A stretch of DNA of 64,000 nucleotides from Prochlorococcus sp. AG-418-M08 (GTDB lineage: Bacteria; Cyanobacteriota; Cyanobacteriia; PCC-6307; Cyanobiaceae), in the NCBI GenBank assembly GCA_003213955.1, contig QCMG01000001.1, positions 62,001-126,000 on the forward strand, written 5' to 3'. The translations under genes were made by a program, and so were the position numbers. The notes beneath the pieces are model-generated. The model was not told where the DNA came from and did not search any database. It saw only the letters and a list, made by a program, of their open reading frames with translations. This document shows positions 1-64,000 of the stretch, one piece after another. The stretch's first letter is position 1. Every line of letters begins with the position of its first letter.

Positions 1-531
1 AATTATCGCAAGAAAAGGAGCCGCCCCTTTAAGTCCTTCCCATATTGGTTTTTGGGATGAATCTAGACTATTTTGTTCTAGTGATATAAAGGTCCCATTC
101 CCTAAGTATCCTTTTATAGATTGAATATTATCAATAGCTAATCCATATCTTCGACTCATCGGACTTATTCCTCCAGTTAATATGTAACCTGCTCCGGGAA
201 GTTTTGATAGGCCAGTAGGGAAGGTCCTATTATATTTTTCTAAATAATTCATAAGATCCTTCATAATCACCCCACCTCCAATTTTTATTAAATTCTTTTC
301 TTTCTCAATATGAATTTGGTTATATTCTTTTCTTAAATCAAGAGTAATTAAACCATTTTTAGCGCAGCTTGATGTGGTACCTCCGCTGCAAACACAAAGA
401 TATTCTGATTTTGATGATAATTTGTAATGAGTATTAAATAAATCATCCTCTACTTTATAAATTATGTTTTTAACTTGAGCATCACTGGAATTAATATTTG
501 GAACTTCAAGTAAACTATTATTTTTTTTCAC
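1..531 (-). CDS. FAD-linked oxidase (PCMH-type), N-terminal part only
   Basis: The reading frame runs off the left edge, so only the first 177 residues are visible. They contain the pattern of an FAD_binding_4 (PCMH) domain: a Gly-Gly-Thr-Thr-Ser-Ser stretch, an IGGG strand, then LPGAGYILTGGISPMSRRYG, where the Gly-rich loop and the S-RR-YG motif contact FAD in GlcD/berberine-bridge type oxidases. The substrate cannot be told. No ATG is available; the GTG at 531 is the first plausible start, because the frame is closed by a stop a few codons upstream. It is divergent from the chelatase gene, with about 47 bases between the chosen starts. Confidence 0.7.
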   Translation of the reverse strand, partial: MKKNNSLLEVPNINSSDAQVKNIIYKVEDDLFNTHYKLSSKSEYLCVCSGGTTSSCAKNGLITLDLRKEYNQIHIEKEKNLIKIGGGVIMKDLMNYLEKYNRTFPTGLSKLPGAGYILTGGISPMSRRYGLAIDNIQSIKGYLGNGTFISLEQNSLDSSQKPIWEGLKGAAPFLAII

Positions 532-578
532 TACTAAATATTCTTCTTTACTATTATATTATTAGTTATTGCTTACAA

Positions 579-1721
579 TTGGATACTTTTGATTCTAACT
601 TAAATAAGCAAATTGGGATCCTCATATGTGGTCACGGCAGTAGAAATAAATTAGCTATTAAAGAATTTCAGGAATTAACTGGGCTTATACAAAATAAATT
701 TCCATCAATATTAGTTGAATTTGGTTTTTTGGAATTTGCAAAGCCATCTCTTACTGATGCTTTGGATAAATTAAGAAATAGTTCTATTAAAAAAGTAATA
801 GCTATACCGGCTATGCTTTTTGCTGCTGGGCACGTTAAAAATGATATACCGAGTTTGCTTATGAATTATGCGAAGAAAAATGATATAGAGATAATTTATG
901 GAAGAGAATTAGGAATTAATAATTTAATGATTAGTGCAGCTTGCGAGAGAGTTAAAGAAGTATTCAAAAAAAATAACTCTCTTATTCCTGAAGAATCATT
1001 ATTAGTTGTTGTTGGAAGAGGTTCTTCTGATCCTGATGCAAATTCTAATGTATCTAAAATTACAAGAATGGTTGTTGAAGGAGTTGGTTTGGGCTGGGGA
1101 GAAACTGTATACTCGGGAGTAACATTTCCATTAGTAGAATCTGGGTTGCGAAATGTTGTTAGACTTGGTTATAAAAACATAATTATTTTTCCATACTTTC
1201 TTTTTTCAGGTGTACTGGTAACAAGAATAAAAAGGCAAAGCGATATAGTGGCGCTTGATAATCCACATGTTGAATTCCATGAGGCAAAATATCTTTCATC
1301 TCATAAATATGTTGTTCAAACATTTGTAGAAAGGATTGAAGAAATTTTTAATGACGAGAGCAACAATTTTATGAATTGTTCCTTGTGCAAATATAGATCG
1401 AACTTATTCGGTTTTGAAAAAGAAGTTGGTTTATTACAAGAAAGTCATCATGATCATGTTGAGGGCATTGGAATTAGTTGTGATTTGTGTGAATCTGAAT
1501 GTAATGGGGCATGCGAAACGAATAACCAAAACTTGAGTGATGTTGATGATCACCCAGTACCTTTAGTAGAAAAAAATAATGATGAATATCATCATAAACA
1601 TGAAGATCACCATCACCATCATCATAGTATTTACCCAAATTCAAAACATCCCTTGGGACCTGTTACGCTTCGCTTGCTTAGTGATGATCAAATCTTAAGA
1701 AATTCAGTTGAAAAAGACTGA
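579..1721 (+). CDS. cbiX: Sirohydrochlorin chelatase, CbiX long form
   Basis: A chelatase of the CbiX/SirB family, which inserts Co2+ or Fe2+ into sirohydrochlorin for cobalamin or siroheme. Two chelatase repeats are visible: the first with ILICGHGSRN (its His is the usual metal/catalytic ligand), the second with VVVGRGSSDPDAN. The C-terminal tail is typical of long CbiX proteins: Cys pairs (CSLC, CDLC, CNGAC) and a His-rich run (HHKHEDHHHHHH) that probably stores metal. The frame is open back to a TTG at 498, inside the divergent gene's leader; I prefer the TTG at 579 because the family motif begins about 15 residues later (380 aa). B12 supply matters here, as the ribonucleotide reductase at 35.6 kb is B12-dependent. 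Confidence 0.85.
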   Translation: MDTFDSNLNKQIGILICGHGSRNKLAIKEFQELTGLIQNKFPSILVEFGFLEFAKPSLTDALDKLRNSSIKKVIAIPAMLFAAGHVKNDIPSLLMNYAKKNDIEIIYGRELGINNLMISAACERVKEVFKKNNSLIPEESLLVVVGRGSSDPDANSNVSKITRMVVEGVGLGWGETVYSGVTFPLVESGLRNVVRLGYKNIIIFPYFLFSGVLVTRIKRQSDIVALDNPHVEFHEAKYLSSHKYVVQTFVERIEEIFNDESNNFMNCSLCKYRSNLFGFEKEVGLLQESHHDHVEGIGISCDLCESECNGACETNNQNLSDVDDHPVPLVEKNNDEYHHKHEDHHHHHHSIYPNSKHPLGPVTLRLLSDDQILRNSVEKD

Positions 1722-2071
1722 ATCAAGCGTCTCTTTCTTAGTTTGGTCTCAATAGACTAATCATATATAAGTATTCCTAATAGTTATTCAGAAAAGTATT
1801 TTGGGTTATATTTTCCACAGTTAATAACAAGTTTTCCACGTCCATATCCACATCGAATTAGGTTTAAAGGCTTATCTCAAAAATAACAGCACTTCAACAT
1901 TTTTATTGACTTTTCTTAAAGCTTTTTCCAATTTGCCCTTCTGGGAAACCGTTTTTGTTAAATCTAATTTATAACATGAGTCTCATTTGATAACGGCGTT
2001 TAAGTGATAAAAATATATTTTTGACTTTTAAAAAAAAATAGATAATTATATTTGGAAGAAGTATTGTTTTT
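1722..2071. other. 350-base spacer with DnaA-box-like cluster
   Basis: No convincing gene is seen. The left part holds three DnaA-box-like sequences (listed separately). The right part is AT-rich and contains the presumed promoter of the downstream DUF2811 gene. Confidence 0.5.
1811..1852 (+). promoter_or_regulatory. Cluster of three DnaA-box-like sequences
   Basis: Three same-strand matches lie within 42 bases: TTTTCCACA (1811-1819), TTTTCCACG (1832-1840) and TATCCACA (1845-1852). TTTTCCACA is the cyanobacterial form of the DnaA box. The AT-rich surroundings would suit an origin or a DnaA-binding regulatory site. No dnaA or dnaN gene is nearby, so the function is open. Confidence 0.45.
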
Positions 2072-2329
2072 ATGAACCAAATTAATCAAGAAAATAACAT
2101 CCAAGTTAGAGTTGATAATTCCTTCCAATCAAAAGTTTCATTAGAAACTGAACTTTCAGAAAGTCTATATGAGACTATGAAAGATTTTGTTTTACATAAT
2201 CCTACTTGGGATCAGTACAAGCTTATAAATTCTGCTTTAGCCACATTTCTTGTGCAAAATGGTTGTACTGATAGCTCAGTTTCAGAGATTTATATAAATC
2301 AACTTTTTACACCTTCTAAGTCTTTTTAA
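2072..2329 (+). CDS. DUF2811 family small protein
   Basis: An 85-residue soluble protein. From about residue 24 it follows the pattern I associate with the cyanobacterial DUF2811 family: SLETEL, then E-LYE, then a helix ending in NPTWDQYKLINSALATFLVQNG. The function is unknown. Its 3' end overlaps the convergent GMC oxidoreductase gene by 14 bases. The ATG start is the only sensible one. Confidence 0.7.
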   Translation: MNQINQENNIQVRVDNSFQSKVSLETELSESLYETMKDFVLHNPTWDQYKLINSALATFLVQNGCTDSSVSEIYINQLFTPSKSF

Positions 2330-3974
2330 TATTTAAACAAGCTCTTCTGCTTATAGCCATCATCGTCAGGGTAGGACTTTGCCATGAGGAAGTTGGCCAA
2401 CATGCACCATCTAGTACAAGGACATTCTTGCATCTCCATAGTTGATTTGATTTATTGACTACACTTTCTTCCTCACTAAATCCCATAGCTGCCCCCCCTA
2501 CTTCATGAATATAATATCCTGGTGGTGGTGGATTTCCTGAAAGTGCAATAGATTTTTCTGTAAATAATCCTACATATGGGATATTTATGAGCTCATCCAT
2601 TCTTCTGATTTTTCCATCTGCCGCTTTTATTGAATCTCTTATTGTACTTTCCATATGTTTAGCCATATTTAATTCGTTTTCACTCCATCTGAATTCAATA
2701 TGAGGGATTGGAATCCCCCAGCTATCTGTTTTCTTAGAGAGAGTTACTGAATTTTCTTTTCTTGGTAGGACCTCACCATGGGCGATTAGAAAACCTGTAG
2801 AAGAATTTAATTCTTTTTGTAAAAACTTAGGGATTCCAAGCCTATCAATTGCGCCCCAAATTCCATAACCTCTTAAAAAGTTAATACTTTCAGGTTTAGG
2901 TAAGTTTGACCCGAAGGGTATGAAAAAACTCCCTGCGCCCGAGAGTTCAGGATAAGAATTAGAATTAGAATTAGAATTAGATTTATTTTTTGTCTGAATA
3001 TTATTAGGAATTGAAAAAAACCTGCAGATAGAAATATGATCCATTAAGTACTTTCCTAATTTACCGGAGATATCTTTAAATCCCGAAGAATTTGATTTGG
3101 TTTCCGAGTTAAGTAGAATTCTAAGTGTAGATATTGTGGATGCACATAAGATAATTAAATCGCATTTTAATGATATTCTTTGACCATTTTTTAGATTTAC
3201 AATGATTATTTTTGTAGCTAGCTCAGTTATTTTGTCTGTTTCGAATGATTCTACGAGGTGATTAGAAAGTATTTGAACATTTCCGGTGCTTAATGCTTTT
3301 TTAAAGGTGGTCCCAACACTTGAAGATCTCGGCCATTGGTCTTCTTTAACTGAGGAATTACGGTCAAATCCTCTAGATTGAATAAATGGGTAGTTTAATT
3401 TTGATTTGACTTGATTCCCAAAAATAATTTCATTACTTGTGAGAGGTATTTCACCAATATATTTCCCATTTGGAACTTCTTCAATATTATCTTTTTGTCC
3501 ATAAATTCCACAAAATTTCTCAACAAAATCATAATGAGGGGATAATTCATCGTAGGTTATGGGCCAATCTGGTCCGTACCCATCTTTTTTTGATGGGTGA
3601 AAATCACCTGGAGAAAATCTCAAGGTAATACCTCCCCAAGTTAATGATCTACCTCCATATTGCTTTCCTTGAGTCCAAAGGAATGGTTTTTCTTTTGATT
3701 GGCTATAAGGATGATTTAATTCATTTGAATATAAATCAGGATTATTTTTCCAATAACCGGGATGTTGACTTTGATTAGCATGTTTTTTTGTTATTATTCC
3801 CGATAATCTGTTTAAGGTATCTTTTGGCTCATTACTACTGGCCTCATTTCTTTTAATTTGAGGTCCTGCTTCTATTACTAGAACTCTAATTCCTTTCTCT
3901 GCCAAAGTAAGCGCAGCTACTCCTCCTGTTGCGCCTGAACCTACTACGATTGCATCAAAAGGATTTATATCCAA
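2316..3974 (-). CDS. GMC-family FAD oxidoreductase
   Basis: A 552-residue flavoenzyme of the glucose-methanol-choline family. The N-terminus has the dinucleotide-binding fold (VVGSGATGGVAALTLAEKG) followed by the acidic strand end VIEAGP. Mid-protein there is GGRSLTWGG, the usual flavin-contact loop. The C-terminal GMC domain has YIHEVGGAAMG, with the conserved active-site His, and PTLTMMAISRR near the end. The length is normal for the bacterial branch. The substrate (an alcohol, sugar or choline-like compound) cannot be inferred. A Ser-Asn repeat near residue 340 comes from a hexanucleotide repeat. It stands alone, facing the DUF2811 gene. Confidence 0.85.
   Translation of the reverse strand: MDINPFDAIVVGSGATGGVAALTLAEKGIRVLVIEAGPQIKRNEASSNEPKDTLNRLSGIITKKHANQSQHPGYWKNNPDLYSNELNHPYSQSKEKPFLWTQGKQYGGRSLTWGGITLRFSPGDFHPSKKDGYGPDWPITYDELSPHYDFVEKFCGIYGQKDNIEEVPNGKYIGEIPLTSNEIIFGNQVKSKLNYPFIQSRGFDRNSSVKEDQWPRSSSVGTTFKKALSTGNVQILSNHLVESFETDKITELATKIIIVNLKNGQRISLKCDLIILCASTISTLRILLNSETKSNSSGFKDISGKLGKYLMDHISICRFFSIPNNIQTKNKSNSNSNSNSYPELSGAGSFFIPFGSNLPKPESINFLRGYGIWGAIDRLGIPKFLQKELNSSTGFLIAHGEVLPRKENSVTLSKKTDSWGIPIPHIEFRWSENELNMAKHMESTIRDSIKAADGKIRRMDELINIPYVGLFTEKSIALSGNPPPPGYYIHEVGGAAMGFSEEESVVNKSNQLWRCKNVLVLDGACWPTSSWQSPTLTMMAISRRACLNIKKT
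2956..2979. repeat. Hexanucleotide microsatellite inside GMC gene
   Basis: Four perfect tandem copies of GAATTA (plus-strand reading). On the coding strand they encode alternating Ser-Asn in a loop of the GMC oxidoreductase. Unit gain or loss would keep the frame. Confidence 0.9.
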
Positions 3975-4082
3975 AATCTACTTTTATATTTTTCATATCA
4001 ACAAATATAGCATTCAGTTAAAAATATATTTCTTGTTTTCAACTTAAGAAGTTAGAATTTATTTAAACATTTTTAGATTTAA

Positions 4083-4556
4083 ATGAGATTTATAATATTG
4101 ATTATTTGTTCGATTACTTTAATCTTTCCGTTGAGTTGTTTCGCAGCATTAGATTACGGCAAACAATCATTATTAGGAACTGATTTTTCGGGATCTGATT
4201 TACAAGGTGCAACTTTCTATTTGACGGATTTACAGGATGCAAATTTGTCAGATTGTGATCTTCAAAATGCAAGCCTATATGGAGCAAAATTAAAGGATAC
4301 TAATTTAAGTAATTCTAATTTAAGAGAAGTTACTCTAGACTCAGCTGTATTAGATGGAACTGATTTAACAAATACTAATTTAGAGGATTCTTTTGCTTAT
4401 AGTACACAATTTGAAAATGTAAAAATTCAAGGCGCAGATTTCACAAATGTCTACTTGCCAAAAGATATTGTAAGGGAATTTTGTAAAGACGCCAAAGGAA
4501 CTAATCCTTTTACTAATAGAGAAACTAGGGAAACATTAGAATGCGATTATATTTAA
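4083..4556 (+). CDS. Secreted pentapeptide-repeat protein
   Basis: 157 residues. A signal peptide (about residues 1-21, ending SCFAAL) is followed by about 15 pentapeptide repeats of the A(D/N)LXX type (LQGATFYLTDLQDANLSDCD and onward), expected to form a right-handed beta-helix. The C-terminus is a Cys-containing cap (EFCKDAKGTNPFTNRETRE). Such lumenal or periplasmic pentapeptide proteins are common in cyanobacteria, and no specific role is known. The ATG sits directly after an AT-rich promoter region. Confidence 0.8.
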   Translation: MRFIILIICSITLIFPLSCFAALDYGKQSLLGTDFSGSDLQGATFYLTDLQDANLSDCDLQNASLYGAKLKDTNLSNSNLREVTLDSAVLDGTDLTNTNLEDSFAYSTQFENVKIQGADFTNVYLPKDIVREFCKDAKGTNPFTNRETRETLECDYI

Positions 4557-4558
4557 AT

Positions 4559-4978
4559 TTAAGCTAATGAAAGTTCTTTTTTGATTTTTCTCTGTTTATA
4601 AAGTGATCGCCCCACGGGCCAACCTAAAGTAGATAAATGTCTTATTAAAATATTTGAGTATCTGAAATTTAATCTACTAGAAAAATTTATATCTAATTCA
4701 TTTAAAGTTTTTATTAATAAATTAAGGTCTTGTTCTTTACCTTTCTTTTTATCTAATAAAATTGAATTGCTTTGCAAAACCTTATTTTTCAGTATTTTAT
4801 CATTTTCAGCAAAGCCAACTTCTATTGAATTAAACCTATCAGAATAAAGAGTATAAACTATTCCGGATTTGGATTTTTGAGGAGCTAGATTTAAAGATGA
4901 TGAAATCAATTTACGATATTCTTTATTAATGTCTTTTTTAAATACCATTTTATGTTTGTTCGTTTTTAGAAATTTCAT
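4559..4978 (-). CDS. Hypothetical basic protein
   Basis: 139 residues, Lys-rich, with no signal peptide or membrane segment and no motif I recognise. Its start overlaps the end of the upstream gene by 29 bases, so the two are probably one transcript and may work together. A later internal Met (MVFKKDINKEYRKL) would shorten the overlap and is a possible alternative start. It ends 2 bases from the convergent pentapeptide gene. Confidence 0.55.
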   Translation of the reverse strand: MKFLKTNKHKMVFKKDINKEYRKLISSSLNLAPQKSKSGIVYTLYSDRFNSIEVGFAENDKILKNKVLQSNSILLDKKKGKEQDLNLLIKTLNELDINFSSRLNFRYSNILIRHLSTLGWPVGRSLYKQRKIKKELSLA

Positions 4979-5447
4979 ATTTTTCTAATAAATTATTCAC
5001 TTCTGCTAAAGCAATTCTTTTCTGACAAGCAGAATCATATCGATTTATTGCTATTGATGGAATTGAACCTTTGCTCTTCATTTCTCTAAGACCAGTTTCT
5101 AAGCACTGAAATGCAACACTTGATAGATCTCTTCCCTCTGCAGCTGCCCAAACTTTTAAAAGATAATTGAGATTTGATGGTACGGAAATTTGAACTTTGT
5201 TCGAATTAGAAGCATTTAAAGCAATGTCATCGAGGCTTGTTTCTTTTGAGGATATAGTTTCTTTAACTTTTTTCTTTAAAGTTTTAACTTGTCCTAATAC
5301 ATCTTGATTGTTTTTAAATTTCCTCTCTATTTCAAATAAATCTTCTTCGGTATTAATTAAAGCTTCTAACGCCCACTTTGCGTCATCCTCCGCAATAGTT
5401 GTGCTCTTAAGCCATTCATCTCTAATGTAAGACCAATTCTTGGACAT
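4950..5447 (-). CDS. Hypothetical protein with ribbon-helix-helix-like segment
   Basis: 165 residues. The N-terminal half is helical and charged (likely coiled coil, about residues 20-80). The second half contains VQISVPSNLNYLLKVWAAAEGRDLSSVAFQCLETGLREMK, which has the strand-helix-helix layout of ribbon-helix-helix (CopG/Arc-like) DNA-binding proteins. It is the first gene of a two-gene unit with the 139-residue protein. A small regulator or antitoxin-like role is possible but not shown. Confidence 0.55.
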   Translation of the reverse strand: MSKNWSYIRDEWLKSTTIAEDDAKWALEALINTEEDLFEIERKFKNNQDVLGQVKTLKKKVKETISSKETSLDDIALNASNSNKVQISVPSNLNYLLKVWAAAEGRDLSSVAFQCLETGLREMKSKGSIPSIAINRYDSACQKRIALAEVNNLLEKYEISKNEQT

Positions 5448-5633
5448 AAATTCTTAGCTATAATCTAAGAATAGTTCAATCTAAGTGTATTGTCTATAGA
5501 TTCTATTCAGAATACGTTGAGATTGTAGTATTATATCAGCATGCTATTTTTTGAACACTATAACTATTTTCTAATTTGATTAAGACTTTCGACCTTTGGG
5601 ACGAAACACAGTAATAGGCAAATAAAAATATTT

Positions 5634-6011
5634 TTAAGGATTAAAGTCTTTACATCTTGACCTTTCGTTTTCATAATCTTTGATTGCATTATCCCATTCT
5701 GATAAATCTGCATCTTTTCCAAAAATATATAAATCCATTTGCTTGGAATAATTTACTGATTCAATCCAACTATTCATTGAGGAATTACAAAAAATTGTAC
5801 TTCCAAATTTGTAATAATCTATAGAATCTCTTTTTGCAGCAAATTCGGCATTTGCACGTTTCTTATCTAATTCTTTATATTTCAAATCCTCAATAGTAGG
5901 TTTAGAAAAAATTATGGATGGTTTTTTCTCTAAGTTTAAATATGCAATAAGGAACCCTCCAATAACAATAAGAACAGCCCCTCTAATTAGCCAAGTTATA
6001 GTTTTATCCAT
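5634..6011 (-). CDS. Hypothetical membrane-anchored protein
   Basis: 125 residues with one N-terminal membrane segment (ITWLIRGAVLIVIGGFLIAYL) and a charged soluble domain with two Cys (IFCNSS, RSRCKDF). The family is unrecognised. It stands alone between two spacers and has no identifiable partner. Confidence 0.55.
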   Translation of the reverse strand: MDKTITWLIRGAVLIVIGGFLIAYLNLEKKPSIIFSKPTIEDLKYKELDKKRANAEFAAKRDSIDYYKFGSTIFCNSSMNSWIESVNYSKQMDLYIFGKDADLSEWDNAIKDYENERSRCKDFNP

Positions 6012-6358
6012 TGATACTTAATTGTATATTGAAACGGCAAAGTAAAAACAAGAAAAAACCTTCCAGAAATTCGAACTACCAAAAGGGTTATTAAATTGAG
6101 TACATTATTATACGTAATCAATCTATGTCTTGGAATTGAACATATATTCAACTCATTGGGTTTGGCATCAGTTAATTTAAAGTAAAATAATTACACCCTA
6201 ACCTATTTATTTAATACTTTTCCTCCATACGGTATAACTACTTTATCTAACAAAATACGTATATCTTTATTTTTAAGTTACTTTACTTGATTCAAATTTT
6301 TAAAGAAGATCACATATTTGATCCTGTGTATCTTCATTTAATTCCGAAATTGCCATAA
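6012..6358. other. 347-base spacer
   Basis: No gene is recognised. It holds the leader of the membrane-anchored protein gene and, directly downstream of gloA, an 18-codon minus-strand frame (6300-6356, beginning MAISELNEDTQ) that could be a tiny coupled peptide or a remnant. I cannot support it as a gene. Confidence 0.4.
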
Positions 6359-6748
6359 CTAATCTCTTTCAATAAGTTCAATCTTATATCCATCAGGATC
6401 TTCAACAAATGCTAGTACAGTCGTGCTGTTTTTCATCGTTTTTGGTTTAGTCGTGACATTACAGCCGTTATCTTCTAATCCCTGGCAAATGTCATATATA
6501 TCTTTTACACCAATAGCGATATGTCCATACTTATTCCCAAGCTCGTAGTCTTCTGATTTCTTGCTCCAATTATGAGTCAACTCAATTACTGCATTATCTT
6601 TCTCAGAACCATAGCCAACAAAAGCTAAAGTAAATTCTCCATGAGGATAATCTTTTCTTCTTATAAGATTCATCCCTAATCTATTTACATAAAAATCTAT
6701 AGACTTATCTAAATCACCAACTCTCAACATGGTGTGTAAGATTCTCAT
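6359..6748 (-). CDS. gloA: Lactoylglutathione lyase (glyoxalase I)
   Basis: 129 residues, the usual length of a single-module glyoxalase I, which converts the methylglyoxal-glutathione hemithioacetal to S-lactoylglutathione. The four metal ligands of the family are visible: His in LHTMLRVGDL, Glu in VIELTHNW, His in KYGHIAIGV and Glu in YKIELIERD near the end. The mid-protein loop and C-terminal half match the Ni-type enzymes of cyanobacteria. The ATG is the first codon after an AT-rich leader. Confidence 0.92.
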   Translation of the reverse strand: MRILHTMLRVGDLDKSIDFYVNRLGMNLIRRKDYPHGEFTLAFVGYGSEKDNAVIELTHNWSKKSEDYELGNKYGHIAIGVKDIYDICQGLEDNGCNVTTKPKTMKNSTTVLAFVEDPDGYKIELIERD

Positions 6749-6838
6749 TTAAAGTTTAATTGATTACATACAATGATATTTAGTAAAGTTGGTTTTTATG
6801 AAAATACGTTAAATTAAATATTAAAGAGTAGGTTTTAA

Positions 6839-7273
6839 TTGAATCAAATAATTCAACGAGCAACTTCAGCAATTTTTTATACTTTGCCGTTGAAGGCTTC
6901 ATTGCCTTTTGGATATTATTTATTATATAAATTTTCTTTTTTAAAAATTCTTTTATTTCTCACTTTGCCTGTTGCGATAATAGAGAGATCCTTACCTTTT
7001 GGGGGGGTATTATTTTTTATAATATTGTTTGTAGGAGTTGTAAGAAATCCTAATGTCCCCTATTTCATAAGATATAACGCTTGCCAAGCATTACTCCTTG
7101 ATATTGCCTTGATCATAATTAATTATTTATTACGTATTTTGCCATTAGTTGAATTTGGTTCAATAGTATTTATATTTACATTATCTATTTTTTGTTTTTC
7201 TATCTTCCAGTGCATTAATGGCGTTGAACCTGAAATACCGTTTATTAGCAAATCTGTAAGAATGCAAATTTAA
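6839..7273 (+). CDS. Tic20-like membrane protein
   Basis: 144 residues with about four membrane segments. The sequence PNVPYFIRYNACQALLLDIAL is the conserved segment of Tic20/Ycf60-type proteins (R-NA-QA), found in all cyanobacteria and in the plastid import channel. The role in the bacterium is unclear. The start is a TTG at 6839, since no ATG lies near enough to keep the first amphipathic segment. Confidence 0.75.
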   Translation: MNQIIQRATSAIFYTLPLKASLPFGYYLLYKFSFLKILLFLTLPVAIIERSLPFGGVLFFIILFVGVVRNPNVPYFIRYNACQALLLDIALIIINYLLRILPLVEFGSIVFIFTLSIFCFSIFQCINGVEPEIPFISKSVRMQI

Positions 7274-7310
7274 AGAACTTCATAAGTTTTTGTTGTTTAC
7301 TTGCATTTTT

Positions 7311-7640
7311 TTAACATTCATTGAAAATAGATTCCCATCTTTTTTGACTAGATTGTATAGCTTCAATTGGTGGTTCTTTCCCTCCTACTTCAAATGCTTT
7401 TATTAGGGATTTATTAGCTAATAATCCTAACCTTGCAGCTTCTCTCTGTCTTGAACATACATTTTTTCTAGAACCCTCTTTGAGAGTAGTTTCTATTTCT
7501 TTGAGAATTTTGCTGGCTTCGTTTGATTTAGAGTAAAAATCATTCATATAAACATCAAGAGGTGTTTCAGCAAGCGTTTTATTTGGTGAAACGATGAAAG
7601 TTAACAAAATTAAAAAAGAGAAAATGATAAATCTGCTCAT
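7311..7640 (-). CDS. Small secreted protein, unknown
   Basis: 109 residues. The N-terminal signal peptide ends near KTLAET. The mature part is helical, with a conserved-looking CSRQREAARLGLLANKSL segment and a C-terminal Cys. The start codon overlaps the stop of the upstream membrane-protein gene by 4 bases, which implies translational coupling. The function is unknown. Confidence 0.6.
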   Translation of the reverse strand: MSRFIIFSFLILLTFIVSPNKTLAETPLDVYMNDFYSKSNEASKILKEIETTLKEGSRKNVCSRQREAARLGLLANKSLIKAFEVGGKEPPIEAIQSSQKRWESIFNEC

Positions 7641-8233
7641 TTCAAAATCTCAGATAATTTATTTTTTGATCTCCTTAATACTAAATAAAAAGTAATTACA
7701 CTAATGGTCCCTGATGGGCCAATAAAAACATGCCAAATTTGGTTTCCAGTTATTGATAGATTTGCTCCAAAGAAAGTTGTAAAAATAATGCCAAAGATTG
7801 GGTAAGCAATGAAAATCCAATCTTTAAACATTCGTTGCCAATTTATGATCAAGAATATACTAATAATTACTTGTAATGATAGAGCGATCGTTTTATTAAT
7901 TAATAAATAGGAAACTATTGAGCAAAAACATAGGAAGATATTTGTTCCAATAACAAATTGATTTTTAATAACTGATATGGTGAAACTCGTTAACCCTAAT
8001 GCGAGAAAAGTATAAAAAAGCCAATTAAATAGAGAAGAATGGTCTATATATATCCAATTTGTTTTTGTATGATCAATCATCTCAAACATTGAGGCCAAAC
8101 CTAAAAAAATAAAACCAAAAGGGATAAGAACATGGTTTTTTATATTTTTAAATTTATTAATTGATTTAATTCCAAAAATTATTGGAACAATTACTGCTTG
8201 TAAATGTGCAGAAAATAAGAGAAAGAAAAACAA
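7637..8233 (-). CDS. Multi-pass membrane protein, unknown
   Basis: 198 residues with about seven hydrophobic segments and short loops (EMIDHTKTNWIYIDHSS; GNQIWHVFIGPSG). His and Asp in the loops could bind a ligand, but I recognise no family. It is coupled to the small secreted protein downstream by a 4-base overlap. Confidence 0.6.
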   Translation of the reverse strand: MFFFLLFSAHLQAVIVPIIFGIKSINKFKNIKNHVLIPFGFIFLGLASMFEMIDHTKTNWIYIDHSSLFNWLFYTFLALGLTSFTISVIKNQFVIGTNIFLCFCSIVSYLLINKTIALSLQVIISIFLIINWQRMFKDWIFIAYPIFGIIFTTFFGANLSITGNQIWHVFIGPSGTISVITFYLVLRRSKNKLSEILK

Positions 8234-8289
8234 ATTTATTTAAATACCCTCAAACTATTTTAAATTTTAATTTAATATGAAGGTTTAGA

Positions 8290-8499
8290 TTATCTCAAAA
8301 GAGAAATATACCATTTCCCAACTAAGACAATTAATAATGTGAGAACTAGGGGAAAAGCAGGATAGCGAGTTTGGAAATTTGCTGGTGGCCAAGGAGACCA
8401 TGGTATGAGCCTACCTTTGGGTTCTTTTGAAGAAGTTATTTTTTTTGTTTTATTGGTAATTGAAGTTTTTGTTGCAAATCCTTTTCCCATGGCTGACAT
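8290..8499 (-). CDS. Small conserved membrane protein
   Basis: 69 residues: a basic N-terminus (TKTSITNKTKKITSSKEP), then a Trp/Pro-rich segment (LIPWSPWPPANFQTRYPAFP) leading into one C-terminal membrane helix (LVLTLLIVLVGKWY). The style is that of small thylakoid-associated proteins, but no named family is recognised. ATG 8499 is chosen; an inner ATG at 8490 is possible. Confidence 0.55.
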   Translation of the reverse strand: MSAMGKGFATKTSITNKTKKITSSKEPKGRLIPWSPWPPANFQTRYPAFPLVLTLLIVLVGKWYISLLR

Positions 8500-8594
8500 C
8501 AAAAATTAACTTTAACAAAAACAAAAATAAACAGTGTATTTAAAACCAAATAAGATCTATATTGGATTACCATTTCAATAATATTGTTTTTAAT

Positions 8595-8798
8595 ATGGGA
8601 GAAGCTAAAAGAAGGAAAAGTTTGGGTTTACCCCCTAGAGAAAAAGAATTTGTTTTACCCGAATTTAATAAAGATAAGGTTAAACAGAAAGTTAGAAATA
8701 CTTTATATAAATATCCGATTATTCCTTTTTTATTTTATGGCTTTGCAGTGGTTATTCTATTTGTTGGCGTATTTAGTGTAATTAAATACTTTAAATAG
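8595..8798 (+). CDS. DUF2839 family membrane protein
   Basis: 67 residues. It begins MGEAKRRKSLGLPPR, the signature of the cyanobacterial DUF2839 family, and ends in one membrane helix (IIPFLFYGFAVVILFVGVFSVI). The frame stays open upstream to 8562, but the family always starts at this Met. An overlapping plus-strand frame is a shadow. The function is unknown. Confidence 0.8.
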   Translation: MGEAKRRKSLGLPPREKEFVLPEFNKDKVKQKVRNTLYKYPIIPFLFYGFAVVILFVGVFSVIKYFK

Positions 8799-8867
8799 GG
8801 TTTAATTTTATTTGAATGAATAATAATTTGGGAATTAGAAAAAGTTGCAAAAGTTTTAAAATATAGA

Positions 8868-9014
8868 ATGTTGAAATCAGAAGAAGGATTAGGTAATAAA
8901 ATCTCTTTTATTCTTTGGAATAGATTCCTATCAAAGTACGATCTTCAAAGTAAATCAAAAACAAAGAATTTAAATCGATTCATTTCAATGAAGCATCCAA
9001 TAATAAAGATTTAA
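8868..9014 (+). CDS. Possible small ORF or gene remnant
   Basis: 48 codons from ATG 8868 (MLKSEEGLGNKISFILWNRF and onward). The frame continues upstream without an ATG to a stop at 8817 (W-E-L-E-K-V-A-K-V-L) and still looks protein-like. That suggests either a gene with a lost start or a non-coding spacer. The 8799-9209 stretch otherwise shows nothing I can name. Confidence 0.25.
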   Translation: MLKSEEGLGNKISFILWNRFLSKYDLQSKSKTKNLNRFISMKHPIIKI

Positions 9015-9209
9015 ATTAAAAGATCCACATGAAGAAAAATAGAAACAGATAAGTTAAAACAAAAACTCTTCAAAAAGAATATTTTTGATATTTGTGTAAA
9101 AGATCTCATAATTTAAAATCATTTGATTTCAAAAATCATATTTGATTGTTAAATAATTGAAGTTATTATTTATTTAAATATTTTTAAGATATCAATATCA
9201 GTTCTTACT

Positions 9210-9482
9210 ATGAAAAGGGCAAAATCTAAGATTAGATTTCTACAATCAATTCTATTCTTAATTTTAGGAATAATTTTAGGAGTCGGAGCTATATGGCCAG
9301 GATTGATCACTCAGACAGGAAGAAAATGTTTTTTGAAAATAATTAAAGATGGTAGTGATGGTAATGTATCTTTAGGAACTATCTTTTCAATAAATCCAAA
9401 TTATCTTTTAAAAATTCATAATGAAAAAAATAAATATAATAAGATATTATTAATAGGGGATTTTTGTTTTAGAGAATTATAA
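9210..9482 (+). CDS. Small membrane-anchored protein
   Basis: 90 residues: a basic N-terminus, one membrane helix (LFLILGIILGVGAIWPGL) and a short soluble tail with two Cys. It starts at ATG 9210. It has no recognised family and no operon partner. Confidence 0.5.
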   Translation: MKRAKSKIRFLQSILFLILGIILGVGAIWPGLITQTGRKCFLKIIKDGSDGNVSLGTIFSINPNYLLKIHNEKNKYNKILLIGDFCFREL

Positions 9483-9603
9483 ATTAAATTGATTTATGTA
9501 AAAAAATTTTATTTCTGGAGATTTGTCTTGATATCAACGATTAAATAATTTTAAAGTTTATGAAGTTTTTATGGTGACTTATGGTTTTCTTCTAGGAACC
9601 AAG

Positions 9604-9617
9604 AGGGGTGGGATCCA
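9604..9617 (-). repeat. Possible tRNA 3'-end fragment (att remnant)
   Basis: GAGGGGTGGGATCC on the plus strand resembles, in the same orientation, the 3' end of the tRNA-Ser gene one kilobase away (GGAGGGGGTGGGATTC), with one missing G and one T-to-C change. It could be a degraded attachment site, but it is short and may be chance. Confidence 0.3.
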
Positions 9618-9697
9618 AAAAAAAGTATCAGAGATAAGCTAATCTTAAAGTCTAATTGAAGGCTTTTAATTTCTAGAAATGTATTATTGTAGATTTT

Positions 9698-10267
9698 TTA
9701 TTTAATGATATTACCTAAATATTTTATTAGATTAAATTTTTTGAATAATTTCATAAGAATCCTAACTATTAGGAAAGTAATAGATGTAATGGATATAATT
9801 GACAAAAATCTGACAATTGATAAATCTAATCCGTAATTAATCAAAATCTTTGAGAGGAAATCAACTTTTGTTGCGAAGTAATAATAAAGTATTTGCCATG
9901 GAAGGATTGCAATATTATTGATAATAAATGTTTTTCTTAGAGGGAAATTTATAAAGCCTAAGAAGATATTTAATATTCTGGTAACAAATAAATTAGACAG
10001 TCTAATTAACAATATATCTTTTGTTTTTATTGATTTGTATTTAATTTTTATATGTGAAATTTTGTTTCCTAAGTTGAAAAGATTTATTTTTTTACTTCTT
10101 AACAAACAACCCAAATTGTAATGAATAAGAATTTTTAAATTAGATGCTACTGTTACAGCTATAAACCCATCAATGAAACCAAGTTTGGAGTAGTAATAAA
10201 TTGCTAAAGGAAGAGAAGGAAAAGGTGTTAATGAAACTAAACATATTATTAAAATTGCGGATATCAT
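9698..10267 (-). CDS. VTT/DedA-like membrane protein
   Basis: 189 residues with about five membrane segments. The segment PFPSLPLAIYYYSKLGFIDG and the later GFINFPLRKTFIINNIAILPW resemble the SNARE-associated (VTT) domain of DedA/TVP38 proteins, where a re-entrant loop with Pro and Gly is conserved. Members are lipid scramblases or transporters. The match is by pattern only. It is a single gene between a spacer and the tRNA-Ser region. Confidence 0.5.
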   Translation of the reverse strand: MISAILIICLVSLTPFPSLPLAIYYYSKLGFIDGFIAVTVASNLKILIHYNLGCLLRSKKINLFNLGNKISHIKIKYKSIKTKDILLIRLSNLFVTRILNIFLGFINFPLRKTFIINNIAILPWQILYYYFATKVDFLSKILINYGLDLSIVRFLSIISITSITFLIVRILMKLFKKFNLIKYLGNIIK

Positions 10268-10615
10268 TTGTTATGCAAAAATGAATGAAAAATTAAACGA
10301 TGATTAAAATCCTGAGTTTTTAATTGTAGAATTACAAATAAATTTTATAAAGCCTAACACTAAGGAAAATAGGTGAGCTTTATCTAACTTTAAGTCTAAA
10401 TGAAAACTAATGAAAACCCATTGCAAGATCTACTCATTTAGATTACTCAAATACCATAGTAAATCTTATATTAGATATTTGACTTTTTTGAATGTTCATA
10501 CAGATCTATGAAAGGCTAATTTTCTCAAATTTTGCCAAGCTAGCTTGATAATAAAGTTCAGAATTAATTCGAAAGCAAAGGATACTTATTACAACTTCTG
10601 ACAATGATTTTGAAA
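10268..10615. other. 348-base spacer before tRNA-Ser
   Basis: No gene or clear RNA is seen. This is the 3' flank of the minus-strand tRNA, where a tRNA-targeting element would be expected to sit. I saw no full repeat of the tRNA 3' end in it. Confidence 0.4.
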
Positions 10616-10702
10616 CGGAGGGGGTGGGATTCGAACCCACGGTACCCTTGCAGATACGCTAGTTTTCAAGACTAGAGCCTTAAACCACTCGACCACCCCT
10701 CC
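10616..10702 (-). tRNA. tRNA-Ser (UGA)
   Basis: An 87-base gene with a perfect acceptor stem (GGAGGGG / CCCCTCC, discriminator G), anticodon loop CTTGAAA giving anticodon TGA, the long variable arm of class II tRNAs, and a T-arm with GGTTCGAATCC. CCA is not encoded. It borders the genomic island, with an integrase 210 bases away on its 5' side. Confidence 0.97.
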
Positions 10703-10820
10703 AACGGGTTATTCAGTTGTATCCGAACTATTAATATATATCATAAGAAGTCAGTCATAGTCAAGTAATTCACCTAATTGCAGCGGTTCTCAGGAGTTAT
10801 AAAATGAAAACATTTTTTGG

Positions 10821-10857
10821 TTGACAGAATATAGGTGTACTTGCACGGATTAGTACA
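10821..10857 (+). promoter_or_regulatory. Integrase upstream region with inverted repeat
   Basis: TTGACA at 10821-10826 may be a -35 element. Just downstream is the inverted repeat TGTAC-N12-GTACA (10836-10857), a candidate operator for the integrase gene. The assignment is by pattern only. Confidence 0.35.
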
Positions 10858-10912
10858 TAATAGTTAGAATTAGTCCACCGAGGTTAGTCCTCCAACAAAA
10901 ACCATCCGAACA

Positions 10913-12094
10913 ATGGCTAATCTGTTTGAACTTTTAAAGGCAAAAGTTTCAGCTACCAATGATGTATTAAAAAGAAAAAAAGTTGGAGTAACTATATATA
11001 TAAAGAAAGATGCTTTTGCCCTAAGGGCATCACTACCTTCAAAAGATGGTCAATCTAATCAGAATATTCAACAATGGGTATCCATTGGATTAAAAGCTGA
11101 CCAGAAAAATATCAAAGAAGCAGTAAGGTTATCTGAAAAATTAGGGGAGGAGAAAAGGGCTGGATTATTTAAATGGATTGATTGGGAGAAGAAGAATGAA
11201 GAGCCTGTTGAGTTAATCAAAGAAAGTAGAAAAGTTGGAGATATTATCAAAAGATTTGAAAAGGATTTTTGGAGTGCTGAAGATAAAGACAAAAATAATA
11301 ACCAGAACATTGCTGGTTGGAAACAGATTGAAGGTTATTTATTAAAGATGGAAAAACATAAAATTCTTAATTATGAAAATATTGTTGAACTTGCAAACAA
11401 GGCACCAGCTGGATCAAAGAAGAAGGCGGATACTGCAAAGCATTTTTTGCGATTAGCTAAGTTTGCAGAAATACCAAATTTGAGGAAACTCCAGGAATGG
11501 TCAACAGCTACTCAAAAGGCTTATAAAGATGATGCTAAAAAGAGATCCAGAAAAAGATTGAAAGATGAGGAATATTTATATCATGTTCGTTTATTGAGAG
11601 AAGACCCAATATGGGGTTGGGCATTAGCTGCTCAATTTGTATTCGGTACTAGGACTTCTGAAATATGGAGTATCAAACCATTTGAAGAATCTGGAAAGAT
11701 TATGGCTGAAGTTTTGACAGTTCCAAAGAGTGAAGAGCCATCAGAATGGAGAGTCACTCCAGCATTAAAACAGGAATGGGCAAGAACTCTAGATATTTTG
11801 AATATATATAAGGAATTTAGTATTGATAAAACTGAAGATTATGACTCGGCATTTTTAAAGTCATTAAATAGAAGATTTACTAAATGGTTAGCAAAAAAGA
11901 CCAATCATTCATTTCAGGCATATGACCTAAGACACGCTTATGGTTATCGCACTGCAAATATGAATATCAATACTGCATCAGCATCAAAATTTATGGGTCA
12001 TAGTGAAGCTGTTCATACCGCAACTTATCAAAAGGGATATGACAAACAAGATGTTTTAAAGACATTAAATTTATTAGCCCAGCAACAACAATAG
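10913..12094 (+). CDS. Tyrosine recombinase / integrase
   Basis: 393 residues. The C-terminal catalytic domain shows the tyrosine-recombinase set: Arg in FGTRTSEIW, the box AYDLRHAYGYR, MGHSEAVHTATY with the conserved GH, and the presumed nucleophile Tyr in TATYQKGY. The box-II His is Tyr here (YDLR), as in other cyanobacterial integrases. The N-terminus is a Lys-rich SAM-like/arm-binding region. Its place beside tRNA-Ser marks the start of an integrated element, most likely of the tycheposon type. The start ATG is close to a leader with an inverted repeat. Confidence 0.9.
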   Translation: MANLFELLKAKVSATNDVLKRKKVGVTIYIKKDAFALRASLPSKDGQSNQNIQQWVSIGLKADQKNIKEAVRLSEKLGEEKRAGLFKWIDWEKKNEEPVELIKESRKVGDIIKRFEKDFWSAEDKDKNNNQNIAGWKQIEGYLLKMEKHKILNYENIVELANKAPAGSKKKADTAKHFLRLAKFAEIPNLRKLQEWSTATQKAYKDDAKKRSRKRLKDEEYLYHVRLLREDPIWGWALAAQFVFGTRTSEIWSIKPFEESGKIMAEVLTVPKSEEPSEWRVTPALKQEWARTLDILNIYKEFSIDKTEDYDSAFLKSLNRRFTKWLAKKTNHSFQAYDLRHAYGYRTANMNINTASASKFMGHSEAVHTATYQKGYDKQDVLKTLNLLAQQQQ

Positions 12095-12187
12095 TTTATT
12101 GACAGATATGCATTTACAAATAAAAACATATTTATAAGTTTTAGTTATTGCAATGGATTAGAGCATATTCTTTCTAACCAAAGAAAA

Positions 12188-12442
12188 TTAATCACACTCT
12201 GTTCCACTCCATGTTTCTCTACAAATCACTTTGAATGACTTTCCCCCAATAGTCCCATTAGTCTCCAACCCACTCCATGTTTCTCTAGTTATGGATTTAA
12301 CTTTTTGACCATTTATCCATCCCGAACACTCTGTTCCACTCCATGTTTCTCTACAAATATATCCTGCCTGAACTGAAGAAAAAATTCCTAACACACCCCC
12401 TAATAAAAAAGTAGCAGCAACTAGTAATTTAGAGATGTTCAT
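12188..12442 (-). CDS. Secreted ETWSG-repeat peptide
   Basis: 84 residues from ATG 12442. A signal peptide (to about QAG) is followed by three copies of a RETWSG(T/L)E unit, two of them flanked by Cys (ICRETWSGTEC). The first and last units are almost identical in DNA. The frame is open further upstream, but a GGAATC-N14-TGAACT promoter motif lies 29 bases before ATG 12442, as for other island genes, which fixes the start. The family is unrecognised. The paired Cys suggest a disulfide-bonded extracytoplasmic peptide. Confidence 0.7.
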   Translation of the reverse strand: MNISKLLVAATFLLGGVLGIFSSVQAGYICRETWSGTECSGWINGQKVKSITRETWSGLETNGTIGGKSFKVICRETWSGTECD

Positions 12443-12470
12443 TTTCTTGAAAATAATTACAATTACTCCT

Positions 12471-12496
12471 AGTTCAAAATTCAGAATAGTGATTCC
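12471..12496 (-). promoter_or_regulatory. Island promoter motif, copy 1
   Basis: Minus strand: GGAATC, 14 bases, TGAACTAG (one mismatch from AGAACTA). Its edge is 29 bases upstream of ATG 12442 of the ETWSG-repeat gene. Confidence 0.6.
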
Positions 12497-12686
12497 AAAA
12501 AATAAAAAGGTCTCCACATAAAAAAGTGTACGGCTCAAGTAATAGAACTTGGCAATCTTTTAATTGTCACTTTGCTTCATATTTTAAATTGGTTTACCTG
12601 TAGATATTAGTAGATAAAAGTTAACTGAAAATATAGTCAAAACTAATCAATTAAATTCTAAGAAATAAAACTATCCATACTTATTT

Positions 12687-13049
12687 ATGGCTTTAGTCAG
12701 TAGAGCTGAAAGGAAAAGACGTAGATGTGTCGCTCTCGAGAGATTAAACTCTGGAATGGGAGTGTCTGAAGTGAACAGAACTCTTGTTAGGGACTACGGA
12801 ATCACTCGCAGAAGTGCGAATCTGGATATTAATTGGGCTAGTGCTCAAATAGTAAAGAACTTAGATAAGTATGAACGTAAAGACCTGATGGCATGGCTTA
12901 TTACACAGACTGAACGGGTATATTTAAAAGCTCTGGAATCTAACCAATTAAGTGCAGCAATTGGAAGTTTAAATTTAATGCACCGAATAACAATAGAAGC
13001 TGCCGAAAAAAAAGCTAACAAACCTTATCACGGCAACTGTAAGTTTTAG
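12687..13049 (+). CDS. Small HTH protein, terminase-small-subunit-like
   Basis: 120 residues. The basic N-terminus (RAERKRRRCVALERLNSG) leads into a helix-turn-helix (MGVSEVNRTLVRDYGITRRSANLDI), and the C-terminal helices (QTERVYLKALESNQLSAAIGSLNLMHRI) have the layout of phage terminase small subunits. It could equally be a transcription regulator of the element. It is near the integrase, in the same direction but separated by the ETWSG gene. ATG 12687 follows an AT-rich leader. Confidence 0.5.
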   Translation: MALVSRAERKRRRCVALERLNSGMGVSEVNRTLVRDYGITRRSANLDINWASAQIVKNLDKYERKDLMAWLITQTERVYLKALESNQLSAAIGSLNLMHRITIEAAEKKANKPYHGNCKF

Positions 13050-13270
13050 TATGTCTCATAGGTCTTGGACATAGCTTTTTAAATTGTTGGACCAAATATT
13101 GGTAATTTTCTAAAACCGGGTCTCAGTCTAAGACGCTAAAAGCATTGGGAATAGGTTGGCCAGTCTCATTAATTAGTGGGTGTACTGTCATGCAAGCAGT
13201 ATTGAAGCCCTAGTACTCTTTTTTATTAATTAATTTTTTTCCATATAAATAAAAGTTGTAAGCTTTTCAT

Positions 13271-13603
13271 TTAATATTTAAAATATTTTTTTAATTTTTT
13301 CTCGCCAGATTTAAGTTCAAAACCAAGATATTGTTTTGTAGATTCCTCATTTCTACAACTTCTAGAATTGATTTCCCTCCAAGCATCTTTTGGTCTCGCG
13401 GATACAATTTCACCATTTTTACGTTTAATATCATAACCATCTATATAACTTTCACTATACTTGTCCCCTTTTTCTTTCCATTTATTGCATGCTTCTTTGG
13501 CATCAAATCTTGAATTGTATTTTCCAAACCAGTTCGCTTCAACAGCAGTAGGTAAAGCAAGTGCAGCTAGTATTGGAATTAGTAAGCGTTTCATTTTTTT
13601 CAT
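13271..13603 (-). CDS. Secreted NWFGKYNSR-family protein (copy A)
   Basis: 110 residues. The signal peptide ends VEA, and the mature protein begins NWFGKYNSRFDAKEACNKW, then has a second Cys (SRSCRNEES) and a closing LGFE segment. A paralogue with the same start lies at 14942-15277. It is downstream of the 70-residue secreted protein in what looks like one transcript. The function is unknown. A second Met (residue 4) is an alternative start. Confidence 0.65.
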   Translation of the reverse strand: MKKMKRLLIPILAALALPTAVEANWFGKYNSRFDAKEACNKWKEKGDKYSESYIDGYDIKRKNGEIVSARPKDAWREINSRSCRNEESTKQYLGFELKSGEKKLKKYFKY

Positions 13604-13619
13604 AAAGCTTAAATTGTTT

Positions 13620-13832
13620 TTAGCACCAAAGTTCGTTATTTACTTCTTCACATTCGATCCAACCATTAGGAGTATTAACCCATTTCCATTCCCCTGCATA
13701 AGCAGAATTTATTAAGGTATTAAATCCCAATAAAGAAATTATTGTTAGAGAAATAATTTTACTTGCTCTTGTAAGAGCTTTCCTATTTCCAATAATTTTG
13801 GACTTTTTGTGTCGATTAAATGAAGTTTGCAT
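13620..13832 (-). CDS. Small secreted Trp/Cys protein
   Basis: 70 residues from ATG 13832: a basic N-terminus, a signal peptide (IISLTIISLLGFNTLINSAYA) and a short mature part WKWVNTPNGWIECEEVNNELWC with two Cys. The frame stays open to 13907, but the island promoter motif sits at 13881-13905, so the longer start would lie inside the promoter. It is followed after 16 bases by the NWFGKYNSR protein. Confidence 0.6.
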   Translation of the reverse strand: MQTSFNRHKKSKIIGNRKALTRASKIISLTIISLLGFNTLINSAYAGEWKWVNTPNGWIECEEVNNELWC

Positions 13833-13880
13833 TTTAAGAAGTAGTAAATAGTAGGCGTAATATTTCATACAACTTATTCT

Positions 13881-13905
13881 TGTTCTGAAAATTTTAGATG
13901 ATTCC
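13881..13905 (-). promoter_or_regulatory. Island promoter motif, copy 2
   Basis: Minus strand: GGAATC, 13 bases, AGAACAAG. This is the only copy with a 13-base spacer. It lies 48 bases upstream of ATG 13832. Confidence 0.5.
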
Positions 13906-13956
13906 AAAAAAAATATATTTGAGGAAATAGAATTGGAAGTTTTTTATTCTTTTTGT

Positions 13957-13988
13957 TGCCTCCGGAGTATTAGATCGAAGGTTCGAAT
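13957..13988 (+). other. Degenerate 3' half of tRNA-Arg (CCG)
   Basis: TGCCTCCGGAG, seven bases, then TCGAAGGTTCGAAT. This matches the anticodon loop (CTCCGGA, anticodon CCG) and T-arm of bacterial tRNA-Arg(CCG) at the correct distance. The 3' strand of the anticodon stem and the acceptor end are lost (AT-rich instead). It is not functional. It is best explained as an attachment-site remnant of an element that once used tRNA-Arg. Confidence 0.6.
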
Positions 13989-14001
13989 TATTTTTTGTTA
14001 G

Positions 14002-14376
14002 TTAATATTTGTCCAATATTCTCTTTGGTCCCTCGAGTATATATGCTTTATTGAAACAAGTTCCATAAAAGGTGACATAACCATCTTTTATTGTGCTTTT
14101 CCGATAAATATTTTCGTAAATAATATCGTAAGAATATTCATTTACATCTATTACTTTTACTCCTTTTGAAAGTAATTGATTAAGTTCTTTTTTAGAAATA
14201 GATTTTTCTAGACATTTTTTAGTAATGAGTGGACGTACTCTTTCTTTAAAAACACGTCCGACGCGATCAGTTACTTCAACTTGTTTTTGAATTTTTTTAG
14301 AGCATCCTGAAAGTAAGGTTGAAGATATCAATAAAAAAAATATCGATTTATTTCTTAAAGAGATCAAACTTTTCAT
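14002..14376 (-). CDS. Putative lipoprotein
   Basis: 124 residues. The signal peptide ends in the lipobox LLSGC, so the Cys is probably lipid-modified. The rest is a charged domain with two more Cys (KKCLEKS, GTCFNKAY). ATG 14376 is preferred over the upstream Met at 14391. It follows the sigma-like gene on the same strand with a short gap, so it may be co-transcribed with it. The family is unrecognised. Confidence 0.55.
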   Translation of the reverse strand: MKSLISLRNKSIFFLLISSTLLSGCSKKIQKQVEVTDRVGRVFKERVRPLITKKCLEKSISKKELNQLLSKGVKVIDVNEYSYDIIYENIYRKSTIKDGYVTFYGTCFNKAYILEGPKRILDKY

Positions 14377-14417
14377 TTTTAATAAAAGCATTATCTAATT
14401 CTTTCCATAATAATTAA

Positions 14418-14837
14418 TCAAAGTTCATTCTTAAAAAAAGCAAGAATAATTCTTTCTGTAACCTGGCTAATATTATCCAGTTTCCATTCTTCCTTCAATG
14501 ATCGAAGCTTTTTGATTAATTTATTGTGCATTTGCAATCTGATTTCATTGTAAGCATCTTCGTTCTCCTGTCTTAATTTCTCTTTTTGAGAAATATCTCT
14601 AAGTCTTTTCATTCCCGTTTCCCAGTTTTTCTGGATTGTTTCTTTTGACTCATTTAATAATTCTGATATTTCATCATTTGTATGCATAATTTCATAAGGC
14701 TCTCCTAAACCTAAACTTAGTCGAAGAACATCTCTTTCTAATGAAGGAAAAGATTCTATTTGTTTAGAGATAAATTCTAAAGAATCAATTTCTGGTTTTT
14801 TATTCTTGCGAATTGGAACTACTTTATTTTCATCCAT
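14418..14837 (-). CDS. Sigma-70 region-4-like regulator
   Basis: 139 residues. FPSLERDVLRLSLGLGEPYE, then NDEISELLNESKETIQKNWETGMKRLRDI, matches the layout of sigma-70 region 4 (L-ERDVL-L-LGL ... EI-ELL--S-ETI ... KRLR), the part that reads the -35 element. Region 2 is absent, so it is not a full sigma factor. The C-terminal helices (LIKKLRSLKEEWKLDNISQVTERIIL) may be a partner-binding domain. It lies inside the island, where a shared promoter motif occurs, and is a candidate regulator of it. Confidence 0.55.
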   Translation of the reverse strand: MDENKVVPIRKNKKPEIDSLEFISKQIESFPSLERDVLRLSLGLGEPYEIMHTNDEISELLNESKETIQKNWETGMKRLRDISQKEKLRQENEDAYNEIRLQMHNKLIKKLRSLKEEWKLDNISQVTERIILAFFKNEL

Positions 14838-14941
14838 AATATTTACTACTGATAAAATCAGATATTAAGATCAAAGATAATAATGATAAAAACTGACAAA
14901 ATTAAAGTTTTTGATAAGTGTGAAAGAAATAAGCGTTTCAT

Positions 14942-15277
14942 TTAAAACTTAAAGTTCTTAACGACTTTTTCTTTTAACTGTCTTAGTTCTTGTCTATACA
15001 AAATTGCACTGTAGAATTTTCTATTTACTCCTTTCGTTTCAAAACCTAAAATTTGATTTGTATCGGCTTCTAGGCTACATCTTCGACTATAACCATCGAA
15101 TTTATTTCCATAAGAATTTTCATATTCGTATTTAAAACCTTTGAAAACCCATTTTTTGCATGCTTCTTTGGCTTCATATCTTGAATTGTATTTACCAAAC
15201 CAATTTGCCTCAACAGAAGTAGGTAAAGCTAAAGCAGATAGGAGTGGTAGTAATAAGAGAAATTTCTTCATTTGCAT
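14942..15277 (-). CDS. Secreted NWFGKYNSR-family protein (copy B)
   Basis: 111 residues. The signal peptide ends VEA; the mature start NWFGKYNSRYEAKEACKKW is nearly the same as in copy A (13271-13603), then the two diverge apart from a shared Cys and LGFE. It is nine bases downstream of the 138-residue secreted protein and probably in one transcript driven by the motif at 15731. The start may be Met1 or Met3. Confidence 0.65.
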   Translation of the reverse strand: MQMKKFLLLLPLLSALALPTSVEANWFGKYNSRYEAKEACKKWVFKGFKYEYENSYGNKFDGYSRRCSLEADTNQILGFETKGVNRKFYSAILYRQELRQLKEKVVKNFKF

Positions 15278-15286
15278 TTAACCTTT

Positions 15287-15703
15287 TTAGTTCATTAATT
15301 CATCTGTTAGTATTTTTTGCATTTTTATCTGATCAGTATCTACCATTGTTCTGCAATCTACCTGAAATAGAAAAGATATTTTTTCAGCAACCTTTTGTAC
15401 TTTAGAAACCTTCAAAATTTCTTTTGGAATATTAAGAGCACCTAATGCATCAGCCATTGCTTTATCACCTTCAAATTTAGTAATTAAATTTCTTCTTTCT
15501 AAACACTTCATGGAACCTAATGCTCCTGTGGCAGCAGCCTTTTGCATGTATGTAAAACTCGAATTAGATTTTATACACCCTGCATAATCCTTTGCATTAA
15601 AGCAAATTTTATGTACCTCCTCATCATGAGACCTAACTCCTATTGGCACTAATAAAGGAAGAAAAATAGACATAACTAAAAAATTTTTTAAAAATTTTTT
15701 CAT
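15287..15703 (-). CDS. Secreted Cys-containing protein, unknown
   Basis: 138 residues with a signal peptide (LVMSIFLPLLVPIGV) and a helical mature part with four Cys (HKICFNAKDYAGC, SMKCLERR, VDCRTM). The family is unrecognised. It is the first gene after island promoter motif copy 3, 28 bases upstream, and probably runs with the NWFGKYNSR protein. Confidence 0.6.
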   Translation of the reverse strand: MKKFLKNFLVMSIFLPLLVPIGVRSHDEEVHKICFNAKDYAGCIKSNSSFTYMQKAAATGALGSMKCLERRNLITKFEGDKAMADALGALNIPKEILKVSKVQKVAEKISFLFQVDCRTMVDTDQIKMQKILTDELMN

Positions 15704-15730
15704 TAAATTTTTTTGAATCTATATCTTATT

Positions 15731-15756
15731 AGTTCTGACAGAACTGTTACGATTCC
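15731..15756 (-). promoter_or_regulatory. Island promoter motif, copy 3
   Basis: Minus strand: GGAATC, 14 bases, AGAACTAA. It lies 28 bases upstream of ATG 15703. Confidence 0.65.
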
Positions 15757-15818
15757 ATTCTCATTTTGAGGATTCTTTCAACAGTAATTAAAGATAAAAA
15801 TTATCTAATAAAAGTTAA

Positions 15819-18800
15819 CTAAAAATTAATAGGTCTCCAGTCACCACTTAGCTGGAATGCTGCCCAAACATATGGATGCCTCCAGCCTGGAGTGCTGTGA
15901 TTTCTAAACTCTTTTTGAGTTGCAGCTAAAGCATCAGCTCTGCCTTCTCCTTTTTTAAGCCTTTCATAGAAACTTTCCATAAAAGCTGCTGTTGCTATAT
16001 CATTAACCTCCCATAAAGAAAGTAAACTTGATCTTGCCCCGGCAACAGCTATAGCACGTTTTAATCCATAAACACCTTCTCCAGATTGAATATCACCTTT
16101 ACCAGATTCACATGCAGAGATGACTACTAATTCCGTATCTTGCCAATCAACTTTGGTAACTTCTAAAGCAGTTAAATAACCATCATCTTTAGGATTGGCT
16201 TCTGGTTCATTTGCACCTGCTAAAACAATGCCACTTCTTAGTAATGGGTTCTCTCCTTTTTCCTGATCAGGTAAATAATAAGCATGGCTAGCGATATGTA
16301 AGATTTTTGGTGCTTGTTGTTGTTCTTGTAATGCTAAAGATGTTGCCTTGTCTTTTGTTAATAGCTTAGCGTTGATTAATTCCGCAATAACATTCCCTTC
16401 TTTTGCACTTCCAGTCAAAGGATCCCAATTAAAAGAAGTTAGATCGCCAGAACGTTTTTGAGATGTATTGCTCGCAATTAGATTTGATTCTTTTTTGGAT
16501 TGGTTTGTTTTAACCAGGTTGAATGCTGGATTAGCAACAACAAGTGATTTTTGTTTGCTGGATTTTGACCTTTTAGCGAGATCTAGTAGTTCGCGGCCTG
16601 TTGTTAGTAGACGTATCTTGACTGCATCACCGAGCAATTGATCATCTTTATGAGAACGGAGTGCAGCAAAAGGAATACGGTTTAGCTCTGCATCAGGAGA
16701 AATAAAGAAGGTTTCTGCATCACCGATTGCTTCTTTTAATGGCTTAATCACTAACTCACCTACTTCTTCCCATAGTTGCTGGGCATCTGCTAATCCTTCT
16801 TCTGATGCTTGTAATGCCTTTATGATTTTTTTATCGATAATATCAGAGGTACCTAGATTTATTGCTGACTTTTCGCCATTAGGATTAAGTACTAAAGCCA
16901 GGTAATGTTGTTTGCCCTCTTCATTAGTTGACTTGGCGGAGTCAAAAGCAGTGTATCGCTGAAATTCAATCAAAATACCATTTCTTGGAATTGATTTTGC
17001 AACATCCTCCACAGTTACAAGACGAGGTTTTAGCTTAGGGAGTATGCGATAGAGTTTTTTCTCTAATTTTTCTTTTCTTTTTATAAGATCTCCTCGTTCT
17101 TTATCTTTTAATACTGAAGATGCTAGCTTTTGAATTACTTCTTTTAATTCCGCAGCAATTTGTTTTTGAGGACCTTCTAATTTAGCAAGCTTAGCCTGGC
17201 GACTTTCAATTTCTTCTAATAAACCATGACGGTTAAGTCTTGCATATAAGGCAAGTTCAATTCCGGAATCATCCTTTGATACAAAATCAAAACTTCTAAA
17301 ATAACCCCGCTGAGAGTTTGCAACAAAGGATTCTCGGTCATTAAGGGGGAGGTAAGGAGATTCTTTTTGAATAAAAGTAATTTGTAGTTTTTGTGCACGA
17401 AAGATTAATGGTATAGCTTTCTCATATAATCCTTGCGATGAATAATTTAGTGCTAAAGGAATTAGTGTATTGTCTATATAAATATTGCTAGGACCTAAAG
17501 TAGATCTTTCCAAAATGGATAAAGCTCGCAAGTATAAAGTTTCTGCTTTGCTGTAAAGTCCTTGACTATGATAAAGATTCGCTAAATTATTCGTAGAGAC
17601 TGCTGTATCAACATGATCCCATCCTAGGGATTTTTCTTTAATAGATAAAGCACGTTGATATAGAGGTTCTGCTTTGCTGTATAGTTCCTGAGCCCTATAA
17701 AGTAGGGCTAAAGCGTTTACTGTAGATGCTGTGAAGTTATGGTTAGGTCCTAAGGTTTTTTCTGCAATAGATAAAGCTCGTAAGTATAAAGGTTCTGCTT
17801 TGCTATATAGTCCCTGTAAGTAATAAAGGTAACCTAAATCCTCAAGAGAACTTCCTGTGTCGGGATGGTTAGGTCCTAAGGTTTTTTCTGCAATAGATAA
17901 AGCTCTTAAGTAAAAAGGCTCTGCTTTGCTATATAGTCCCTGATTAGAATAAAGACCCGCTAAACTTCCGACCACTTTTGCTGTATGAGGATGATCTGTT
18001 CCTGCATCTTTTTCTATAATAGATAAAGCTCTTAAGTAAAAAGGCTCCGCTTTGCTGTAATCACCCTTTGTTTTATAGAGATTCGCTAAATTTACTAGAA
18101 ATAATCCTACGCGAAGATCTTCAGGTCCTAAAGTTTTTTCTGCAATAGATAAAGCACGTTGATATAGAGGTTCCGCTTTGTTGTATTTTCCCTGATAATA
18201 ATAAAATAAGGCCAAATTGTTTATACTAAATGTCGTTTTAGCATGTTCAGGTCCTAAGGTTTTTTCTGCAATAGATAAAGCACGTTGAAATAGAGGTTCC
18301 GCTTTGTTGTATTTTCCCTGAATAGCATAAAGAGATGCCAAATTGTTGAGCGCAGTTCCTGTCCCAGAATGTTCAGGTCCTAGGGATTTTTCTTTAATAG
18401 ATAAAGCACGTTGATATAGAGGTTCTGCTTTGTTGTATTTTCCCTGATCTTTATACACATTTGCTAACTCCATAAGAGTAGATGCTGTATTAGGATTTTC
18501 TGGTCCTATTGCCTTTTCGTCTATAGACAGAAGACGTAAATATAGAGTTTCTGCTTTTTCATAAATTCCTTGCCTTTTATAAAGGCGAGCTAAATTTATA
18601 AGTGTGAATCTTGCAGGATGTTGAACCCAATATTTTTTATTTTTACCTGATTTTCCATCTCTAATTACCCGCTCATTTTCTAATATAAGAATCCTTTCAT
18701 ATAGATCTATAGCTTGAGAATAGTTCTGTAAATTTTTTGCTTCTTCAGCTACTTTTTTAAGTTCTTTAATATCATTATCGAGATTTGATTTTTCTTTTCT

Positions 18801-18917
18801 CTCCCCAACCAGGCCATCAGGAACGACTTCAGCTAATAAGGAACTTTCAATTGCTACTGGCATAAGGAAAGCCAGTGCTAGAGAAAAAGGTCTAATTATA
18901 TCTGAAAATCTTTTCAT
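15819..18917 (-). CDS. Secreted TPR-CHAT caspase-like protein 1
   Basis: 1032 residues. A signal peptide (about 1-30) is followed by ten or so 42-residue TPR units of the kinesin-light-chain type (KAEPLYQRALSIAEKTLGPEH), a linker, and a C-terminal CHAT domain. The caspase-like dyad is intact: His in LHIASHAYY and Cys in VVISACESG. The DGYLTAL, GVYGLKRAIAVAGARSSLLSLW and final AFQLSGDWRPI segments are also canonical. The signal peptide implies action in the periplasm or outside. CHAT-TPR proteins are known as proteases in defence and regulation. The repeats are nearly identical in DNA, and the CHAT end is almost identical to the neighbour at 20619. Confidence 0.88.
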   Translation of the reverse strand: MKRFSDIIRPFSLALAFLMPVAIESSLLAEVVPDGLVGERKEKSNLDNDIKELKKVAEEAKNLQNYSQAIDLYERILILENERVIRDGKSGKNKKYWVQHPARFTLINLARLYKRQGIYEKAETLYLRLLSIDEKAIGPENPNTASTLMELANVYKDQGKYNKAEPLYQRALSIKEKSLGPEHSGTGTALNNLASLYAIQGKYNKAEPLFQRALSIAEKTLGPEHAKTTFSINNLALFYYYQGKYNKAEPLYQRALSIAEKTLGPEDLRVGLFLVNLANLYKTKGDYSKAEPFYLRALSIIEKDAGTDHPHTAKVVGSLAGLYSNQGLYSKAEPFYLRALSIAEKTLGPNHPDTGSSLEDLGYLYYLQGLYSKAEPLYLRALSIAEKTLGPNHNFTASTVNALALLYRAQELYSKAEPLYQRALSIKEKSLGWDHVDTAVSTNNLANLYHSQGLYSKAETLYLRALSILERSTLGPSNIYIDNTLIPLALNYSSQGLYEKAIPLIFRAQKLQITFIQKESPYLPLNDRESFVANSQRGYFRSFDFVSKDDSGIELALYARLNRHGLLEEIESRQAKLAKLEGPQKQIAAELKEVIQKLASSVLKDKERGDLIKRKEKLEKKLYRILPKLKPRLVTVEDVAKSIPRNGILIEFQRYTAFDSAKSTNEEGKQHYLALVLNPNGEKSAINLGTSDIIDKKIIKALQASEEGLADAQQLWEEVGELVIKPLKEAIGDAETFFISPDAELNRIPFAALRSHKDDQLLGDAVKIRLLTTGRELLDLAKRSKSSKQKSLVVANPAFNLVKTNQSKKESNLIASNTSQKRSGDLTSFNWDPLTGSAKEGNVIAELINAKLLTKDKATSLALQEQQQAPKILHIASHAYYLPDQEKGENPLLRSGIVLAGANEPEANPKDDGYLTALEVTKVDWQDTELVVISACESGKGDIQSGEGVYGLKRAIAVAGARSSLLSLWEVNDIATAAFMESFYERLKKGEGRADALAATQKEFRNHSTPGWRHPYVWAAFQLSGDWRPINF
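17480..18570 (-). repeat. 126-base tandem repeats encoding TPR units
   Basis: About nine head-to-tail units of 126 bases (42 codons), each with a recurring 'TCTGCAATAGATAAAGC' and 'TCTGCTTTG' core at regular spacing. They encode the TPRs of the CHAT protein. The high DNA similarity suggests recent expansion or gene conversion. Confidence 0.8.
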
Positions 18918-19067
18918 TTATTTCTTAATTAATTAATGACTAAAATTACTTTTTTTGGTTAATTTTGAACTGACTTGAACATAAATTTATCATTTCCTTT
19001 AACATGCAAAACCTGCTCAAAAGGGATTAATAAAAATAGAAATACATTTTTCATATAATCAACAAAG

Positions 19068-19991
19068 CTATTTACTTTCTAAAAGATTTTTAACACTAGC
19101 TTTGAAATTATCTGAATTTTTGCAGTTATCTGCTTTTTTGTGAGCATTTTCATAACCTAATTCTGAAGCTTTTATCCAATCAGTGCATGCTTCTTTATAT
19201 TTATCATTATTGTAATTAATTAGTCCTCTATTAAAATATGCATATTCCAAATTTGGATTTATAGAAATCGCTTTAGAATAATCATCTAATGAACCTTCAT
19301 AATCGTTTATTTCTCCCTTAGAATATCCTCGAGCAGCATAAGCAAGATAATCTTTTTGATCAATTTTTATAGCCTTAGTAAAATCAGAAATAGCTGCGTA
19401 ATGATCTTCAAGTTTAGATTGTATATAACCCCTACCGTAAAAAGCGTAGGAATTTTTAGAATTTAAATCTATAACAGTTGTAAAATCACTAATAGCTCCT
19501 GATAAATCGCCAATATCTGATTTTGCATATGCTCTATTTATATATGCATTCTCATAGTCTTTTTTTAAATAAATAGCTTTGTTGTAATCAGAAATCGCTC
19601 CATAGTAGTCTTTTATTTCTTCCTTTACATAACCTCGATTATAAAAAGCTAAGTAGTATGTTTTATCTATTTCTATTACTTTTGAATAATCAGAGATAGC
19701 TCCCTCGTAATCTTTTATTTTGCTCTTTGATAAAGCTCTTCTAAATAAAGCATGCTTATTTTTTGGATTATTATTTAATATTTTAGAATATTCAACTATT
19801 GCACTTTGATAATCATTATTCTTGTATTTGATATCGGCATTATTGAAGATATTTTGAGGATTTTTTTCGCCAATATTCTTTTGAATTTTATCTTCAAATG
19901 TATTTGAAGATACATAGTACGAATTAGAAAGAATTGCAGCAGGATAACTTAATAAAAATCCTGCTGCGATAATAATTAATTGTTTTTGCAT
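19068..19991 (-). CDS. Secreted TPR protein
   Basis: 307 residues. A signal peptide or anchor (LIIIAAGFLLSYPAAILSNSYY) is followed by about seven 34-residue TPRs, each with the DY-GAI-DY-KAI pattern (KDYEGAISDYSKVIEID). The C-terminus is a Sel1-like ACTDWIKASELGYENAHK segment. It is expected to be a protein-binding scaffold outside the cytoplasm. It lies 29 bases downstream of the PH-like gene, with which it may be co-transcribed from motif copy 4. Its location between two CHAT genes suggests a partner role. Confidence 0.8.
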   Translation of the reverse strand: MQKQLIIIAAGFLLSYPAAILSNSYYVSSNTFEDKIQKNIGEKNPQNIFNNADIKYKNNDYQSAIVEYSKILNNNPKNKHALFRRALSKSKIKDYEGAISDYSKVIEIDKTYYLAFYNRGYVKEEIKDYYGAISDYNKAIYLKKDYENAYINRAYAKSDIGDLSGAISDFTTVIDLNSKNSYAFYGRGYIQSKLEDHYAAISDFTKAIKIDQKDYLAYAARGYSKGEINDYEGSLDDYSKAISINPNLEYAYFNRGLINYNNDKYKEACTDWIKASELGYENAHKKADNCKNSDNFKASVKNLLESK

Positions 19992-20020
19992 TTTATAAAC
20001 TTATAGAAAATATTTAATTT

Positions 20021-20560
20021 TTAATCCGTTTCAACTTCTTCAATTTCTAGATCATGATGGGCTATTGCTTTTCTAAAAAATTTAAAGTCATCTTGATTTT
20101 TCATTAATTGAATATTCTCTTTTCTTAATTGACTTGAGAAAAAATAATCAGGGTTACTTCCTGTTATGAAATTACCAATAATTGATAAAGATATTGTATA
20201 TGCAGAATAAAAATGTCTTACTTTTTTTAATCTTTTTAGAGAATTTATATCTAATACACTAATTATGGGAAGTAATGAGGAACGATAATTAACTTGCCAG
20301 TAAGTATTCCATAAAATAATTCGCTTATCAGTTACTAATAGATTGCTTCGTGTAGCACATAAGCCATATCTTCTTACGCACAATGATGTATATAAAAATT
20401 TTTCATTTTCTATAGATTCAAATTCCTTCATCTTATAAATTTCCCGAACCATTTCTTGATCAACAGCCACATCTTTAGACCAGTTGTAAGTGGGATATGT
20501 TAGTCCAATTTTTTCAAAACCTTTATTTACAGTGTTTAGAATTTTGGTTGCTTTAGACAT
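20021..20560 (-). CDS. PH-domain-like protein, unknown
   Basis: 179 residues without a signal peptide. The segment SNLLVTDKRIILWNTYWQ resembles bacterial PH-like domains (LLVT--RI-------). The preceding part has an unusual YTSLCVRRYGLCATR segment. The match is weak and the function unknown. It is the first gene after motif copy 4 (30 bases upstream) and is followed by the secreted TPR gene. Confidence 0.5.
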   Translation of the reverse strand: MSKATKILNTVNKGFEKIGLTYPTYNWSKDVAVDQEMVREIYKMKEFESIENEKFLYTSLCVRRYGLCATRSNLLVTDKRIILWNTYWQVNYRSSLLPIISVLDINSLKRLKKVRHFYSAYTISLSIIGNFITGSNPDYFFSSQLRKENIQLMKNQDDFKFFRKAIAHHDLEIEEVETD

Positions 20561-20589
20561 TTAATAAAATAAAAACTCTAAATACTTTT

Positions 20590-20615
20590 AGTTCTCACTT
20601 TGATAATGTGATTCC
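20590..20615 (-). promoter_or_regulatory. Island promoter motif, copy 4
   Basis: Minus strand: GGAATC, 14 bases, AGAACTAA. It lies 30 bases upstream of ATG 20560 and overlaps the 3' flank of nothing annotated. Confidence 0.65.
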
Positions 20616-20618
20616 AAA

Positions 20619-23600
20619 TTAAAAATCAATTGGTCTCCAGTCCCCGCTTAATTGAAATGCTGCCCAGTAGTAAGGATGACGAAATCTAAGAATAGAATGA
20701 TTTTTAAATTCTTTTTGTGTTTCAGCCAAAGCTTCTGATCTTCCCATTCCATCCTTAAGTTTTTGATAGAATTTCTCCATAAAATCTGTTGTTGCTATAT
20801 CATCAACCTTCCATAAAGAAAGTAAACTTGATCTTGCCCCGGCAACAGCGATAGCACGCTTAAGACCATAAACACCTTCTCCAGATTGAATATCACCTTT
20901 ACCCGAATCACATGCAGAGATGGCTACTAATTCTGTACCCTGCCAATTTAGTTTGCTTACTTCTAAAGCAGTTAAATAACCATCATCTTTAGGATTAGCT
21001 TCTGGTTCATTGGCACCAGCTAAAACAATGCCACTTCTTAGTAATGGGTTTTCTCCTTTTTCTTGGTCAGGTAAATAGTATGCATGGCTAGCAATATGTA
21101 AGACCTTGCGAGCTTGTTGTTGTTCTTGTAATGCTAAAGCTGTAGCATTATCTTTTGTTAATAGCTGAGCTTTGGTTAATTTCGCAATAACTTTTCCTTC
21201 TTTTGCTGTACCCGGTAAAGGGCTCCAATTGAAAGAAGTTAGATCACCAGATCGTTGCTGGGATTGATTACTAGCAATTAGATTTGGTTCTTGTTTGGTT
21301 TGATTTGTTTTAACCAAGTTGAATGCTGGATTAGCAATAACTAGTGGTTTTTGTTTTGCTGATTTAGAGCGTTTAGCGAGATCTAATAGTTCGCGGCCTG
21401 TTGTTAGTAGACGTATGTTGACCACATCACCGAGCAATTGATCATCTTTATGAGAGCTTAGAGCCGCAAATGGAACACGGTTTAACTCAGCATCAGGAGA
21501 AATAAATAAAGTTTGTGCATCACCTATTGCTTCTTTTAAAGGTTTAATCAATACATCTCCTACTTCTTTCCATCTTTTTTGGGCATCTGCTAATCCTTCT
21601 TCTGTTACATAAAGAGCTTTGTTAATTATTTTATGGATGTTTTCAGCTGAACCAATATCAAAAGCACTTATTTTTCTTTTTGAGTTTAGCAATATTGCAA
21701 GATAACGCTCTTCCCCTAAAGCCCAGCCAGAATTAAATTTTGCCTTAAGAATAGATTTATTTATTTTTTTATTATTTCTTAAAATTAAAAAATCTAATTT
21801 TTTATCAAAATTATTAAAAAGTTCCTTCTCCGCTGCAGAATAATTTCCCCCTGTACTTGAAATATTATTGACAGATAATATTATATCTCCTTTTTTAATA
21901 CCTGCTTTATCTGAAGGTGAATCTTTGAAAACTTTTACTACTTTTATTCCCTTATTAATTTCGTTGAGATAGTTTATACCAATTCCAAAAAAAGTTTCTT
22001 GGGTGTAAGGTTTGTATTTTTGAAATTCAATTAAAATCGAATTTTTTGGCAATGCATTAGCAACTTGGGAAACTTCAATAATTTTTGGCTTTATGATTGG
22101 TAATTTCCTATAAAGTTTTTTTTCTAATAATTCTTTTTTCTCTTTCAGAGATCCTATTTCAGAAGAATATTCTTTGAAAGGTGAAATTTTATTATTTATT
22201 ATTCTTATTTCATTAATAATTTTTTCTTTTGGATCAAGAATTTTAGAAAGACGCATTTGATTTCTTTCAATTTCTTGTATTAAGCCTTGTGTATTTAGTC
22301 TTGCAAAAAGAGCTAATTCTTTGCCATTTTGATTTTTGAAAATACTATATAAAGTTCCTGGATTAAAAAGATTTACCTCCTCAACAAATATTTCTCTATC
22401 TTTGGAAGATAAAAATGGAAGTTCTTTTTGTATAAATGTTACTTCATTTTTCAATCTCTCCAGAAAAAATAATTTTGATTTTTCATAATTTCCCTCTTCT
22501 AAATATAAATATGCCAATGGAGTCATTTGAGATAACTCGTAACTATCCTTACCATATATTTTTCTATTAATATCTAAAGCTTCTTCATATCGATTTATGG
22601 CTTTTTCATTAAAACCCATATAACGGTTATAACTTGCAAGAGTTGAAATTATTAAAGCTGTACTGGGGTGTTCTAAACCAAAAATATTTTTATATATATC
22701 TAAAGATTTATCAATTAAAGGTTTTGCTTTTTCATATTCTCCAGTTCGTAAATAAAGTCCAGATAAAGTATGAGAAGTAAGAGCTACTGGAGCAGAAACT
22801 AACCCAAAGATTTTTTTATTTTCATTAAGAACTTTTGTCAGGATTTTCTCAGCATTGTCAAAATCATTTTTTGATAAATAATCTGTAGCGAGGTTATTAG
22901 ATGATATTAGTGTTATATAATGATTTTCTCCATAAACCTTTTTTCTGATTTCATACGCTTTTTTATCAAATTCAATAGATTTATCGTAAAGGTATTGGCT
23001 TGAATAAATTAATGCTAAATTACTATAGATTACCGCAGTATATTCACTTTCATTTCCATAAACTTTTTTTCTAATAGATAATGCTCTAAAAAGAAGGGGT
23101 TCCGCTTGACTATATTCACCTTTATACCAATTTACTAGAGCTAGATCATTTAAAGAAGTAGCAATCAATTTGTCATCAGGAGATAAAATCTTCTCTTTAA
23201 TTGATAATGCTTTTTTAATATTTTTTTCTGCTTCATTATAAAGTCCTAGTTCAAGATAATTTTCACCCAGAGCATTCAAAGTTATAGCAGTATCTTCATT
23301 ATTAAAGCCTAATTTTTGTTTTTCAATTTCTAAAGCTCTAAGAAAAAAACTTTCAGCTTTTTTGAATTTACCTGAATCATTATAATTACGGCCAATCGCA
23401 AAAAGGGTTCTAGCAACATCAAGATTATCTTTACCTAATGTTTTTTCTTCTAATTTCAAAGTTCTTATAAGAATATCGTTTGCTTTTTCAAATAGTCCTA
23501 TTTCACTATATAAATTTCCTAATAAATAAAGTCCATATATATAATCTTCATGTTCTTCACTATAAGAATTTTTAACTATTTCTAATGCCTTGAGATAGTG

Positions 23601-24077
23601 GCCCTCGGCATTTTGGTAAAAGTTTTTTCCTTTGCGCTCATCTAAATATCCAAGATTAAAATGTATATCAACTAATTGGAAATCGTTGTCACCTAATTGA
23701 TCATTTTTTATCCTAAGTGACTGATTATAAAAGTGTTCAGACTTTTCAAATTCACTTTTTTGTCTGTATATTCTAGCTATCCATTTCAAAGTATTTGCAA
23801 CTTCAATATCATTCTCACCAAGAACCTTTTTTTCTATTTTTAATCCTTTTTCAAGAAAATTAATAGCTTTCTCATATTCCTTATTATCTTCAGCCTCAAT
23901 AGCTAATTTAGTAATTTTCTCTATTTCTTTAAGTAATTGATTTTCTTTCAGTTTATTTTCTGCAATTAAATAATCATTGGTAATTTCTGTACCAATTATT
24001 TCTCCATTAAAATTCATTGGGATTATTAAACTAAATGTAAAAAATATATTCTTTATTGCACTTTTAAAATTCTTCAA
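20619..24077 (-). CDS. Secreted TPR-PDZ-CHAT caspase-like protein 2
   Basis: 1152 residues: a signal peptide (about 1-26), about eleven TPRs, a linker, then a CHAT region interrupted by a PDZ-like domain (GIGINYLNEINKGIKVVKVF, DSPSDKAGIKKGDIILSVN), which lies between SILIEFQKYKPY and ERYLAILLNSK. The CHAT dyad is intact: LHIASHAYY and VAISACDSG. The last roughly 400 residues are nearly identical to the neighbour at 15819, including at the DNA level, while the TPR half differs. The PDZ could recognise exposed C-termini, as in Deg/Ctp proteases. This layout is unusual for CHAT proteins. The promoter motif is not evident upstream. Confidence 0.88.
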   Translation of the reverse strand: MKNFKSAIKNIFFTFSLIIPMNFNGEIIGTEITNDYLIAENKLKENQLLKEIEKITKLAIEAEDNKEYEKAINFLEKGLKIEKKVLGENDIEVANTLKWIARIYRQKSEFEKSEHFYNQSLRIKNDQLGDNDFQLVDIHFNLGYLDERKGKNFYQNAEGHYLKALEIVKNSYSEEHEDYIYGLYLLGNLYSEIGLFEKANDILIRTLKLEEKTLGKDNLDVARTLFAIGRNYNDSGKFKKAESFFLRALEIEKQKLGFNNEDTAITLNALGENYLELGLYNEAEKNIKKALSIKEKILSPDDKLIATSLNDLALVNWYKGEYSQAEPLLFRALSIRKKVYGNESEYTAVIYSNLALIYSSQYLYDKSIEFDKKAYEIRKKVYGENHYITLISSNNLATDYLSKNDFDNAEKILTKVLNENKKIFGLVSAPVALTSHTLSGLYLRTGEYEKAKPLIDKSLDIYKNIFGLEHPSTALIISTLASYNRYMGFNEKAINRYEEALDINRKIYGKDSYELSQMTPLAYLYLEEGNYEKSKLFFLERLKNEVTFIQKELPFLSSKDREIFVEEVNLFNPGTLYSIFKNQNGKELALFARLNTQGLIQEIERNQMRLSKILDPKEKIINEIRIINNKISPFKEYSSEIGSLKEKKELLEKKLYRKLPIIKPKIIEVSQVANALPKNSILIEFQKYKPYTQETFFGIGINYLNEINKGIKVVKVFKDSPSDKAGIKKGDIILSVNNISSTGGNYSAAEKELFNNFDKKLDFLILRNNKKINKSILKAKFNSGWALGEERYLAILLNSKRKISAFDIGSAENIHKIINKALYVTEEGLADAQKRWKEVGDVLIKPLKEAIGDAQTLFISPDAELNRVPFAALSSHKDDQLLGDVVNIRLLTTGRELLDLAKRSKSAKQKPLVIANPAFNLVKTNQTKQEPNLIASNQSQQRSGDLTSFNWSPLPGTAKEGKVIAKLTKAQLLTKDNATALALQEQQQARKVLHIASHAYYLPDQEKGENPLLRSGIVLAGANEPEANPKDDGYLTALEVSKLNWQGTELVAISACDSGKGDIQSGEGVYGLKRAIAVAGARSSLLSLWKVDDIATTDFMEKFYQKLKDGMGRSEALAETQKEFKNHSILRFRHPYYWAAFQLSGDWRPIDF

Positions 24078-24305
24078 TTTGAATTATTTATTTTACATAA
24101 ATAATAATGCATTTTTCTGTTTTCATCTTTTCAAATAGTTCAATTTATCAATAAATAAATTGTTTTAATAATCCTTATTTGTTTTTTATATAAATTCCCC
24201 ATCCTCATGAGATCATAAATAGTTTTTAATTATTTTGCTATTATGGAAATGCAATTTTAAAGTCTTTAAAGAAATAAATTATAAAAATCTTGTTTGAAAT
24301 TATTT

Positions 24306-24929
24306 TTAAATAGTAATATCTTCTTCAATAAATATTCCTCTAACATATGCTCTTGGAATTTGTAATGACTCGGATAAATCAAAGAGCATCTCAAGTTCAT
24401 TTTTAGTAACGGTTTTATCCTCAGAAATTATTTTAATACTTGCTCTTAAGATTGCTTCTTTACCAAATTCGTTTGCAATAGTACTAAGTTGATTTGCAAT
24501 TTGGGTGTATGTTTTATCTGAATTTTTGACTCTTTGATAAGCGTTCATAAGTAAATCTTTATCAAGCGAAATTTGAGTAGCTTGCAAATATGCGTTCTCT
24601 ATTTTGCTAATATCGAGATTTTCTATTGAGTTTTTTGTAATAGCTAATTTTATTAAGAGATCTAATATAAGCAATAAATAAACCGCTTTGTATTCTTCAG
24701 CTTCTTTTTCCGGGTCATAATCTAATATTTTTTTATCATATGTTGTTTTACAAGATGTACATTCGACATATTCTCCATGATCTTGAATAGGAAAAGTCCT
24801 TACGAAATATAACGTAAAGTATTGTTTACTATGCTTAAGTTCATATTGTCTGTGACCTTGGCAATGTGGACAATAAAATCTACCACTCTCTTTTGTAGAA
24901 GCTTTACTTCTAGAACCCCAAATAATCAT
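24306..24929 (-). CDS. Zinc-ribbon / TerB-like protein
   Basis: 207 residues. The N-terminal zinc ribbon (FYCPHCQGH ... VECTSCKTTYD, four Cys) with the intervening YFTLYFVRTFP is the family found in front of TerB-like domains. The C-terminal helical part (KIISEDKTVTKNELEMLFDL) fits TerB, a tellurite-resistance-type all-helical domain seen in stress and defence gene sets. It is cytoplasmic. It has its own island promoter motif 32 bases upstream. Confidence 0.65.
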   Translation of the reverse strand: MIIWGSRSKASTKESGRFYCPHCQGHRQYELKHSKQYFTLYFVRTFPIQDHGEYVECTSCKTTYDKKILDYDPEKEAEEYKAVYLLLILDLLIKLAITKNSIENLDISKIENAYLQATQISLDKDLLMNAYQRVKNSDKTYTQIANQLSTIANEFGKEAILRASIKIISEDKTVTKNELEMLFDLSESLQIPRAYVRGIFIEEDITI

Positions 24930-24960
24930 TTCTAAATTTTTATAAATTACAGATATTATT

Positions 24961-24986
24961 AGTTCTGTTTTTTTTTAATTGATTCC
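24961..24986 (-). promoter_or_regulatory. Island promoter motif, copy 5
   Basis: Minus strand: GGAATC, 14 bases, AGAACTAA. It lies 32 bases upstream of ATG 24929. Confidence 0.65.
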
Positions 24987-25008
24987 AAAATACTTATTTT
25001 TTAAAAAG

Positions 25009-26199
25009 TTATTTGCAATTATCAGTTTTTATTATTTCTTTTATAGATTTTTTAATTCTCTGAGATGATGGGGCTCTTTCTGAAAGCAATATGGTAAGAG
25101 CAGTATTATTGTCTTTATCTAAATTTCTTTTAATAAAACTTATCCAATCACTTTTTGATTTGCCTAAACTTTTTTCAATATTGTCTTTATTCAAAAGAGG
25201 AATATTTTTATCAAATACAAAATCTATTTCTAGTTTAGAGCCCATTCCAGATCCTTCTGGCCTAAGAGATAGTCTATAAGAATCTTTTTTATTTATAGAA
25301 TTTAATGGCCAATTAATTGGTCCATTAATTTTTTCTTTTGATGAAGCTATTTTTTCCCAAACAATATTTCCATTTTTTGAAATATTTATTTCATTAAGTG
25401 GTTTTAGAGAATATATCACTGGCTTATCTATTTTTATTTTTGCTTCAAAATTATTATTTATATTTTTTGCAAGTGTAGGAGTTAAAAGACATATCGAATT
25501 ACTATCAGAACTTCTTGTAAAACTTTGGATTTCATATGTGCTTGGGCTTAGCTTAGCAATACCACCTATCAATCTAGGTCTAATTATTTGAGGACCTATT
25601 AGAGCTGCCATTAATCCACCAGCTATTAATGGAGTAGATAGATTAAATTTAATTTTTAAACTTGGAATCTTAAAATTAGATATTGCAGTATTAAAATATG
25701 TTCTTTCTATAGATTCAGGATTTAATAATCTTACATATCTTATTAATCGTTCAATACCTCCTTTGAAATTCTCAATCTCGATCCCAACAGAATCTTTCTT
25801 TAGTTCTTTTTTACTAACAATTTTCTCAAATTCAGTACTTTTTAAAACACCCTTAAAGTATATAACGTCTAAATCTTCTTCTAATTGAGCCGCTAAAAAT
25901 AATTGTGGCCCTTTATTCTTGATTTTTGAATTTTTTAAAGGTATTTGAATAACATCGGAAATTAAACTTGTATATACAATTTGTATATCAAACTTATTTA
26001 AAATAATTGATCTTTGAGGATTATTTAAATCTAATTTTGGTCCCAAAGGTAAATCAAGATTTTTATCTTTTAAATACTTTTTTAAAGCACTAATTATTTT
26101 ATCTCTTGGGTCTAGATTTTTTTTGGAATTAATGTAAATTGCATCATTAGGTATTGGAAATAAATCTAAAGGGTCGTTATTCGAATTTTTCTTTGTCAT
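25009..26199 (-). CDS. Large unknown protein, DUF1822-like outline
   Basis: 396 residues with no signal peptide. It begins DPLDLFPIPNDA; near 200 there is a Gly/Ala stretch (PLIAGGLMAALIGPQIIRP); the C-terminal half is beta-rich (YRLSLRPEGSGMGSKLEIDF). In outline it recalls cyanobacterial DUF1822 proteins, which to my memory sit beside sigma-factor and CHAT genes, but similarity is weak. Its ATG overlaps the upstream stop by 4 bases (ATGA), so it is translated with the 447-residue protein. Confidence 0.45.
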   Translation of the reverse strand: MTKKNSNNDPLDLFPIPNDAIYINSKKNLDPRDKIISALKKYLKDKNLDLPLGPKLDLNNPQRSIILNKFDIQIVYTSLISDVIQIPLKNSKIKNKGPQLFLAAQLEEDLDVIYFKGVLKSTEFEKIVSKKELKKDSVGIEIENFKGGIERLIRYVRLLNPESIERTYFNTAISNFKIPSLKIKFNLSTPLIAGGLMAALIGPQIIRPRLIGGIAKLSPSTYEIQSFTRSSDSNSICLLTPTLAKNINNNFEAKIKIDKPVIYSLKPLNEINISKNGNIVWEKIASSKEKINGPINWPLNSINKKDSYRLSLRPEGSGMGSKLEIDFVFDKNIPLLNKDNIEKSLGKSKSDWISFIKRNLDKDNNTALTILLSERAPSSQRIKKSIKEIIKTDNCK

Positions 26200-27539
26200 T
26201 TACTTATTACCTCATAAATAGTATTTCTTAGAATAGAAATATTATTTTTATCTTCGCTGAAAACTAAATAACTTTTTAAACCATCTAATAGTTTATCAAG
26301 GCTTTCTGGATCTTCTTTGAATTTATTAAATTCACTCTTTTTTAAAAGTTCAAAAGCACTTTCTTGAGCTATTTCTTCTGAAATCTTATTTTCAGGAATT
26401 AATTTACTTACCCAACCCTGCTTATGATCACATTTGGATGCAATCTCCCTTTGACTAAGACCTTCTCCATATAAAATCCATGCATTTTTCCTTGAGGGAT
26501 CCTTTATCCATTTTGTGCTGTCTTTTTTAATTATTTGATTAACTATATTTGTTGAATTTCTCCTTAAAACATTTTTTATAATTTCTGATAAATCTTTTGA
26601 AGAATATTCCTCTTCATCTTCAAGTTTATTTTCAATTTGATTTTCTTCATATTCATAAAAGTTTCTTGTGTCATAAGGACTAGATATATATTTCCTTAAA
26701 GCTTTATCAATTAACAATAATATTTCTGTGTTTTTTTGAGGTGGGTTTAGAGATTTTAAAAAATCTTCATCAGGAGACCATCCTGATATTTTACCTGTTC
26801 TATTTTTATAATCTTGCTTTGCCTTTTTATACTCCACTAAATATGATTCATATAATTTTTCTAAATCTTTGTCACTTAAATGGCCTTCACCATATTCTCG
26901 CCAAGAAATAATTATTCGTTTTTTAGAGCTATCTGCTATCAATGACCATGGAGAAATAAGTAGTATGCCACATTCTTTTAAATATTTTTTTAGTTCATAG
27001 TTACCTTTCACTTTGTTCTGACTCCAAGTATTTAGATTGGAAAGTTTAGGATTAAAATCTGCAATTACTTCTGCACTAAAAGGTCTTAAAATATTATTTT
27101 CTTTCATAATCATTAATGTTTCCCAGGAGAATAATTTCCTTACAAAATTATTCTTCTTTGCCTCAATTTTTAAAGGTATTCTTAAATATTTTTCACCGCT
27201 ATCATCTAAAACAATTATCAACATATCATTTAAATTAATTTTTTCATTCTCAAACTGATAAGTATATTTTTTAAATATTTCATTTACCTTTTGAAAAATC
27301 GGAAAACTTATTCTCCCTCTTAGAGCAAGAAGAGCGTCTTCTGAAGAATGGTCTTTTTTTGCTAAATCAAATATTTTATTATCAAATTTATTATCAAACT
27401 CTTGATCATATAAATTATGTTTAGAGCAAAAATCACTATCAATATCTAATAATTTTTGTTTTACCTTCCCACTAAATGAATCGAGACAATAAATATTGCA
27501 ATATCCTTTTGACAAAAGATTTAGATACTCTAGAAACAT
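26196..27539 (-). CDS. Large protein with C-terminal HTH, possibly sigma-like
   Basis: 447 residues. The N-terminal 280 residues are unrecognised. Near residue 355 there is a helix-turn-helix, LYGEGLSQREIASKCDHKQGWVSKLI, of the sigma-region-4/transposase type, followed by helical sequence. It may be an atypical sigma factor or an element regulator. The gene is 6 bases downstream of the DnaB-like gene and overlaps the 396-residue gene, so the three form an operon. Confidence 0.45.
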   Translation of the reverse strand: MFLEYLNLLSKGYCNIYCLDSFSGKVKQKLLDIDSDFCSKHNLYDQEFDNKFDNKIFDLAKKDHSSEDALLALRGRISFPIFQKVNEIFKKYTYQFENEKINLNDMLIIVLDDSGEKYLRIPLKIEAKKNNFVRKLFSWETLMIMKENNILRPFSAEVIADFNPKLSNLNTWSQNKVKGNYELKKYLKECGILLISPWSLIADSSKKRIIISWREYGEGHLSDKDLEKLYESYLVEYKKAKQDYKNRTGKISGWSPDEDFLKSLNPPQKNTEILLLIDKALRKYISSPYDTRNFYEYEENQIENKLEDEEEYSSKDLSEIIKNVLRRNSTNIVNQIIKKDSTKWIKDPSRKNAWILYGEGLSQREIASKCDHKQGWVSKLIPENKISEEIAQESAFELLKKSEFNKFKEDPESLDKLLDGLKSYLVFSEDKNNISILRNTIYEVISK

Positions 27540-27545
27540 ATTAAG

Positions 27546-28451
27546 TCAATCTAAAAGATTTCTAAACCTTGTATATTGAGGTTCAAATAATAATTTAACA
27601 GTCCCAACAGGACCATTTCTCTGCTTAGCTACAATTATCTCGGTTATACCTCTATCTAAAGTTTCAGGATTGTAGTATTCATCTCTATAAATAAAAGCTA
27701 TTAAATCAGCTCTATTTTCTATTACTTCCGAGTCTCTAATATCACTAAGCATAGGTCTTTTATTAGTTCTGGTTTCCAATTCTCTCTTTAATTGTGATGT
27801 AATTATTACGGGTACTTCAAGATTTATAGATAAATTTTTCAAATCATTCATGATTTTTGAAAGCTCATCTTCTCTTAAAATATTTCGGCCTAAACTCTTA
27901 TCTTCCAGAAGTTGTAGGAAATCAATAAATATTGCTCCAATATTTTGATTATGTATATTTTTTACTTTCTTACAAATTTGATAAATTTCTGAAACTTGTA
28001 TTAATGCTTTATCTATAAGATATATTGGGTTTTTATTTAGAAAAGAAATTGCCTCTCCAAGTATTGGCCATTCTTCCTGAGTTAGTCTTCCTGTTCTAAG
28101 TCGCCCAGACTCTATACCAATTTCCATTGAAAGCAATCTATGGCAAAGCATTTTCTGACTGGTCTCAAGTGAAAAGAAACATATTGGTAAATTATTTATT
28201 TGACTTATATTTTTTGCAATGTTTAGAACAAAAGATGTCTTCCCCATCGCTGGACGGCCTCCAATAACATATAAATTGCCGGGAGATAGTCCTTGTGTAA
28301 TAGCATCGAAATCATAAAAATTCACTGGTATCCCAGTACTTTTCTTATTACCAATTGAAGTTGCTTCAATATCATTGAAAACAGAATTTAATAAATCCTT
28401 TATTTTAAATTCAGATAAATCATCCTTGTCCTTATTTCTTTTGTTATTCAT
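27546..28451 (-). CDS. DnaB-type helicase C-terminal domain only
   Basis: 301 residues. It matches only the RecA-like C-terminal half of replicative DnaB: Walker A GGRPAMGKTSF, the LSMEIG-type helix after FFSLETS, Walker B AIFIDFLQLL, SQLKRELETR, the arginine-rich SDIRDSEVIENRAD and C-terminal AKQRNGPVGTVKLLF. The N-terminal domain that contacts primase is missing. It is probably an accessory ATPase of the mobile element (replication or transfer). It follows a 55-residue gene by 13 bases and precedes the HTH protein by 6. Confidence 0.85.
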   Translation of the reverse strand: MNNKRNKDKDDLSEFKIKDLLNSVFNDIEATSIGNKKSTGIPVNFYDFDAITQGLSPGNLYVIGGRPAMGKTSFVLNIAKNISQINNLPICFFSLETSQKMLCHRLLSMEIGIESGRLRTGRLTQEEWPILGEAISFLNKNPIYLIDKALIQVSEIYQICKKVKNIHNQNIGAIFIDFLQLLEDKSLGRNILREDELSKIMNDLKNLSINLEVPVIITSQLKRELETRTNKRPMLSDIRDSEVIENRADLIAFIYRDEYYNPETLDRGITEIIVAKQRNGPVGTVKLLFEPQYTRFRNLLD

Positions 28452-28464
28452 AATTTATGCCTAA

Positions 28465-28632
28465 TTAAAATACGTATTTATTTGGATTTGAATCTATATT
28501 TATTCCGATTTTTGGAAGTGAATTGTTAAATAAGTTAGAGGAAAATGATGGTTCAATTGTTAACAGATATCCAAATCCAATACCTGTAAACAAAATCCCT
28601 ATTAAAGAAGTAAAGATTGTTGTAAATTTCAT
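28465..28632 (-). CDS. Small membrane peptide leading the DnaB operon
   Basis: 55 residues: MKFTTIFTSLIGILFTGIGF gives one membrane or signal helix, then a short polar tail (LPKIGINIDSNPNKYVF). It is the first frame after motif copy 6 (31 bases upstream) and ends 13 bases before the DnaB-like gene. It has no recognised family. Its position at the head of the operon supports it being real. Confidence 0.5.
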   Translation of the reverse strand: MKFTTIFTSLIGILFTGIGFGYLLTIEPSFSSNLFNNSLPKIGINIDSNPNKYVF

Positions 28633-28662
28633 TTTTAGTTTTTATATGAACTGATTTCTTCT

Positions 28663-28688
28663 AGTTCTGGAAACTTAAAATTGATTCC
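28663..28688 (-). promoter_or_regulatory. Island promoter motif, copy 6
   Basis: Minus strand: GGAATC, 14 bases, AGAACTAG. It lies 31 bases upstream of ATG 28632. The terminator of the preceding gene ends immediately before it. Confidence 0.65.
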
Positions 28689-28694
28689 AAAAAA

Positions 28695-28721
28695 AAACCA
28701 GGTTATATACCTGGTTTTTTT
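28695..28721 (-). terminator. Rho-independent terminator
   Basis: Stem ACCAGGT/ACCTGGT extended by an A-run and a T-run on both sides, so it can act in either direction. It lies 24 bases after the stop of the 58-residue secreted peptide and separates it from motif copy 6. Confidence 0.85.
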
Positions 28722-28744
28722 AATATCAAGTTAATTTATTAAAC

Positions 28745-28921
28745 CTAAAAACGTAGGGATCCACATCTATAAAGTTCACCAGTAAACATATCTTCGCAAA
28801 CTTCTATGGAGTCATAGGCATGTGCTTTTTGAGAAAAAGTAAAAATGCTCAAGCAAGAAGATGCTAAAGCAAAAGCAATAGCTAAACTTAATTTTTTAAA
28901 AGCTGATTTTTTGAAGTTCAT
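28745..28921 (-). CDS. Small secreted peptide
   Basis: 58 residues. The signal peptide ends KAHA; the mature part YDSIEVCEDMFTGELYRCGS has two Cys that could form a disulfide. It is downstream of motif copy 7 (45 bases) and is followed by a strong terminator, so it is a single-gene transcript. The family is unrecognised. Confidence 0.65.
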   Translation of the reverse strand: MNFKKSAFKKLSLAIAFALASSCLSIFTFSQKAHAYDSIEVCEDMFTGELYRCGSLRF

Positions 28922-28965
28922 AATAATTTTAAAATGTGGAGTTTAAACTCCGTACACATTTGCTT

Positions 28966-28991
28966 AGTTCTAAACTTTTCTAAGTGATTCC
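28966..28991 (-). promoter_or_regulatory. Island promoter motif, copy 7
   Basis: Minus strand: GGAATC, 14 bases, AGAACTAA. It lies 45 bases upstream of ATG 28921, and back-to-back with copy 8 on the other strand. Confidence 0.65.
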
Positions 28992-29002
28992 AAATTTAAA
29001 TA

Positions 29003-29028
29003 AGAATCAGTTTCATAAATCCAGAACA
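29003..29028 (+). promoter_or_regulatory. Island promoter motif, copy 8
   Basis: Plus strand: AGAATC, 14 bases, AGAACAAT. This copy has mismatches in each half but the exact spacing, and lies 25 bases upstream of ATG 29054. Confidence 0.5.
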
Positions 29029-29053
29029 ATACATTAATAAATCAAATTTATTA

Positions 29054-29404
29054 ATGAAATTTTTAATTTATTGGCTATATGCAGCTATCGTTTCTGGAAT
29101 ATGGTTTTTCTGGAGATATAGGATTTATGAAAATGAATTTTTAATTATTGATGATGCTTTAAAGGATTGTGTTAATTGGGGAAAAAGAAATGGCTATTTA
29201 CTACCAGAGAAACCTAGTTATTTTCAATTTTTTTTAGTAGAAAGACCATGGAATATTTTAATTTTGAATTTTACTTTTTTACCGCTTTTTCTGATTAATT
29301 TAGTGGTGATTTTGCTACTAATATCACCCTGGGAAAGGAAAGTAATGAGATACAAAAGAGCAATGAAAAACCTTAAAGATAAATGGGAAAAGAAATACTT
29401 TTAA
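29054..29404 (+). CDS. Two-helix membrane protein, unknown
   Basis: 116 residues with two membrane segments (LIYWLYAAIVSGIWFFW; ILILNFTFLPLFLINLVVILLL) and a basic C-terminal tail (KVMRYKRAMKNLKDKWEKKYF). The family is unrecognised. It is the only plus-strand gene in the second half of the island, driven by motif copy 8. Confidence 0.6.
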   Translation: MKFLIYWLYAAIVSGIWFFWRYRIYENEFLIIDDALKDCVNWGKRNGYLLPEKPSYFQFFLVERPWNILILNFTFLPLFLINLVVILLLISPWERKVMRYKRAMKNLKDKWEKKYF

Positions 29405-29436
29405 AGTTCAGGTCATAATATCTAATGGCTTATTTA

Positions 29437-32343
29437 CTAATTAATGATTCTCCAATCTCCACTTAATTGAAATGCTGCCCAAACATTTGGATGTCTCCAA
29501 GCCTCTACGATATGTTTTCTAAACTCCTTTTGTGTTTCAAATAATGCCCTGTTCCTACTAAACCCAGATTTTAATTTTTTATAAAAACTTTCCATAAATG
29601 CTGCAGTAGGCTCATCTTTTACTTCCCAAAGAGATAACATGCTTGATCTTGCCCCCGCCACTGCAATTGATCTTTTCAGTCCATAAACCCCATCACCTGC
29701 TTTATTAACGCCTATTCCTGATTCACAACCTGAAATTACTACTAATTCTGTACCCAACCAATCTAGTTTACTTACTTCTAGTGCAGTTAAATAGCCATCA
29801 TCTAATTTATTAAGATTAGGAAAATTTGCACCAGATAATACTATCCCACTCCTTAAAAGTGGATTTTCAAATTTAGTATTTTTTTTATTTAGGTTATTTG
29901 AAAAAAGTAATGAAGATAAAATATTATTCTCTTCTTTATTACTTAAAAAGAAAGAATGAGAAGCGATATGAATGATTTTTGGAGATTCTTCTTTTTGTAT
30001 GTTTAATACAGATGCTTCATTTTTTAACAACAAATTAGCATTTATTTCATTAGCAATAAATAGCCCTTCTTTTTTTGTTGCTGGTAATTGACCCCATATT
30101 TTTAAATTTTGGTCGAATGAACGCTTTTGATTATAAATTTTTTTAGGCTTATTTGATTCTTTTTTATCCTTTACAATATTGGTTCGTAAATCGAAATTAG
30201 GATCAGCTGCTACTAAAGATTTATTTTTTTCAAGCTTATTTTTTTTATTTAAAATTACTAATTCTCTCCCAGTAGTTATCAGTCTTAATTCGAACTGATC
30301 CGCAAGAAATATATCTTTTTTATTTGCCATGGCAGAAAAAGGTATTCGATTTAATTCTGCATCTGGAGATATATATAATATTTCTTTATCATTTATAAAT
30401 TTTTCAAGCGGTTCTATTACTAGAGTTGCTACTTTATTCCACATTATTTGAGCATCAGGCAGATACTCTTCTGATGAAATCAGCGCTTTATTTATATAGT
30501 TTTCTATTTTTGAACTATCCCCCAAATCAATTGTTTCAACTTCTCCATTTGGGAATAATAGAAGTGCTTGATATCTAGGCTCTTCCCAATTATTTTCATT
30601 TAAAGCATCCTCAGGGTTCTCAAATATAAAGGGTCTATATTTTTGATACTCAATTAATACACCATTATTTGGAATCTCATTTGCTATTTCCTCAATTGAG
30701 TAAATCTTTGATTCAAGTTTTGGTAATGACTTATATAACTTGGATTCTAAGTTTTCTTTTTCAATAGTAAGACTATTGAATAAGTCCTGATCATTTGAAG
30801 TAATAGATGAAATTTTATTTGTTATTTTAATAATCTTATCTTTTAATATTTTTTGAGAACCTTCAAGTGATGTTATTTTGGCTTGTTTTCTCTCAATTTC
30901 CTCAAGCAATCCATGACGATTTAGCCTCGCATATAAGGCAAGATATTTTCCTTTTGGATGGATACTAGATGCAGAAAAAATTGCGGGATATGATATTCCA
31001 AGTGTTTTTACAAACTGGTCTCTTTTGGATAATGGTAAAAATGGTATTTGTTTTTGAATGAATTTAAATTGTAAATCAAGACTTTTTCTTAAATAGAAAT
31101 CTGTTTTTTCATACTCGCCATCATTAAAATGTACCATGGCTAAATTTATCAAAGGTTGAATCAATATTGGATTTTTATCACCATATATAGATTTAAAGTT
31201 TTTGAGTGACTCTTCGTGGTAGATTTTTGATTCTTTATTTTTTCCTTGAAACCATAAGACGCTCCCTATCATCCCTGATAAATATGGTTCAGGTTTTTTA
31301 AATTTCGAATCTTTAAATTGTAATTTATAAATTCTTTTTAAAATCTTTTCTGCTTTAGGTAATTTATTTTCCATGAAAGCAATATATGCAAGATTAAATT
31401 GCCCTTCTCCACTCCAGTAATCTATGATTTTTTTTGCTTTTTTAAATTCTTTTTGATCTATATAAATACCAACAAGAAGGTTCTTGCAAGAGCTGTAGTA
31501 AAAGGAATCGCTTCTTTCTTCTTTGCTTATATTTGACAAACATTTTTCCAGTAGTGATTCTGATTTATTATTATTCCCAACATAAGAGTTATAAAGTGAT
31601 TCTCTATAAAGTAGAGAAACATAACTTTCTTTGATATTTATTTTATTAAGTAGTTTTTTACCCTTAACTAATAATTCTGGGATCTCTTGATACTCTCCCA
31701 ACCTTAAATAAACATCTATTAAATATGTAATTGATAAAAAAATTTCATCTTCATTACCAAATTCGAAAACCGATTTAAAATCTGAAATGGCGCCATCTAG
31801 ATCATTTAGTAATTCTTTATAGTAACCTCGTAAATTAAATAAATAGGAATCGCTAGAATTTCTCTCAATGGCAAGATCTAAGTCATCAATAGCTTCAATA
31901 TATTTCCCTAAACTGCCTTTACTGTAAGCTCTTGCACCATATGGATAAGCTCTTCCAGGATCAAGCTCAATAGATTTAGTAAAGTCTGATATTGCACCAT
32001 TATGATCACCAAGCATTTGTTTGCTAAATCCACGACCATTAAAACTTGGTGCCCAGAGATTAGGATTTAATTCTATCGATCTAGAAAAATCTGTTTTTGC
32101 TCCTTCGTAATCACTTAAGTTGTTTTTGCTAACCCCTCTATGAAAATAAGCTTCCCAATTCGTTGGATATTGTTTAAGGAAGTCATTAATATCATCTAAT
32201 GCACCTGAGTAATCAGTATTTTCTATTTTTTCTATTCCTTCTAAAAGGAGCGAGTTGTGCGAAGCTGCTTTTCCTGATTTAAAAAATGTAAAATCTAAAA
32301 AATTACTACTGAATATAAAAGTAATTAAAAAAAATTTAAACAT
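29437..32343 (-). CDS. Secreted TPR-CHAT caspase-like protein 3
   Basis: 968 residues. A signal peptide (about 1-27) is followed by TPRs of two kinds: first the DY-GA--DF type, then longer units. A C-terminal CHAT domain follows, with its dyad intact: IIHIASHSFF and VVISGCESG. A roughly 20-residue insert follows the catalytic His (NKEENNILSS region). It is clearly homologous to, but more diverged from, the other two CHAT proteins. It starts directly after the stop of the zinc metallopeptidase gene (TGA then ATG), so the two proteases are translated together. It is expected to act outside the cytoplasm. Confidence 0.87.
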   Translation of the reverse strand: MFKFFLITFIFSSNFLDFTFFKSGKAASHNSLLLEGIEKIENTDYSGALDDINDFLKQYPTNWEAYFHRGVSKNNLSDYEGAKTDFSRSIELNPNLWAPSFNGRGFSKQMLGDHNGAISDFTKSIELDPGRAYPYGARAYSKGSLGKYIEAIDDLDLAIERNSSDSYLFNLRGYYKELLNDLDGAISDFKSVFEFGNEDEIFLSITYLIDVYLRLGEYQEIPELLVKGKKLLNKINIKESYVSLLYRESLYNSYVGNNNKSESLLEKCLSNISKEERSDSFYYSSCKNLLVGIYIDQKEFKKAKKIIDYWSGEGQFNLAYIAFMENKLPKAEKILKRIYKLQFKDSKFKKPEPYLSGMIGSVLWFQGKNKESKIYHEESLKNFKSIYGDKNPILIQPLINLAMVHFNDGEYEKTDFYLRKSLDLQFKFIQKQIPFLPLSKRDQFVKTLGISYPAIFSASSIHPKGKYLALYARLNRHGLLEEIERKQAKITSLEGSQKILKDKIIKITNKISSITSNDQDLFNSLTIEKENLESKLYKSLPKLESKIYSIEEIANEIPNNGVLIEYQKYRPFIFENPEDALNENNWEEPRYQALLLFPNGEVETIDLGDSSKIENYINKALISSEEYLPDAQIMWNKVATLVIEPLEKFINDKEILYISPDAELNRIPFSAMANKKDIFLADQFELRLITTGRELVILNKKNKLEKNKSLVAADPNFDLRTNIVKDKKESNKPKKIYNQKRSFDQNLKIWGQLPATKKEGLFIANEINANLLLKNEASVLNIQKEESPKIIHIASHSFFLSNKEENNILSSLLFSNNLNKKNTKFENPLLRSGIVLSGANFPNLNKLDDGYLTALEVSKLDWLGTELVVISGCESGIGVNKAGDGVYGLKRSIAVAGARSSMLSLWEVKDEPTAAFMESFYKKLKSGFSRNRALFETQKEFRKHIVEAWRHPNVWAAFQLSGDWRIIN

Positions 32344-33102
32344 TCAAAATTTGAATTTTGTTTTGTTAGATAAGCCTTTTAAATTTACGCCTAATAATCC
32401 TGCAGCATCTTTTTTGTATGGTGTTGGTTCTAAATTAACTGATCTCCCTGAACCCCTTGTTTTAGAGAATGTTTTATAAAGTGGATCGTCTATCTCATTC
32501 TCAACAAGTTTATCTATTGAGGCCATAGAGCAAGTTGAATCAACTCTTCCCATGCCAGACAAAAGAGCATAAGCTCTTTGTGCGCCTGTCCCATGACTAT
32601 CGCTCCCAATAGCATAGGCAGCAGAGGCCATTTCTAAAATACTTTCTCTTGTTACTCCTAATTCCTCATTACCTTTTTGAATAAAATAACCTGCTAAACA
32701 ATCCGCTTGTAGTTCACTATGAGGTTTTTCATATTCAATTTCTAATCCTTGTTGTAGTGCGTGTGCAAATTCATGAGCAATTACAAAAGCAATGCTTGAA
32801 TTGCCAAAATACTTCACAAAACTTTTGAGTTGTTTTGGATCAAGAACGATCGTATGGGTAGCAGGACAATAATATGATCCACCTACATCAATCCCCGTTT
32901 TGTAGTCACCGCATCCACCGTATACCTTTGTACCTGTATTGGTGGTTATAACTTGCGGAGGGTATATCCCTTTTAAGCTTTTATCTGAATCCCAATTATT
33001 CATTAGGTAAACAGTTGTTTTATCTATGATTTTATTTATATCACTTGCATTTGCTGCATTCGGGAAGAGAAGAAAAATCAAAAATATAATAAATTTTCTC
33101 AT
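32344..33102 (-). CDS. Secreted neutral zinc metallopeptidase
   Basis: 252 residues. The signal peptide ends NAANAS. The catalytic core is VIAHEFAHALQ (HExxH; Zn ligands His, His) and HSELQADCLAGYFI (Glu ligand), as in the YpfJ-type neutral zinc metallopeptidases; YYCPATHTIVLD and the later TGAQRAYALLSG are also typical. No TPR or anchor is present. It is co-transcribed with CHAT protein 3, as their genes abut. A processing or activating link between the two is an inference. I saw no island promoter motif upstream. Confidence 0.85.
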   Translation of the reverse strand: MRKFIIFLIFLLFPNAANASDINKIIDKTTVYLMNNWDSDKSLKGIYPPQVITTNTGTKVYGGCGDYKTGIDVGGSYYCPATHTIVLDPKQLKSFVKYFGNSSIAFVIAHEFAHALQQGLEIEYEKPHSELQADCLAGYFIQKGNEELGVTRESILEMASAAYAIGSDSHGTGAQRAYALLSGMGRVDSTCSMASIDKLVENEIDDPLYKTFSKTRGSGRSVNLEPTPYKKDAAGLLGVNLKGLSNKTKFKF

Positions 33103-33611
33103 TTTTTCTAATTTAATTTCACTTATTGTAGATCAACAGTCAATATATTTTTCCTACATGTGAGGATATGGGGTATGTATAAAATGAACCTACGCTATAC
33201 CTCTAAAAGTAGGAATATTATTTCTTCCAGTATTTAAAGTATGGTCTCCCAACTTTCTCAACAAATTTTGTCCTTTCAATTTTTCCTTCAGTAAATAGTT
33301 TTATACATATTCTTCTTGAGTGTTAATCAGTCCTATCCTAACTAAATAACTATAGAACAAAAAAGTAGTTGAAGTTTATAAAGTCAATTGATAGATATAA
33401 CTTGAACCAGTTATTAAAGAGGAATTTTAAGTTTATCCTCCCAAGTTTTAAATTAGCATAATAGTCAATTACCAGTTATATTTAATCCAAATTACTAGCC
33501 TAAGCTCCAATCTTTAGAAAAATGTCGCTCTTCCCAACAAAAAAAGTTGGCAGCAGCTAACGCAAATTTAAAAAATTAAGAAGGTTGGCGTAAATATAAA
33601 CAAAATTAGAT
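33103..33611. other. 509-base spacer, island edge
   Basis: No gene supported. It holds fragments of protein-like frames without starts, for example a minus-strand GKIERTKFVEKVGRPYFKYWK frame near 33,230-33,310 and a short plus-strand MSLFPTKKVGSS frame ended by TAA near 33,523. These look like decayed small genes. This is probably the right edge of the island. Confidence 0.4.
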
Positions 33612-33869
33612 ATGAGTAAATTTTTAGAAAAAAATTTAAGTATTGTTCTTTTAGCTGTTAATGCTTATTTCTTATTTTCTATTTCAGCCAGTTTAAAAGA
33701 ATCAGCCAAGTATGATTCTGATTTAAGAGCCTGTGCAAAGATGAAAGCTTTTATGAGCGATAAAGAAATATCTAAATTATATGAGCAAAAAGCTGCAATA
33801 ACTTCAGGAGTAGAAGTTAAGTTTATAAATGAATATTGTAAAAAATTAACAATGCAAAATTTATTTTGA
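33612..33869 (+). CDS. Small membrane-anchored protein
   Basis: 85 residues with an N-terminal membrane helix (LSIVLLAVNAYFLFSI) and a charged helical tail with two Cys (LRACAKMKAFMSDKEISK, NEYCKK). The family is unrecognised. It is a single gene. Confidence 0.5.
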   Translation: MSKFLEKNLSIVLLAVNAYFLFSISASLKESAKYDSDLRACAKMKAFMSDKEISKLYEQKAAITSGVEVKFINEYCKKLTMQNLF

Positions 33870-34154
33870 TACTAGTTAAACAGCAAATAATAATAAGAAT
33901 ACTGAGGGCATTAATTACTTCCGCTCTCAACCTTTTTAAAGAGTTGTTTAAATCGCCTTCATATTTTTAAATATAACGGCTTATCTTAAAAGCTATATCT
34001 TTTAGTATTACAGGTTTTCAAAAAATTTAGAAAAATATAAATAGATTTAATTCAATCTAATGCTTTAGGATATTAGTCATTGAATATTTTCACCACAATT
34101 TTGTATTGATTTTTATTTTTCACAATATTGCTTTTTATAAGACAATTTTTAATT
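33870..34154. other. 285-base spacer, nothing recognised
   Basis: AT-rich, with no open frame of note and no clear hairpin terminator apart from weak inverted repeats. Confidence 0.4.
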
Positions 34155-34304
34155 TTATCCGAAATTTATATTTTCTTGGAATATACCAAATAGATTATTT
34201 CCAAGTAGCGCAGATATTATGAGTAAAAAAGTTACAAGTCCGAATAGAACACCTACATCTTTAATATCATAGGGCTTTTCAAATAGAGATTTTTTATTAT
34301 CCAT
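34155..34304 (-). CDS. Small single-helix membrane protein
   Basis: 49 residues: a polar N-terminus (MDNKKSLFEKPYDIKD), then one membrane helix (VLFGLVTFLLIISALLG) and a short tail. The style is that of small thylakoid or Hli-like proteins, but the Hli motif is absent. The ATG start is clear. Confidence 0.55.
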   Translation of the reverse strand: MDNKKSLFEKPYDIKDVGVLFGLVTFLLIISALLGNNLFGIFQENINFG

Positions 34305-34537
34305 ATAAAAAAATTAAACAATGTAAGTATTTTATTCTAAGTTATCTTTTGTAAAAGTAATAATATTATTTAAGTAAATGTTCAGTTGCTTAACTTATTA
34401 AAACTCTTCAAAGACCATACTAATTAAGAGTAATAGTTATGAATTAAGCATCAAAATTACTTCTTAAATATTAGTTGAAGTTTTTGCAAACCTTAAGTTT
34501 AAATTTTTATTTAAATTTAATATAAAGCAAACAAAAA

Positions 34538-34557
34538 ACCCCAATATTGATTGGGGT
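34538..34557 (-). terminator. Rho-independent terminator
   Basis: Stem CCCCAAT/ATTGGGG followed by a T-run on the minus strand, about 35 bases after the stop of the DUF4278 peptide gene. Confidence 0.85.
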
Positions 34558-34591
34558 CTCTGATTTGATAGCTTTAAAAAATTATTTAAAA

Positions 34592-34693
34592 CTAACTTGT
34601 GTAAGATTTTCCTCTGTAAACAAGATTAGAATGCTGTTTTTTTGCAGCTTCTTTATTTTGAGTATACTTTTGACCTCTGTAAATAAGAGTCAT
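34592..34693 (-). CDS. DUF4278-like small peptide under glutamine riboswitch
   Basis: 33 residues with two copies of a (L/V)(I/V)YRG-K-Y motif (TLIYRGQKYTQNKE and NLVYRGKSYTS), the pattern of the DUF4278 family. Downstream-peptide riboswitches of marine cyanobacteria are known to precede such short genes. The frame is open upstream through the riboswitch, but ATG 34693 follows the GGAGAG ribosome site. The peptide's role is unknown; its link to glutamine suggests nitrogen-metabolism control. Confidence 0.75.
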   Translation of the reverse strand: MTLIYRGQKYTQNKEAAKKQHSNLVYRGKSYTS

Positions 34694-34705
34694 TTTTTTC
34701 TCTCC

Positions 34706-34772
34706 GGTTTCGCTTAAGTCCCCGTTCCATGGCTTAAGTCGACTTGCGGCTCGCATATACGAGTTGAACGTT
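34706..34772 (-). promoter_or_regulatory. Glutamine-II (downstream-peptide) riboswitch
   Basis: On the minus strand: CGTTC (34770-34766) pairs with GAACG (34727-34723) as P1. CTCG-TATATG-CGAG forms the P2 hairpin. CGCAAGT follows. CTTAAG (34738-34733) can pair with the second CTTAAG (34718-34713), downstream of P1, as the P3 pseudoknot. This is the architecture of the downstream-peptide motif, a glutamine-binding riboswitch of marine picocyanobacteria. Pairing with the region just before the ribosome site fits translational control. Confidence 0.7.
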
Positions 34773-34775
34773 TTG

Positions 34776-34789
34776 GTAGCGGTTGCTAC
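34776..34789 (-). promoter_or_regulatory. NtcA-type palindrome GTA-N8-TAC
   Basis: GTAGCAACCGCTAC on the minus strand is a perfect palindromic GTAN8TAC site just downstream of a TATATT -10 element (34796-34791). It lies at the expected transcription start, a position for repression. It could instead be a short RNA hairpin. Confidence 0.5.
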
Positions 34790-35000
34790 AAATATAGCCT
34801 AACACATGATTGATTTGTTTCCTAGGTTTTCAATCAATTAGTTATATTCTCTAGACCAAAACTCCTCTAGTTATAAATGATAAATCCCTCCTAAATTAAT
34901 TAAATATATTTAGGCAGGTTACATTTTGTTCAATTAATCCATGTATTGTTATTAAATTTCCTTTTTAAATGTAAAATTCTAAGGATTATAAAGTTGTTTT

Positions 35001-35210
35001 ATGTTCTCAAGAAACAAAAAATCTCCTAGTAAAAAAACTACAAATAGAAAATCTGCAGCTGTTGTAGAAACTCCCTTGTTTGCTCAATTACTACCATTTG
35101 CTAATGTTATGACTGAGAAGGTGCAGGTGGTGAATGCGTTGGCTTTTACTTTAATAATGGGCGTGTCTATTTTTGGTATAGCCCTTTGGAGGCTTTCTGC
35201 TTTAACTTAA
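35001..35210 (+). CDS. Small conserved membrane protein
   Basis: 69 residues: a basic N-terminus (RNKKSPSKKTTNRKSA), then a segment FAQLLPFANVMTEKVQVVNALAF leading into one membrane helix ending WRLSAL. The Glu/Asn-containing helix resembles light-harvesting-like small proteins, but no Hli motif is present. Its likely terminator is at 35311, inside the convergent gene. Confidence 0.6.
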   Translation: MFSRNKKSPSKKTTNRKSAAVVETPLFAQLLPFANVMTEKVQVVNALAFTLIMGVSIFGIALWRLSALT

Positions 35211-35214
35211 TTTT

Positions 35215-35472
35215 CTAATCTTTGAGGGTTTTAATTTTTGACTCTTTGTTATTAATCATCGTAATAAGCCACTTAGCCGCTAATGCTCTTGATATAGATC
35301 TATTTTTTAGAAACCTACATATGTATATATGTAGGTTTTTTTCGTTTGTAGAATTAAATTTTTCTTCAAAATCTAAAATCTCATCTACAGTTGTTCTTTT
35401 CCTAAGTTGGTCAACTAATGCATGACTCGATGAATCATTAAATAAATTTCCAATGTTTAAGCTTATTGTCAT
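35215..35472 (-). CDS. Hypothetical protein overlapping a terminator
   Basis: 85 residues, helical and charged, with no signal peptide (MTISLNIGNLFNDSSS at the start). Convergent with the 69-residue gene, it contains a perfect 12-base-pair hairpin within its coding sequence, read as NLHIYICRF. It is plausible as a gene, but the overlap makes it less certain. Confidence 0.45.
   Translation of the reverse strand: MTISLNIGNLFNDSSSHALVDQLRKRTTVDEILDFEEKFNSTNEKNLHIYICRFLKNRSISRALAAKWLITMINNKESKIKTLKD
35311..35343 (+). terminator. Rho-independent terminator inside convergent gene
   Basis: AAACCTACATAT-GTAT-ATATGTAGGTTT followed by a T-run, on the plus strand. It is 100 bases after the stop of the 69-residue gene and lies within the opposing ORF. 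Confidence 0.8.
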
Positions 35473-35558
35473 TATAAATTTTTTGTAGCTACTTAAGATG
35501 TAGCTACAAATTGAAATTTTAAAAACAAAAATTTTCTTTATTTATAAAAATTTAATAT

Positions 35559-37892
35559 TTAGTTTTCTGGCTTGGCTAATGGAAGTAAACATTTATCTGA
35601 ATCGCAACCTGCTGGCCCGGCTTCAGATAGTTCTCCAACGTCATATTTGTTCAGTGCATCAAAGAAATCGTTATTTACTTTTCTTTCAGTGACTTTTTTC
35701 TGTAAAGATAAATATTCCTCTTTACTTATAGGTTCAAAAGGTAATCTTGGGAATGTTGCATTCGCACTGAACCGTGCTAATAATGCGGCTGATATATATC
35801 CTTCATTATTTTCTATCGCACTATGAATAGCTTTTGCTAAATCTTCAATTTCACTCTCTCTAAATTCCACTGTTGCAGAAGTATTATGTTCTGTATAAAA
35901 CTTTTGAACTTGCATGTAAAAATCGAATTGTGCAAGGGCAGAAAAATTATTTATGTCTATTTGATCTGCTCCTTCTATATTTGCCCAACTGACCTCTGTT
36001 GGAATCTCAACTAGCCATTCAGTACATCTTGGGTCAAACGGATTATCAAGCAAGCAGCCTTTATCATCTTTGTCAGATTGAGATGGAACAACAGAGTAAC
36101 CATAATCCATACAAGCTAATGCAATAGGATCATTCTTTCTGAAAGTTATTCTTCTTATAAACCTTTGTGCTTTAGGTGGATGCCATCCAGGTGCTGCTCC
36201 TGTTAAAAGACTTTTGGTACCTGCAGGTTGAACTGTTGTGCATCTATTAGGTCTTCTGAGATTATGTTTATCGCAGTATTCCCATACAGTTTCTTTAACA
36301 GTTTTTCTCCAAGAGTCTAAGAAGTTAGCTTCTTGCTTTTTAAATTCCCTACCTTTTTCAGTATCAGGTCTCCCAGCTTCCCACCATTTTAACCATGGGG
36401 TTCCAAAGGCATGTACAAAGAAATCAAATAATCCTGTAAAACTTACTCCAACGATAGGATCATATTCTCTGCTTTTTCTATATCTCTCAACTTCAAATTC
36501 ATGATTAAGTAAACATGCCACTGAAAGAGCTGCAGCTTTAAAAGCTTTTTTTTGTTCTTCAATATTTTCTGGATCAATCTGGTTTAGGTGAACTTCGGCT
36601 AAATTACAGTGAAAATCATTTCCCAAGATTTCTCCGCAAGGATTAAGTCCATATCTGCTCATTCTATGGTTTAATTCTTCTTCAGAAAAAGGACCATAAT
36701 TATTATTTATCCAATCTCTAGCCTCCTCTTTACCCTGTTCTGAATATATTTCTATGAACTCGTTTTTGAGATCTTCTTCGTTCAAAATATCTGCATTTGA
36801 TCTTGCTATTGCTTCTGGTGCAAATTGAATTGCTCCTTCTCCTGAATGGAATTGCTTGGTTACAGCATCCAAAATTATTTGATAAGTGGGCTTTGTGTGA
36901 TAAACCCTTGTATGATTTGCCATTCTAAGAGCGTCCTTTTCTGGATCAATTCTCCAATTACCATTTTCGTCTTGACTCCATAGATTCTCTTTAGCTGATG
37001 CTGCTTCTTTATCATCAGATGCAAACTGTCTCATCCCAGCGCTTCTTCTTATATTACCTGCAACTATAGTTACAGCTGCCTCATCAATAAGTAAACAACA
37101 CTCTACTGTATTTAACTTTCTGCCAATAGCTTTTCCTAAAAGAGAAGCAACTCGAGAGTAAAGATCTTTTAATTTTATAGGATTTGCCATACCTCCAAAT
37201 CCTTTTAACGATTCACCTGCTGGCCTAATATCTTCTAAGTTAATGTGTACATTAATTTCTTTTTCAAGACTTTCATCACTTGATGCTTCAAGAAGATATT
37301 TATAACTATCTACCCATCCTCTTCTGCTATCTCCTACTTTTATAAAGATATCTTTACCCTTAATTTCTAAAGAAGATTTCTCTTCCCTTTTATCTCTAGG
37401 AGTTTTTCCTACTTCGCTAACTGATTTAATAACTAGTTTATTTTTTACTATTGGAAGATTATTTATAAAATGGGGCTCTATTATTGCTCCTGTGCCGCAA
37501 CCCATCATTGCTAAATCCATCATTAAGGCAAAAGCCTCCCAATCTATTAAATTTGTTGAGGTACAATTATATGCTCCTGAAAAATTCTGATTTTTATTAA
37601 TCCACGGTGTACCTCCAATCCATAGCCATCTTCCTGATGGTTGAGCCTTTTGGTTGCTCTGCATTTCTCTCATCAAACTTAGTTCTTGATCAGAGAGTTT
37701 TCCTAATTCTTTAAGGCCAGATAAATTTCTTTCTCCAACTTCACTCCAATTTTCTCTTTTACCGTTAGCTGTCTTTCTGCTGTATGACCTAAAGAAGACA
37801 GGATAAGCAGCTGGGGCTGTATTTGGAAAATCATCTTTCTTAAGATTATTAGAATTGTTCTCGGAGGAAGCTTTATTTGGTGCAATTGTCAC
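35559..37892 (-). CDS. nrdJ: B12-dependent ribonucleoside-triphosphate reductase
   Basis: 777 residues, monomeric class II type, which makes dNTPs using adenosylcobalamin. Key features: YNCTSTNLI (reducible Cys), MMGCGTGA, NPCGEI with the radical-site Cys and the conserved Glu, TTVQPAGTKSLLTGAAPG and a C-terminal CDSDKC thiol pair that regenerates the active site. The length fits the family. Prochlorococcus uses this enzyme, which ties it to B12 synthesis (see the chelatase at the start). The gene is alone on its strand, with an AT-rich leader. Confidence 0.95.
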   Translation of the reverse strand: MTIAPNKASSENNSNNLKKDDFPNTAPAAYPVFFRSYSRKTANGKRENWSEVGERNLSGLKELGKLSDQELSLMREMQSNQKAQPSGRWLWIGGTPWINKNQNFSGAYNCTSTNLIDWEAFALMMDLAMMGCGTGAIIEPHFINNLPIVKNKLVIKSVSEVGKTPRDKREEKSSLEIKGKDIFIKVGDSRRGWVDSYKYLLEASSDESLEKEINVHINLEDIRPAGESLKGFGGMANPIKLKDLYSRVASLLGKAIGRKLNTVECCLLIDEAAVTIVAGNIRRSAGMRQFASDDKEAASAKENLWSQDENGNWRIDPEKDALRMANHTRVYHTKPTYQIILDAVTKQFHSGEGAIQFAPEAIARSNADILNEEDLKNEFIEIYSEQGKEEARDWINNNYGPFSEEELNHRMSRYGLNPCGEILGNDFHCNLAEVHLNQIDPENIEEQKKAFKAAALSVACLLNHEFEVERYRKSREYDPIVGVSFTGLFDFFVHAFGTPWLKWWEAGRPDTEKGREFKKQEANFLDSWRKTVKETVWEYCDKHNLRRPNRCTTVQPAGTKSLLTGAAPGWHPPKAQRFIRRITFRKNDPIALACMDYGYSVVPSQSDKDDKGCLLDNPFDPRCTEWLVEIPTEVSWANIEGADQIDINNFSALAQFDFYMQVQKFYTEHNTSATVEFRESEIEDLAKAIHSAIENNEGYISAALLARFSANATFPRLPFEPISKEEYLSLQKKVTERKVNNDFFDALNKYDVGELSEAGPAGCDSDKCLLPLAKPEN

Positions 37893-38023
37893 GATAAAAA
37901 AGTATGTAAATTTACCCTTAAAGGAAGATTAACTCTACCTGTGGCGTCTGCAACTATTCTTACCACTATTTAACGGTTTGTGTAAAAATGTGTTTATTAT
38001 GAAATTTTTGTTCATTGAAGTTT

Positions 38024-38719
38024 ATGGAAAGAATTGTTGAACCTGAATTAATGGAAAGAAAAGACCAAGTTATTTCTTACGCTAGAGCTGACTTTTCAGA
38101 GGGAGAGAACAATCTTATTAATCAAATAAACTATTATTTAATTAAAAATGGTATTAACTTGAATAAAGGAGAATTAATTGTTGATTTGGGCTGTGGGCCA
38201 GGAAATATATCTGAAAAGTTATCAAAAAAATGGCCTAAAGCTTCAGTTATTGGGATTGACGGCTCCAAAGAGATGATCCGAATAGCCGAGTTAAATAAGA
38301 AAACTTCCTCGAATAGGGTTCCATTAAAAAACTTAAGTTATATTTGTGCTGATATTAAAACTCTTAAACTAAGTGAAATTTCTCTTGAAAAAAATATAAG
38401 TTTATTAGTTAGCAACAGTTTAATTCACCATATCAGTTATCTTGACGATTTTTTTAATTGCCTTGAGAAATTATCAAGTGATCAAACTATTAATTTTCAT
38501 AAGGATCTAAAAAGACCTAATGATGAAAAATTAGCTCTAGAGCTAAAGGAAAAATGTGCAGCGAAACATAATGATATTTTGACTAATGACTATTACGCAT
38601 CTTTGAAGGCTTCCTACACCTTAAAAGAATTAAAAAATTTTATTTTTAAGAGTAAGTTAACTTCATTAGAGGTGTTTGAAGAAGGTGATCAGTATTTAGT
38701 CATTTATGGTAAGGTTTAG
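38024..38719 (+). CDS. Class I SAM-dependent methyltransferase
   Basis: 231 residues. The SAM motif LIVDLGCGPGNISEKL is followed by GIDGSKEMIRIAE and CADIKTL, the standard motifs I-III, then LVSNSLIHHI. The substrate is unknown. It starts at ATG 38024 (the TTG at 38015 is less likely). It is upstream of prfC on the same strand with a 29-base gap. Confidence 0.85.
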   Translation: MERIVEPELMERKDQVISYARADFSEGENNLINQINYYLIKNGINLNKGELIVDLGCGPGNISEKLSKKWPKASVIGIDGSKEMIRIAELNKKTSSNRVPLKNLSYICADIKTLKLSEISLEKNISLLVSNSLIHHISYLDDFFNCLEKLSSDQTINFHKDLKRPNDEKLALELKEKCAAKHNDILTNDYYASLKASYTLKELKNFIFKSKLTSLEVFEEGDQYLVIYGKV

Positions 38720-38748
38720 AATTAATGAGATTGCTAAATTAGAGTTTA

Positions 38749-40386
38749 ATGAGTGCAAGTTCTAAAAACTTAGATAATAAAAATATCTTAGAAGCTGTAA
38801 ATAAAAGAAGAAATTTTGCGATTATTTCACATCCTGATGCAGGGAAAACAACTCTTACTGAAAAACTTCTATTGTATGGAGGAGCCATACAACAGGCAGG
38901 GGCTGTAAAAGCAAGGGGTAATCAAAGGAAAGCTACTTCTGATTGGATGGAACTCGAGAAACAAAGAGGTATTTCAATTACTTCTACAGTTTTGCAGTTT
39001 GAATATGAAAAATCAATAATAAATCTTTTGGATACACCAGGACACAAAGATTTTTCTGAAGATACTTATAGAACTTTAGCTGCCGCTGATAATGCAGTTA
39101 TGCTTGAAGATGCTGCAAAGGGATTAGAACCCCAAACAAGAAAATTATTTGAAGTATGCAGAATGAGAAAAATACCTATATTTACCTTTATTAACAAGAT
39201 GGACAGACCAGGCAGAGAACCATTCTCTTTACTTGATGAAATTGAATCAGAACTTGGTTTACATACTTTGCCAGTTAATTGGCCTATTGGCATCGGAGAG
39301 GAATTTAGAGGAGTTATTGATAGGTTCACCAGAGAGGTTGTCTTATTTGATAAGGCTGTTAGAGGGAAACAATCAAATGAGAAAAGAATGAGTCTGGATG
39401 ATGAAGAACTTTCAAAATATGTAGAGAAAGAATTACTTGATATTTCACTTGAGGAGCTCGAGGTGCTTGAAGAAGCAGGTTCGAAATTAGAAAAAGAAGA
39501 AATTATTAATGGTTCACTTACGCCTGTTTTCTTTGGCTCAGCAATGACTAATTTTGGGGTTAGACCCTTTTTAGATAGTTTTTTAAAAATGGCTCAAAAA
39601 CCAACATCAAGAAATAGTAATAAGGGAGATATTGAGCCTGCAAGTGATGAATTTAGCGGTTTCGTCTTTAAGTTACAGGCAAATATGGATCCAAAACATA
39701 GAGATAGAGTTGCTTTCGTAAGAGTTTGTAGTGGAAAATTCGAGAAGGATATGTCAGTTAAACATTCTAGAACGGGAAAAACTATTAGATTATCACGACC
39801 TCAGAAAATATTTGGTCAAGATAGAGAAGTTGTTGATGATGCATATCCTGGAGATGTTATTGGCCTGAATAATCCTGGGATGTTTTCTATAGGAGATACC
39901 TTATATACTGGTTCACATCTTGAGTATGAGGGTATACCTTCCTTTAGTCCCGAGATATTTAGTTGGTTAAGAAATCCAAATCCTTCGGCATTTAAAAACT
40001 TTAGAAAAGGAGTAAACGAACTTCGTGAAGAGGGAGCTGTTCAAATACTCTATGATTTTGATGAGAGTAAAAGAGATCCAATTCTTGCTGCAGTTGGACA
40101 ATTACAGTTGGAAGTTGTTGTTCATAGATTAAAAAACGAATATAATGTAGATGCCAATCTTGAATCAATGCCATATCAATTGGCAAGATGGGTTTCTGAT
40201 GGATGGCCAGCTATTGATGAATTAGGAAGAGTATTTAACTGCAAATTAGTTAAGGATTGTTGGAATAGGCCAGTGATGCTTTTTAAAAATCAGTGGAATC
40301 TTAATCAATTTATTGAAGATAATAAAAGTTTTAATTTAAAAAAGGTAGCGCCTGTTGTTAGTGGAGTGGAACCAATTTCTTTATAA
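38749..40386 (+). CDS. prfC: Peptide chain release factor 3
   Basis: 545 residues. RF3 is a GTPase that removes RF1/RF2 from the ribosome after termination. G1 [16 protein letters not shown]2 RGISITST, G3 [14 protein letters not shown] and G4 NKMDRPGR are all present; the C-terminal domains are also of RF3 type (PSFSPEIF). The length matches the family. The ATG is well placed. Confidence 0.97.
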
Positions 40387-40438
40387 AGTCCTATTGGATA
40401 AGAAAATTGGTTAATGTATAAATATTGTAAAACACAAA

Positions 40439-41116
40439 TTGGATTTTAATAAAAGCAAAAACAATCCTGATAAAACACCTTATGAAATATTGGGTGTTGA
40501 TGCAGGTGCTGATTTTGAAGATATACAGAAAGCGAGAGATACAAAAGTCAAAGAGGCTGGTGAGGATTTGCTACTTAAGGCAAGAATCGAGTCATCTTTT
40601 GATCAATTGTTAATGGGTAGTTTGAAAGCTAGACAATTAGGGAATGTTAGTTCCGAAGCTCAAAATGCCTCAAAGAAAGAGAAACAGATTAACAAATTCA
40701 TTAATAATGATTTTCCACTTTTATCAAAAATAAAAAATTTAAATAATAATAATATTAACAATTCAAATGAGTATAGCTTTCCAAAATTCACAACGCCTTC
40801 TTTTGATAATATTTCAATCAAATTATCTGCTGGATTATTATTTTTAATATTACTTTTTATTAGTCCTGATTCCTATAATAGACTTCTGCTTTCTTTTTCA
40901 ACATTAATACTAACTTATGTTCAAATTAAATCAGGTAAAAGGTTTATAAGTTCTCTTGGATGGAGTGTGACTTTTCTTTCAATAGGATTAATATTTGGAG
41001 GTTTATTTGAAACTAATTCATTTATTCAAGAAATATCAACTAACTCTTTATCAATTCAAAAAGTGAAGAGTCTACCAGCAATGATAATCTTGTGGATAGG
41101 AGTATTATTACTATAA
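40439..41116 (+). CDS. CPP1-like / DUF3353 J-domain-like membrane protein
   Basis: 225 residues. The N-terminus is a J-domain-like region lacking the HPD motif (TPYEILGVDAGADFEDIQKARD), then a Lys/Asn linker and three or four membrane segments. This is the layout of cyanobacterial DUF3353 proteins, related to the plant chaperone-like protein of protochlorophyllide oxidoreductase (CPP1). The start is TTG 40439. It is convergent with hslO. Confidence 0.75.
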   Translation: MDFNKSKNNPDKTPYEILGVDAGADFEDIQKARDTKVKEAGEDLLLKARIESSFDQLLMGSLKARQLGNVSSEAQNASKKEKQINKFINNDFPLLSKIKNLNNNNINNSNEYSFPKFTTPSFDNISIKLSAGLLFLILLFISPDSYNRLLLSFSTLILTYVQIKSGKRFISSLGWSVTFLSIGLIFGGLFETNSFIQEISTNSLSIQKVKSLPAMIILWIGVLLL

Positions 41117-41117
41117 A

Positions 41118-42029
41118 TTAATTTTTAATCATCTGTTGAATCTCTTCAAAATTTATTAAATATTTATTCTTACAAAATTCGCAAACTAATTCAGCCTTGC
41201 CTTCTTTTTGTAAAATGTCTTTTAATTCATTCTGATCAAGCATTTTCATTGCATTTAAACTTCGCTTTCTAGAGCACCTGCATTCAAATCTAACTTTTTG
41301 AGTTCGAGCTTTTTCGGAAATTGATTTATCATCAATATCAGGAAATATATTTTTTATTAATGAAAGAAGGTCATCTTTTGATTTAAATAAGTCCTCACTA
41401 AAAGAATTGACTTCTTTACATCTTTCTTCAAGTAGTGAAACTAATAAAGGATCAGTTTCTTTTTTAGGCAAAACTTGTGCTAATAATCCTCCGCTACAAA
41501 TGATATTTTTATTTTGAATCTTTTCCCCTATAAAAACAGCTGAGGGAGTCTGCTCGGAATGATATAAATAAGATGCTAAATCTTCTGCAATATTTCCATT
41601 AACTAATTCAACAGTACTTGTAAAAGGTTCTCCAAAACCATTATCTCTAATAACATTTAAATATCCTGTGCCAAGTGCTTTTGTGAAATCAAAAGAATAT
41701 TGATTTAATTTGGTTTTTACTAGGTCTAATTCTAAATTAGGATTGCCTACATAACCTCTTACTTTTCCATCTCTCCCTGCATCCACTAGTAATCCGTTTA
41801 AAGGACCATCAGATCTTACTCTTAATGTAACTCGACCATGCATTACCTTCATGGAACTTGCCAATAGAAGAGAAGCGCTAAAAGCTCTTCCAAGTACTGA
41901 TGTCGTTAGATATGATAATTCATGCCTTTTTTTCGCTTCTTTACAGACATCTGTCGTTAATACCGCAACTAATCTTATTCCTCCATTAGCTGCAGTTGCT
42001 CTTACGATTTTATCTCCCATGATTTTCAT
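41118..42029 (-). CDS. hslO: Redox-regulated chaperone Hsp33
   Basis: 303 residues. Hsp33 is switched on by oxidation. The C-terminal zinc switch has CRCS and CEFCKNKY (two Cys pairs); the N-terminal domain starts [16 protein letters not shown]. Two starts are possible (Met1 or Met4). The gene overlaps the end of the ABC ATPase gene, so both are probably in one transcript. Confidence 0.93.
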
Positions 42030-42657
42030 TTCTTAATTTTTTAATCTTTCCTTTTTCAAGAATTAGTATTCTAGATGCTATCCCCATAAATAAAGAAGGT
42101 TCATGGGTAACAATTATTATTGTATTTTTATTTTTAAGACTGAGAACTAAATTCTTAACGTCATTTTTCATTGACCAATCAAGCCCAGCTGTGGGCTCAT
42201 CAAGTAAAATAATTGATGGATTCCTCATAAGTTGAACTGCTACTGCTAATCTTCTTTGTTGCCCACCACTAAGTTGTTCTGGAGGTTGTTTCAAATTTAT
42301 ATTAGATAACCCAACTTTTTTTAAAACCATGTCTATATTTTTTTCTCTCAATGTTTTATGACCAATTTTTAATTCTTTCCCAACGGTTGTGCCTAAAAAG
42401 TATCTTTCTGGAAATTGGAATACTACTCCACTTATCCATCTTCTTTGTCTTGCAGAAATAGTTTTATTTTTCCAAGTAATTCTCCCTTTTTGAGGAATAG
42501 TTAGTCCACTTATTATTTCGAGAAGAGTTGTTTTTCCTGAACCACTACTTCCACAAATTAATAAAATTTCATTTTCATAAACATCGAAATTAATATCATC
42601 AAGTATTTTTTTGTTGCCTGTTTGGGGTTGATAAGTTATTTCTTTTAAATCAAGCAT
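42010..42657 (-). CDS. ABC transporter ATP-binding protein
   Basis: 215 residues. Walker [13 protein letters not shown], signature [12 protein letters not shown], Walker [14 protein letters not shown] and the His switch IIVTHEP are all present. No permease gene is adjacent; it is cotranscribed with hslO. ATG 42657 is chosen over an upstream Met because the ABC fold starts LDLKEITY there. The substrate is unknown. Confidence 0.88.
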
Positions 42658-42742
42658 TATTAATTTTGTTGTAGGTATGAATTTTAAACTTTTAATTACC
42701 AATTTATAATAATTATAGACTTGAATAAAACTAACAGTAAAA

Positions 42743-43186
42743 ATGAATATTGTATTTAGAGAAGTTGATCCTTTTAATTGTTGGATTTGGATAAAATTTT
42801 TTGAAATTCCAAATGAAGCAGAAAAAAATTATTTAGATGGTCTTTTTGATAGTTGGTACGTTTTAGGGAGGTTAGGAGGTTTTAATTCTGAGAATTTACA
42901 AACTCATGAAGAGGGCTCAGATTTAAGTTGGATGCCATATGATAATGATCAAAAGGAATCTTCCATGCCAGCCTTGATGCATAATTTAGGTGTAATGGAA
43001 TATCAAAATCTCTGGTCCAGATGTTGGGTTGATTTTGGAACTTCAGATTCTCTTTCTATTGATATTTTAATAAATTCATTAAATGAGATATCAAATAATT
43101 ATGTAAAAATTGATCAATTAATAATTGGAGGAGAAAATAGTGATTGGAAAATTGAAGAGCATGAAGATTTGGTATTTAAAAATTAA
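42743..43186 (+). CDS. DUF3531 family protein
   Basis: 147 residues, soluble. The pattern EVDPFNCWIWIKF, LGRLGGFNS, and NLWSRCWVDFGTSDSLSID marks the cyanobacterial/plastid DUF3531 family. The function is unknown. It lies 9 bases upstream of rsmE and is probably co-transcribed with it. Confidence 0.85.
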   Translation: MNIVFREVDPFNCWIWIKFFEIPNEAEKNYLDGLFDSWYVLGRLGGFNSENLQTHEEGSDLSWMPYDNDQKESSMPALMHNLGVMEYQNLWSRCWVDFGTSDSLSIDILINSLNEISNNYVKIDQLIIGGENSDWKIEEHEDLVFKN

Positions 43187-43195
43187 TTTTTATAT

Positions 43196-43966
43196 ATGGA
43201 TGATTTAATAAGATTATTTATTCAGAATGAAAGAATAATTTGTGATAATAAAAATTTAAAACTTACAAAAGATGAAGCGCATTACATAAACAAAGTAATG
43301 CGAATAAAAATTGGCGAAGAAATATTTATAACTAATGGTTTAGGTTCATTATGGAAAGCTATAAAAGTTAAAAATGATTGTTTAGAAATAATTCAATTAA
43401 AAAAACCCTACCTATCTCAAAAACGAGAAATTTACTTATTGGGAATAGCTGTTGTCATACCAAAAAGTGGTTTTGAGGATATTTTAAAAATGTGTACTGA
43501 GATTGGAATTGATTTTATACAACCATTATTTTCAGAAAGACAGGTAAACAAAAACTTAAATTTTAAGAGAAAACTTTTGAGATGGAATTCAATTATTAAA
43601 GAAGCAGTTGAGCAAAGTGAGAGGTTATGGAAGCCATCGATTTTAAAAGGTACAGATATTATTGAATGGATAAAAAGTAGAGATAATCAAGAAAGAGTTT
43701 CAATTTCCATAACTAGAGAAGATACTAGTTGTGATTTAAATCAATGGTTAAGAAAAGAGCAAGAATTTGTAAATAAAAAAGGAGCTATTTTTTGGAATGT
43801 AATTGGCCCTGAAGGAGGTTGGTCTTCAAGAGAAATTGAATTTTTTAATAAAAACAAAAATACCTTCGTTAAACTTTCCGATACTATTTTGAGAACTTCA
43901 ACAGCTAGTATTAATGCATCATCAATTCTAAATCAGTGGAGGATTGATTTGAAATTAAGAAATTAG
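43196..43966 (+). CDS. rsmE: 16S rRNA (uracil-1498-N3)-methyltransferase
   Basis: 256 residues, SPOUT-class enzyme that methylates U1498 in the ribosomal decoding region. The C-terminal knot motifs are IGPEGGWSSREIEFF and LSDTILRTSTASINA; the N-terminal PUA-like part has HYINKVMRIKIGE. It is followed by the DUF92 gene after 6 bases. Confidence 0.93.
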   Translation: MDDLIRLFIQNERIICDNKNLKLTKDEAHYINKVMRIKIGEEIFITNGLGSLWKAIKVKNDCLEIIQLKKPYLSQKREIYLLGIAVVIPKSGFEDILKMCTEIGIDFIQPLFSERQVNKNLNFKRKLLRWNSIIKEAVEQSERLWKPSILKGTDIIEWIKSRDNQERVSISITREDTSCDLNQWLRKEQEFVNKKGAIFWNVIGPEGGWSSREIEFFNKNKNTFVKLSDTILRTSTASINASSILNQWRIDLKLRN

Positions 43967-43972
43967 ATAAAT

Positions 43973-44716
43973 ATGGATTTAATTAGAAATCAATTTTTTA
44001 TAGGTTTTTGCATTAATTTTATTTTGATTTATATATTTTGCAAGATCCCCTTAATGACAAAAGGTGGTTGGATAAGTGCAGGCATTTTGGGAACAATTTT
44101 GTGGGGATGTTTGTCTTGGCAGGGATGGATGTCAGTTGTAATTTATTTACTATTTGGATCTCTTGTTACCAAAATAGGTTTTAAATTTAAAAAAGAACAA
44201 GGTATAGCCGAAAAAAGAGGTGGGAGAAGAGGTCCTGAAAATGTATGGGGCTCGGCAGCTACAGGATTATTTTTTGCCATTATGACCAAATTTAATGCTG
44301 CCAACCTAGTGCTTTTTAAAATAGGATTTGCTGCAAGTTTTGCTGCAAAGTTGGCGGATACTTTTGGGAGCGAAATTGGGAAAAGGTTCGGGAAAGATAC
44401 ATATTTAATTACTTCACTTAAAAGGGTTGAAAGAGGAACTGAAGGAGGAATAAGTTTAGAAGGAACATTAGCTAGTGTCTTAGGATCAATATTTATGGCT
44501 TTTATAATGCTTTGTTTATCACTTATTTCTTCAAAATCTCACTTCATAATTGTTGCGGTCTCAGGCTTTTTGGCAACACTCTCTGAAAGTATTATTGGTG
44601 CTAAATTTCAAAATAAATATAAATTAAGTAATGAATTGGTAAATGCTATTCAGACAAGTATTGCTTCTGTTTTTGCTATATTTGCTCTTATTTTATATTC
44701 ATATTTTTTAAATTAA
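43973..44716 (+). CDS. DUF92 membrane protein (VTE6-like)
   Basis: 247 residues with about six membrane segments. The conserved loops KGGWISAGILGTILWG and ADTFGSEIGKRFGKDTYLI are those of the TIGR00297/DUF92 family, whose plant member VTE6 is a phytyl-phosphate kinase in tocopherol synthesis. That role is plausible here but not proved. It is last in the DUF3531-rsmE unit. Confidence 0.8.
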   Translation: MDLIRNQFFIGFCINFILIYIFCKIPLMTKGGWISAGILGTILWGCLSWQGWMSVVIYLLFGSLVTKIGFKFKKEQGIAEKRGGRRGPENVWGSAATGLFFAIMTKFNAANLVLFKIGFAASFAAKLADTFGSEIGKRFGKDTYLITSLKRVERGTEGGISLEGTLASVLGSIFMAFIMLCLSLISSKSHFIIVAVSGFLATLSESIIGAKFQNKYKLSNELVNAIQTSIASVFAIFALILYSYFLN

Positions 44717-44732
44717 AAATACTTGGAAAGAG

Positions 44733-45377
44733 CTAGGATTCCTTCCATTTTTTAAGAATTTCCCAGCTCTTAAGTCTTTGGAAAAGCCAAAAATGACCTT
44801 CGGAATTTAGATGAATTCCATCATGCGTAATCCAATTTTTACTCCTTTTATCAGAATACATTTCTCTAAAAGTAGGTAGGAATGGGACATTCTGATTGAG
44901 GCATACTTCCTCCATTCTCCTTTCATAAGAATTACAAAAATCATTTGAGTACCATAGACATCCTGCGAACGGCATTTTGCTTTCATCAACAGGTGTCAGA
45001 CCAATAACAAAGACATTTGTTTGAGAGTTCATTTCATTAATTAGTCTCTCTAATCCATATTCAAAACCATCTATATCTAATTGATTTCTACCGTTTTTCT
45101 GACCAATTGCTGCAGTGTCGTTAAGACCAACATTTAGCAGGATTGCTTTAGGTTTATTTCTTCTCGTTTCTCCTCTAGATGACCATTCTTTTTCCCATCT
45201 AGATGAAACTTTTTCTATCCCATCTCCTCTAACGCCAAGTTGATAAATAACTGGCCCATTTTGGCTATTGCACCAATCTTTTCTAAGCCTCTCACACCAT
45301 CCGCCACCTTCATTATCTCCCCATCCATAAACTGAGCTATCTCCAATTACAACTAGCTGTTTTGGTAAACTAATCAC
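44733..45377 (-). CDS. GDSL/SGNH hydrolase
   Basis: 214 residues, soluble. The four SGNH blocks are present: VIGDSSVYGWGD (block I Ser), Gly in LGVRGDG, Asn in NVGLNDTA and the C-terminal DGIHLNSEGH (Asp/His). It is an esterase or lipase of unknown substrate. A second SGNH protein (membrane-anchored) lies at 61.7 kb. Confidence 0.88.
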   Translation of the reverse strand: MISLPKQLVVIGDSSVYGWGDNEGGGWCERLRKDWCNSQNGPVIYQLGVRGDGIEKVSSRWEKEWSSRGETRRNKPKAILLNVGLNDTAAIGQKNGRNQLDIDGFEYGLERLINEMNSQTNVFVIGLTPVDESKMPFAGCLWYSNDFCNSYERRMEEVCLNQNVPFLPTFREMYSDKRSKNWITHDGIHLNSEGHFWLFQRLKSWEILKKWKES

Positions 45378-45426
45378 TATAACCGGAAAAAAATAATTAC
45401 TTGATTCAACAAATTATTCTTACAAA

Positions 45427-46929
45427 TCAAGTTAAACTATTTTTGATTTTACCATTTATTAATTCGCCAACTATTGCGATAGAGCTATAAGCTATCAAAA
45501 CTATGGTTACTTCTTGCCATGCGAAGGAACTTAGTGATTCTTGCAATTGCCAACCTAGACCAACACTTCCAATAACCCCAACAATTGCAGTTTCTCTAAT
45601 AATGATGTCAGATCTATAAGCGCAATATGCTAAGTAACTTTTTGCTTGTTGAGAAAATAAACCTAAAAGCCAACTAGTCTTTTTTGAGATTCCTAGAGAT
45701 TTCATTGCAATATAATTTCTCTTGTCTTGGCTATCTAGATTTGTAAAAAGTAATTTGCTAGTAATACCAGCGTTGTGGAGACCTAATGTTAAAGCTGCTA
45801 AAGATAAAGAAGGATTATTAAAAGTTAATAGAGTTAGAAGTATTACAGGTGTAGGTATTAAACGTAATAAAAATGCAAAAATTTTTATAAAAATTTTAGA
45901 AGTATTGTTGTTAAAAATTCCTATTACTAATGGAGGCAAACTAATTGCGACTCCTGTTGATAAAAGACTTAAAATTATTGTTTCTAATATAAGTTTTAAG
46001 AAATCAAATAATCCTAAATCTGAGCTTGATTTAAATAGAGAACTAAAGGAATTAAAATTTTCAAAATTATTATTAAAAATAAAATAAAGAAAATATGAAA
46101 AAGAAAATAAAATTGTTATGAAAAAAACTGCAATAAAAAAAATAGATAGGATTTTATTTGTAGTATTAAATTTTATTTTTTTGAATAGTAATCCAGAAAG
46201 AATTATTAAAATTGCTAATGACCATAAATAAGTCCACAACTCTCTAAAATTCAAAGTTTGGAAAGATAAAAAAATACTGGTACCTATTCCTCCAATCCCA
46301 AAAAGTCCTAAAATTACAGTACTTCTTATTGAACACTCTAATCGATATAAACCAAAGTTTTTAAATGTATTTATTATTGGATTCCATATTAAAAATAGTA
46401 AAGAAGAAAATTTAGTTGCATTTATTTGATTTATAGATTCAAAACTTTTGTAGTCAATAGTTTCTAATTGTTCAGCAAAAACTTTTGAATTTACAGCAAT
46501 ATAAGGTATACATATAGCTATTGTTCCTATCGAAAAATTTATTCCATATATTTGCATTAATATTATTCCCCAAACCACTTCGTGTATAGATCTAATTATT
46601 GTTAGAAAAAACCTTATTATGCGGTAGAAAAAATTTGGAATATTAAAGATTTTATAAAAAATATTTGAGGAAATTATTCCAAAAATTGCTCCAAAAATAA
46701 TACTTACTAACCAACTAAAAAAACCAATTAAAATAGTTTCATTTAATCGCTTAATTACGGTAATAATAATTTCATTATCGATCTTGGGATTAAATGCAGA
46801 AATTAAGAATTCTTGGAATAATTTAAATCCTCCAAAATGAATATTGTTTATTAATTGATACCCTAGAGGTATGCATACCAAAATTGGAAGAAAAGATAAT
46901 GAGGTATAGTTTAATTTTAATTTGTTCAA
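45427..46929 (-). CDS. phnE: Phosphonate/phosphite ABC permease, fused double-length
   Basis: 500 residues. It contains two permease halves, each with several membrane helices and an ABC-contact loop (SINQINATK; MKSLGISKKTSW). A double-length PhnE is what I would expect for this genus. It is the transmembrane component of the phnDCE transporter, 4 bases downstream of phnC. Confidence 0.85.
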   Translation of the reverse strand: MNKLKLNYTSLSFLPILVCIPLGYQLINNIHFGGFKLFQEFLISAFNPKIDNEIIITVIKRLNETILIGFFSWLVSIIFGAIFGIISSNIFYKIFNIPNFFYRIIRFFLTIIRSIHEVVWGIILMQIYGINFSIGTIAICIPYIAVNSKVFAEQLETIDYKSFESINQINATKFSSLLFLIWNPIINTFKNFGLYRLECSIRSTVILGLFGIGGIGTSIFLSFQTLNFRELWTYLWSLAILIILSGLLFKKIKFNTTNKILSIFFIAVFFITILFSFSYFLYFIFNNNFENFNSFSSLFKSSSDLGLFDFLKLILETIILSLLSTGVAISLPPLVIGIFNNNTSKIFIKIFAFLLRLIPTPVILLTLLTFNNPSLSLAALTLGLHNAGITSKLLFTNLDSQDKRNYIAMKSLGISKKTSWLLGLFSQQAKSYLAYCAYRSDIIIRETAIVGVIGSVGLGWQLQESLSSFAWQEVTIVLIAYSSIAIVGELINGKIKNSLT

Positions 46930-46933
46930 CTAA

Positions 46934-47674
46934 TTAATATATTTTCTCTAAATGAATCTTCTTTAAGTTATTTTTTTTGATATTGAAAAAAATTTTACCA
47001 TCCCTTATTCCAATAACTTTATCGAAATCGTTCAGCAAATCTAATCTATGTAATGCAACTAATGCGGTCTTTGGGGATTTTTTTGTATTATTTTTATCTA
47101 CATTTTCTAGCAGAAGGTTTTTAATTGTTGTTATCAATTTGGGATCTAGATTATTAAAAGGCTCATCTGCAAGTAATATATTTGATTCTTGAATTAATGA
47201 TCTAGCTATAGCCACCCTTTGTTTTTGCCCCCCAGATAGTTTTCTGATTTTTTTGTCGTAAATAGAGTTATGAAGTCTACATAATTTCATATATTTATGC
47301 GCCTTCTTAAAAGAACTTATATTTAGTAAATTTTTAAAAGCGAAATAAAAATTGTTTTCCGCTAGTAGTCCACAATTAACATTTTGTTCTGCAGAGAGAT
47401 CTTCTATTAATCTTAAATCTTGCCATATAGTTGTTATTTTACTTTTCTGCTTTCTATCTAATTCCTCGAAACTTTCATTGAATAATTTAACCTCACCTTG
47501 AGTTGGCTTTATAGTGCCATTAAGTACTGATATAAGTGTAGTTTTTCCTGAACCGCTTTTACCTAAAAGTGCAATTTTTTCCCCAGAATTTATTTTTAAA
47601 TTTATTTTATTTAGGATCAGATCATTTTTGTATTTATAAGATATATTTTCTAATTCTAAGACAGTATTATTCAT
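46934..47674 (-). CDS. phnC: Phosphonate/phosphite ABC ATPase
   Basis: 246 residues. Walker [17 protein letters not shown], signature LSGGQKQRVAIAR, Walker B ILLADEPFNNLD and the switch ALHRLDLL are present. It overlaps phnD by 4 bases. It energises the phnDE transporter. Confidence 0.92.
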   Translation of the reverse strand: MNNTVLELENISYKYKNDLILNKINLKINSGEKIALLGKSGSGKTTLISVLNGTIKPTQGEVKLFNESFEELDRKQKSKITTIWQDLRLIEDLSAEQNVNCGLLAENNFYFAFKNLLNISSFKKAHKYMKLCRLHNSIYDKKIRKLSGGQKQRVAIARSLIQESNILLADEPFNNLDPKLITTIKNLLLENVDKNNTKKSPKTALVALHRLDLLNDFDKVIGIRDGKIFFNIKKNNLKKIHLEKIY

Positions 47675-48564
47675 CTAATTTTATTTAATTTCCTCCCGAT
47701 CTCCTCTATATTTTTATATTGTTTTGATTCTGCCTTAATAAATCTTTTTGCATTGAACATATCTAATATCTGTTTATGTGATTTTTGCTTTTTATCTAAA
47801 TTTAGAATTACTGATTTAAGTTCTTTTGTAAACCCTTCCCCGAATCTATTTTCAAGATCACCTTGAGCTACCCAATGATAGTCAACATATTCTGGTGTGA
47901 TCCAGAATAATTCTAAATTACTTGTTCTTTTGGGATTATTTATAAGATTGTTTTCCCAAACCTGTTTATTTAAAGCTCCAGCATCAAATGCCCCACTATT
48001 AACTAAAGCTATAGTGGCATCATGACTCCCACTAAAACCTGCTTTTTTTCCTTTAAAATGTTTAATTTCTACCCCTGCTTGATTTAAAAAATATTCTGGC
48101 ATTAATCTTCCAGAAGTTGAGTTTTCAGAGCCAAAAGTAAATCTTAAATTCTTAAGTTTTTTAAGTCCTTTAATGTTTGAAATTGAGTTAAGTTCTAAAT
48201 TTTTGTTTACTATAAAAACACTTTGAAATGCCTTATCGATATCTCTTTGAGCTATGACAATTGAGTTAGGTGTTTGTAATCTTGCTTGAACTCCTGATAA
48301 ACCGCCAAACCAAACTAAATCTAAATCTTTAGTTCTAAATCCAGTTACTGCTGCAACATAATTAATAACAGGAATGTATTTAACTTCTACATCAAGTTGT
48401 TTGGATAATTCTTTTGAAAATAAATTAAATCTTTTGTCCAAAACATCTTGGTTTTGATCAGGTATTGCTCCAACTTTTAAAACTTTGGGATTTGAAAATA
48501 CAGGTGATGAAAAAACAGAAAATAATAGAGATGAACTTAGTAGGAAATTTTTTAAATTAATCAT
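47671..48564 (-). CDS. phnD: Phosphonate/phosphite-binding protein
   Basis: 297 residues, periplasmic. The signal peptide is from Met 48564 (LLSSSLLFSVFSSPVFSN); the ORF is open upstream, but that start would overlap the aminotransferase gene. Family segments: VGAIPDQNQDVLDKRF, DLVWFGGLSGVQA, GSENSTSGRLMPEYFL, GAFDAGALNKQVW. In Prochlorococcus PhnD1 binds phosphite and methylphosphonate. No C-P lyase genes are seen in this window. Confidence 0.88.
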   Translation of the reverse strand: MINLKNFLLSSSLLFSVFSSPVFSNPKVLKVGAIPDQNQDVLDKRFNLFSKELSKQLDVEVKYIPVINYVAAVTGFRTKDLDLVWFGGLSGVQARLQTPNSIVIAQRDIDKAFQSVFIVNKNLELNSISNIKGLKKLKNLRFTFGSENSTSGRLMPEYFLNQAGVEIKHFKGKKAGFSGSHDATIALVNSGAFDAGALNKQVWENNLINNPKRTSNLELFWITPEYVDYHWVAQGDLENRFGEGFTKELKSVILNLDKKQKSHKQILDMFNAKRFIKAESKQYKNIEEIGRKLNKIR

Positions 48565-48577
48565 ATTTAGGATTAAA

Positions 48578-49756
48578 TCAATAATATTCAAGAATTGCTT
48601 TTTCAAGCCTTCCTAGTCCATCTTTTATTTTAATCTCTGAAGCTGCACAAGACATTCTTATACATTCGTCAGCCCCAAAAGCTTTTCCAGGTACAACAAC
48701 TAATCCGTAATCTTGAAGAGCTTTATTGCAGAAATCAACAGAAGTAATTGAGGAGTTAGGTAATCTTGGAAATGCGTAAAATGCTCCATTTGGTTCTTCA
48801 ATATAGATCCCATTTATATTCTTAAGGCCCTCATAAAGAAGACTTCTTCTTTGATCATAATGGCTATTTATCGTTGAGAAAAACTCATTATTAATTTTTA
48901 AAGCCTCTAAAGCACCTTTTTGAACAAATGAGCAAACATTACTTGTACTTTGACTTTGTAATGCTGAGGATGCTTTGATTACATCTTTGGAACCTACTAA
49001 ATAACCTATCCTCCAGCCAGTCATAGCCCATCCTTTCGCAAAACCATTGATTATAAAAATCCTATCTTTTAAGTCATTTGCTAATGTAGATAAACTGTAG
49101 TGTTTAAATTCTTTTTTAAGGATTAGTTCGTAAATCTCATCAGAAAGAATATTGATATTTGGATTTTCTCTGGCTAAATCGGCAATTTGCAATAATTCTT
49201 CCTTTGACATAACTCTTCCAGTAGGGTTATTAGGAGAATTGATAATTATAAACTTAGTTTTTGAAGAGATTTTAGACTTCAAGTCTTTTATGTTTATTTT
49301 AAATCCATCTTCTGCAGAAGAATTTGTAAAGATTGGCTTTCCACCCGCCAACCTAACCATCTGGGGATAACTTAACCAGTATGGAGAAGGAATAATAACT
49401 TCGTCTCCAGTATTTAAAAAAACTTGGAAAAGATTATATATTGCTTGCTTAGCACCATTTGTGATCATTACATTTTCAAATTCATAATTTAAATTGTTTT
49501 GAATTTGAAGTTTATTTGCAATTGCTTTTCGGAGATCTAAATTGCCCGCTGCTGGCCCGTACTTTGTAAATCCATCAAATATAGCTTTACTTGTAGCCTC
49601 TATAACTTCCTTTGGGGCATTAAAGTCAGGTTCTCCTGCACTTAAATTGCAAATATCTACTCCTTCTGAAGATAATTGATTTGCTTTAGCACTTATCTGC
49701 AATGTAAGAGAAGGTTCAATTGAAAGTGCCCGTTCAGATAAATTAACTTGGCTCAT
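48578..49756 (-). CDS. Class I/II aminotransferase (aspartate-type)
   Basis: 392 residues. PLP enzyme with the NSPNNPTGRVMSKEEL, SDEIYEL and the PLP-lysine region NGFAKGWAMTGWRIGYL. It is most like bacterial aspartate (or aspartate/prephenate) aminotransferases. ATG 49756 chosen (MSQVNLSERAL). It is upstream of phnDCE on the same strand, with no clear link. Confidence 0.9.
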   Translation of the reverse strand: MSQVNLSERALSIEPSLTLQISAKANQLSSEGVDICNLSAGEPDFNAPKEVIEATSKAIFDGFTKYGPAAGNLDLRKAIANKLQIQNNLNYEFENVMITNGAKQAIYNLFQVFLNTGDEVIIPSPYWLSYPQMVRLAGGKPIFTNSSAEDGFKINIKDLKSKISSKTKFIIINSPNNPTGRVMSKEELLQIADLARENPNINILSDEIYELILKKEFKHYSLSTLANDLKDRIFIINGFAKGWAMTGWRIGYLVGSKDVIKASSALQSQSTSNVCSFVQKGALEALKINNEFFSTINSHYDQRRSLLYEGLKNINGIYIEEPNGAFYAFPRLPNSSITSVDFCNKALQDYGLVVVPGKAFGADECIRMSCAASEIKIKDGLGRLEKAILEYY

Positions 49757-49918
49757 TGACTTATAACTTTTCAAATATGACTTTTAATAATGACAAATGC
49801 ATTAATTAAGAATAAGTAAAACTATCACATAATGGTTTAATTTAGTTCATTTTCTTAATCTATTTTATTTTCATGTTTTGAGTTCTTAAGATAAAAAATA
49901 TTTAAAGTTTTTTTTTCG

Positions 49919-50422
49919 GTGAAAAGGTTAGTTATTGGGAGAGGAAGTGTATTTGCAGACTTGTTAATAATTGGGGAGGCACCTGGAGCACAGGAAGACT
50001 TAGAGGGAAAACCATATGTAGGTAAATCCGGTAAGTTATTAAATGAATTATTGATAAAAGCAGGGATTGACCATAATAAGGATGTCTATTTTTGCAATGT
50101 AATTAAATGTCGTCCTCCAAATAATAGAAAACCAACATCTAGAGAAATTAATATTTACAAACCTTGGTTATTACAACAAATAAAGCTAATTGATCCAAAA
50201 TTTATGTTACTTACTGGTTCGACTGCTATGAGAGCTATTTTGGGAGTTAAAGATCCTATAAGTAATTTAAGAGGTCAATGGATTAAAAAAGATGGGAGAG
50301 AAATTATGGTAATTTTTCATCCATCTTATTTGTTGAGATTTCCCTCAAAGGAAATCAATAAACCTTACCATCTAACTTTGAAAGACCTTGAGAACGTAAG
50401 TTGTAAACTATATGCCGTATAA
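49919..50422 (+). CDS. Family 4-type uracil-DNA glycosylase, lacking Fe-S ligands
   Basis: 167 residues. Motif IIGEAPGAQEDLEGKPYVGKSG and the C-terminal HPSYLLR match family 4 uracil-DNA glycosylases, which remove uracil from DNA. The usual N-terminal CxxC pair is absent (an in-frame stop precedes GTG 49919), and the second Cys of the later pair is replaced (IKCRPP kept; IYKPWL instead of -CRP-L). The Fe-S cluster may therefore be lost. Start codon GTG. Confidence 0.8.
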   Translation: MKRLVIGRGSVFADLLIIGEAPGAQEDLEGKPYVGKSGKLLNELLIKAGIDHNKDVYFCNVIKCRPPNNRKPTSREINIYKPWLLQQIKLIDPKFMLLTGSTAMRAILGVKDPISNLRGQWIKKDGREIMVIFHPSYLLRFPSKEINKPYHLTLKDLENVSCKLYAV

Positions 50423-50456
50423 TTTAGTGAATCCACTTTGAATATCAAGAATTTTA

Positions 50457-51680
50457 ATGTCATTAACTCAAGCAAAAGATGTTAATAGTCTCTCCAAAAG
50501 ATATTCAACTCATATTGAGAGAAGGATAACTAGAACAGTAATGGTTGGTGATGTAGCTATTGGAAGTGATTATCCAGTAAGAGTTCAATCGATGATAAAT
50601 GAAGATACTATGGATGTCGAAAATGCTTACTTAGCTATAAAAAGACTTCATGATGTAGGTTGTGAAATAGTAAGATTAACAGTCCCTTCCTTAGCACACG
50701 CAAAAGCAGTGGGAGATATAAAAGCAAAATTATTAGAAAATAATATCAACACCCCCTTGGTAGCTGATGTTCACCATAATGGTATGAAAATTGCGATGGA
50801 GGTTGCAAAACATGTTGATAAAGTAAGAATTAATCCTGGATTGTTTGTGTTTGAAAAATCAGACCCTACAAGAACTGAATATACAGATAGGGAATTTGAA
50901 ACTATTAAACAAACAATACTTAAAAGATTTACGCCTTTAGTTAAAGTTTTAAAGGCTGAGAACAAAGCTCTTAGGATTGGAGTTAATCATGGGTCTCTAT
51001 CTGAGAGGATGCTTTTTACTTATGGAGATACTCCATTAGGAATGACAGAATCTGCGATGGAGTTCGTCAAAATTTGTGATGAGCTTGATTTTCATAACAT
51101 AATTATTTCTATGAAAGCTTCCAGGGCTCCTGTCATGATGGCAGCTTACAGAATGATTGCAGATAGGCTTGACTCAGAAGGATATAATTATCCATTGCAT
51201 TTGGGAGTAACCGAAGCTGGAGATGGTGATTATGGAAGGATTAAAAGTACTGCCGGGATCGGAACGCTTTTGGCAGAGGGATTAGGAGATACCATTAGGG
51301 TTTCTTTAACAGAAGCCCCAGAGAAGGAAATTCCAGTTTGCTATTCAATTTTGCAATCTTTAGGATTAAGAAAAACGATGGTTGAATATATCAGTTGCCC
51401 TAGTTGTGGGAGAACACTTTTCAATTTAGAAGAAGTTGTAGACAAAGTTAGGAACGCTACTTCACATTTGACTGGTTTAGATATAGCAATAATGGGATGT
51501 ATAGTAAATGGACCAGGAGAAATGGCAGATGCTGATTATGGTTATGTTGGGAAAGGTAAAGGAACTATTGCCTTATATAGAAGAAAAGAAGAAATAAAAA
51601 GAGTACCTGAAGATGAGGGGGTTAATGCTTTAATCCAACTTATTAAAGAAGATGGGAAATGGATTGATCCAAAAACATGA
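50457..51680 (+). CDS. ispG: 4-hydroxy-3-methylbut-2-enyl-diphosphate synthase
   Basis: 407 residues. The penultimate MEP-pathway enzyme (GcpE), which makes HMBPP with a [4Fe-4S] cluster. TIM-barrel part: [21 protein letters not shown]; Cys ligands: [11 protein letters not shown] and [10 protein letters not shown]. Length is normal for the long cyanobacterial form. It lies 34 bases downstream of the glycosylase gene. Confidence 0.97.
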
Positions 51681-51735
51681 ATTTATATTGATTTCGATTT
51701 AAATTATTTATAATTATGTAAAAACATTTTTTCCT

Positions 51736-53064
51736 TTGAGAATTAAAAACCCATTTAACAATAAATATCTTTATTTATTACCTTTGGCTTTTTCTGGAAT
51801 TGTTTTTCTGGAAAATGTAAAACCTTCTATTTTAGAAAATGGTCACAAAGAGATAATTGATCGGGTTTGGCACGTGGTTTATAACGATTTTCTTGATCCC
51901 GAGGGCGATTTTGATAAATCGAAATGGATTAAATTAAGAAAAAAAATCTTATCAAAAAAATATTTAGATCCGCAAGATGCTCATAATTCTATTAGAGAAA
52001 TGCTGGCCACCCTAAATGATCCTTATACCAGATTTTTGGATCCATCGGAATTTGACCAAATGAAGATTGATCTTTCTGGAGAATTGATTGGGGTTGGTAT
52101 ACAAATAGCTATAGATGAAAATGATGATTTAATAGTTGTTTCCCCTATTGAAGGTTCTCCAGCAATTGAAGCTGGAATAAAACCCGAAGATAAAATAATA
52201 TCAATTGACAATATTAGTACTAAAGGGATGAATATAGAAAAAGCTGTTCAATTAATTAGAGGAGAAAAAGATACAAAAATTAAATTAGTCTTATCAAGAA
52301 AAGGGATAATCCTAGATAAATTGCTTTTAAGAAAGACTATAAATATAAAATCAGTATCAAGTAAGATTAATTCCTCTAAAGATGGATACCTCCTCGGTTA
52401 TATAAGAATAAATAAATTTGGGAACAAAACATCAAATGAATTGAGGAACATTTTAGTTGATTTGGAAAAAAATAGTATTTCAGGTTACGTTCTTGATTTA
52501 AGGTGGAATCCTGGGGGCTCTCTTCAGTCTAGTATTGATATTTCAAGGCAATTTATAGATAAAGGAATTATCGTTAGTACTTTGACTAAAGATGGATTAA
52601 AAGATATTACAAAAGCAAAAGGAATTTCACTAACAAAAAAGCCATTAATAGTTTTAGTAAATGAAGGTTCAGCTAGTGCTAGTGAAATAGTTTCTGGAGC
52701 AATAAAAGATAATAAAAGAGGAAAACTCGTTGGTAAAAGAACTTTTGGAAAAGGCCTTGTCCAAACAATGTCCCCTTTGAGAGATGGCTCAGCAGTTACT
52801 CTTACAATTGCTAAATATTTAACTCCCAATGGAATAGATATAAATAAATTTGGTATTTCGCCTGACGTTGAGGTTAAAATGAACAGCAATCCGATTCTTC
52901 AGAGAGAAATCGGTACTAGAAAAGATAGACAATATAGAGCTGGAGAGAAGGAACTTATTAAAATAATAAATAGGAATAAGTTATTAAGCCAGTTTGATCC
53001 AAATTCTTCAAATTTATTATCGGTTTTCAAAACTAATGATAATTTAATTTATTCTTTAAATTAG
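51736..53064 (+). CDS. C-terminal processing protease (S41)
   Basis: 442 residues. An N-terminal membrane or signal segment (YLYLLPLAFSGIVF), then a PDZ domain (about 100-190: GVGIQIAIDE, SPAIEAGIKPEDKIISI) and the S41 catalytic domain with Ser in GSASASEIVSGA and Lys in GKRTFGKGLVQ. Cyanobacterial Ctp enzymes process proteins such as the D1 precursor. The start is TTG 51736. It is convergent with nadA, overlapping by 4 bases. Confidence 0.9.
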   Translation: MRIKNPFNNKYLYLLPLAFSGIVFLENVKPSILENGHKEIIDRVWHVVYNDFLDPEGDFDKSKWIKLRKKILSKKYLDPQDAHNSIREMLATLNDPYTRFLDPSEFDQMKIDLSGELIGVGIQIAIDENDDLIVVSPIEGSPAIEAGIKPEDKIISIDNISTKGMNIEKAVQLIRGEKDTKIKLVLSRKGIILDKLLLRKTINIKSVSSKINSSKDGYLLGYIRINKFGNKTSNELRNILVDLEKNSISGYVLDLRWNPGGSLQSSIDISRQFIDKGIIVSTLTKDGLKDITKAKGISLTKKPLIVLVNEGSASASEIVSGAIKDNKRGKLVGKRTFGKGLVQTMSPLRDGSAVTLTIAKYLTPNGIDINKFGISPDVEVKMNSNPILQREIGTRKDRQYRAGEKELIKIINRNKLLSQFDPNSSNLLSVFKTNDNLIYSLN

Positions 53065-53975
53065 GTGCTCATATCCAACATTTTTTTTATGGGCTTGTAA
53101 GCTTTTTTAATTAATTCAGGTTCCAATTCAATTGATGGGGAATTGTTTTTTAAACAATCTAAAACTTTTTCTAATGTATTCAATTTCATATATGGACATT
53201 CATTACATTTACAACCATCAATATCTGGTACTTCGATAAACAATTTATCAGGTTCTCTCTTTCTCATTTGATGTATTATCCCAGGTTCAGTTAATACCAT
53301 ATAAGTATCAGAATAATCATTACGAACAAAGTCTAGTAACTTACTTGTTGAGCCAATAAAATCTGATAGGTCCAGCAAATTTTGACTGCATTCAGGATGT
53401 GCTATTACCTTTGCATTTGGATGTTTGTGCCTTAATTTTAATAAAGCTTCTTCACTAAATGTTTCATGAACGATGCAGCTGCCTGGCCAAAGTTTAAGTT
53501 CTCTTCCTGAATTTTTTTGAACCCATCTACCAAGATTTTGATCTGGAGCGAATATGATCTTTTTGTCTTTAGGTATCTGTTCTACTAATGAAACGGCATT
53601 GCTACTAGTGCATATTAAATCACTTTGAGCTTTAACTTCTGCTGTGCAGTTTATATAACTTACTACAAAATGATCTGGATTTTCATCTCTAAATTTTTGA
53701 AATTTATCTGCAGGGCAATCATCAGCTAAGGAACATCCGGCATCAATATCAGGTAATAAGACTTTTTTGTCTGGGCTAAGTATTTTCGCTGTTTCTGCCA
53801 TAAAATGGACACCACAAAATATTATTATGTCTGCATCGTTATTTGCTGCTTTCCGAGAGAGATCAAGAGAATCTCCAATGAAATCAGCAATATCTTGAAT
53901 TTCTGGTGCCTGATAATAATGAGCAAGAATTATCGCATTAGCTTTTAAGCAACGCTCCTTAATTTCAGAAATCAA
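53061..53975 (-). CDS. nadA: Quinolinate synthase
   Basis: 304 residues. Makes quinolinate from iminoaspartate and DHAP in NAD synthesis. Fe-S ligands: IIFCGVHFMAETAKIL, YINCTAEVKAQSD and the GCKCNECPYMK near the end. Also AHYYQAPEIQDIADFIGDS. The start is TTG 53975; the frame extends upstream without ATG, so it could be slightly longer. It overlaps the Ctp gene by 4 bases. Confidence 0.95.
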   Translation of the reverse strand: MISEIKERCLKANAIILAHYYQAPEIQDIADFIGDSLDLSRKAANNDADIIIFCGVHFMAETAKILSPDKKVLLPDIDAGCSLADDCPADKFQKFRDENPDHFVVSYINCTAEVKAQSDLICTSSNAVSLVEQIPKDKKIIFAPDQNLGRWVQKNSGRELKLWPGSCIVHETFSEEALLKLRHKHPNAKVIAHPECSQNLLDLSDFIGSTSKLLDFVRNDYSDTYMVLTEPGIIHQMRKREPDKLFIEVPDIDGCKCNECPYMKLNTLEKVLDCLKNNSPSIELEPELIKKAYKPIKKMLDMST

Positions 53976-54056
53976 ATCTTTTTCATTTTGAATGGAGTTC
54001 TGTTTTGCAGTAGAAGTTATGCTGGTCAGGATTTACAATGTCTCTTAGTTGATTAT

Positions 54057-54914
54057 ATGACCTTAAATAAAAAAATTCTGACAAATTTAAAAATTGCTAT
54101 TGTTGGTGACTGTCACGGTCAGTGGTCTGAAACAGATGTAGGTATCTTATCGCTTATAAAACCAGATATTGTTCTATTTGTAGGAGATATTTCTGACGGT
54201 AGTATCAAAATAATTAAGAAAATTAATTTAATAAATATTCCTACTTTCGTGATTTTGGGAAATCATGATAGAGGCAAAGATGCTTCAGGGGAAACCCTTT
54301 TAAAACAAATTCGCGTTCTGAAAGAAAAATATTGTGCTTGGGATTTAAAGATTTTTAATAATCAATTAAATATTATAAGTGCACGTCCTTGTAGTTCAGG
54401 TGGTGGTTATTTTCTTTCAAAAGAGGTTAAAGCGGTTTATGGTCCAATAAGTGAGCAAGATTCAGTAAATAAAATCCTTAAATGCTCAGAAGAAATTGTT
54501 AAAGAATTACCCGTTATTTTATTATCTCATGCAGGCCCCTCTGGTTTGGGATCAGATCCAAACAGTATTTGTGGTAAAGATTGGAAAGAACCTTTTTGTG
54601 ATTGGGGAGATAGAGACTTGGCTGTTGCTATTTCAGAAATTCAAAAAAAGAGAAAAATCGACCTTGTTATTTTTGGTCATATGCATAATCGTTTAAAAAG
54701 AAATAAAGGTTTTAGAAAAATGTTCAAAATTGATAAAAAAGGTACAGCTTATTTGAACTCTGCTATTGTGCCGAGATATAAAACTAATGCAAAGGGCGAA
54801 ATATTTGTGAACTTTTCATGGGTTGAGTTTGTAGAAAATAAACTCACACATATCTCTCACCGATGGTATTCAGAGTTGGGAGAGATTTGTAAAGAAGAAA
54901 TTCTTTTTGAATAA
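54057..54914 (+). CDS. Metallophosphoesterase (TIGR04168-like)
   Basis: 285 residues. Calcineurin-like metal-site motifs are IVGDCHGQW (D-x-H), FVGDISDG (GD), ILGNHDRG (GNHD), LSHAGPSG and FGHMHNRLK. It matches cyanobacterial/plant phosphoesterases of TIGR04168. Substrate unknown. ATG 54057 chosen because the fold begins at LKIAIVGD; the frame is open upstream over the divergent nadA start. Confidence 0.85.
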   Translation: MTLNKKILTNLKIAIVGDCHGQWSETDVGILSLIKPDIVLFVGDISDGSIKIIKKINLINIPTFVILGNHDRGKDASGETLLKQIRVLKEKYCAWDLKIFNNQLNIISARPCSSGGGYFLSKEVKAVYGPISEQDSVNKILKCSEEIVKELPVILLSHAGPSGLGSDPNSICGKDWKEPFCDWGDRDLAVAISEIQKKRKIDLVIFGHMHNRLKRNKGFRKMFKIDKKGTAYLNSAIVPRYKTNAKGEIFVNFSWVEFVENKLTHISHRWYSELGEICKEEILFE

Positions 54915-54928
54915 GATTTTAAAAATAA

Positions 54929-55726
54929 TTAATTTTTTTTAGGTTTCTCATATCTTGAGAATACTGTTTGGGATAAAAGGTAGCCTGCAATTGCGGCGGC
55001 AGTAAAAGCAAGACCATTTTTAAATAAAGGTATGAAATCACTTGTTCTTGAAATAATTGGTGCCAAGCCAAAAATGCCAAATAGCATACCCCATAAAGGA
55101 GAAAGAAGAGCTAAAAACCCAAATGAAACGATTTCACCCTCTTTTCTTGGAGCAGCAGCAAAACCTGCAACTAATCCTCCTAAAATTGAAGTACATAAAG
55201 TCCATAAATATTGTTCTTTGGGTAATCCAGGGACAACTTGGCACCCTCCTCTTTCAAGACAAATTTTTACGGAATTAATTGCATCTAAAACAGCTCCATC
55301 TTCTCCATGTTCTTTTACATAATATTGATTTCCGAATCTTGTTTGAAGTTCTACCCAAAATAATCTTGGCATGAAAGTAAAATATGCTTCACCAACATTA
55401 AAATTCAACAAATTGCCGCCTCTTGGATCTGCAATTACTAATAAACTTGTTTCATCTAAATCCCAATAATCTTTTATCGCGATACCAGGGATGCTTTCGA
55501 ATTGAGATAAGTATTTTATTTTCCAACCACTCTTTTCTTCTAAGTTATTTAAATTATTCTCAAGGGATTCTTTCTGATTAGGACTTAGTGTTTTGGCTAA
55601 ATCAATAACGGGTGTTTTTTCTTCTGGTAAAAGGTTTGGATTATTAATAGCTAAAGAAGGTTCATTAAAAATTAAAATTAATAGAGATAGAAATATTCCT
55701 AAGAAATAGTTAGTCTTTGAAGGCAT
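54929..55726 (-). CDS. TPM-domain membrane protein (Psb32-like)
   Basis: 265 residues. A signal peptide, then a TPM domain (VIDLAKTLSPNQKESLENNLNN, VIADPRGGNLLNFNVGEAYF) and C-terminal membrane helices (LGGLVAGFAAAPRK, FLALLSPLWGMLFG). TPM proteins such as Psb32 help photosystem II repair in cyanobacteria; this protein could do so, but the function is not established. Confidence 0.75.
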   Translation of the reverse strand: MPSKTNYFLGIFLSLLILIFNEPSLAINNPNLLPEEKTPVIDLAKTLSPNQKESLENNLNNLEEKSGWKIKYLSQFESIPGIAIKDYWDLDETSLLVIADPRGGNLLNFNVGEAYFTFMPRLFWVELQTRFGNQYYVKEHGEDGAVLDAINSVKICLERGGCQVVPGLPKEQYLWTLCTSILGGLVAGFAAAPRKEGEIVSFGFLALLSPLWGMLFGIFGLAPIISRTSDFIPLFKNGLAFTAAAIAGYLLSQTVFSRYEKPKKN

Positions 55727-55757
55727 AGAAGTTTTTTGTCTTTATATATTTTCACCG

Positions 55758-56948
55758 ATGAATAGTCTACCCGCGAATAATTCAGAGTGGTTAATAAAAA
55801 AAATAATAATGGAGGGTGGAACTATAAGTTTCTATGACTATATGAACCTCGTTTTGAATGACCCAGATAATGGATACTATGGAAGTGGTAAAGCAAATTT
55901 AGGATTTAAAGGGGATTTTGTGACATCACCATCAATGTCTAATGACTTTGCTTTTTTATTAACGAAACAAATTGAGGAATGGTTGATTCAAATAAAAAGT
56001 AAATTAATCTTTGATGAAAAGTTATCTGTTCTGGAGTTTGGAGCTGGAGATGGAAGTCTTATGAGTTCTCTCATTGATCATATTATGATTAAAAACAAAA
56101 AAATATCAAAAAATGTTCGTTTTATAATTATCGAACCCAATAAAGGAATGATAAAAAAACAGCAAAAGAAATTAGAAAAATATTTAAAATTAGGTTTTGA
56201 TATTTTATGGAAAAGTTTAGATGAGCTGGAATATAAAAGTTTAAATGGTGTGATTTTAGCAAATGAAGTACTTGATGCTTTGCCAGTAGAAAGAATAATT
56301 AATTTAAAAGGTAAAATTCATCGTCAAGGTGTTTCTTATGATATTGATTCAAGAAGATTATTCTTTGAAGAAATTTTAATTACAAAAGAACTAGAAAAAA
56401 GTATAGCTTTTGCTCAGGAAAATTTAAATATTAAAATTCCTCCAAAGAATGCTCCAGAAGGATGGACTACTGAATGGCATATAGATAATAGAAAATGGTT
56501 AAAAGCAGTCTATGAAAAAATTAATAATGGAATTTTATTAGTGATTGACTACGCTAAAGAAGCTAAAAGGTATTATTCATTAAGTAATAATAATGGGACA
56601 TTAATTTCATATAAAAACCAAAAAATTGTTGAAAATTTTTTCGAGTCACCTGGTAATTGTGATTTAACTTCCCATGTTTGTATTGAAACTTTAATTTATG
56701 ATTCGGAAACTTTAGGTTTTGAAACTATTGGCATAGTTAAACAGGGAGAAGCATTATTATCACTTGGTTTGGCAGAAAGACTTTTTGAAATTCAGAAAGA
56801 ACTAAAGAATGATATCTCAAAGGCTTTTTCTAGAAGAGAAGCTTTGTTAAGACTAGTTGATCCAATCTGTTTAGGTGATTTTAAATGGTTCGTTTTTAGT
56901 AAATTTAAGAATAAAAAAACTAAAATAAATACGATTTGTATTCGCTAA
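55758..56948 (+). CDS. SAM-dependent methyltransferase, NDUFAF7/MidA family
   Basis: 396 residues. The N-terminal [22 protein letters not shown], then the SAM motif [15 protein letters not shown] and [14 protein letters not shown] are the family marks; homologues include MidA/NDUFAF7 (arginine dimethylation). The substrate is unknown. Its 3' end overlaps aroB by 4 bases. Confidence 0.88.
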
Positions 56949-58036
56949 TTGAAATATTTAAGAAATTGTGACTCCTCGATATCATTAAATATATCAACTT
57001 CTCCAATCCTTTTAGGTAAGACAAATCTCATTTTTCCATCACGTACTTTTTTATCACCCATAAGTATAGTTATTACTTTATTCTTATTAATTTTTGGAAT
57101 TTGCGTTGGTAGACCATAGCTTTCTATAAGATTATTTTGTCTTAAAGAATCCTCTTCTAACCACAAATTCTTTTCAGTAGCGATATCTCCTGCAATTTTC
57201 ATTCCAATTGATATTGCTTCGCCGTGAAGATACTCTCCATATCCACATAAATTTTCTATTACGTGGCCAAATGAATGTCCATAATTCAATATTGCTCTAA
57301 TACCATTTTCCTTTTCGTCTTCTGAAACTATACAAGCTTTTGTTTGAATAGAATTATTGATTATTTGTATTAATGACTCATTGTCAAGATTGAGGATTTT
57401 ATCTCTATTCTTCTCACTTTCTAAGTATTCAAAAAGTGTTTTATCTTTTATAATTCCATATTTGATAACTTCTGCCATGCCAGCCTTAAATTCTCTTGTT
57501 GGCAAAGTTACAAGTGTTTCAGGATCAATAAAAACTGCTTTTGGCTGATAAAAAGCCCCTATTAGATTTTTACCTTTGGGATGATTGACTGCCGTTTTTC
57601 CTCCTACTGATGAATCAACCATAGATAATAATGTTGTAGGAATCTGAATATATTCAATACCTCTTAACCATGTGGCAGCGGCAAAACCAGTAACATCTCC
57701 TACTATCCCTCCCCCAAGAGCGATCATTAAGGAATTCCTGTCTAAACCAACTTCGAAAGCAGCATTATATATATCACTTAAACTGGCTAAGTTTTTATAA
57801 GATTCTCCTGCTTTAATATTAAATATCTCGGCATGAAAATTATTTCTTTTTAAATTATTTAGTATTTGTTCACCAAATAAGATTGAAATTTCTTTATTAG
57901 AAACTATAAGTATTTTATTACTTTTATTAATCCCAATTCGATTAAGTTCTTCACCAATAATATTAATTATTCCCTCTTTAATTATTACTTCATATGAATT
58001 ATTACTTAAAGGGACTAGTATTTTGTTCTTATTCAC
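56945..58036 (-). CDS. aroB: 3-dehydroquinate synthase
   Basis: 363 residues. Second step of the shikimate pathway. [20 protein letters not shown] and [20 protein letters not shown] are the NAD- and Zn-site motifs; zinc ligands continue in HSFGHVIE and HGEAISIGM. Length normal. Confidence 0.97.
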
Positions 58037-58164
58037 AATAAATATTTTAAAAAGAGTTTTTTATTAATATGTAAATTTAATTTTTATTTTAACCTTATCT
58101 TTACTTTAAAATCATACCAAAAGGATGAGTTGTTAAGAATTAAAAATCGTAATAAGATCATCAT

Positions 58165-59355
58165 ATGAATCTAAAAAGAAATATAAAAAACGTTAAGAAA
58201 AATTATTCACTAGGAATAATTGGAGGCGGTCAATTAGCCCTTATGCTTGCAGAGGCTGCAAATAATAGAGGTATAAAAATATGTGTTCAAACTAAATCCT
58301 CCAGTGATCCAGCAGGTTCAAAAGCTGATTATGTGATTGAAGCTGATCCTTTAACAGTTAAAGGAAATAAAGATTTAATTAAAGAATGCGAAAAAGTAAT
58401 TTTTGAAAATGAATGGATTAAAATTGAAAAATTGAATTTAATTGACTCCAAAAATATTTTTGTGCCAAGTCTTGAATCAATTAAACCTTTGGTTGATAGG
58501 ATTTCTCAAAAAAAATTAATAGAGAGAATGAACCTCCCATCACCAAGATGGATATCAATAAAGGATTTTAAAAGTCTTAATGATGAAGAAATTAAGGATT
58601 GGAATTTTCCTCTAATGGTCAAATCATATAAAGGTGGATATGACGGTAAAGGAAATAAAAAAATCAATAGTAAAGATGATTTAAATTCTTTTTTGCTTGG
58701 AGCTAATACAGAGGAATGTTTAATTGAAGAATGGGTTGATTACAAAAAAGAGCTTGCTTTGGTTGGATCAAGAGATTTTGATGGCACAATAAGATTCTTT
58801 CCAATGGTTGAAACATTTCAAAAAAATAATGTTTGTGATTGGGTTTTATCTCCAGCTGAAATTAATTATGAATTGAACACTTTTGCAATTAATATTTTTT
58901 CCTCGATAGTAAATGAGCTCAATTATGTGGGGGTAATGGCAATAGAATTTTTTTATGGCGATGCCGGCCTATTAATTAATGAAATAGCCCCTAGAACACA
59001 TAATTCTGCTCATTTTTCTATAGAGGCCTGTTCTTCAAGTCAATTCGATCAATATATTTGTATATCTTCAGGTATCAAACCTCCAGAAATAAATATGCAT
59101 TTCCATGGATCTTTAATGATTAATTTACTAGGCTTGAAAAAAAGATATCCTGTTTCAATAGAAAAAAGGATAGAACTTTTATCTCAAATTAAAGGGTCTA
59201 ATCTTCATTGGTATGGTAAATCTAAAGAAATTCTTGGACGAAAAATGGCTCACATAACTTTTTTACTTAATGAAAGTAATCCTTTAAAAAGAGTCGAAAA
59301 ATCAAAAGAATTATTAACTAAAGTAAGAGAGATTTGGCCTTCTCCAAATGACTAA
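58165..59355 (+). CDS. purK: 5-(carboxyamino)imidazole ribonucleotide synthase
   Basis: 396 residues. ATP-grasp enzyme of purine synthesis; uses ATP and bicarbonate on AIR. Rossmann start GIIGGGQLALMLAEAA, VKSYKGGYDGKGN (ATP binding), and EIAPRTHNSAHFSIEACSSSQF near the C-terminus. It is divergent from aroB and directly upstream of the 6S RNA candidate, the arrangement known in cyanobacteria. Confidence 0.95.
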   Translation: MNLKRNIKNVKKNYSLGIIGGGQLALMLAEAANNRGIKICVQTKSSSDPAGSKADYVIEADPLTVKGNKDLIKECEKVIFENEWIKIEKLNLIDSKNIFVPSLESIKPLVDRISQKKLIERMNLPSPRWISIKDFKSLNDEEIKDWNFPLMVKSYKGGYDGKGNKKINSKDDLNSFLLGANTEECLIEEWVDYKKELALVGSRDFDGTIRFFPMVETFQKNNVCDWVLSPAEINYELNTFAINIFSSIVNELNYVGVMAIEFFYGDAGLLINEIAPRTHNSAHFSIEACSSSQFDQYICISSGIKPPEINMHFHGSLMINLLGLKKRYPVSIEKRIELLSQIKGSNLHWYGKSKEILGRKMAHITFLLNESNPLKRVEKSKELLTKVREIWPSPND

Positions 59356-59404
59356 AGAAATAAGTTAATATTTAAATGCTGGATCTTTGGTTAAGTTCTT
59401 CTTT

Positions 59405-59600
59405 ATGTGCTCTGATCTGACTCTTTTTCGACTTGAGGAGACTGTCGTGACGTGGACGTAAACCAATCTTGTAATTGGAAACGAAAGCCCGCTTTGATTC
59501 CTCTTCTGGCTTTTCCAGGTCGACGCTCAGAGGACTGACGGGGATTCGGTATTACCTATCAAAACTGCTTGTTATAACAGGCTTTTGATAGGTATTTTAT
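59405..59600 (+). ncRNA. ssaA: Probable 6S RNA (ssaA)
   Basis: Located downstream of purK, as in other cyanobacteria. The GC-rich block folds with outer stem CTCTGA (59410-59415) with TCAGAG (59527-59532) and inner TCGAC (59429) with GTCGA (59519), enclosing a long interrupted stem, as in 6S RNA, which binds RNA polymerase. The transcript would end at the hairpin ACCTATCAAAA/TTTTGATAGGT (59554-59593) with T-run. Boundaries are approximate. Confidence 0.6.
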
Positions 59601-59602
59601 TT
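59554..59602 (+). terminator. Terminator of 6S RNA
   Basis: An 11-base-pair stem ACCTATCAAAA/TTTTGATAGGT with an inner CTG/CAG pairing and following T-rich tail (ATTTTATTTTTT). Strong intrinsic terminator. Confidence 0.8.
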
Positions 59603-59732
59603 TTTATAGGATTATTAGTTAAGAGTACTTGTTGTCTTTCTATCTTCCCCCTTTATACGAAAGGTTTAAACCTTTTCCCTCACCTATACATATAGGAGTT
59701 AACCTTTTCTCTTTATAAAAAAGCTTCAGGTA

Positions 59733-59780
59733 TTGACATTAGCAACAAGACATTGCTATAAATAATAGTACATATGTATT
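59733..59780 (+). promoter_or_regulatory. SOS-type promoter with LexA-like box, copy 1
   Basis: TTGACA (59733-59738), 18 bases, TATAAA (59757-59762), then AGTACATATGTATT (59767-59780), a near match to the cyanobacterial LexA box (RGTACNNNDGTWC) lying over the expected transcription start, where LexA would block polymerase. Confidence 0.65.
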
Positions 59781-59789
59781 ATTTATTAA

Positions 59790-60089
59790 ATGACTCTAGG
59801 AGGAGCTAATGTTTGGTCTAATTTTTCTTATGGCAGTCTTATTGACACCCCAAATGGTTGGTTACTTAACCCACAAGGCAGCTATTTAATCTTGTTCGAA
59901 AGATGCAAGAAATCACCTCAAAAAAACATTAAAGTCTATACCCATCTTTTCTATGCAAATGAAAAAGGAGGACTTGGACGACTTAAAAACATAAGACTTC
60001 ATGATCTCGACTCTGCCATTGAAACATGGAATGAATTAATAGCTGGAGGATGGAATGAAGTAACAAACCAATTTCAAGAATCAGCATGA
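59790..60089 (+). CDS. DUF1651 protein, copy 1
   Basis: 99 residues. The DUF1651 pattern (known from Prochlorococcus and marine Synechococcus) begins NGWLLNPQGSYLILFERCKK and ends IETWNELIAGGWNEV. Function unknown. It has no ribosome site before ATG 59790; the LexA box is only 9 bases upstream. Its stop overlaps the next gene (ATGA). A second reading frame with AGGAGG overlaps its N-terminal part (59809-59889). Confidence 0.7.
   Translation: MTLGGANVWSNFSYGSLIDTPNGWLLNPQGSYLILFERCKKSPQKNIKVYTHLFYANEKGGLGRLKNIRLHDLDSAIETWNELIAGGWNEVTNQFQESA
59809..59889 (+). CDS. Overlapping hydrophobic 26-residue frame, copy 1
   Basis: Reads MFGLIFLMAVLLTPQMVGY and then LTHKAAI, in the +1 frame inside DUF1651. 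A perfect AGGAGG lies 5 bases before its ATG (59798-59803). It would give a small membrane peptide, and the promoter is SOS-like. The second copy at 60584 keeps start, length and hydrophobicity. Candidate, unproven. Confidence 0.35.
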   Translation: MFGLIFLMAVLLTPQMVGYLTHKAAI

Positions 60090-60226
60090 CTAACTTAAAC
60101 CCAATCAAAAAGAAACTTGCAAAAGAGGATAGAAAAATATCTGTTCAAGACCCATCAAAACTATTAGCAGAATTTTTTAATGGCGTAGTAATTAAACTTG
60201 ATGAAGAATATGCGTATGACTCATAA
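60086..60226 (+). CDS. 46-residue protein coupled to DUF1651
   Basis: 46 residues, soluble and charged (MTNLNPIKKKLAKEDRKISV, then SKLLAEFFNGVVIKLDEEY). Its ATG overlaps the DUF1651 stop, so it is coupled. The same gene is present but broken in the second module (60861-61001). The family is unrecognised. Confidence 0.6.
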   Translation: MTNLNPIKKKLAKEDRKISVQDPSKLLAEFFNGVVIKLDEEYAYDS

Positions 60227-60368
60227 AGAATTAGTAGATCGAGTTTCCTCAAATTTATTTAAGGAAAGTGGAAAGATAGAAAGCCAGAGATCTTGGCTTG
60301 CAATGAGAAATTATTTAGAGCAATTAGATACTGAGCATCTTAAGTTGATGCTAAAAGAAGCTGCTTGA
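60210..60368 (+). CDS. 52-residue protein, third gene of SOS module
   Basis: 52 residues: MRMTHKELVDRVSSNLFKES, then RSWLAMRNYLEQLDTEHLKL. It overlaps the previous gene by 17 bases; an inner ATG at 60216 is possible. Helical, unrecognised. It is absent from the second module. Confidence 0.55.
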   Translation: MRMTHKELVDRVSSNLFKESGKIESQRSWLAMRNYLEQLDTEHLKLMLKEAA

Positions 60369-60510
60369 TAAAAAAAAGTTCCAACTTGGGCGTTGATTTA
60401 TTCTTATTTTGGACTATTAATATAAGCCCTTTCTAATACTCATAAAACAGCAATGTTCATACTTTTAGCCTGTAATAAAGAACTACATCTTAATTAGGTC
60501 TCGCAATTAC

Positions 60511-60556
60511 TTGACGTTTAACTTGGACGCGCTTATATTATTAATACATTTGTACT
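60511..60556 (+). promoter_or_regulatory. SOS-type promoter with LexA-like box, copy 2
   Basis: TTGACG (60511-60516), 17 bases, TATATT (60534-60539), then AATACATTTGTACT (60543-60556), the reverse complement form of the same box as copy 1. The layout is identical to the first module. Confidence 0.65.
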
Positions 60557-60564
60557 ATCTAATT

Positions 60565-60864
60565 GTGGCACTAGGAGGAGCTAATGTTTGGACTAATTTT
60601 TCTTATGGTTACTGTAATGATTCCCCAAGTGGTTGGTTGCTTAACCCTCAACGCAGCAGACTGATTTTATTTGCAAGAAATAAAAAGTCTTCAAAAAATA
60701 ATATTAGAATTTTTGCTTATACTTATTATGCAAATGATCTCGGTGAACCATCTACAATTAAATCTGTAAGTCAAATGCCCTTGGATGATGCCTGGGATAA
60801 ATGGCATGATCTTCAATTAGACGGTTGGACTTTTGAAGAACTTGAATTACCCGAATCAAGATGA
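60565..60864 (+). CDS. DUF1651 protein, copy 2
   Basis: 99 residues from GTG 60565 (VALGGANVWTNFSYG), about half identical to copy 1 and with the same domain (SGWLLNPQRSRLILFARNKK). The frame extends upstream to 60511 but that start lies in the promoter. No ribosome site before GTG. Stop overlaps the next, broken gene. Confidence 0.7.
   Translation: MALGGANVWTNFSYGYCNDSPSGWLLNPQRSRLILFARNKKSSKNNIRIFAYTYYANDLGEPSTIKSVSQMPLDDAWDKWHDLQLDGWTFEELELPESR
60584..60664 (+). CDS. Overlapping hydrophobic 26-residue frame, copy 2
   Basis: Reads MFGLIFLMVTVMIPQVVGC then LTLNAAD, in the +1 frame of copy 2, with AGGAGG 5 bases upstream (60573-60578). It matches the frame in copy 1 in start, length and hydrophobic nature. 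Confidence 0.35.
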   Translation: MFGLIFLMVTVMIPQVVGCLTLNAAD

Positions 60865-61001
60865 AAAACTTAAATCCAGTAAAAATAAAAATTTCAAATG
60901 AAGATAAAAAATTATCTGTTCTAGACGCTTCAAAGCTATAAGCAGAATTTGTTAATGGTTTAGTAATTAAACTAGATGATGAATTTATCTATGACAAATA
61001 G
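60861..61001 (+). pseudogene. Broken copy of the 46-residue gene
   Basis: ATG 60861 overlaps the DUF1651 stop; the frame (MKNLNPVKIKISNEDKKLSV, SKL) then has TAA at 60939-60941, where copy 1 has TTA (Leu). The rest (AEFVNGLVIKLDDEFIYDK) continues in frame to 61001. A single substitution has disrupted it; otherwise it matches copy 1. Confidence 0.8.
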
Positions 61002-61280
61002 AAGTTATTCAATCGTAAGAATATTTTGAGTACCTTTAAGAATTGAATCCAAAGCGACCAAAAGTTTTTATATTATGCAGTTACTTCAGTTGAAGTACGT
61101 CAGACCCTTGTGTAATTATTCAGAGATGCACCTATTATCAGAGATTAACTCATAGTGTTGACGACCCTAGGAAACTATATAGGTTTTGGGAGAGAGGTGT
61201 GATGATATTTGTATCAGAGGTGCATTGAAATCCTCATAGTAATACATATAATTCCTATCATTTATAAAATTACAAACACA
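61002..61280. other. 279-base spacer with possible structured RNA
   Basis: Contains the inverted repeat described separately (61126-61225). It holds no coding sequence I can support; an upstream extension of the next gene from 61209 is not needed. Confidence 0.4.
61126..61225 (+). ncRNA. Possible structured RNA
   Basis: ATGCACCT (61126) and AGGTGCAT (61218) form an 8-base-pair closing stem around 84 bases that contain a smaller CCCTA...TAGGT hairpin. There is also an ACTTCA/TGAAGT hairpin just upstream. No known family is recognised. Confidence 0.3.
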
Positions 61281-61430
61281 ATGAAGAATATTCTTGCAAG
61301 CAAAAGATCAAAAGCGATAGTTGGAATTGGTATAGTAGCTGTCAGTATTGGTGCAATATCAAAAATAATTATTAATTATCCAGCAGGCAGCTGCATGAAG
61401 GGATCTCAACAAATGACCTTTGATAAGTAA
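61281..61430 (+). CDS. Small membrane protein
   Basis: 49 residues from ATG 61281: basic N-terminus (MKNILASKRSK), one membrane helix (AIVGIGIVAVSIGAISKIII) and a tail with one Cys. The frame extends upstream to 61209 but the short start gives a normal membrane peptide. It is followed by a terminator. Confidence 0.5.
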   Translation: MKNILASKRSKAIVGIGIVAVSIGAISKIIINYPAGSCMKGSQQMTFDK

Positions 61431-61437
61431 ATAAATA

Positions 61438-61466
61438 GATACTTTAAAAAAAAGTATCCTTTTTTA
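61438..61466 (+). terminator. Rho-independent terminator
   Basis: Stem GATACTTT/AAAGTATC, 5-base loop, then a T-run, just after the 49-residue gene. Confidence 0.85.
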
Positions 61467-61676
61467 ATATTTATCAGTTTTTAATTTTGATCTTTGAAAC
61501 TTAATAAATTTATATTTTTGACACTCTATATTAATGATTGAATTATAAGTTATTAGTTGGTAATTTTTTTACTAGGATATATTTTTAACGTAAAAGATTT
61601 GTGAAGAATAATTTATTTGTTATTTACTGCCCCTGAAATAAATTTCTTTCTGATTGTTTCATTAATATTTATATTC

Positions 61677-62627
61677 TTAATTAAGGCATTCTTTAATTTT
61701 ATTAGCCCATAATTCATGACCTTTTTTTGAGAGGTGAACTCCATCATAATAAATTTCTTTTTTATATTCAGATGAAACAAATCTATAAAGATTACATGTT
61801 TTCTTTACTACTTTTAATCTTGATATATTTTTGAGTAGATTATCATATTTTTCAATTACTTTTATTTTGTCTTTTTCAACAAACCAACTCATTGGAGGAG
61901 TTATAACTATATCAATTGGGTAGACTGATTTTTTTATTAAGAATTCTAATTCATTCCAAATAAGATCTCTTTGAATATTAGATAATTCTTTTGTTTTTGA
62001 TGAAATTTGATTATTTACTTTACTTTTCTTACTTAAGTTCGGAACGAAGTATTCAAAGTTAAGAAATCTCAAAACCTCCATAATTGCTGATGGTTGTCTT
62101 GGAGGGGTACCCCAAAAGGGTGTATTTCTTAGTGATCTAAAGTTTCTTTGTTCGTCCCCAGGTAAGATAACTAAGATAAACTTCTCAGGAATTCTTTTCG
62201 AATACAAATCAAAATTAGATATAAATCTACCCATATTTAAAACGCCCCATGAATTTATACCATTATTTAAACAATGAAAGTTGTTTTTAATCAAATTACA
62301 ATAACGACTAGAAAAAAGATCTTTATCATCTATGTATGAGCCCCCATAAGTAACGCTATCTCCAACAAAAATAATATATTTTGTATCGCTTGTGGTCTTT
62401 TTAGAATTATCATATCTAAAACCTTCGAAATCTGAACTAACTATCGCACCTTTAAGTCTTTTTTTTGATTGTAATTCTTTTAATCTGTAACCGACAACAG
62501 GATCTTTTTTATAAATTAAAGGATTTCCTAAACCTAAGTATCTTCCTATCATCTCACATATAAATATACCTACACCCAATGAAGTAATAATGAGAATAAA
62601 ATTAATTAATAATTTTTTACTTTTCAT
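61677..62627 (-). CDS. Membrane-anchored SGNH hydrolase
   Basis: 316 residues from ATG 62627: an N-terminal membrane helix (LLINFILIITSLGVGIFICEM), then SGNH blocks: IIFVGDSVTYGGSY (Ser), NGINSWGV, and DGVHLSKKGHELWANKI (Asp/His). Such proteins often modify cell-surface polysaccharide. Substrate unknown. An upstream Met (62681) would be less typical. Confidence 0.75.
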   Translation of the reverse strand: MKSKKLLINFILIITSLGVGIFICEMIGRYLGLGNPLIYKKDPVVGYRLKELQSKKRLKGAIVSSDFEGFRYDNSKKTTSDTKYIIFVGDSVTYGGSYIDDKDLFSSRYCNLIKNNFHCLNNGINSWGVLNMGRFISNFDLYSKRIPEKFILVILPGDEQRNFRSLRNTPFWGTPPRQPSAIMEVLRFLNFEYFVPNLSKKSKVNNQISSKTKELSNIQRDLIWNELEFLIKKSVYPIDIVITPPMSWFVEKDKIKVIEKYDNLLKNISRLKVVKKTCNLYRFVSSEYKKEIYYDGVHLSKKGHELWANKIKECLN

Positions 62628-62798
62628 CTTTTTAAACTTTAATAATGATGAATAAGTAAAAGAGTAATACTTAATGTGCATCTAGTAGAAACTATCACTA
62701 CTTTTGTAATTGAATATTGTATTAATAAGAATATTTTGCTCTACTAAGTAATTAAGACTTGTGATAATTTAAAAATTAAATACAAAAAATTATATTGT

Positions 62799-63053
62799 TT
62801 AAATGAATCCAGGAATTATCCAGCCAAATAATCCATAATTTACTACTAATGCTAATAATCCAACCATGGCTAATCTGCCGTTAGTTATTTCTGCATTTTT
62901 CCAGTAACTTTTCCTTGATTCTTTGATATTATTAATTTTTTGATCGGTTAATAAATTTGGCTCGAAAGGCTCTTGCATTCTTTTTATAGCGTATAACGTG
63001 AATTGAAAAGTGATGACCACGAGAACAATGATGAAACCAGTAAGTGGATCCAT
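62799..63053 (-). CDS. High-light-inducible protein (Hli)
   Basis: 84 residues. One N-terminal membrane helix, then the Hli signature AEITNGRLAMVGLLALVVNYGLFG, the chlorophyll-binding LHC-like helix. Hli proteins protect photosystem II and are numerous in Prochlorococcus islands. It lies 4 bases downstream of a second hli, probably in one transcript. Confidence 0.92.
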   Translation of the reverse strand: MDPLTGFIIVLVVITFQFTLYAIKRMQEPFEPNLLTDQKINNIKESRKSYWKNAEITNGRLAMVGLLALVVNYGLFGWIIPGFI

Positions 63054-63057
63054 TAGT

Positions 63058-63192
63058 TTAAACTATCCCTGGAATAATTTGACCAGTTGTCAAGTAAGCG
63101 CCAACTGCAGCTATAAAACCCATCATTGCGAATCTGCCGTTGATCCTTTCAGCTATAAGTTTTTCTTTTTCGATTGATTTAGATTTCGACAT
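63058..63192 (-). CDS. High-light-inducible protein (short Hli)
   Basis: 44 residues: MSKSKSIEKEKLIAERINGR, then FAMMGFIAAVGAYLTTGQII, which is the ExxNGRxAMxG signature helix in a minimal form. It is directly upstream of the 84-residue Hli gene. Confidence 0.9.
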   Translation of the reverse strand: MSKSKSIEKEKLIAERINGRFAMMGFIAAVGAYLTTGQIIPGIV

Positions 63193-63380
63193 TATTTAAA
63201 ATTATTTAATTGTTAACTAATGTAACATAAATATTACTTTTTGTAATAAAAAGTACTCAAATCTATTCAAATCCAGTTATTTGAAACATATATGATACAA
63301 AATTGTTAATAAATTATTATTTTTAACTATATATCAAAAGTTGAAACCTTAATTAGTTATCCATTGGAAGTATTTGCTAC

Positions 63381-63497
63381 TTATTTTTTATTTACTTCAG
63401 GAAGGTAAAATTTGTTCCCTAACGTGTAGCCAATTGACATTAATACTAAACCTATGAGTTGAGGCAGATGTGCATTTGCTAAAGAAATTTTATCCAT
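63381..63497 (-). CDS. Small single-helix membrane protein
   Basis: 38 residues: HLPQLIGLVLMSIGYTLG is the membrane helix. Unrecognised, but near the Hli genes and on the same strand, so it may be part of the same light-stress group. Confidence 0.5.
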   Translation of the reverse strand: MDKISLANAHLPQLIGLVLMSIGYTLGNKFYLPEVNKK

Positions 63498-63581
63498 TTT
63501 TTGATTTAGTTAAACAAATATAATAAGTAATTATTTTTTGTTCTGTAAGCTTTAATAAATTATGTTAGAAGTTCTTTTTTA

Positions 63582-63740
63582 TTAATCGATTTCACCAGAT
63601 TCTTTTAATGAATTAACAATTCTCTCCTTTTCAGTCTTTAAATTTTCTAATGCAGATTTAGTAAATTGTTCTTTTGCTTCAAATTTTGCTGATCGTAATA
63701 TTTTTTTATTAGGTAATTTCTTTCTAGGTTCTTGCTTCAT
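63582..63740 (-). CDS. Small charged protein, unknown
   Basis: 52 residues, Lys- and Glu-rich: MKQEPRKKLPNKKILRSAKF, then KSALENLKTEKERIVNSLKE, a likely helix or coiled coil. Unrecognised. The ATG start is clear. Confidence 0.5.
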   Translation of the reverse strand: MKQEPRKKLPNKKILRSAKFEAKEQFTKSALENLKTEKERIVNSLKESGEID

Positions 63741-64000
63741 TTTGAATTCATTTATTCAGTGGATGTTAAAAGAAAAACGTTTTCATTAAAGTATGAATTT
63801 TTACAAAAAATTAGTTCATAATATTTATTTACATAAAATAATTAGAGCCATCTAAATTATTTAACTTGGATATCATTATTTGATGATTTTAAAGATTTAA
63901 TTACTTATAAAAATTTTTATGGATATTTCCGGATTATGTATTTTTTTGATCAATCTTTTGGGAGCCTCAACCAACCACTTGTCCAAGTTGATTTTAGAGT

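Follow-up and report, generated by a model that had tools for sequence, protein, structure and literature searches.

A PDZ domain inserted in a TPR-CHAT protein of Prochlorococcus sp. AG-418-M08

The window analysed here, a stretch of 64,000 nucleotides from Prochlorococcus sp. AG-418-M08, carries three genes for proteins of the TPR-CHAT type, one of which (PDZ-CHAT) additionally holds a PDZ domain (Table 1); genes for a recombinase-like protein and for a tRNA lie in the same region. The CHAT family profile (PF12770) is matched by PDZ-CHAT above its cut-off of 24 bits and over profile positions 5–289 of 289, and the two residues listed as predicted catalytic are presumably the catalytic pair, by analogy to the CHAT family. 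Among the 17 families matched at E values up to 0.1, neither Peptidase_S41 nor the trypsin family was found, which sets the protein apart from the Ctp proteases and from Deg/HtrA, respectively. On inspection, its N terminus runs from a Lys-rich start through a hydrophobic stretch to an L-x-A-E pattern, a layout common to CHAT1 and to the syntenic orthologue in P. marinus SCGC AAA795-J16 (L062). The N-terminal hydrophobic peak is higher than the highest internal one in CHAT1 and L062 and lower in PDZ-CHAT (1.78 vs 1.95) and CHAT3 (1.94 vs 2.02); judged by inspection and hydrophobicity, PDZ-CHAT may be an exported protein.

Table 1. Features of the PDZ-CHAT gene, its compared neighbours in the window, and the planctomycete counterparts
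Feature	Position or locus	Strand	Remarks
TPR-PDZ-CHAT protein	20619..24077	(-)	1152 aa, TTG start
Signal-peptide-like N terminus, aa 1-40	23958..24077	(-)	Inspection and hydrophobicity
TPR array, ~aa 60-560, limits approximate	22398..23900	(-)	Pfam TPR_12 245.2 bits, TPR_10 176.6 bits
Inserted segment aa 692-787 with PDZ domain; PDZ_2 match aa 699-772	21717..22004	(-)	Profiles, alignment, model
CHAT domain (Pfam limits), aa 837-1146	20640..21569	(-)	250.5 bits; second scan 253.8 bits
Predicted catalytic His998 (HIASHA)	21084..21086	(-)	Invariant, 20 aligned sequences
Predicted catalytic Cys1056 (ISACDSG)	20910..20912	(-)	Invariant, 20 aligned sequences
CHAT1, TPR-CHAT paralogue without PDZ	15819..18917	(-)	Pfam, alignment
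CHAT3, TPR-CHAT paralogue without PDZ	29437..32343	(-)	Pfam
S41 protease, CtpA-like	51736..53064	(+)	PDZ scores 27.5 bits to the insert, best of the other PDZ ORFs compared from this genome
Planctomycete PDZ-CHAT set	L172/L282, L283-L296, L299-L305		

The PDZ-like segment noted in the sequence-only reading lies between LIEFQKYKPY and GEERYLAILL, and profile searches bear it out: three Pfam PDZ families exceed their cut-offs in the whole protein (PDZ_2, 30.6 bits against 27; PDZ_6, 27.9 against 27; PDZ, 26.1 against 23.2), and the segment alone scores 35.2, 31.9, and 30.2 bits, respectively. Moreover, on a PDZ profile built from five PDZ-protease ORFs with the insert and all CHAT proteins left out, the insert reaches 70.8 bits, whereas none of 1000 shuffles exceeds 6.7; this profile is not fully independent, because two of the five ORFs (L066 and L067) had come up by matching the window query well. 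At the site of the insert, ~85 extra residues (aa 692–787) take the place of a short loop, so that the segment measures 118 residues in PDZ-CHAT against 26–38 in 58 of the 62 related CHAT ORFs. The insertion is upheld, although the flanking parts, described as contiguous in the neighbours, are not strictly so: a short loop lies there, the segment being 31 (CHAT1) and 36 (CHAT3) residues long. The alternative of a variable loop common in the family and PDZ-like by chance deserves practically no credence: it is contradicted by the Pfam cut-offs, the shuffle test, the short loop in the 58 relatives, and the DegS and Ctp matches of the structure model, and nothing was found in its favour except the loop of the L062 orthologue, which at 48 residues is somewhat longer than in other relatives.

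Structure prediction points to the same fold. The AlphaFold2 model of the segment alone, made with 3 sequences of which the two Ctp rows favour a PDZ answer, has PDZ topology, with ten-residue blocks at pLDDT 66–89 over residues 21–100. Its best matches are the PDZ domains of DegS, DegQ, and Ctp (Foldseek probability 1.00), the VIA-align Z being 13.2 to DegS and 12.0 to CtpB, and structures of DegS with C-terminal activating peptides occur, by their titles, among the Foldseek matches. A larger model (593 aa, 4 rows), which spans the protease part together with the PDZ, is poor, with a mean pLDDT of 44.2 and the insert below 50; the strands on either side of the insert (E121–129, E232–239, and E244–251) have block pLDDT 68–80 in it, and the insertion site is probably the loop of a beta-hairpin with which the protease module begins. 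Profile searches of the PDB returned no CHAT relatives at E 0.01, and relaxing the limit to E 10 gave three rows at chance level; with a profile that included the TPR, the best 60 of 205 matches were TPR proteins. By profiles and models alike, the insert is identified as a PDZ domain, assigned to the Ctp/Deg type, at a defined site within an intact open frame that keeps the conserved His and Cys.

The best scores to the insert among the PDZ ORFs compared come from S41 proteases of the Ctp type, namely L066 (39.0 bits), L067 (36.1 bits), and the CtpA encoded in the window. FFGIGI of the insert aligns with LIGVGI of this CtpA, and the CHAT strand EFQKYK is similar to the stretch that precedes the PDZ in Ctps; a crossover at such a stretch is a possible route by which the domain was acquired. 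The genome's own CtpA was considered as the donor; however, it is 27–28% identical and is outscored by Ctp-type PDZs from two other genomes of the phylum, and no donor is therefore named. Of 266 genomes of the genus, only that of the window gives a match spanning the insert, and the PDZ is absent from L062, whose locus shares 94% DNA identity with that of the window in the flanks and 91–97% in the last 71 codons, while blastn gives hardly any alignment over the TPR and PDZ parts. Over its last ~340 codons, CHAT1 shares 84% DNA identity with the PDZ-CHAT gene. The presence of the insert in one assembly only could speak for an assembly chimera or a gene in decay, which is nevertheless very improbable: the frame is open inside a 318-kb contig, the catalytic residues are kept, and the insert has a GC by codon position (0.32/0.28/0.15) similar to that of the upstream gene part (0.39/0.26/0.14).

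The same restriction to a single genome, together with a syntenic allele that lacks the PDZ, lends weight to a different reading, in which the domain is real but docks one constant partner, or persists with no function at all, and substrates are not chosen by their C-termini. Neutral mosaics are, moreover, to be expected in a region of this kind, with its recombinase-like gene and its tRNA gene. However, the 288-base segment is in frame, its model has full PDZ topology and a Deg/Ctp-like loop, and a PDZ is kept, at another site, in 22 planctomycete CHAT matches, so that docking or dispensability is considered rather unlikely.

A PDZ-CHAT fusion is thus not unique to this protein, a part of the picture that the earlier note had missed. 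The 22 planctomycete matches with an internal PDZ come from 15 of 268 genomes; as in PDZ-CHAT, CHAT and PDZ share one chain, but the PDZ is flanked by LALGDP and LPGTRxE and thus lies within the Pfam CHAT match, not in the preceding loop. TPR are also present in one of these proteins (L172). Another ORF (L115) joins WD40, PDZ (44.9 bits), and Peptidase_C14 (79 bits), with the PDZ between WD40 repeats; it likewise combines a PDZ with a caspase-fold protease in one chain, differing in having WD40 for TPR and C14 for CHAT. Because the PDZ occupies a different site in planctomycete TPR-CHAT and recurs in the WD40-PDZ-C14 ORF, its capture by caspase-fold proteases looks convergent, the parts having seemingly been combined more than once. 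In the large ORFs with PDZ hits from the phylum of G928 (L113, L114, L116, L117, and L118), no CHAT was seen by eye in the translations. Cyanobacterial orthocaspases (C14) are caspase-fold proteases with varied accessory domains, and the string "pdz" does not occur in the main text of a survey of 473 of them (PMC8283722). In the open-access literature searched, no PDZ-CHAT fusion was found in print, nor any title naming a bacterial fusion of PDZ and peptidase C14. Five scans of viral contigs gave no confirmed relatives; the phages gave one match, in an unannotated record, that covers only the PDZ part of the query. Among plasmids, the window query met two CHAT matches in which the PDZ part is not covered, and the L172 query met 100 records, none covering 80%, with 15 matches listed that cover 25–31%.

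In a further reading the protein is an effector of defence or cell death, a caspase-like executioner encoded in a variable island, with TPR and PDZ as a sensor that is exchanged rapidly. The flanks and the last 71 codons, which align with L062 on either side of TPR and PDZ parts that hardly do, look as if a sensor had been exchanged, and PMC10907252 names a CHAT and a TIR domain as key effectors of bacterial defence. However, of the 10 proteins scanned with PADLOC, two of the three CHAT proteins gave only a generic TPR match, and the other matches were weak (mads_8 and PDC-M01A for a DnaB-like gene, Lit for a zinc peptidase). The hydrophobic N termini moreover suggest export, unlike Csx29, which is cytoplasmic, and a role in defence or cell death is accordingly judged improbable. 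A mobile module was considered as well; with PHROGs, a DnaB-like helicase and a ribonucleotide reductase were matched among 8 proteins, the other six being without match.

The reading favoured here, with moderate confidence, is that of an exported TPR-CHAT cysteine protease whose inserted Ctp/Deg-type PDZ binds C-termini and thereby directs or gates cleavage. The protein would pass the cell membrane, its TPR superhelix would hold a partner or substrate, and the PDZ groove would bind free C-termini in the periplasm. Such binding may tether a substrate or relieve an inhibited state, by analogy with DegS, in which peptide binding relieves inhibition, so that the protease would cleave proteins chosen by their C-terminal tails or be switched on by such tails. 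The proposal that the PDZ could confer C-terminus recognition on a caspase-like protease is supported in part: the PDZ itself stands on profiles and fold, and the recognition is plausible in view of the GIGI stretch and the exported-looking N terminus.

Among known systems close to PDZ-CHAT, TPR-CHAT proteases such as Csx29 and HetF likewise join TPR to a CHAT with His and Cys. Deg/HtrA proteins (DegS, DegQ, and DegP), the best structural matches to the PDZ and, for DegS, represented by structures with activating C-terminal peptides, have a trypsin-like protease followed by a PDZ, with neither CHAT nor TPR. The Ctp proteases (S41, CtpA/CtpB), whose PDZ sequences are the closest among those compared, are also proteases with a PDZ, and control of a protease by TPR and PDZ is known from LbcA-CtpA; there, the TPR partner is a separate chain and the protease is an S41 serine protease, not of caspase fold. 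The protease region of Csx29 is described as a pseudo-caspase plus an active caspase resembling separases, with catalytic residues realigned allosterically (PMC10028731), and HetF as TPR, TM, and CHAT, the CHAT part being aa 1–555 (PMC8406250); "pdz" has 0 occurrences in the HetF text searched and one, in a cited title, in that on Csx29. Csx29, a type III-E CRISPR protein, differs in being switched by target RNA with Cas7-11; no Cas family was found among the scanned neighbours of PDZ-CHAT, in a scan covering part of the window's ORFs.

It is tentatively proposed, with the balance still somewhat against it, that PDZ-gated caspase-fold proteases are a recurring, unnamed bacterial design, in which a PDZ was gained independently at two TPR-CHAT loops (in a cyanobacterium and in planctomycetes) and once in a WD40-C14 protein, and cleavage would depend on C-terminus recognition outside the cytoplasm. 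CHAT caspase-like proteases are common in bacteria, and to our knowledge the substrate choice of most of them is unknown; a PDZ inside the protease module is a testable handle on it. Since PDZ domains select short C-terminal motifs, displaying peptides to this one small domain could give a lead to substrates. A direct comparison is offered by the planctomycete proteins with a PDZ and three relatives (L297, L298, and L306) for which no PDZ was detected.

A search of the whole genome (1.66 Mb, 98.8% complete) yielded three CHAT matches, namely CHAT1, PDZ-CHAT and CHAT3, all of them TPR-CHAT genes in the window, and PDZ-CHAT, a protein of 1152 aa, combines TPR repeats, a PDZ match and a CHAT match. 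The span from SILIEF to RYLAILL measures 118 residues in this protein as against 26–38 residues in 58 of 62 CHAT ORFs chosen as distinct in their last 250 residues, CHAT1 and CHAT3 included, although the alignment of this span is doubtful for 7 of the 58 (L024–L030), which form a divergent group. The four exceptions are the protein's own copy (118), the orthologue at the syntenic locus L062 (48), an ORF cut at the end of its locus (0) and the distant, poorly aligned L063 (67). Judged by alignment, the extra segment is an insertion and not ordinary loop variation, and the objection attached to the sequence-only reading, that the insert might be a common variable loop of the family, falls away.

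Features of the window (C1:62001-126000) and of the PDZ-CHAT protein
Feature	Position	Strand	Remarks
tRNA-Ser	10615-10703		near the CHAT genes
Tyrosine-recombinase-like gene	10913-12094		Pfam 21.7 bits, under the 27.1 cut-off
CHAT1	15819-18917	minus	TPR-CHAT gene
PDZ-CHAT	20619-24077	minus	TPR-CHAT gene
CHAT3	29437-32343	minus	TPR-CHAT gene
Insert of PDZ-CHAT	21717-22004		aa 692-787
PDZ_2 match of PDZ-CHAT	aa 699-772		
CHAT match of PDZ-CHAT	aa 837-1146		
Predicted dyad of PDZ-CHAT	His998/Cys1056		invariant in a 20-sequence alignment

The segment exceeds three Pfam PDZ cut-offs and scores 70.8 bits (best shuffle 6.7, with 976 of 1000 shuffles reported) on a profile of five PDZ-protease ORFs, which excluded the insert and the CHAT proteins and comprised L066, L067 and, from the genome itself, the S41 protease CtpA and two other PDZ ORFs; L066 and L067 first came up with the window query, which biases the profile somewhat in favour of the insert. 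The PDZ fold suspected from sequence was borne out when the segment was modelled by AlphaFold2 with two Ctp rows (mean pLDDT 65.9; ten-residue blocks of 66–89 across residues 21–100), giving a PDZ-like secondary structure. This model retrieved DegS, DegQ, DegP and Ctp chains from the PDB by Foldseek (best E 4.4e-6, probability 1.00), and was aligned by VIA-align to DegS (Z 13.2, rmsd 2.5, 87 residues aligned) and CtpB (Z 12.0, rmsd 3.6, 99 aligned). Against the fold counts a larger model of the whole protease part, which was poor (mean pLDDT 44.2) and left the insert unresolved. Six PDZ ORFs besides PDZ-CHAT occur in the genome, one of them under the Pfam cut-off; in a kinship comparison of eight PDZ-containing ORFs, the best matches to the insert were Ctp-type ORFs of two other genomes in the phylum (39.0 and 36.1 bits), followed by CtpA of the genome itself (27.5 bits) and two more of its PDZ ORFs (20.1 and 19.2 bits).

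Within the genus, 21 of 266 genomes (87 of the 266 at least 90% complete) held a match at E<=1e-9, and only the window's own spanned the insert. Similarly, no other match spanning it was found among the matches listed for 400 genomes of the family, or at E<=1e-8 in 386 genomes of the phylum; distant fusions could be missed in these surveys, because first-look candidates were scored only in part in some genomes and the query was tuned to the window protein. The closest named relative at the locus is Prochlorococcus marinus SCGC AAA795-J16 (L062), which is syntenic, with window 24309-28699 and 28953-30103 aligning at 94% DNA identity. Between these stretches and the downstream genes the CHAT gene is strongly divergent: blastn finds hardly any alignment to L062 in its TPR and PDZ parts, its last 71 codons are 91–97% identical, and the CHAT core upstream of them is nearer to the paralogue CHAT1 than to L062 (84% over 1028 columns). 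The CHAT genes at window 15819-24077 and L062 5989-9237 thus look mosaic. The L062 orthologue carries no PDZ, and the absence of the PDZ elsewhere in the genus favours a gain in the window protein over a loss in L062. CHAT1 is absent from L062 within the stretch compared; short matches at L062 11738-11906 to the 3' end of CHAT1 (84%, 101 bases) and to intergenic parts of the window are perhaps the remnant of a lost CHAT1.

For a second survey, 221 CHAT ORFs that differ from one another in the last 200 residues were assembled (62 from L001–L121, 89 from the cyanobacterial phylum and 70 from the phylum of G928); many of these ORFs are truncated where their locus ends. PDZ profiles found at least two carriers among them, the window protein and L172; the count is a lower bound, as planctomycete PDZs are poorly picked up by the profile. 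G928, the genome of L064, belongs to Phycisphaerae, a class of Planctomycetota, from which we infer that the genomes of its phylum are planctomycetes. L172 (G1015) comprises TPRs and a CHAT match at 501-962 with a PDZ inside it (PDZ_6 32.0 bits, cut-off 27; PDZ 24.6, cut-off 23.2; PDZ_2 under its cut-off). A 262-aa query derived from L172 gave 25 matches in 17 of 268 genomes of its class, of which 22 in 15 genomes, L172's own included, spanned the PDZ; the other three (L297, L298 and L306) aligned only beyond it and had no PDZ match. A PDZ profile that included the window insert recovered 17 of the 22 at E<=1e-3, the remaining five ranging from 0.0011 to 0.35, and among their 11 plus-strand ORFs Pfam at E<=0.01 reported CHAT in 11, PDZ_6 in 10, PDZ in 9 and PDZ_2 in 7. 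In these TPR-CHAT-type proteins (L172/L282, L283–L296, L299–L305) the PDZ is set within the CHAT domain, flanked by LALGDP and LPGTRxE. By motif this site matches roughly aa 921-954 in the window protein and not the probable hairpin that carries its insert; since the insertion sites differ, the sequences point to independent gains. Towards its end the planctomycete insert has a conserved LGV-like motif, which, as a guess, may be a carboxylate loop in permuted order. In the phylum of G928, a single chain, L115:1497-5477(+), combines Peptidase_C14 (79 bits) with PDZ_2 (44.9 bits) and WD40 repeats.

By hydrophobicity alone, the N termini of PDZ-CHAT, CHAT1, CHAT3, L062 and L172 resemble signal peptides or anchors, with the N-terminal peak below the highest internal peak in PDZ-CHAT and CHAT3. 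If the protein is exported, its PDZ would encounter C-termini outside the cytoplasm, where Deg and Ctp proteases act. DegS is controlled by C-terminal peptides, and peptide-bound DegS structures were among the Foldseek matches. In LbcA-CtpA it is a TPR lipoprotein that makes the PDZ relocate and brings the catalytic residues into line (PMC11021448), and in Csx29 the CHAT catalytic residues are misplaced before target RNA binding (PMC10028731). Because of these precedents of control, the favoured reading is that PDZ-CHAT may act as a protease that is either gated or tethered; whatever goes beyond the domain itself is what we infer. Each part is already known; the open-access literature searched yielded no CHAT protease with a PDZ inside it. 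That the combination recurs at a second site adds to its interest, and its occurrence in a single Prochlorococcus genome and its still putative function detract from it.

The tRNA-Ser adjoining the tyrosine-recombinase-like gene (window 10615-12094) marks a possible genomic-island edge, and the island may be a tycheposon-like element. Window 25009-28451, next to the CHAT genes, contains a short DnaB-like helicase and two genes that no Pfam family matched; these are found in L062 too. Directly before CHAT3 lies a Zn_peptidase (PF04228) gene (window 32344-33102), which PADLOC matched weakly to Lit (E 0.0052).
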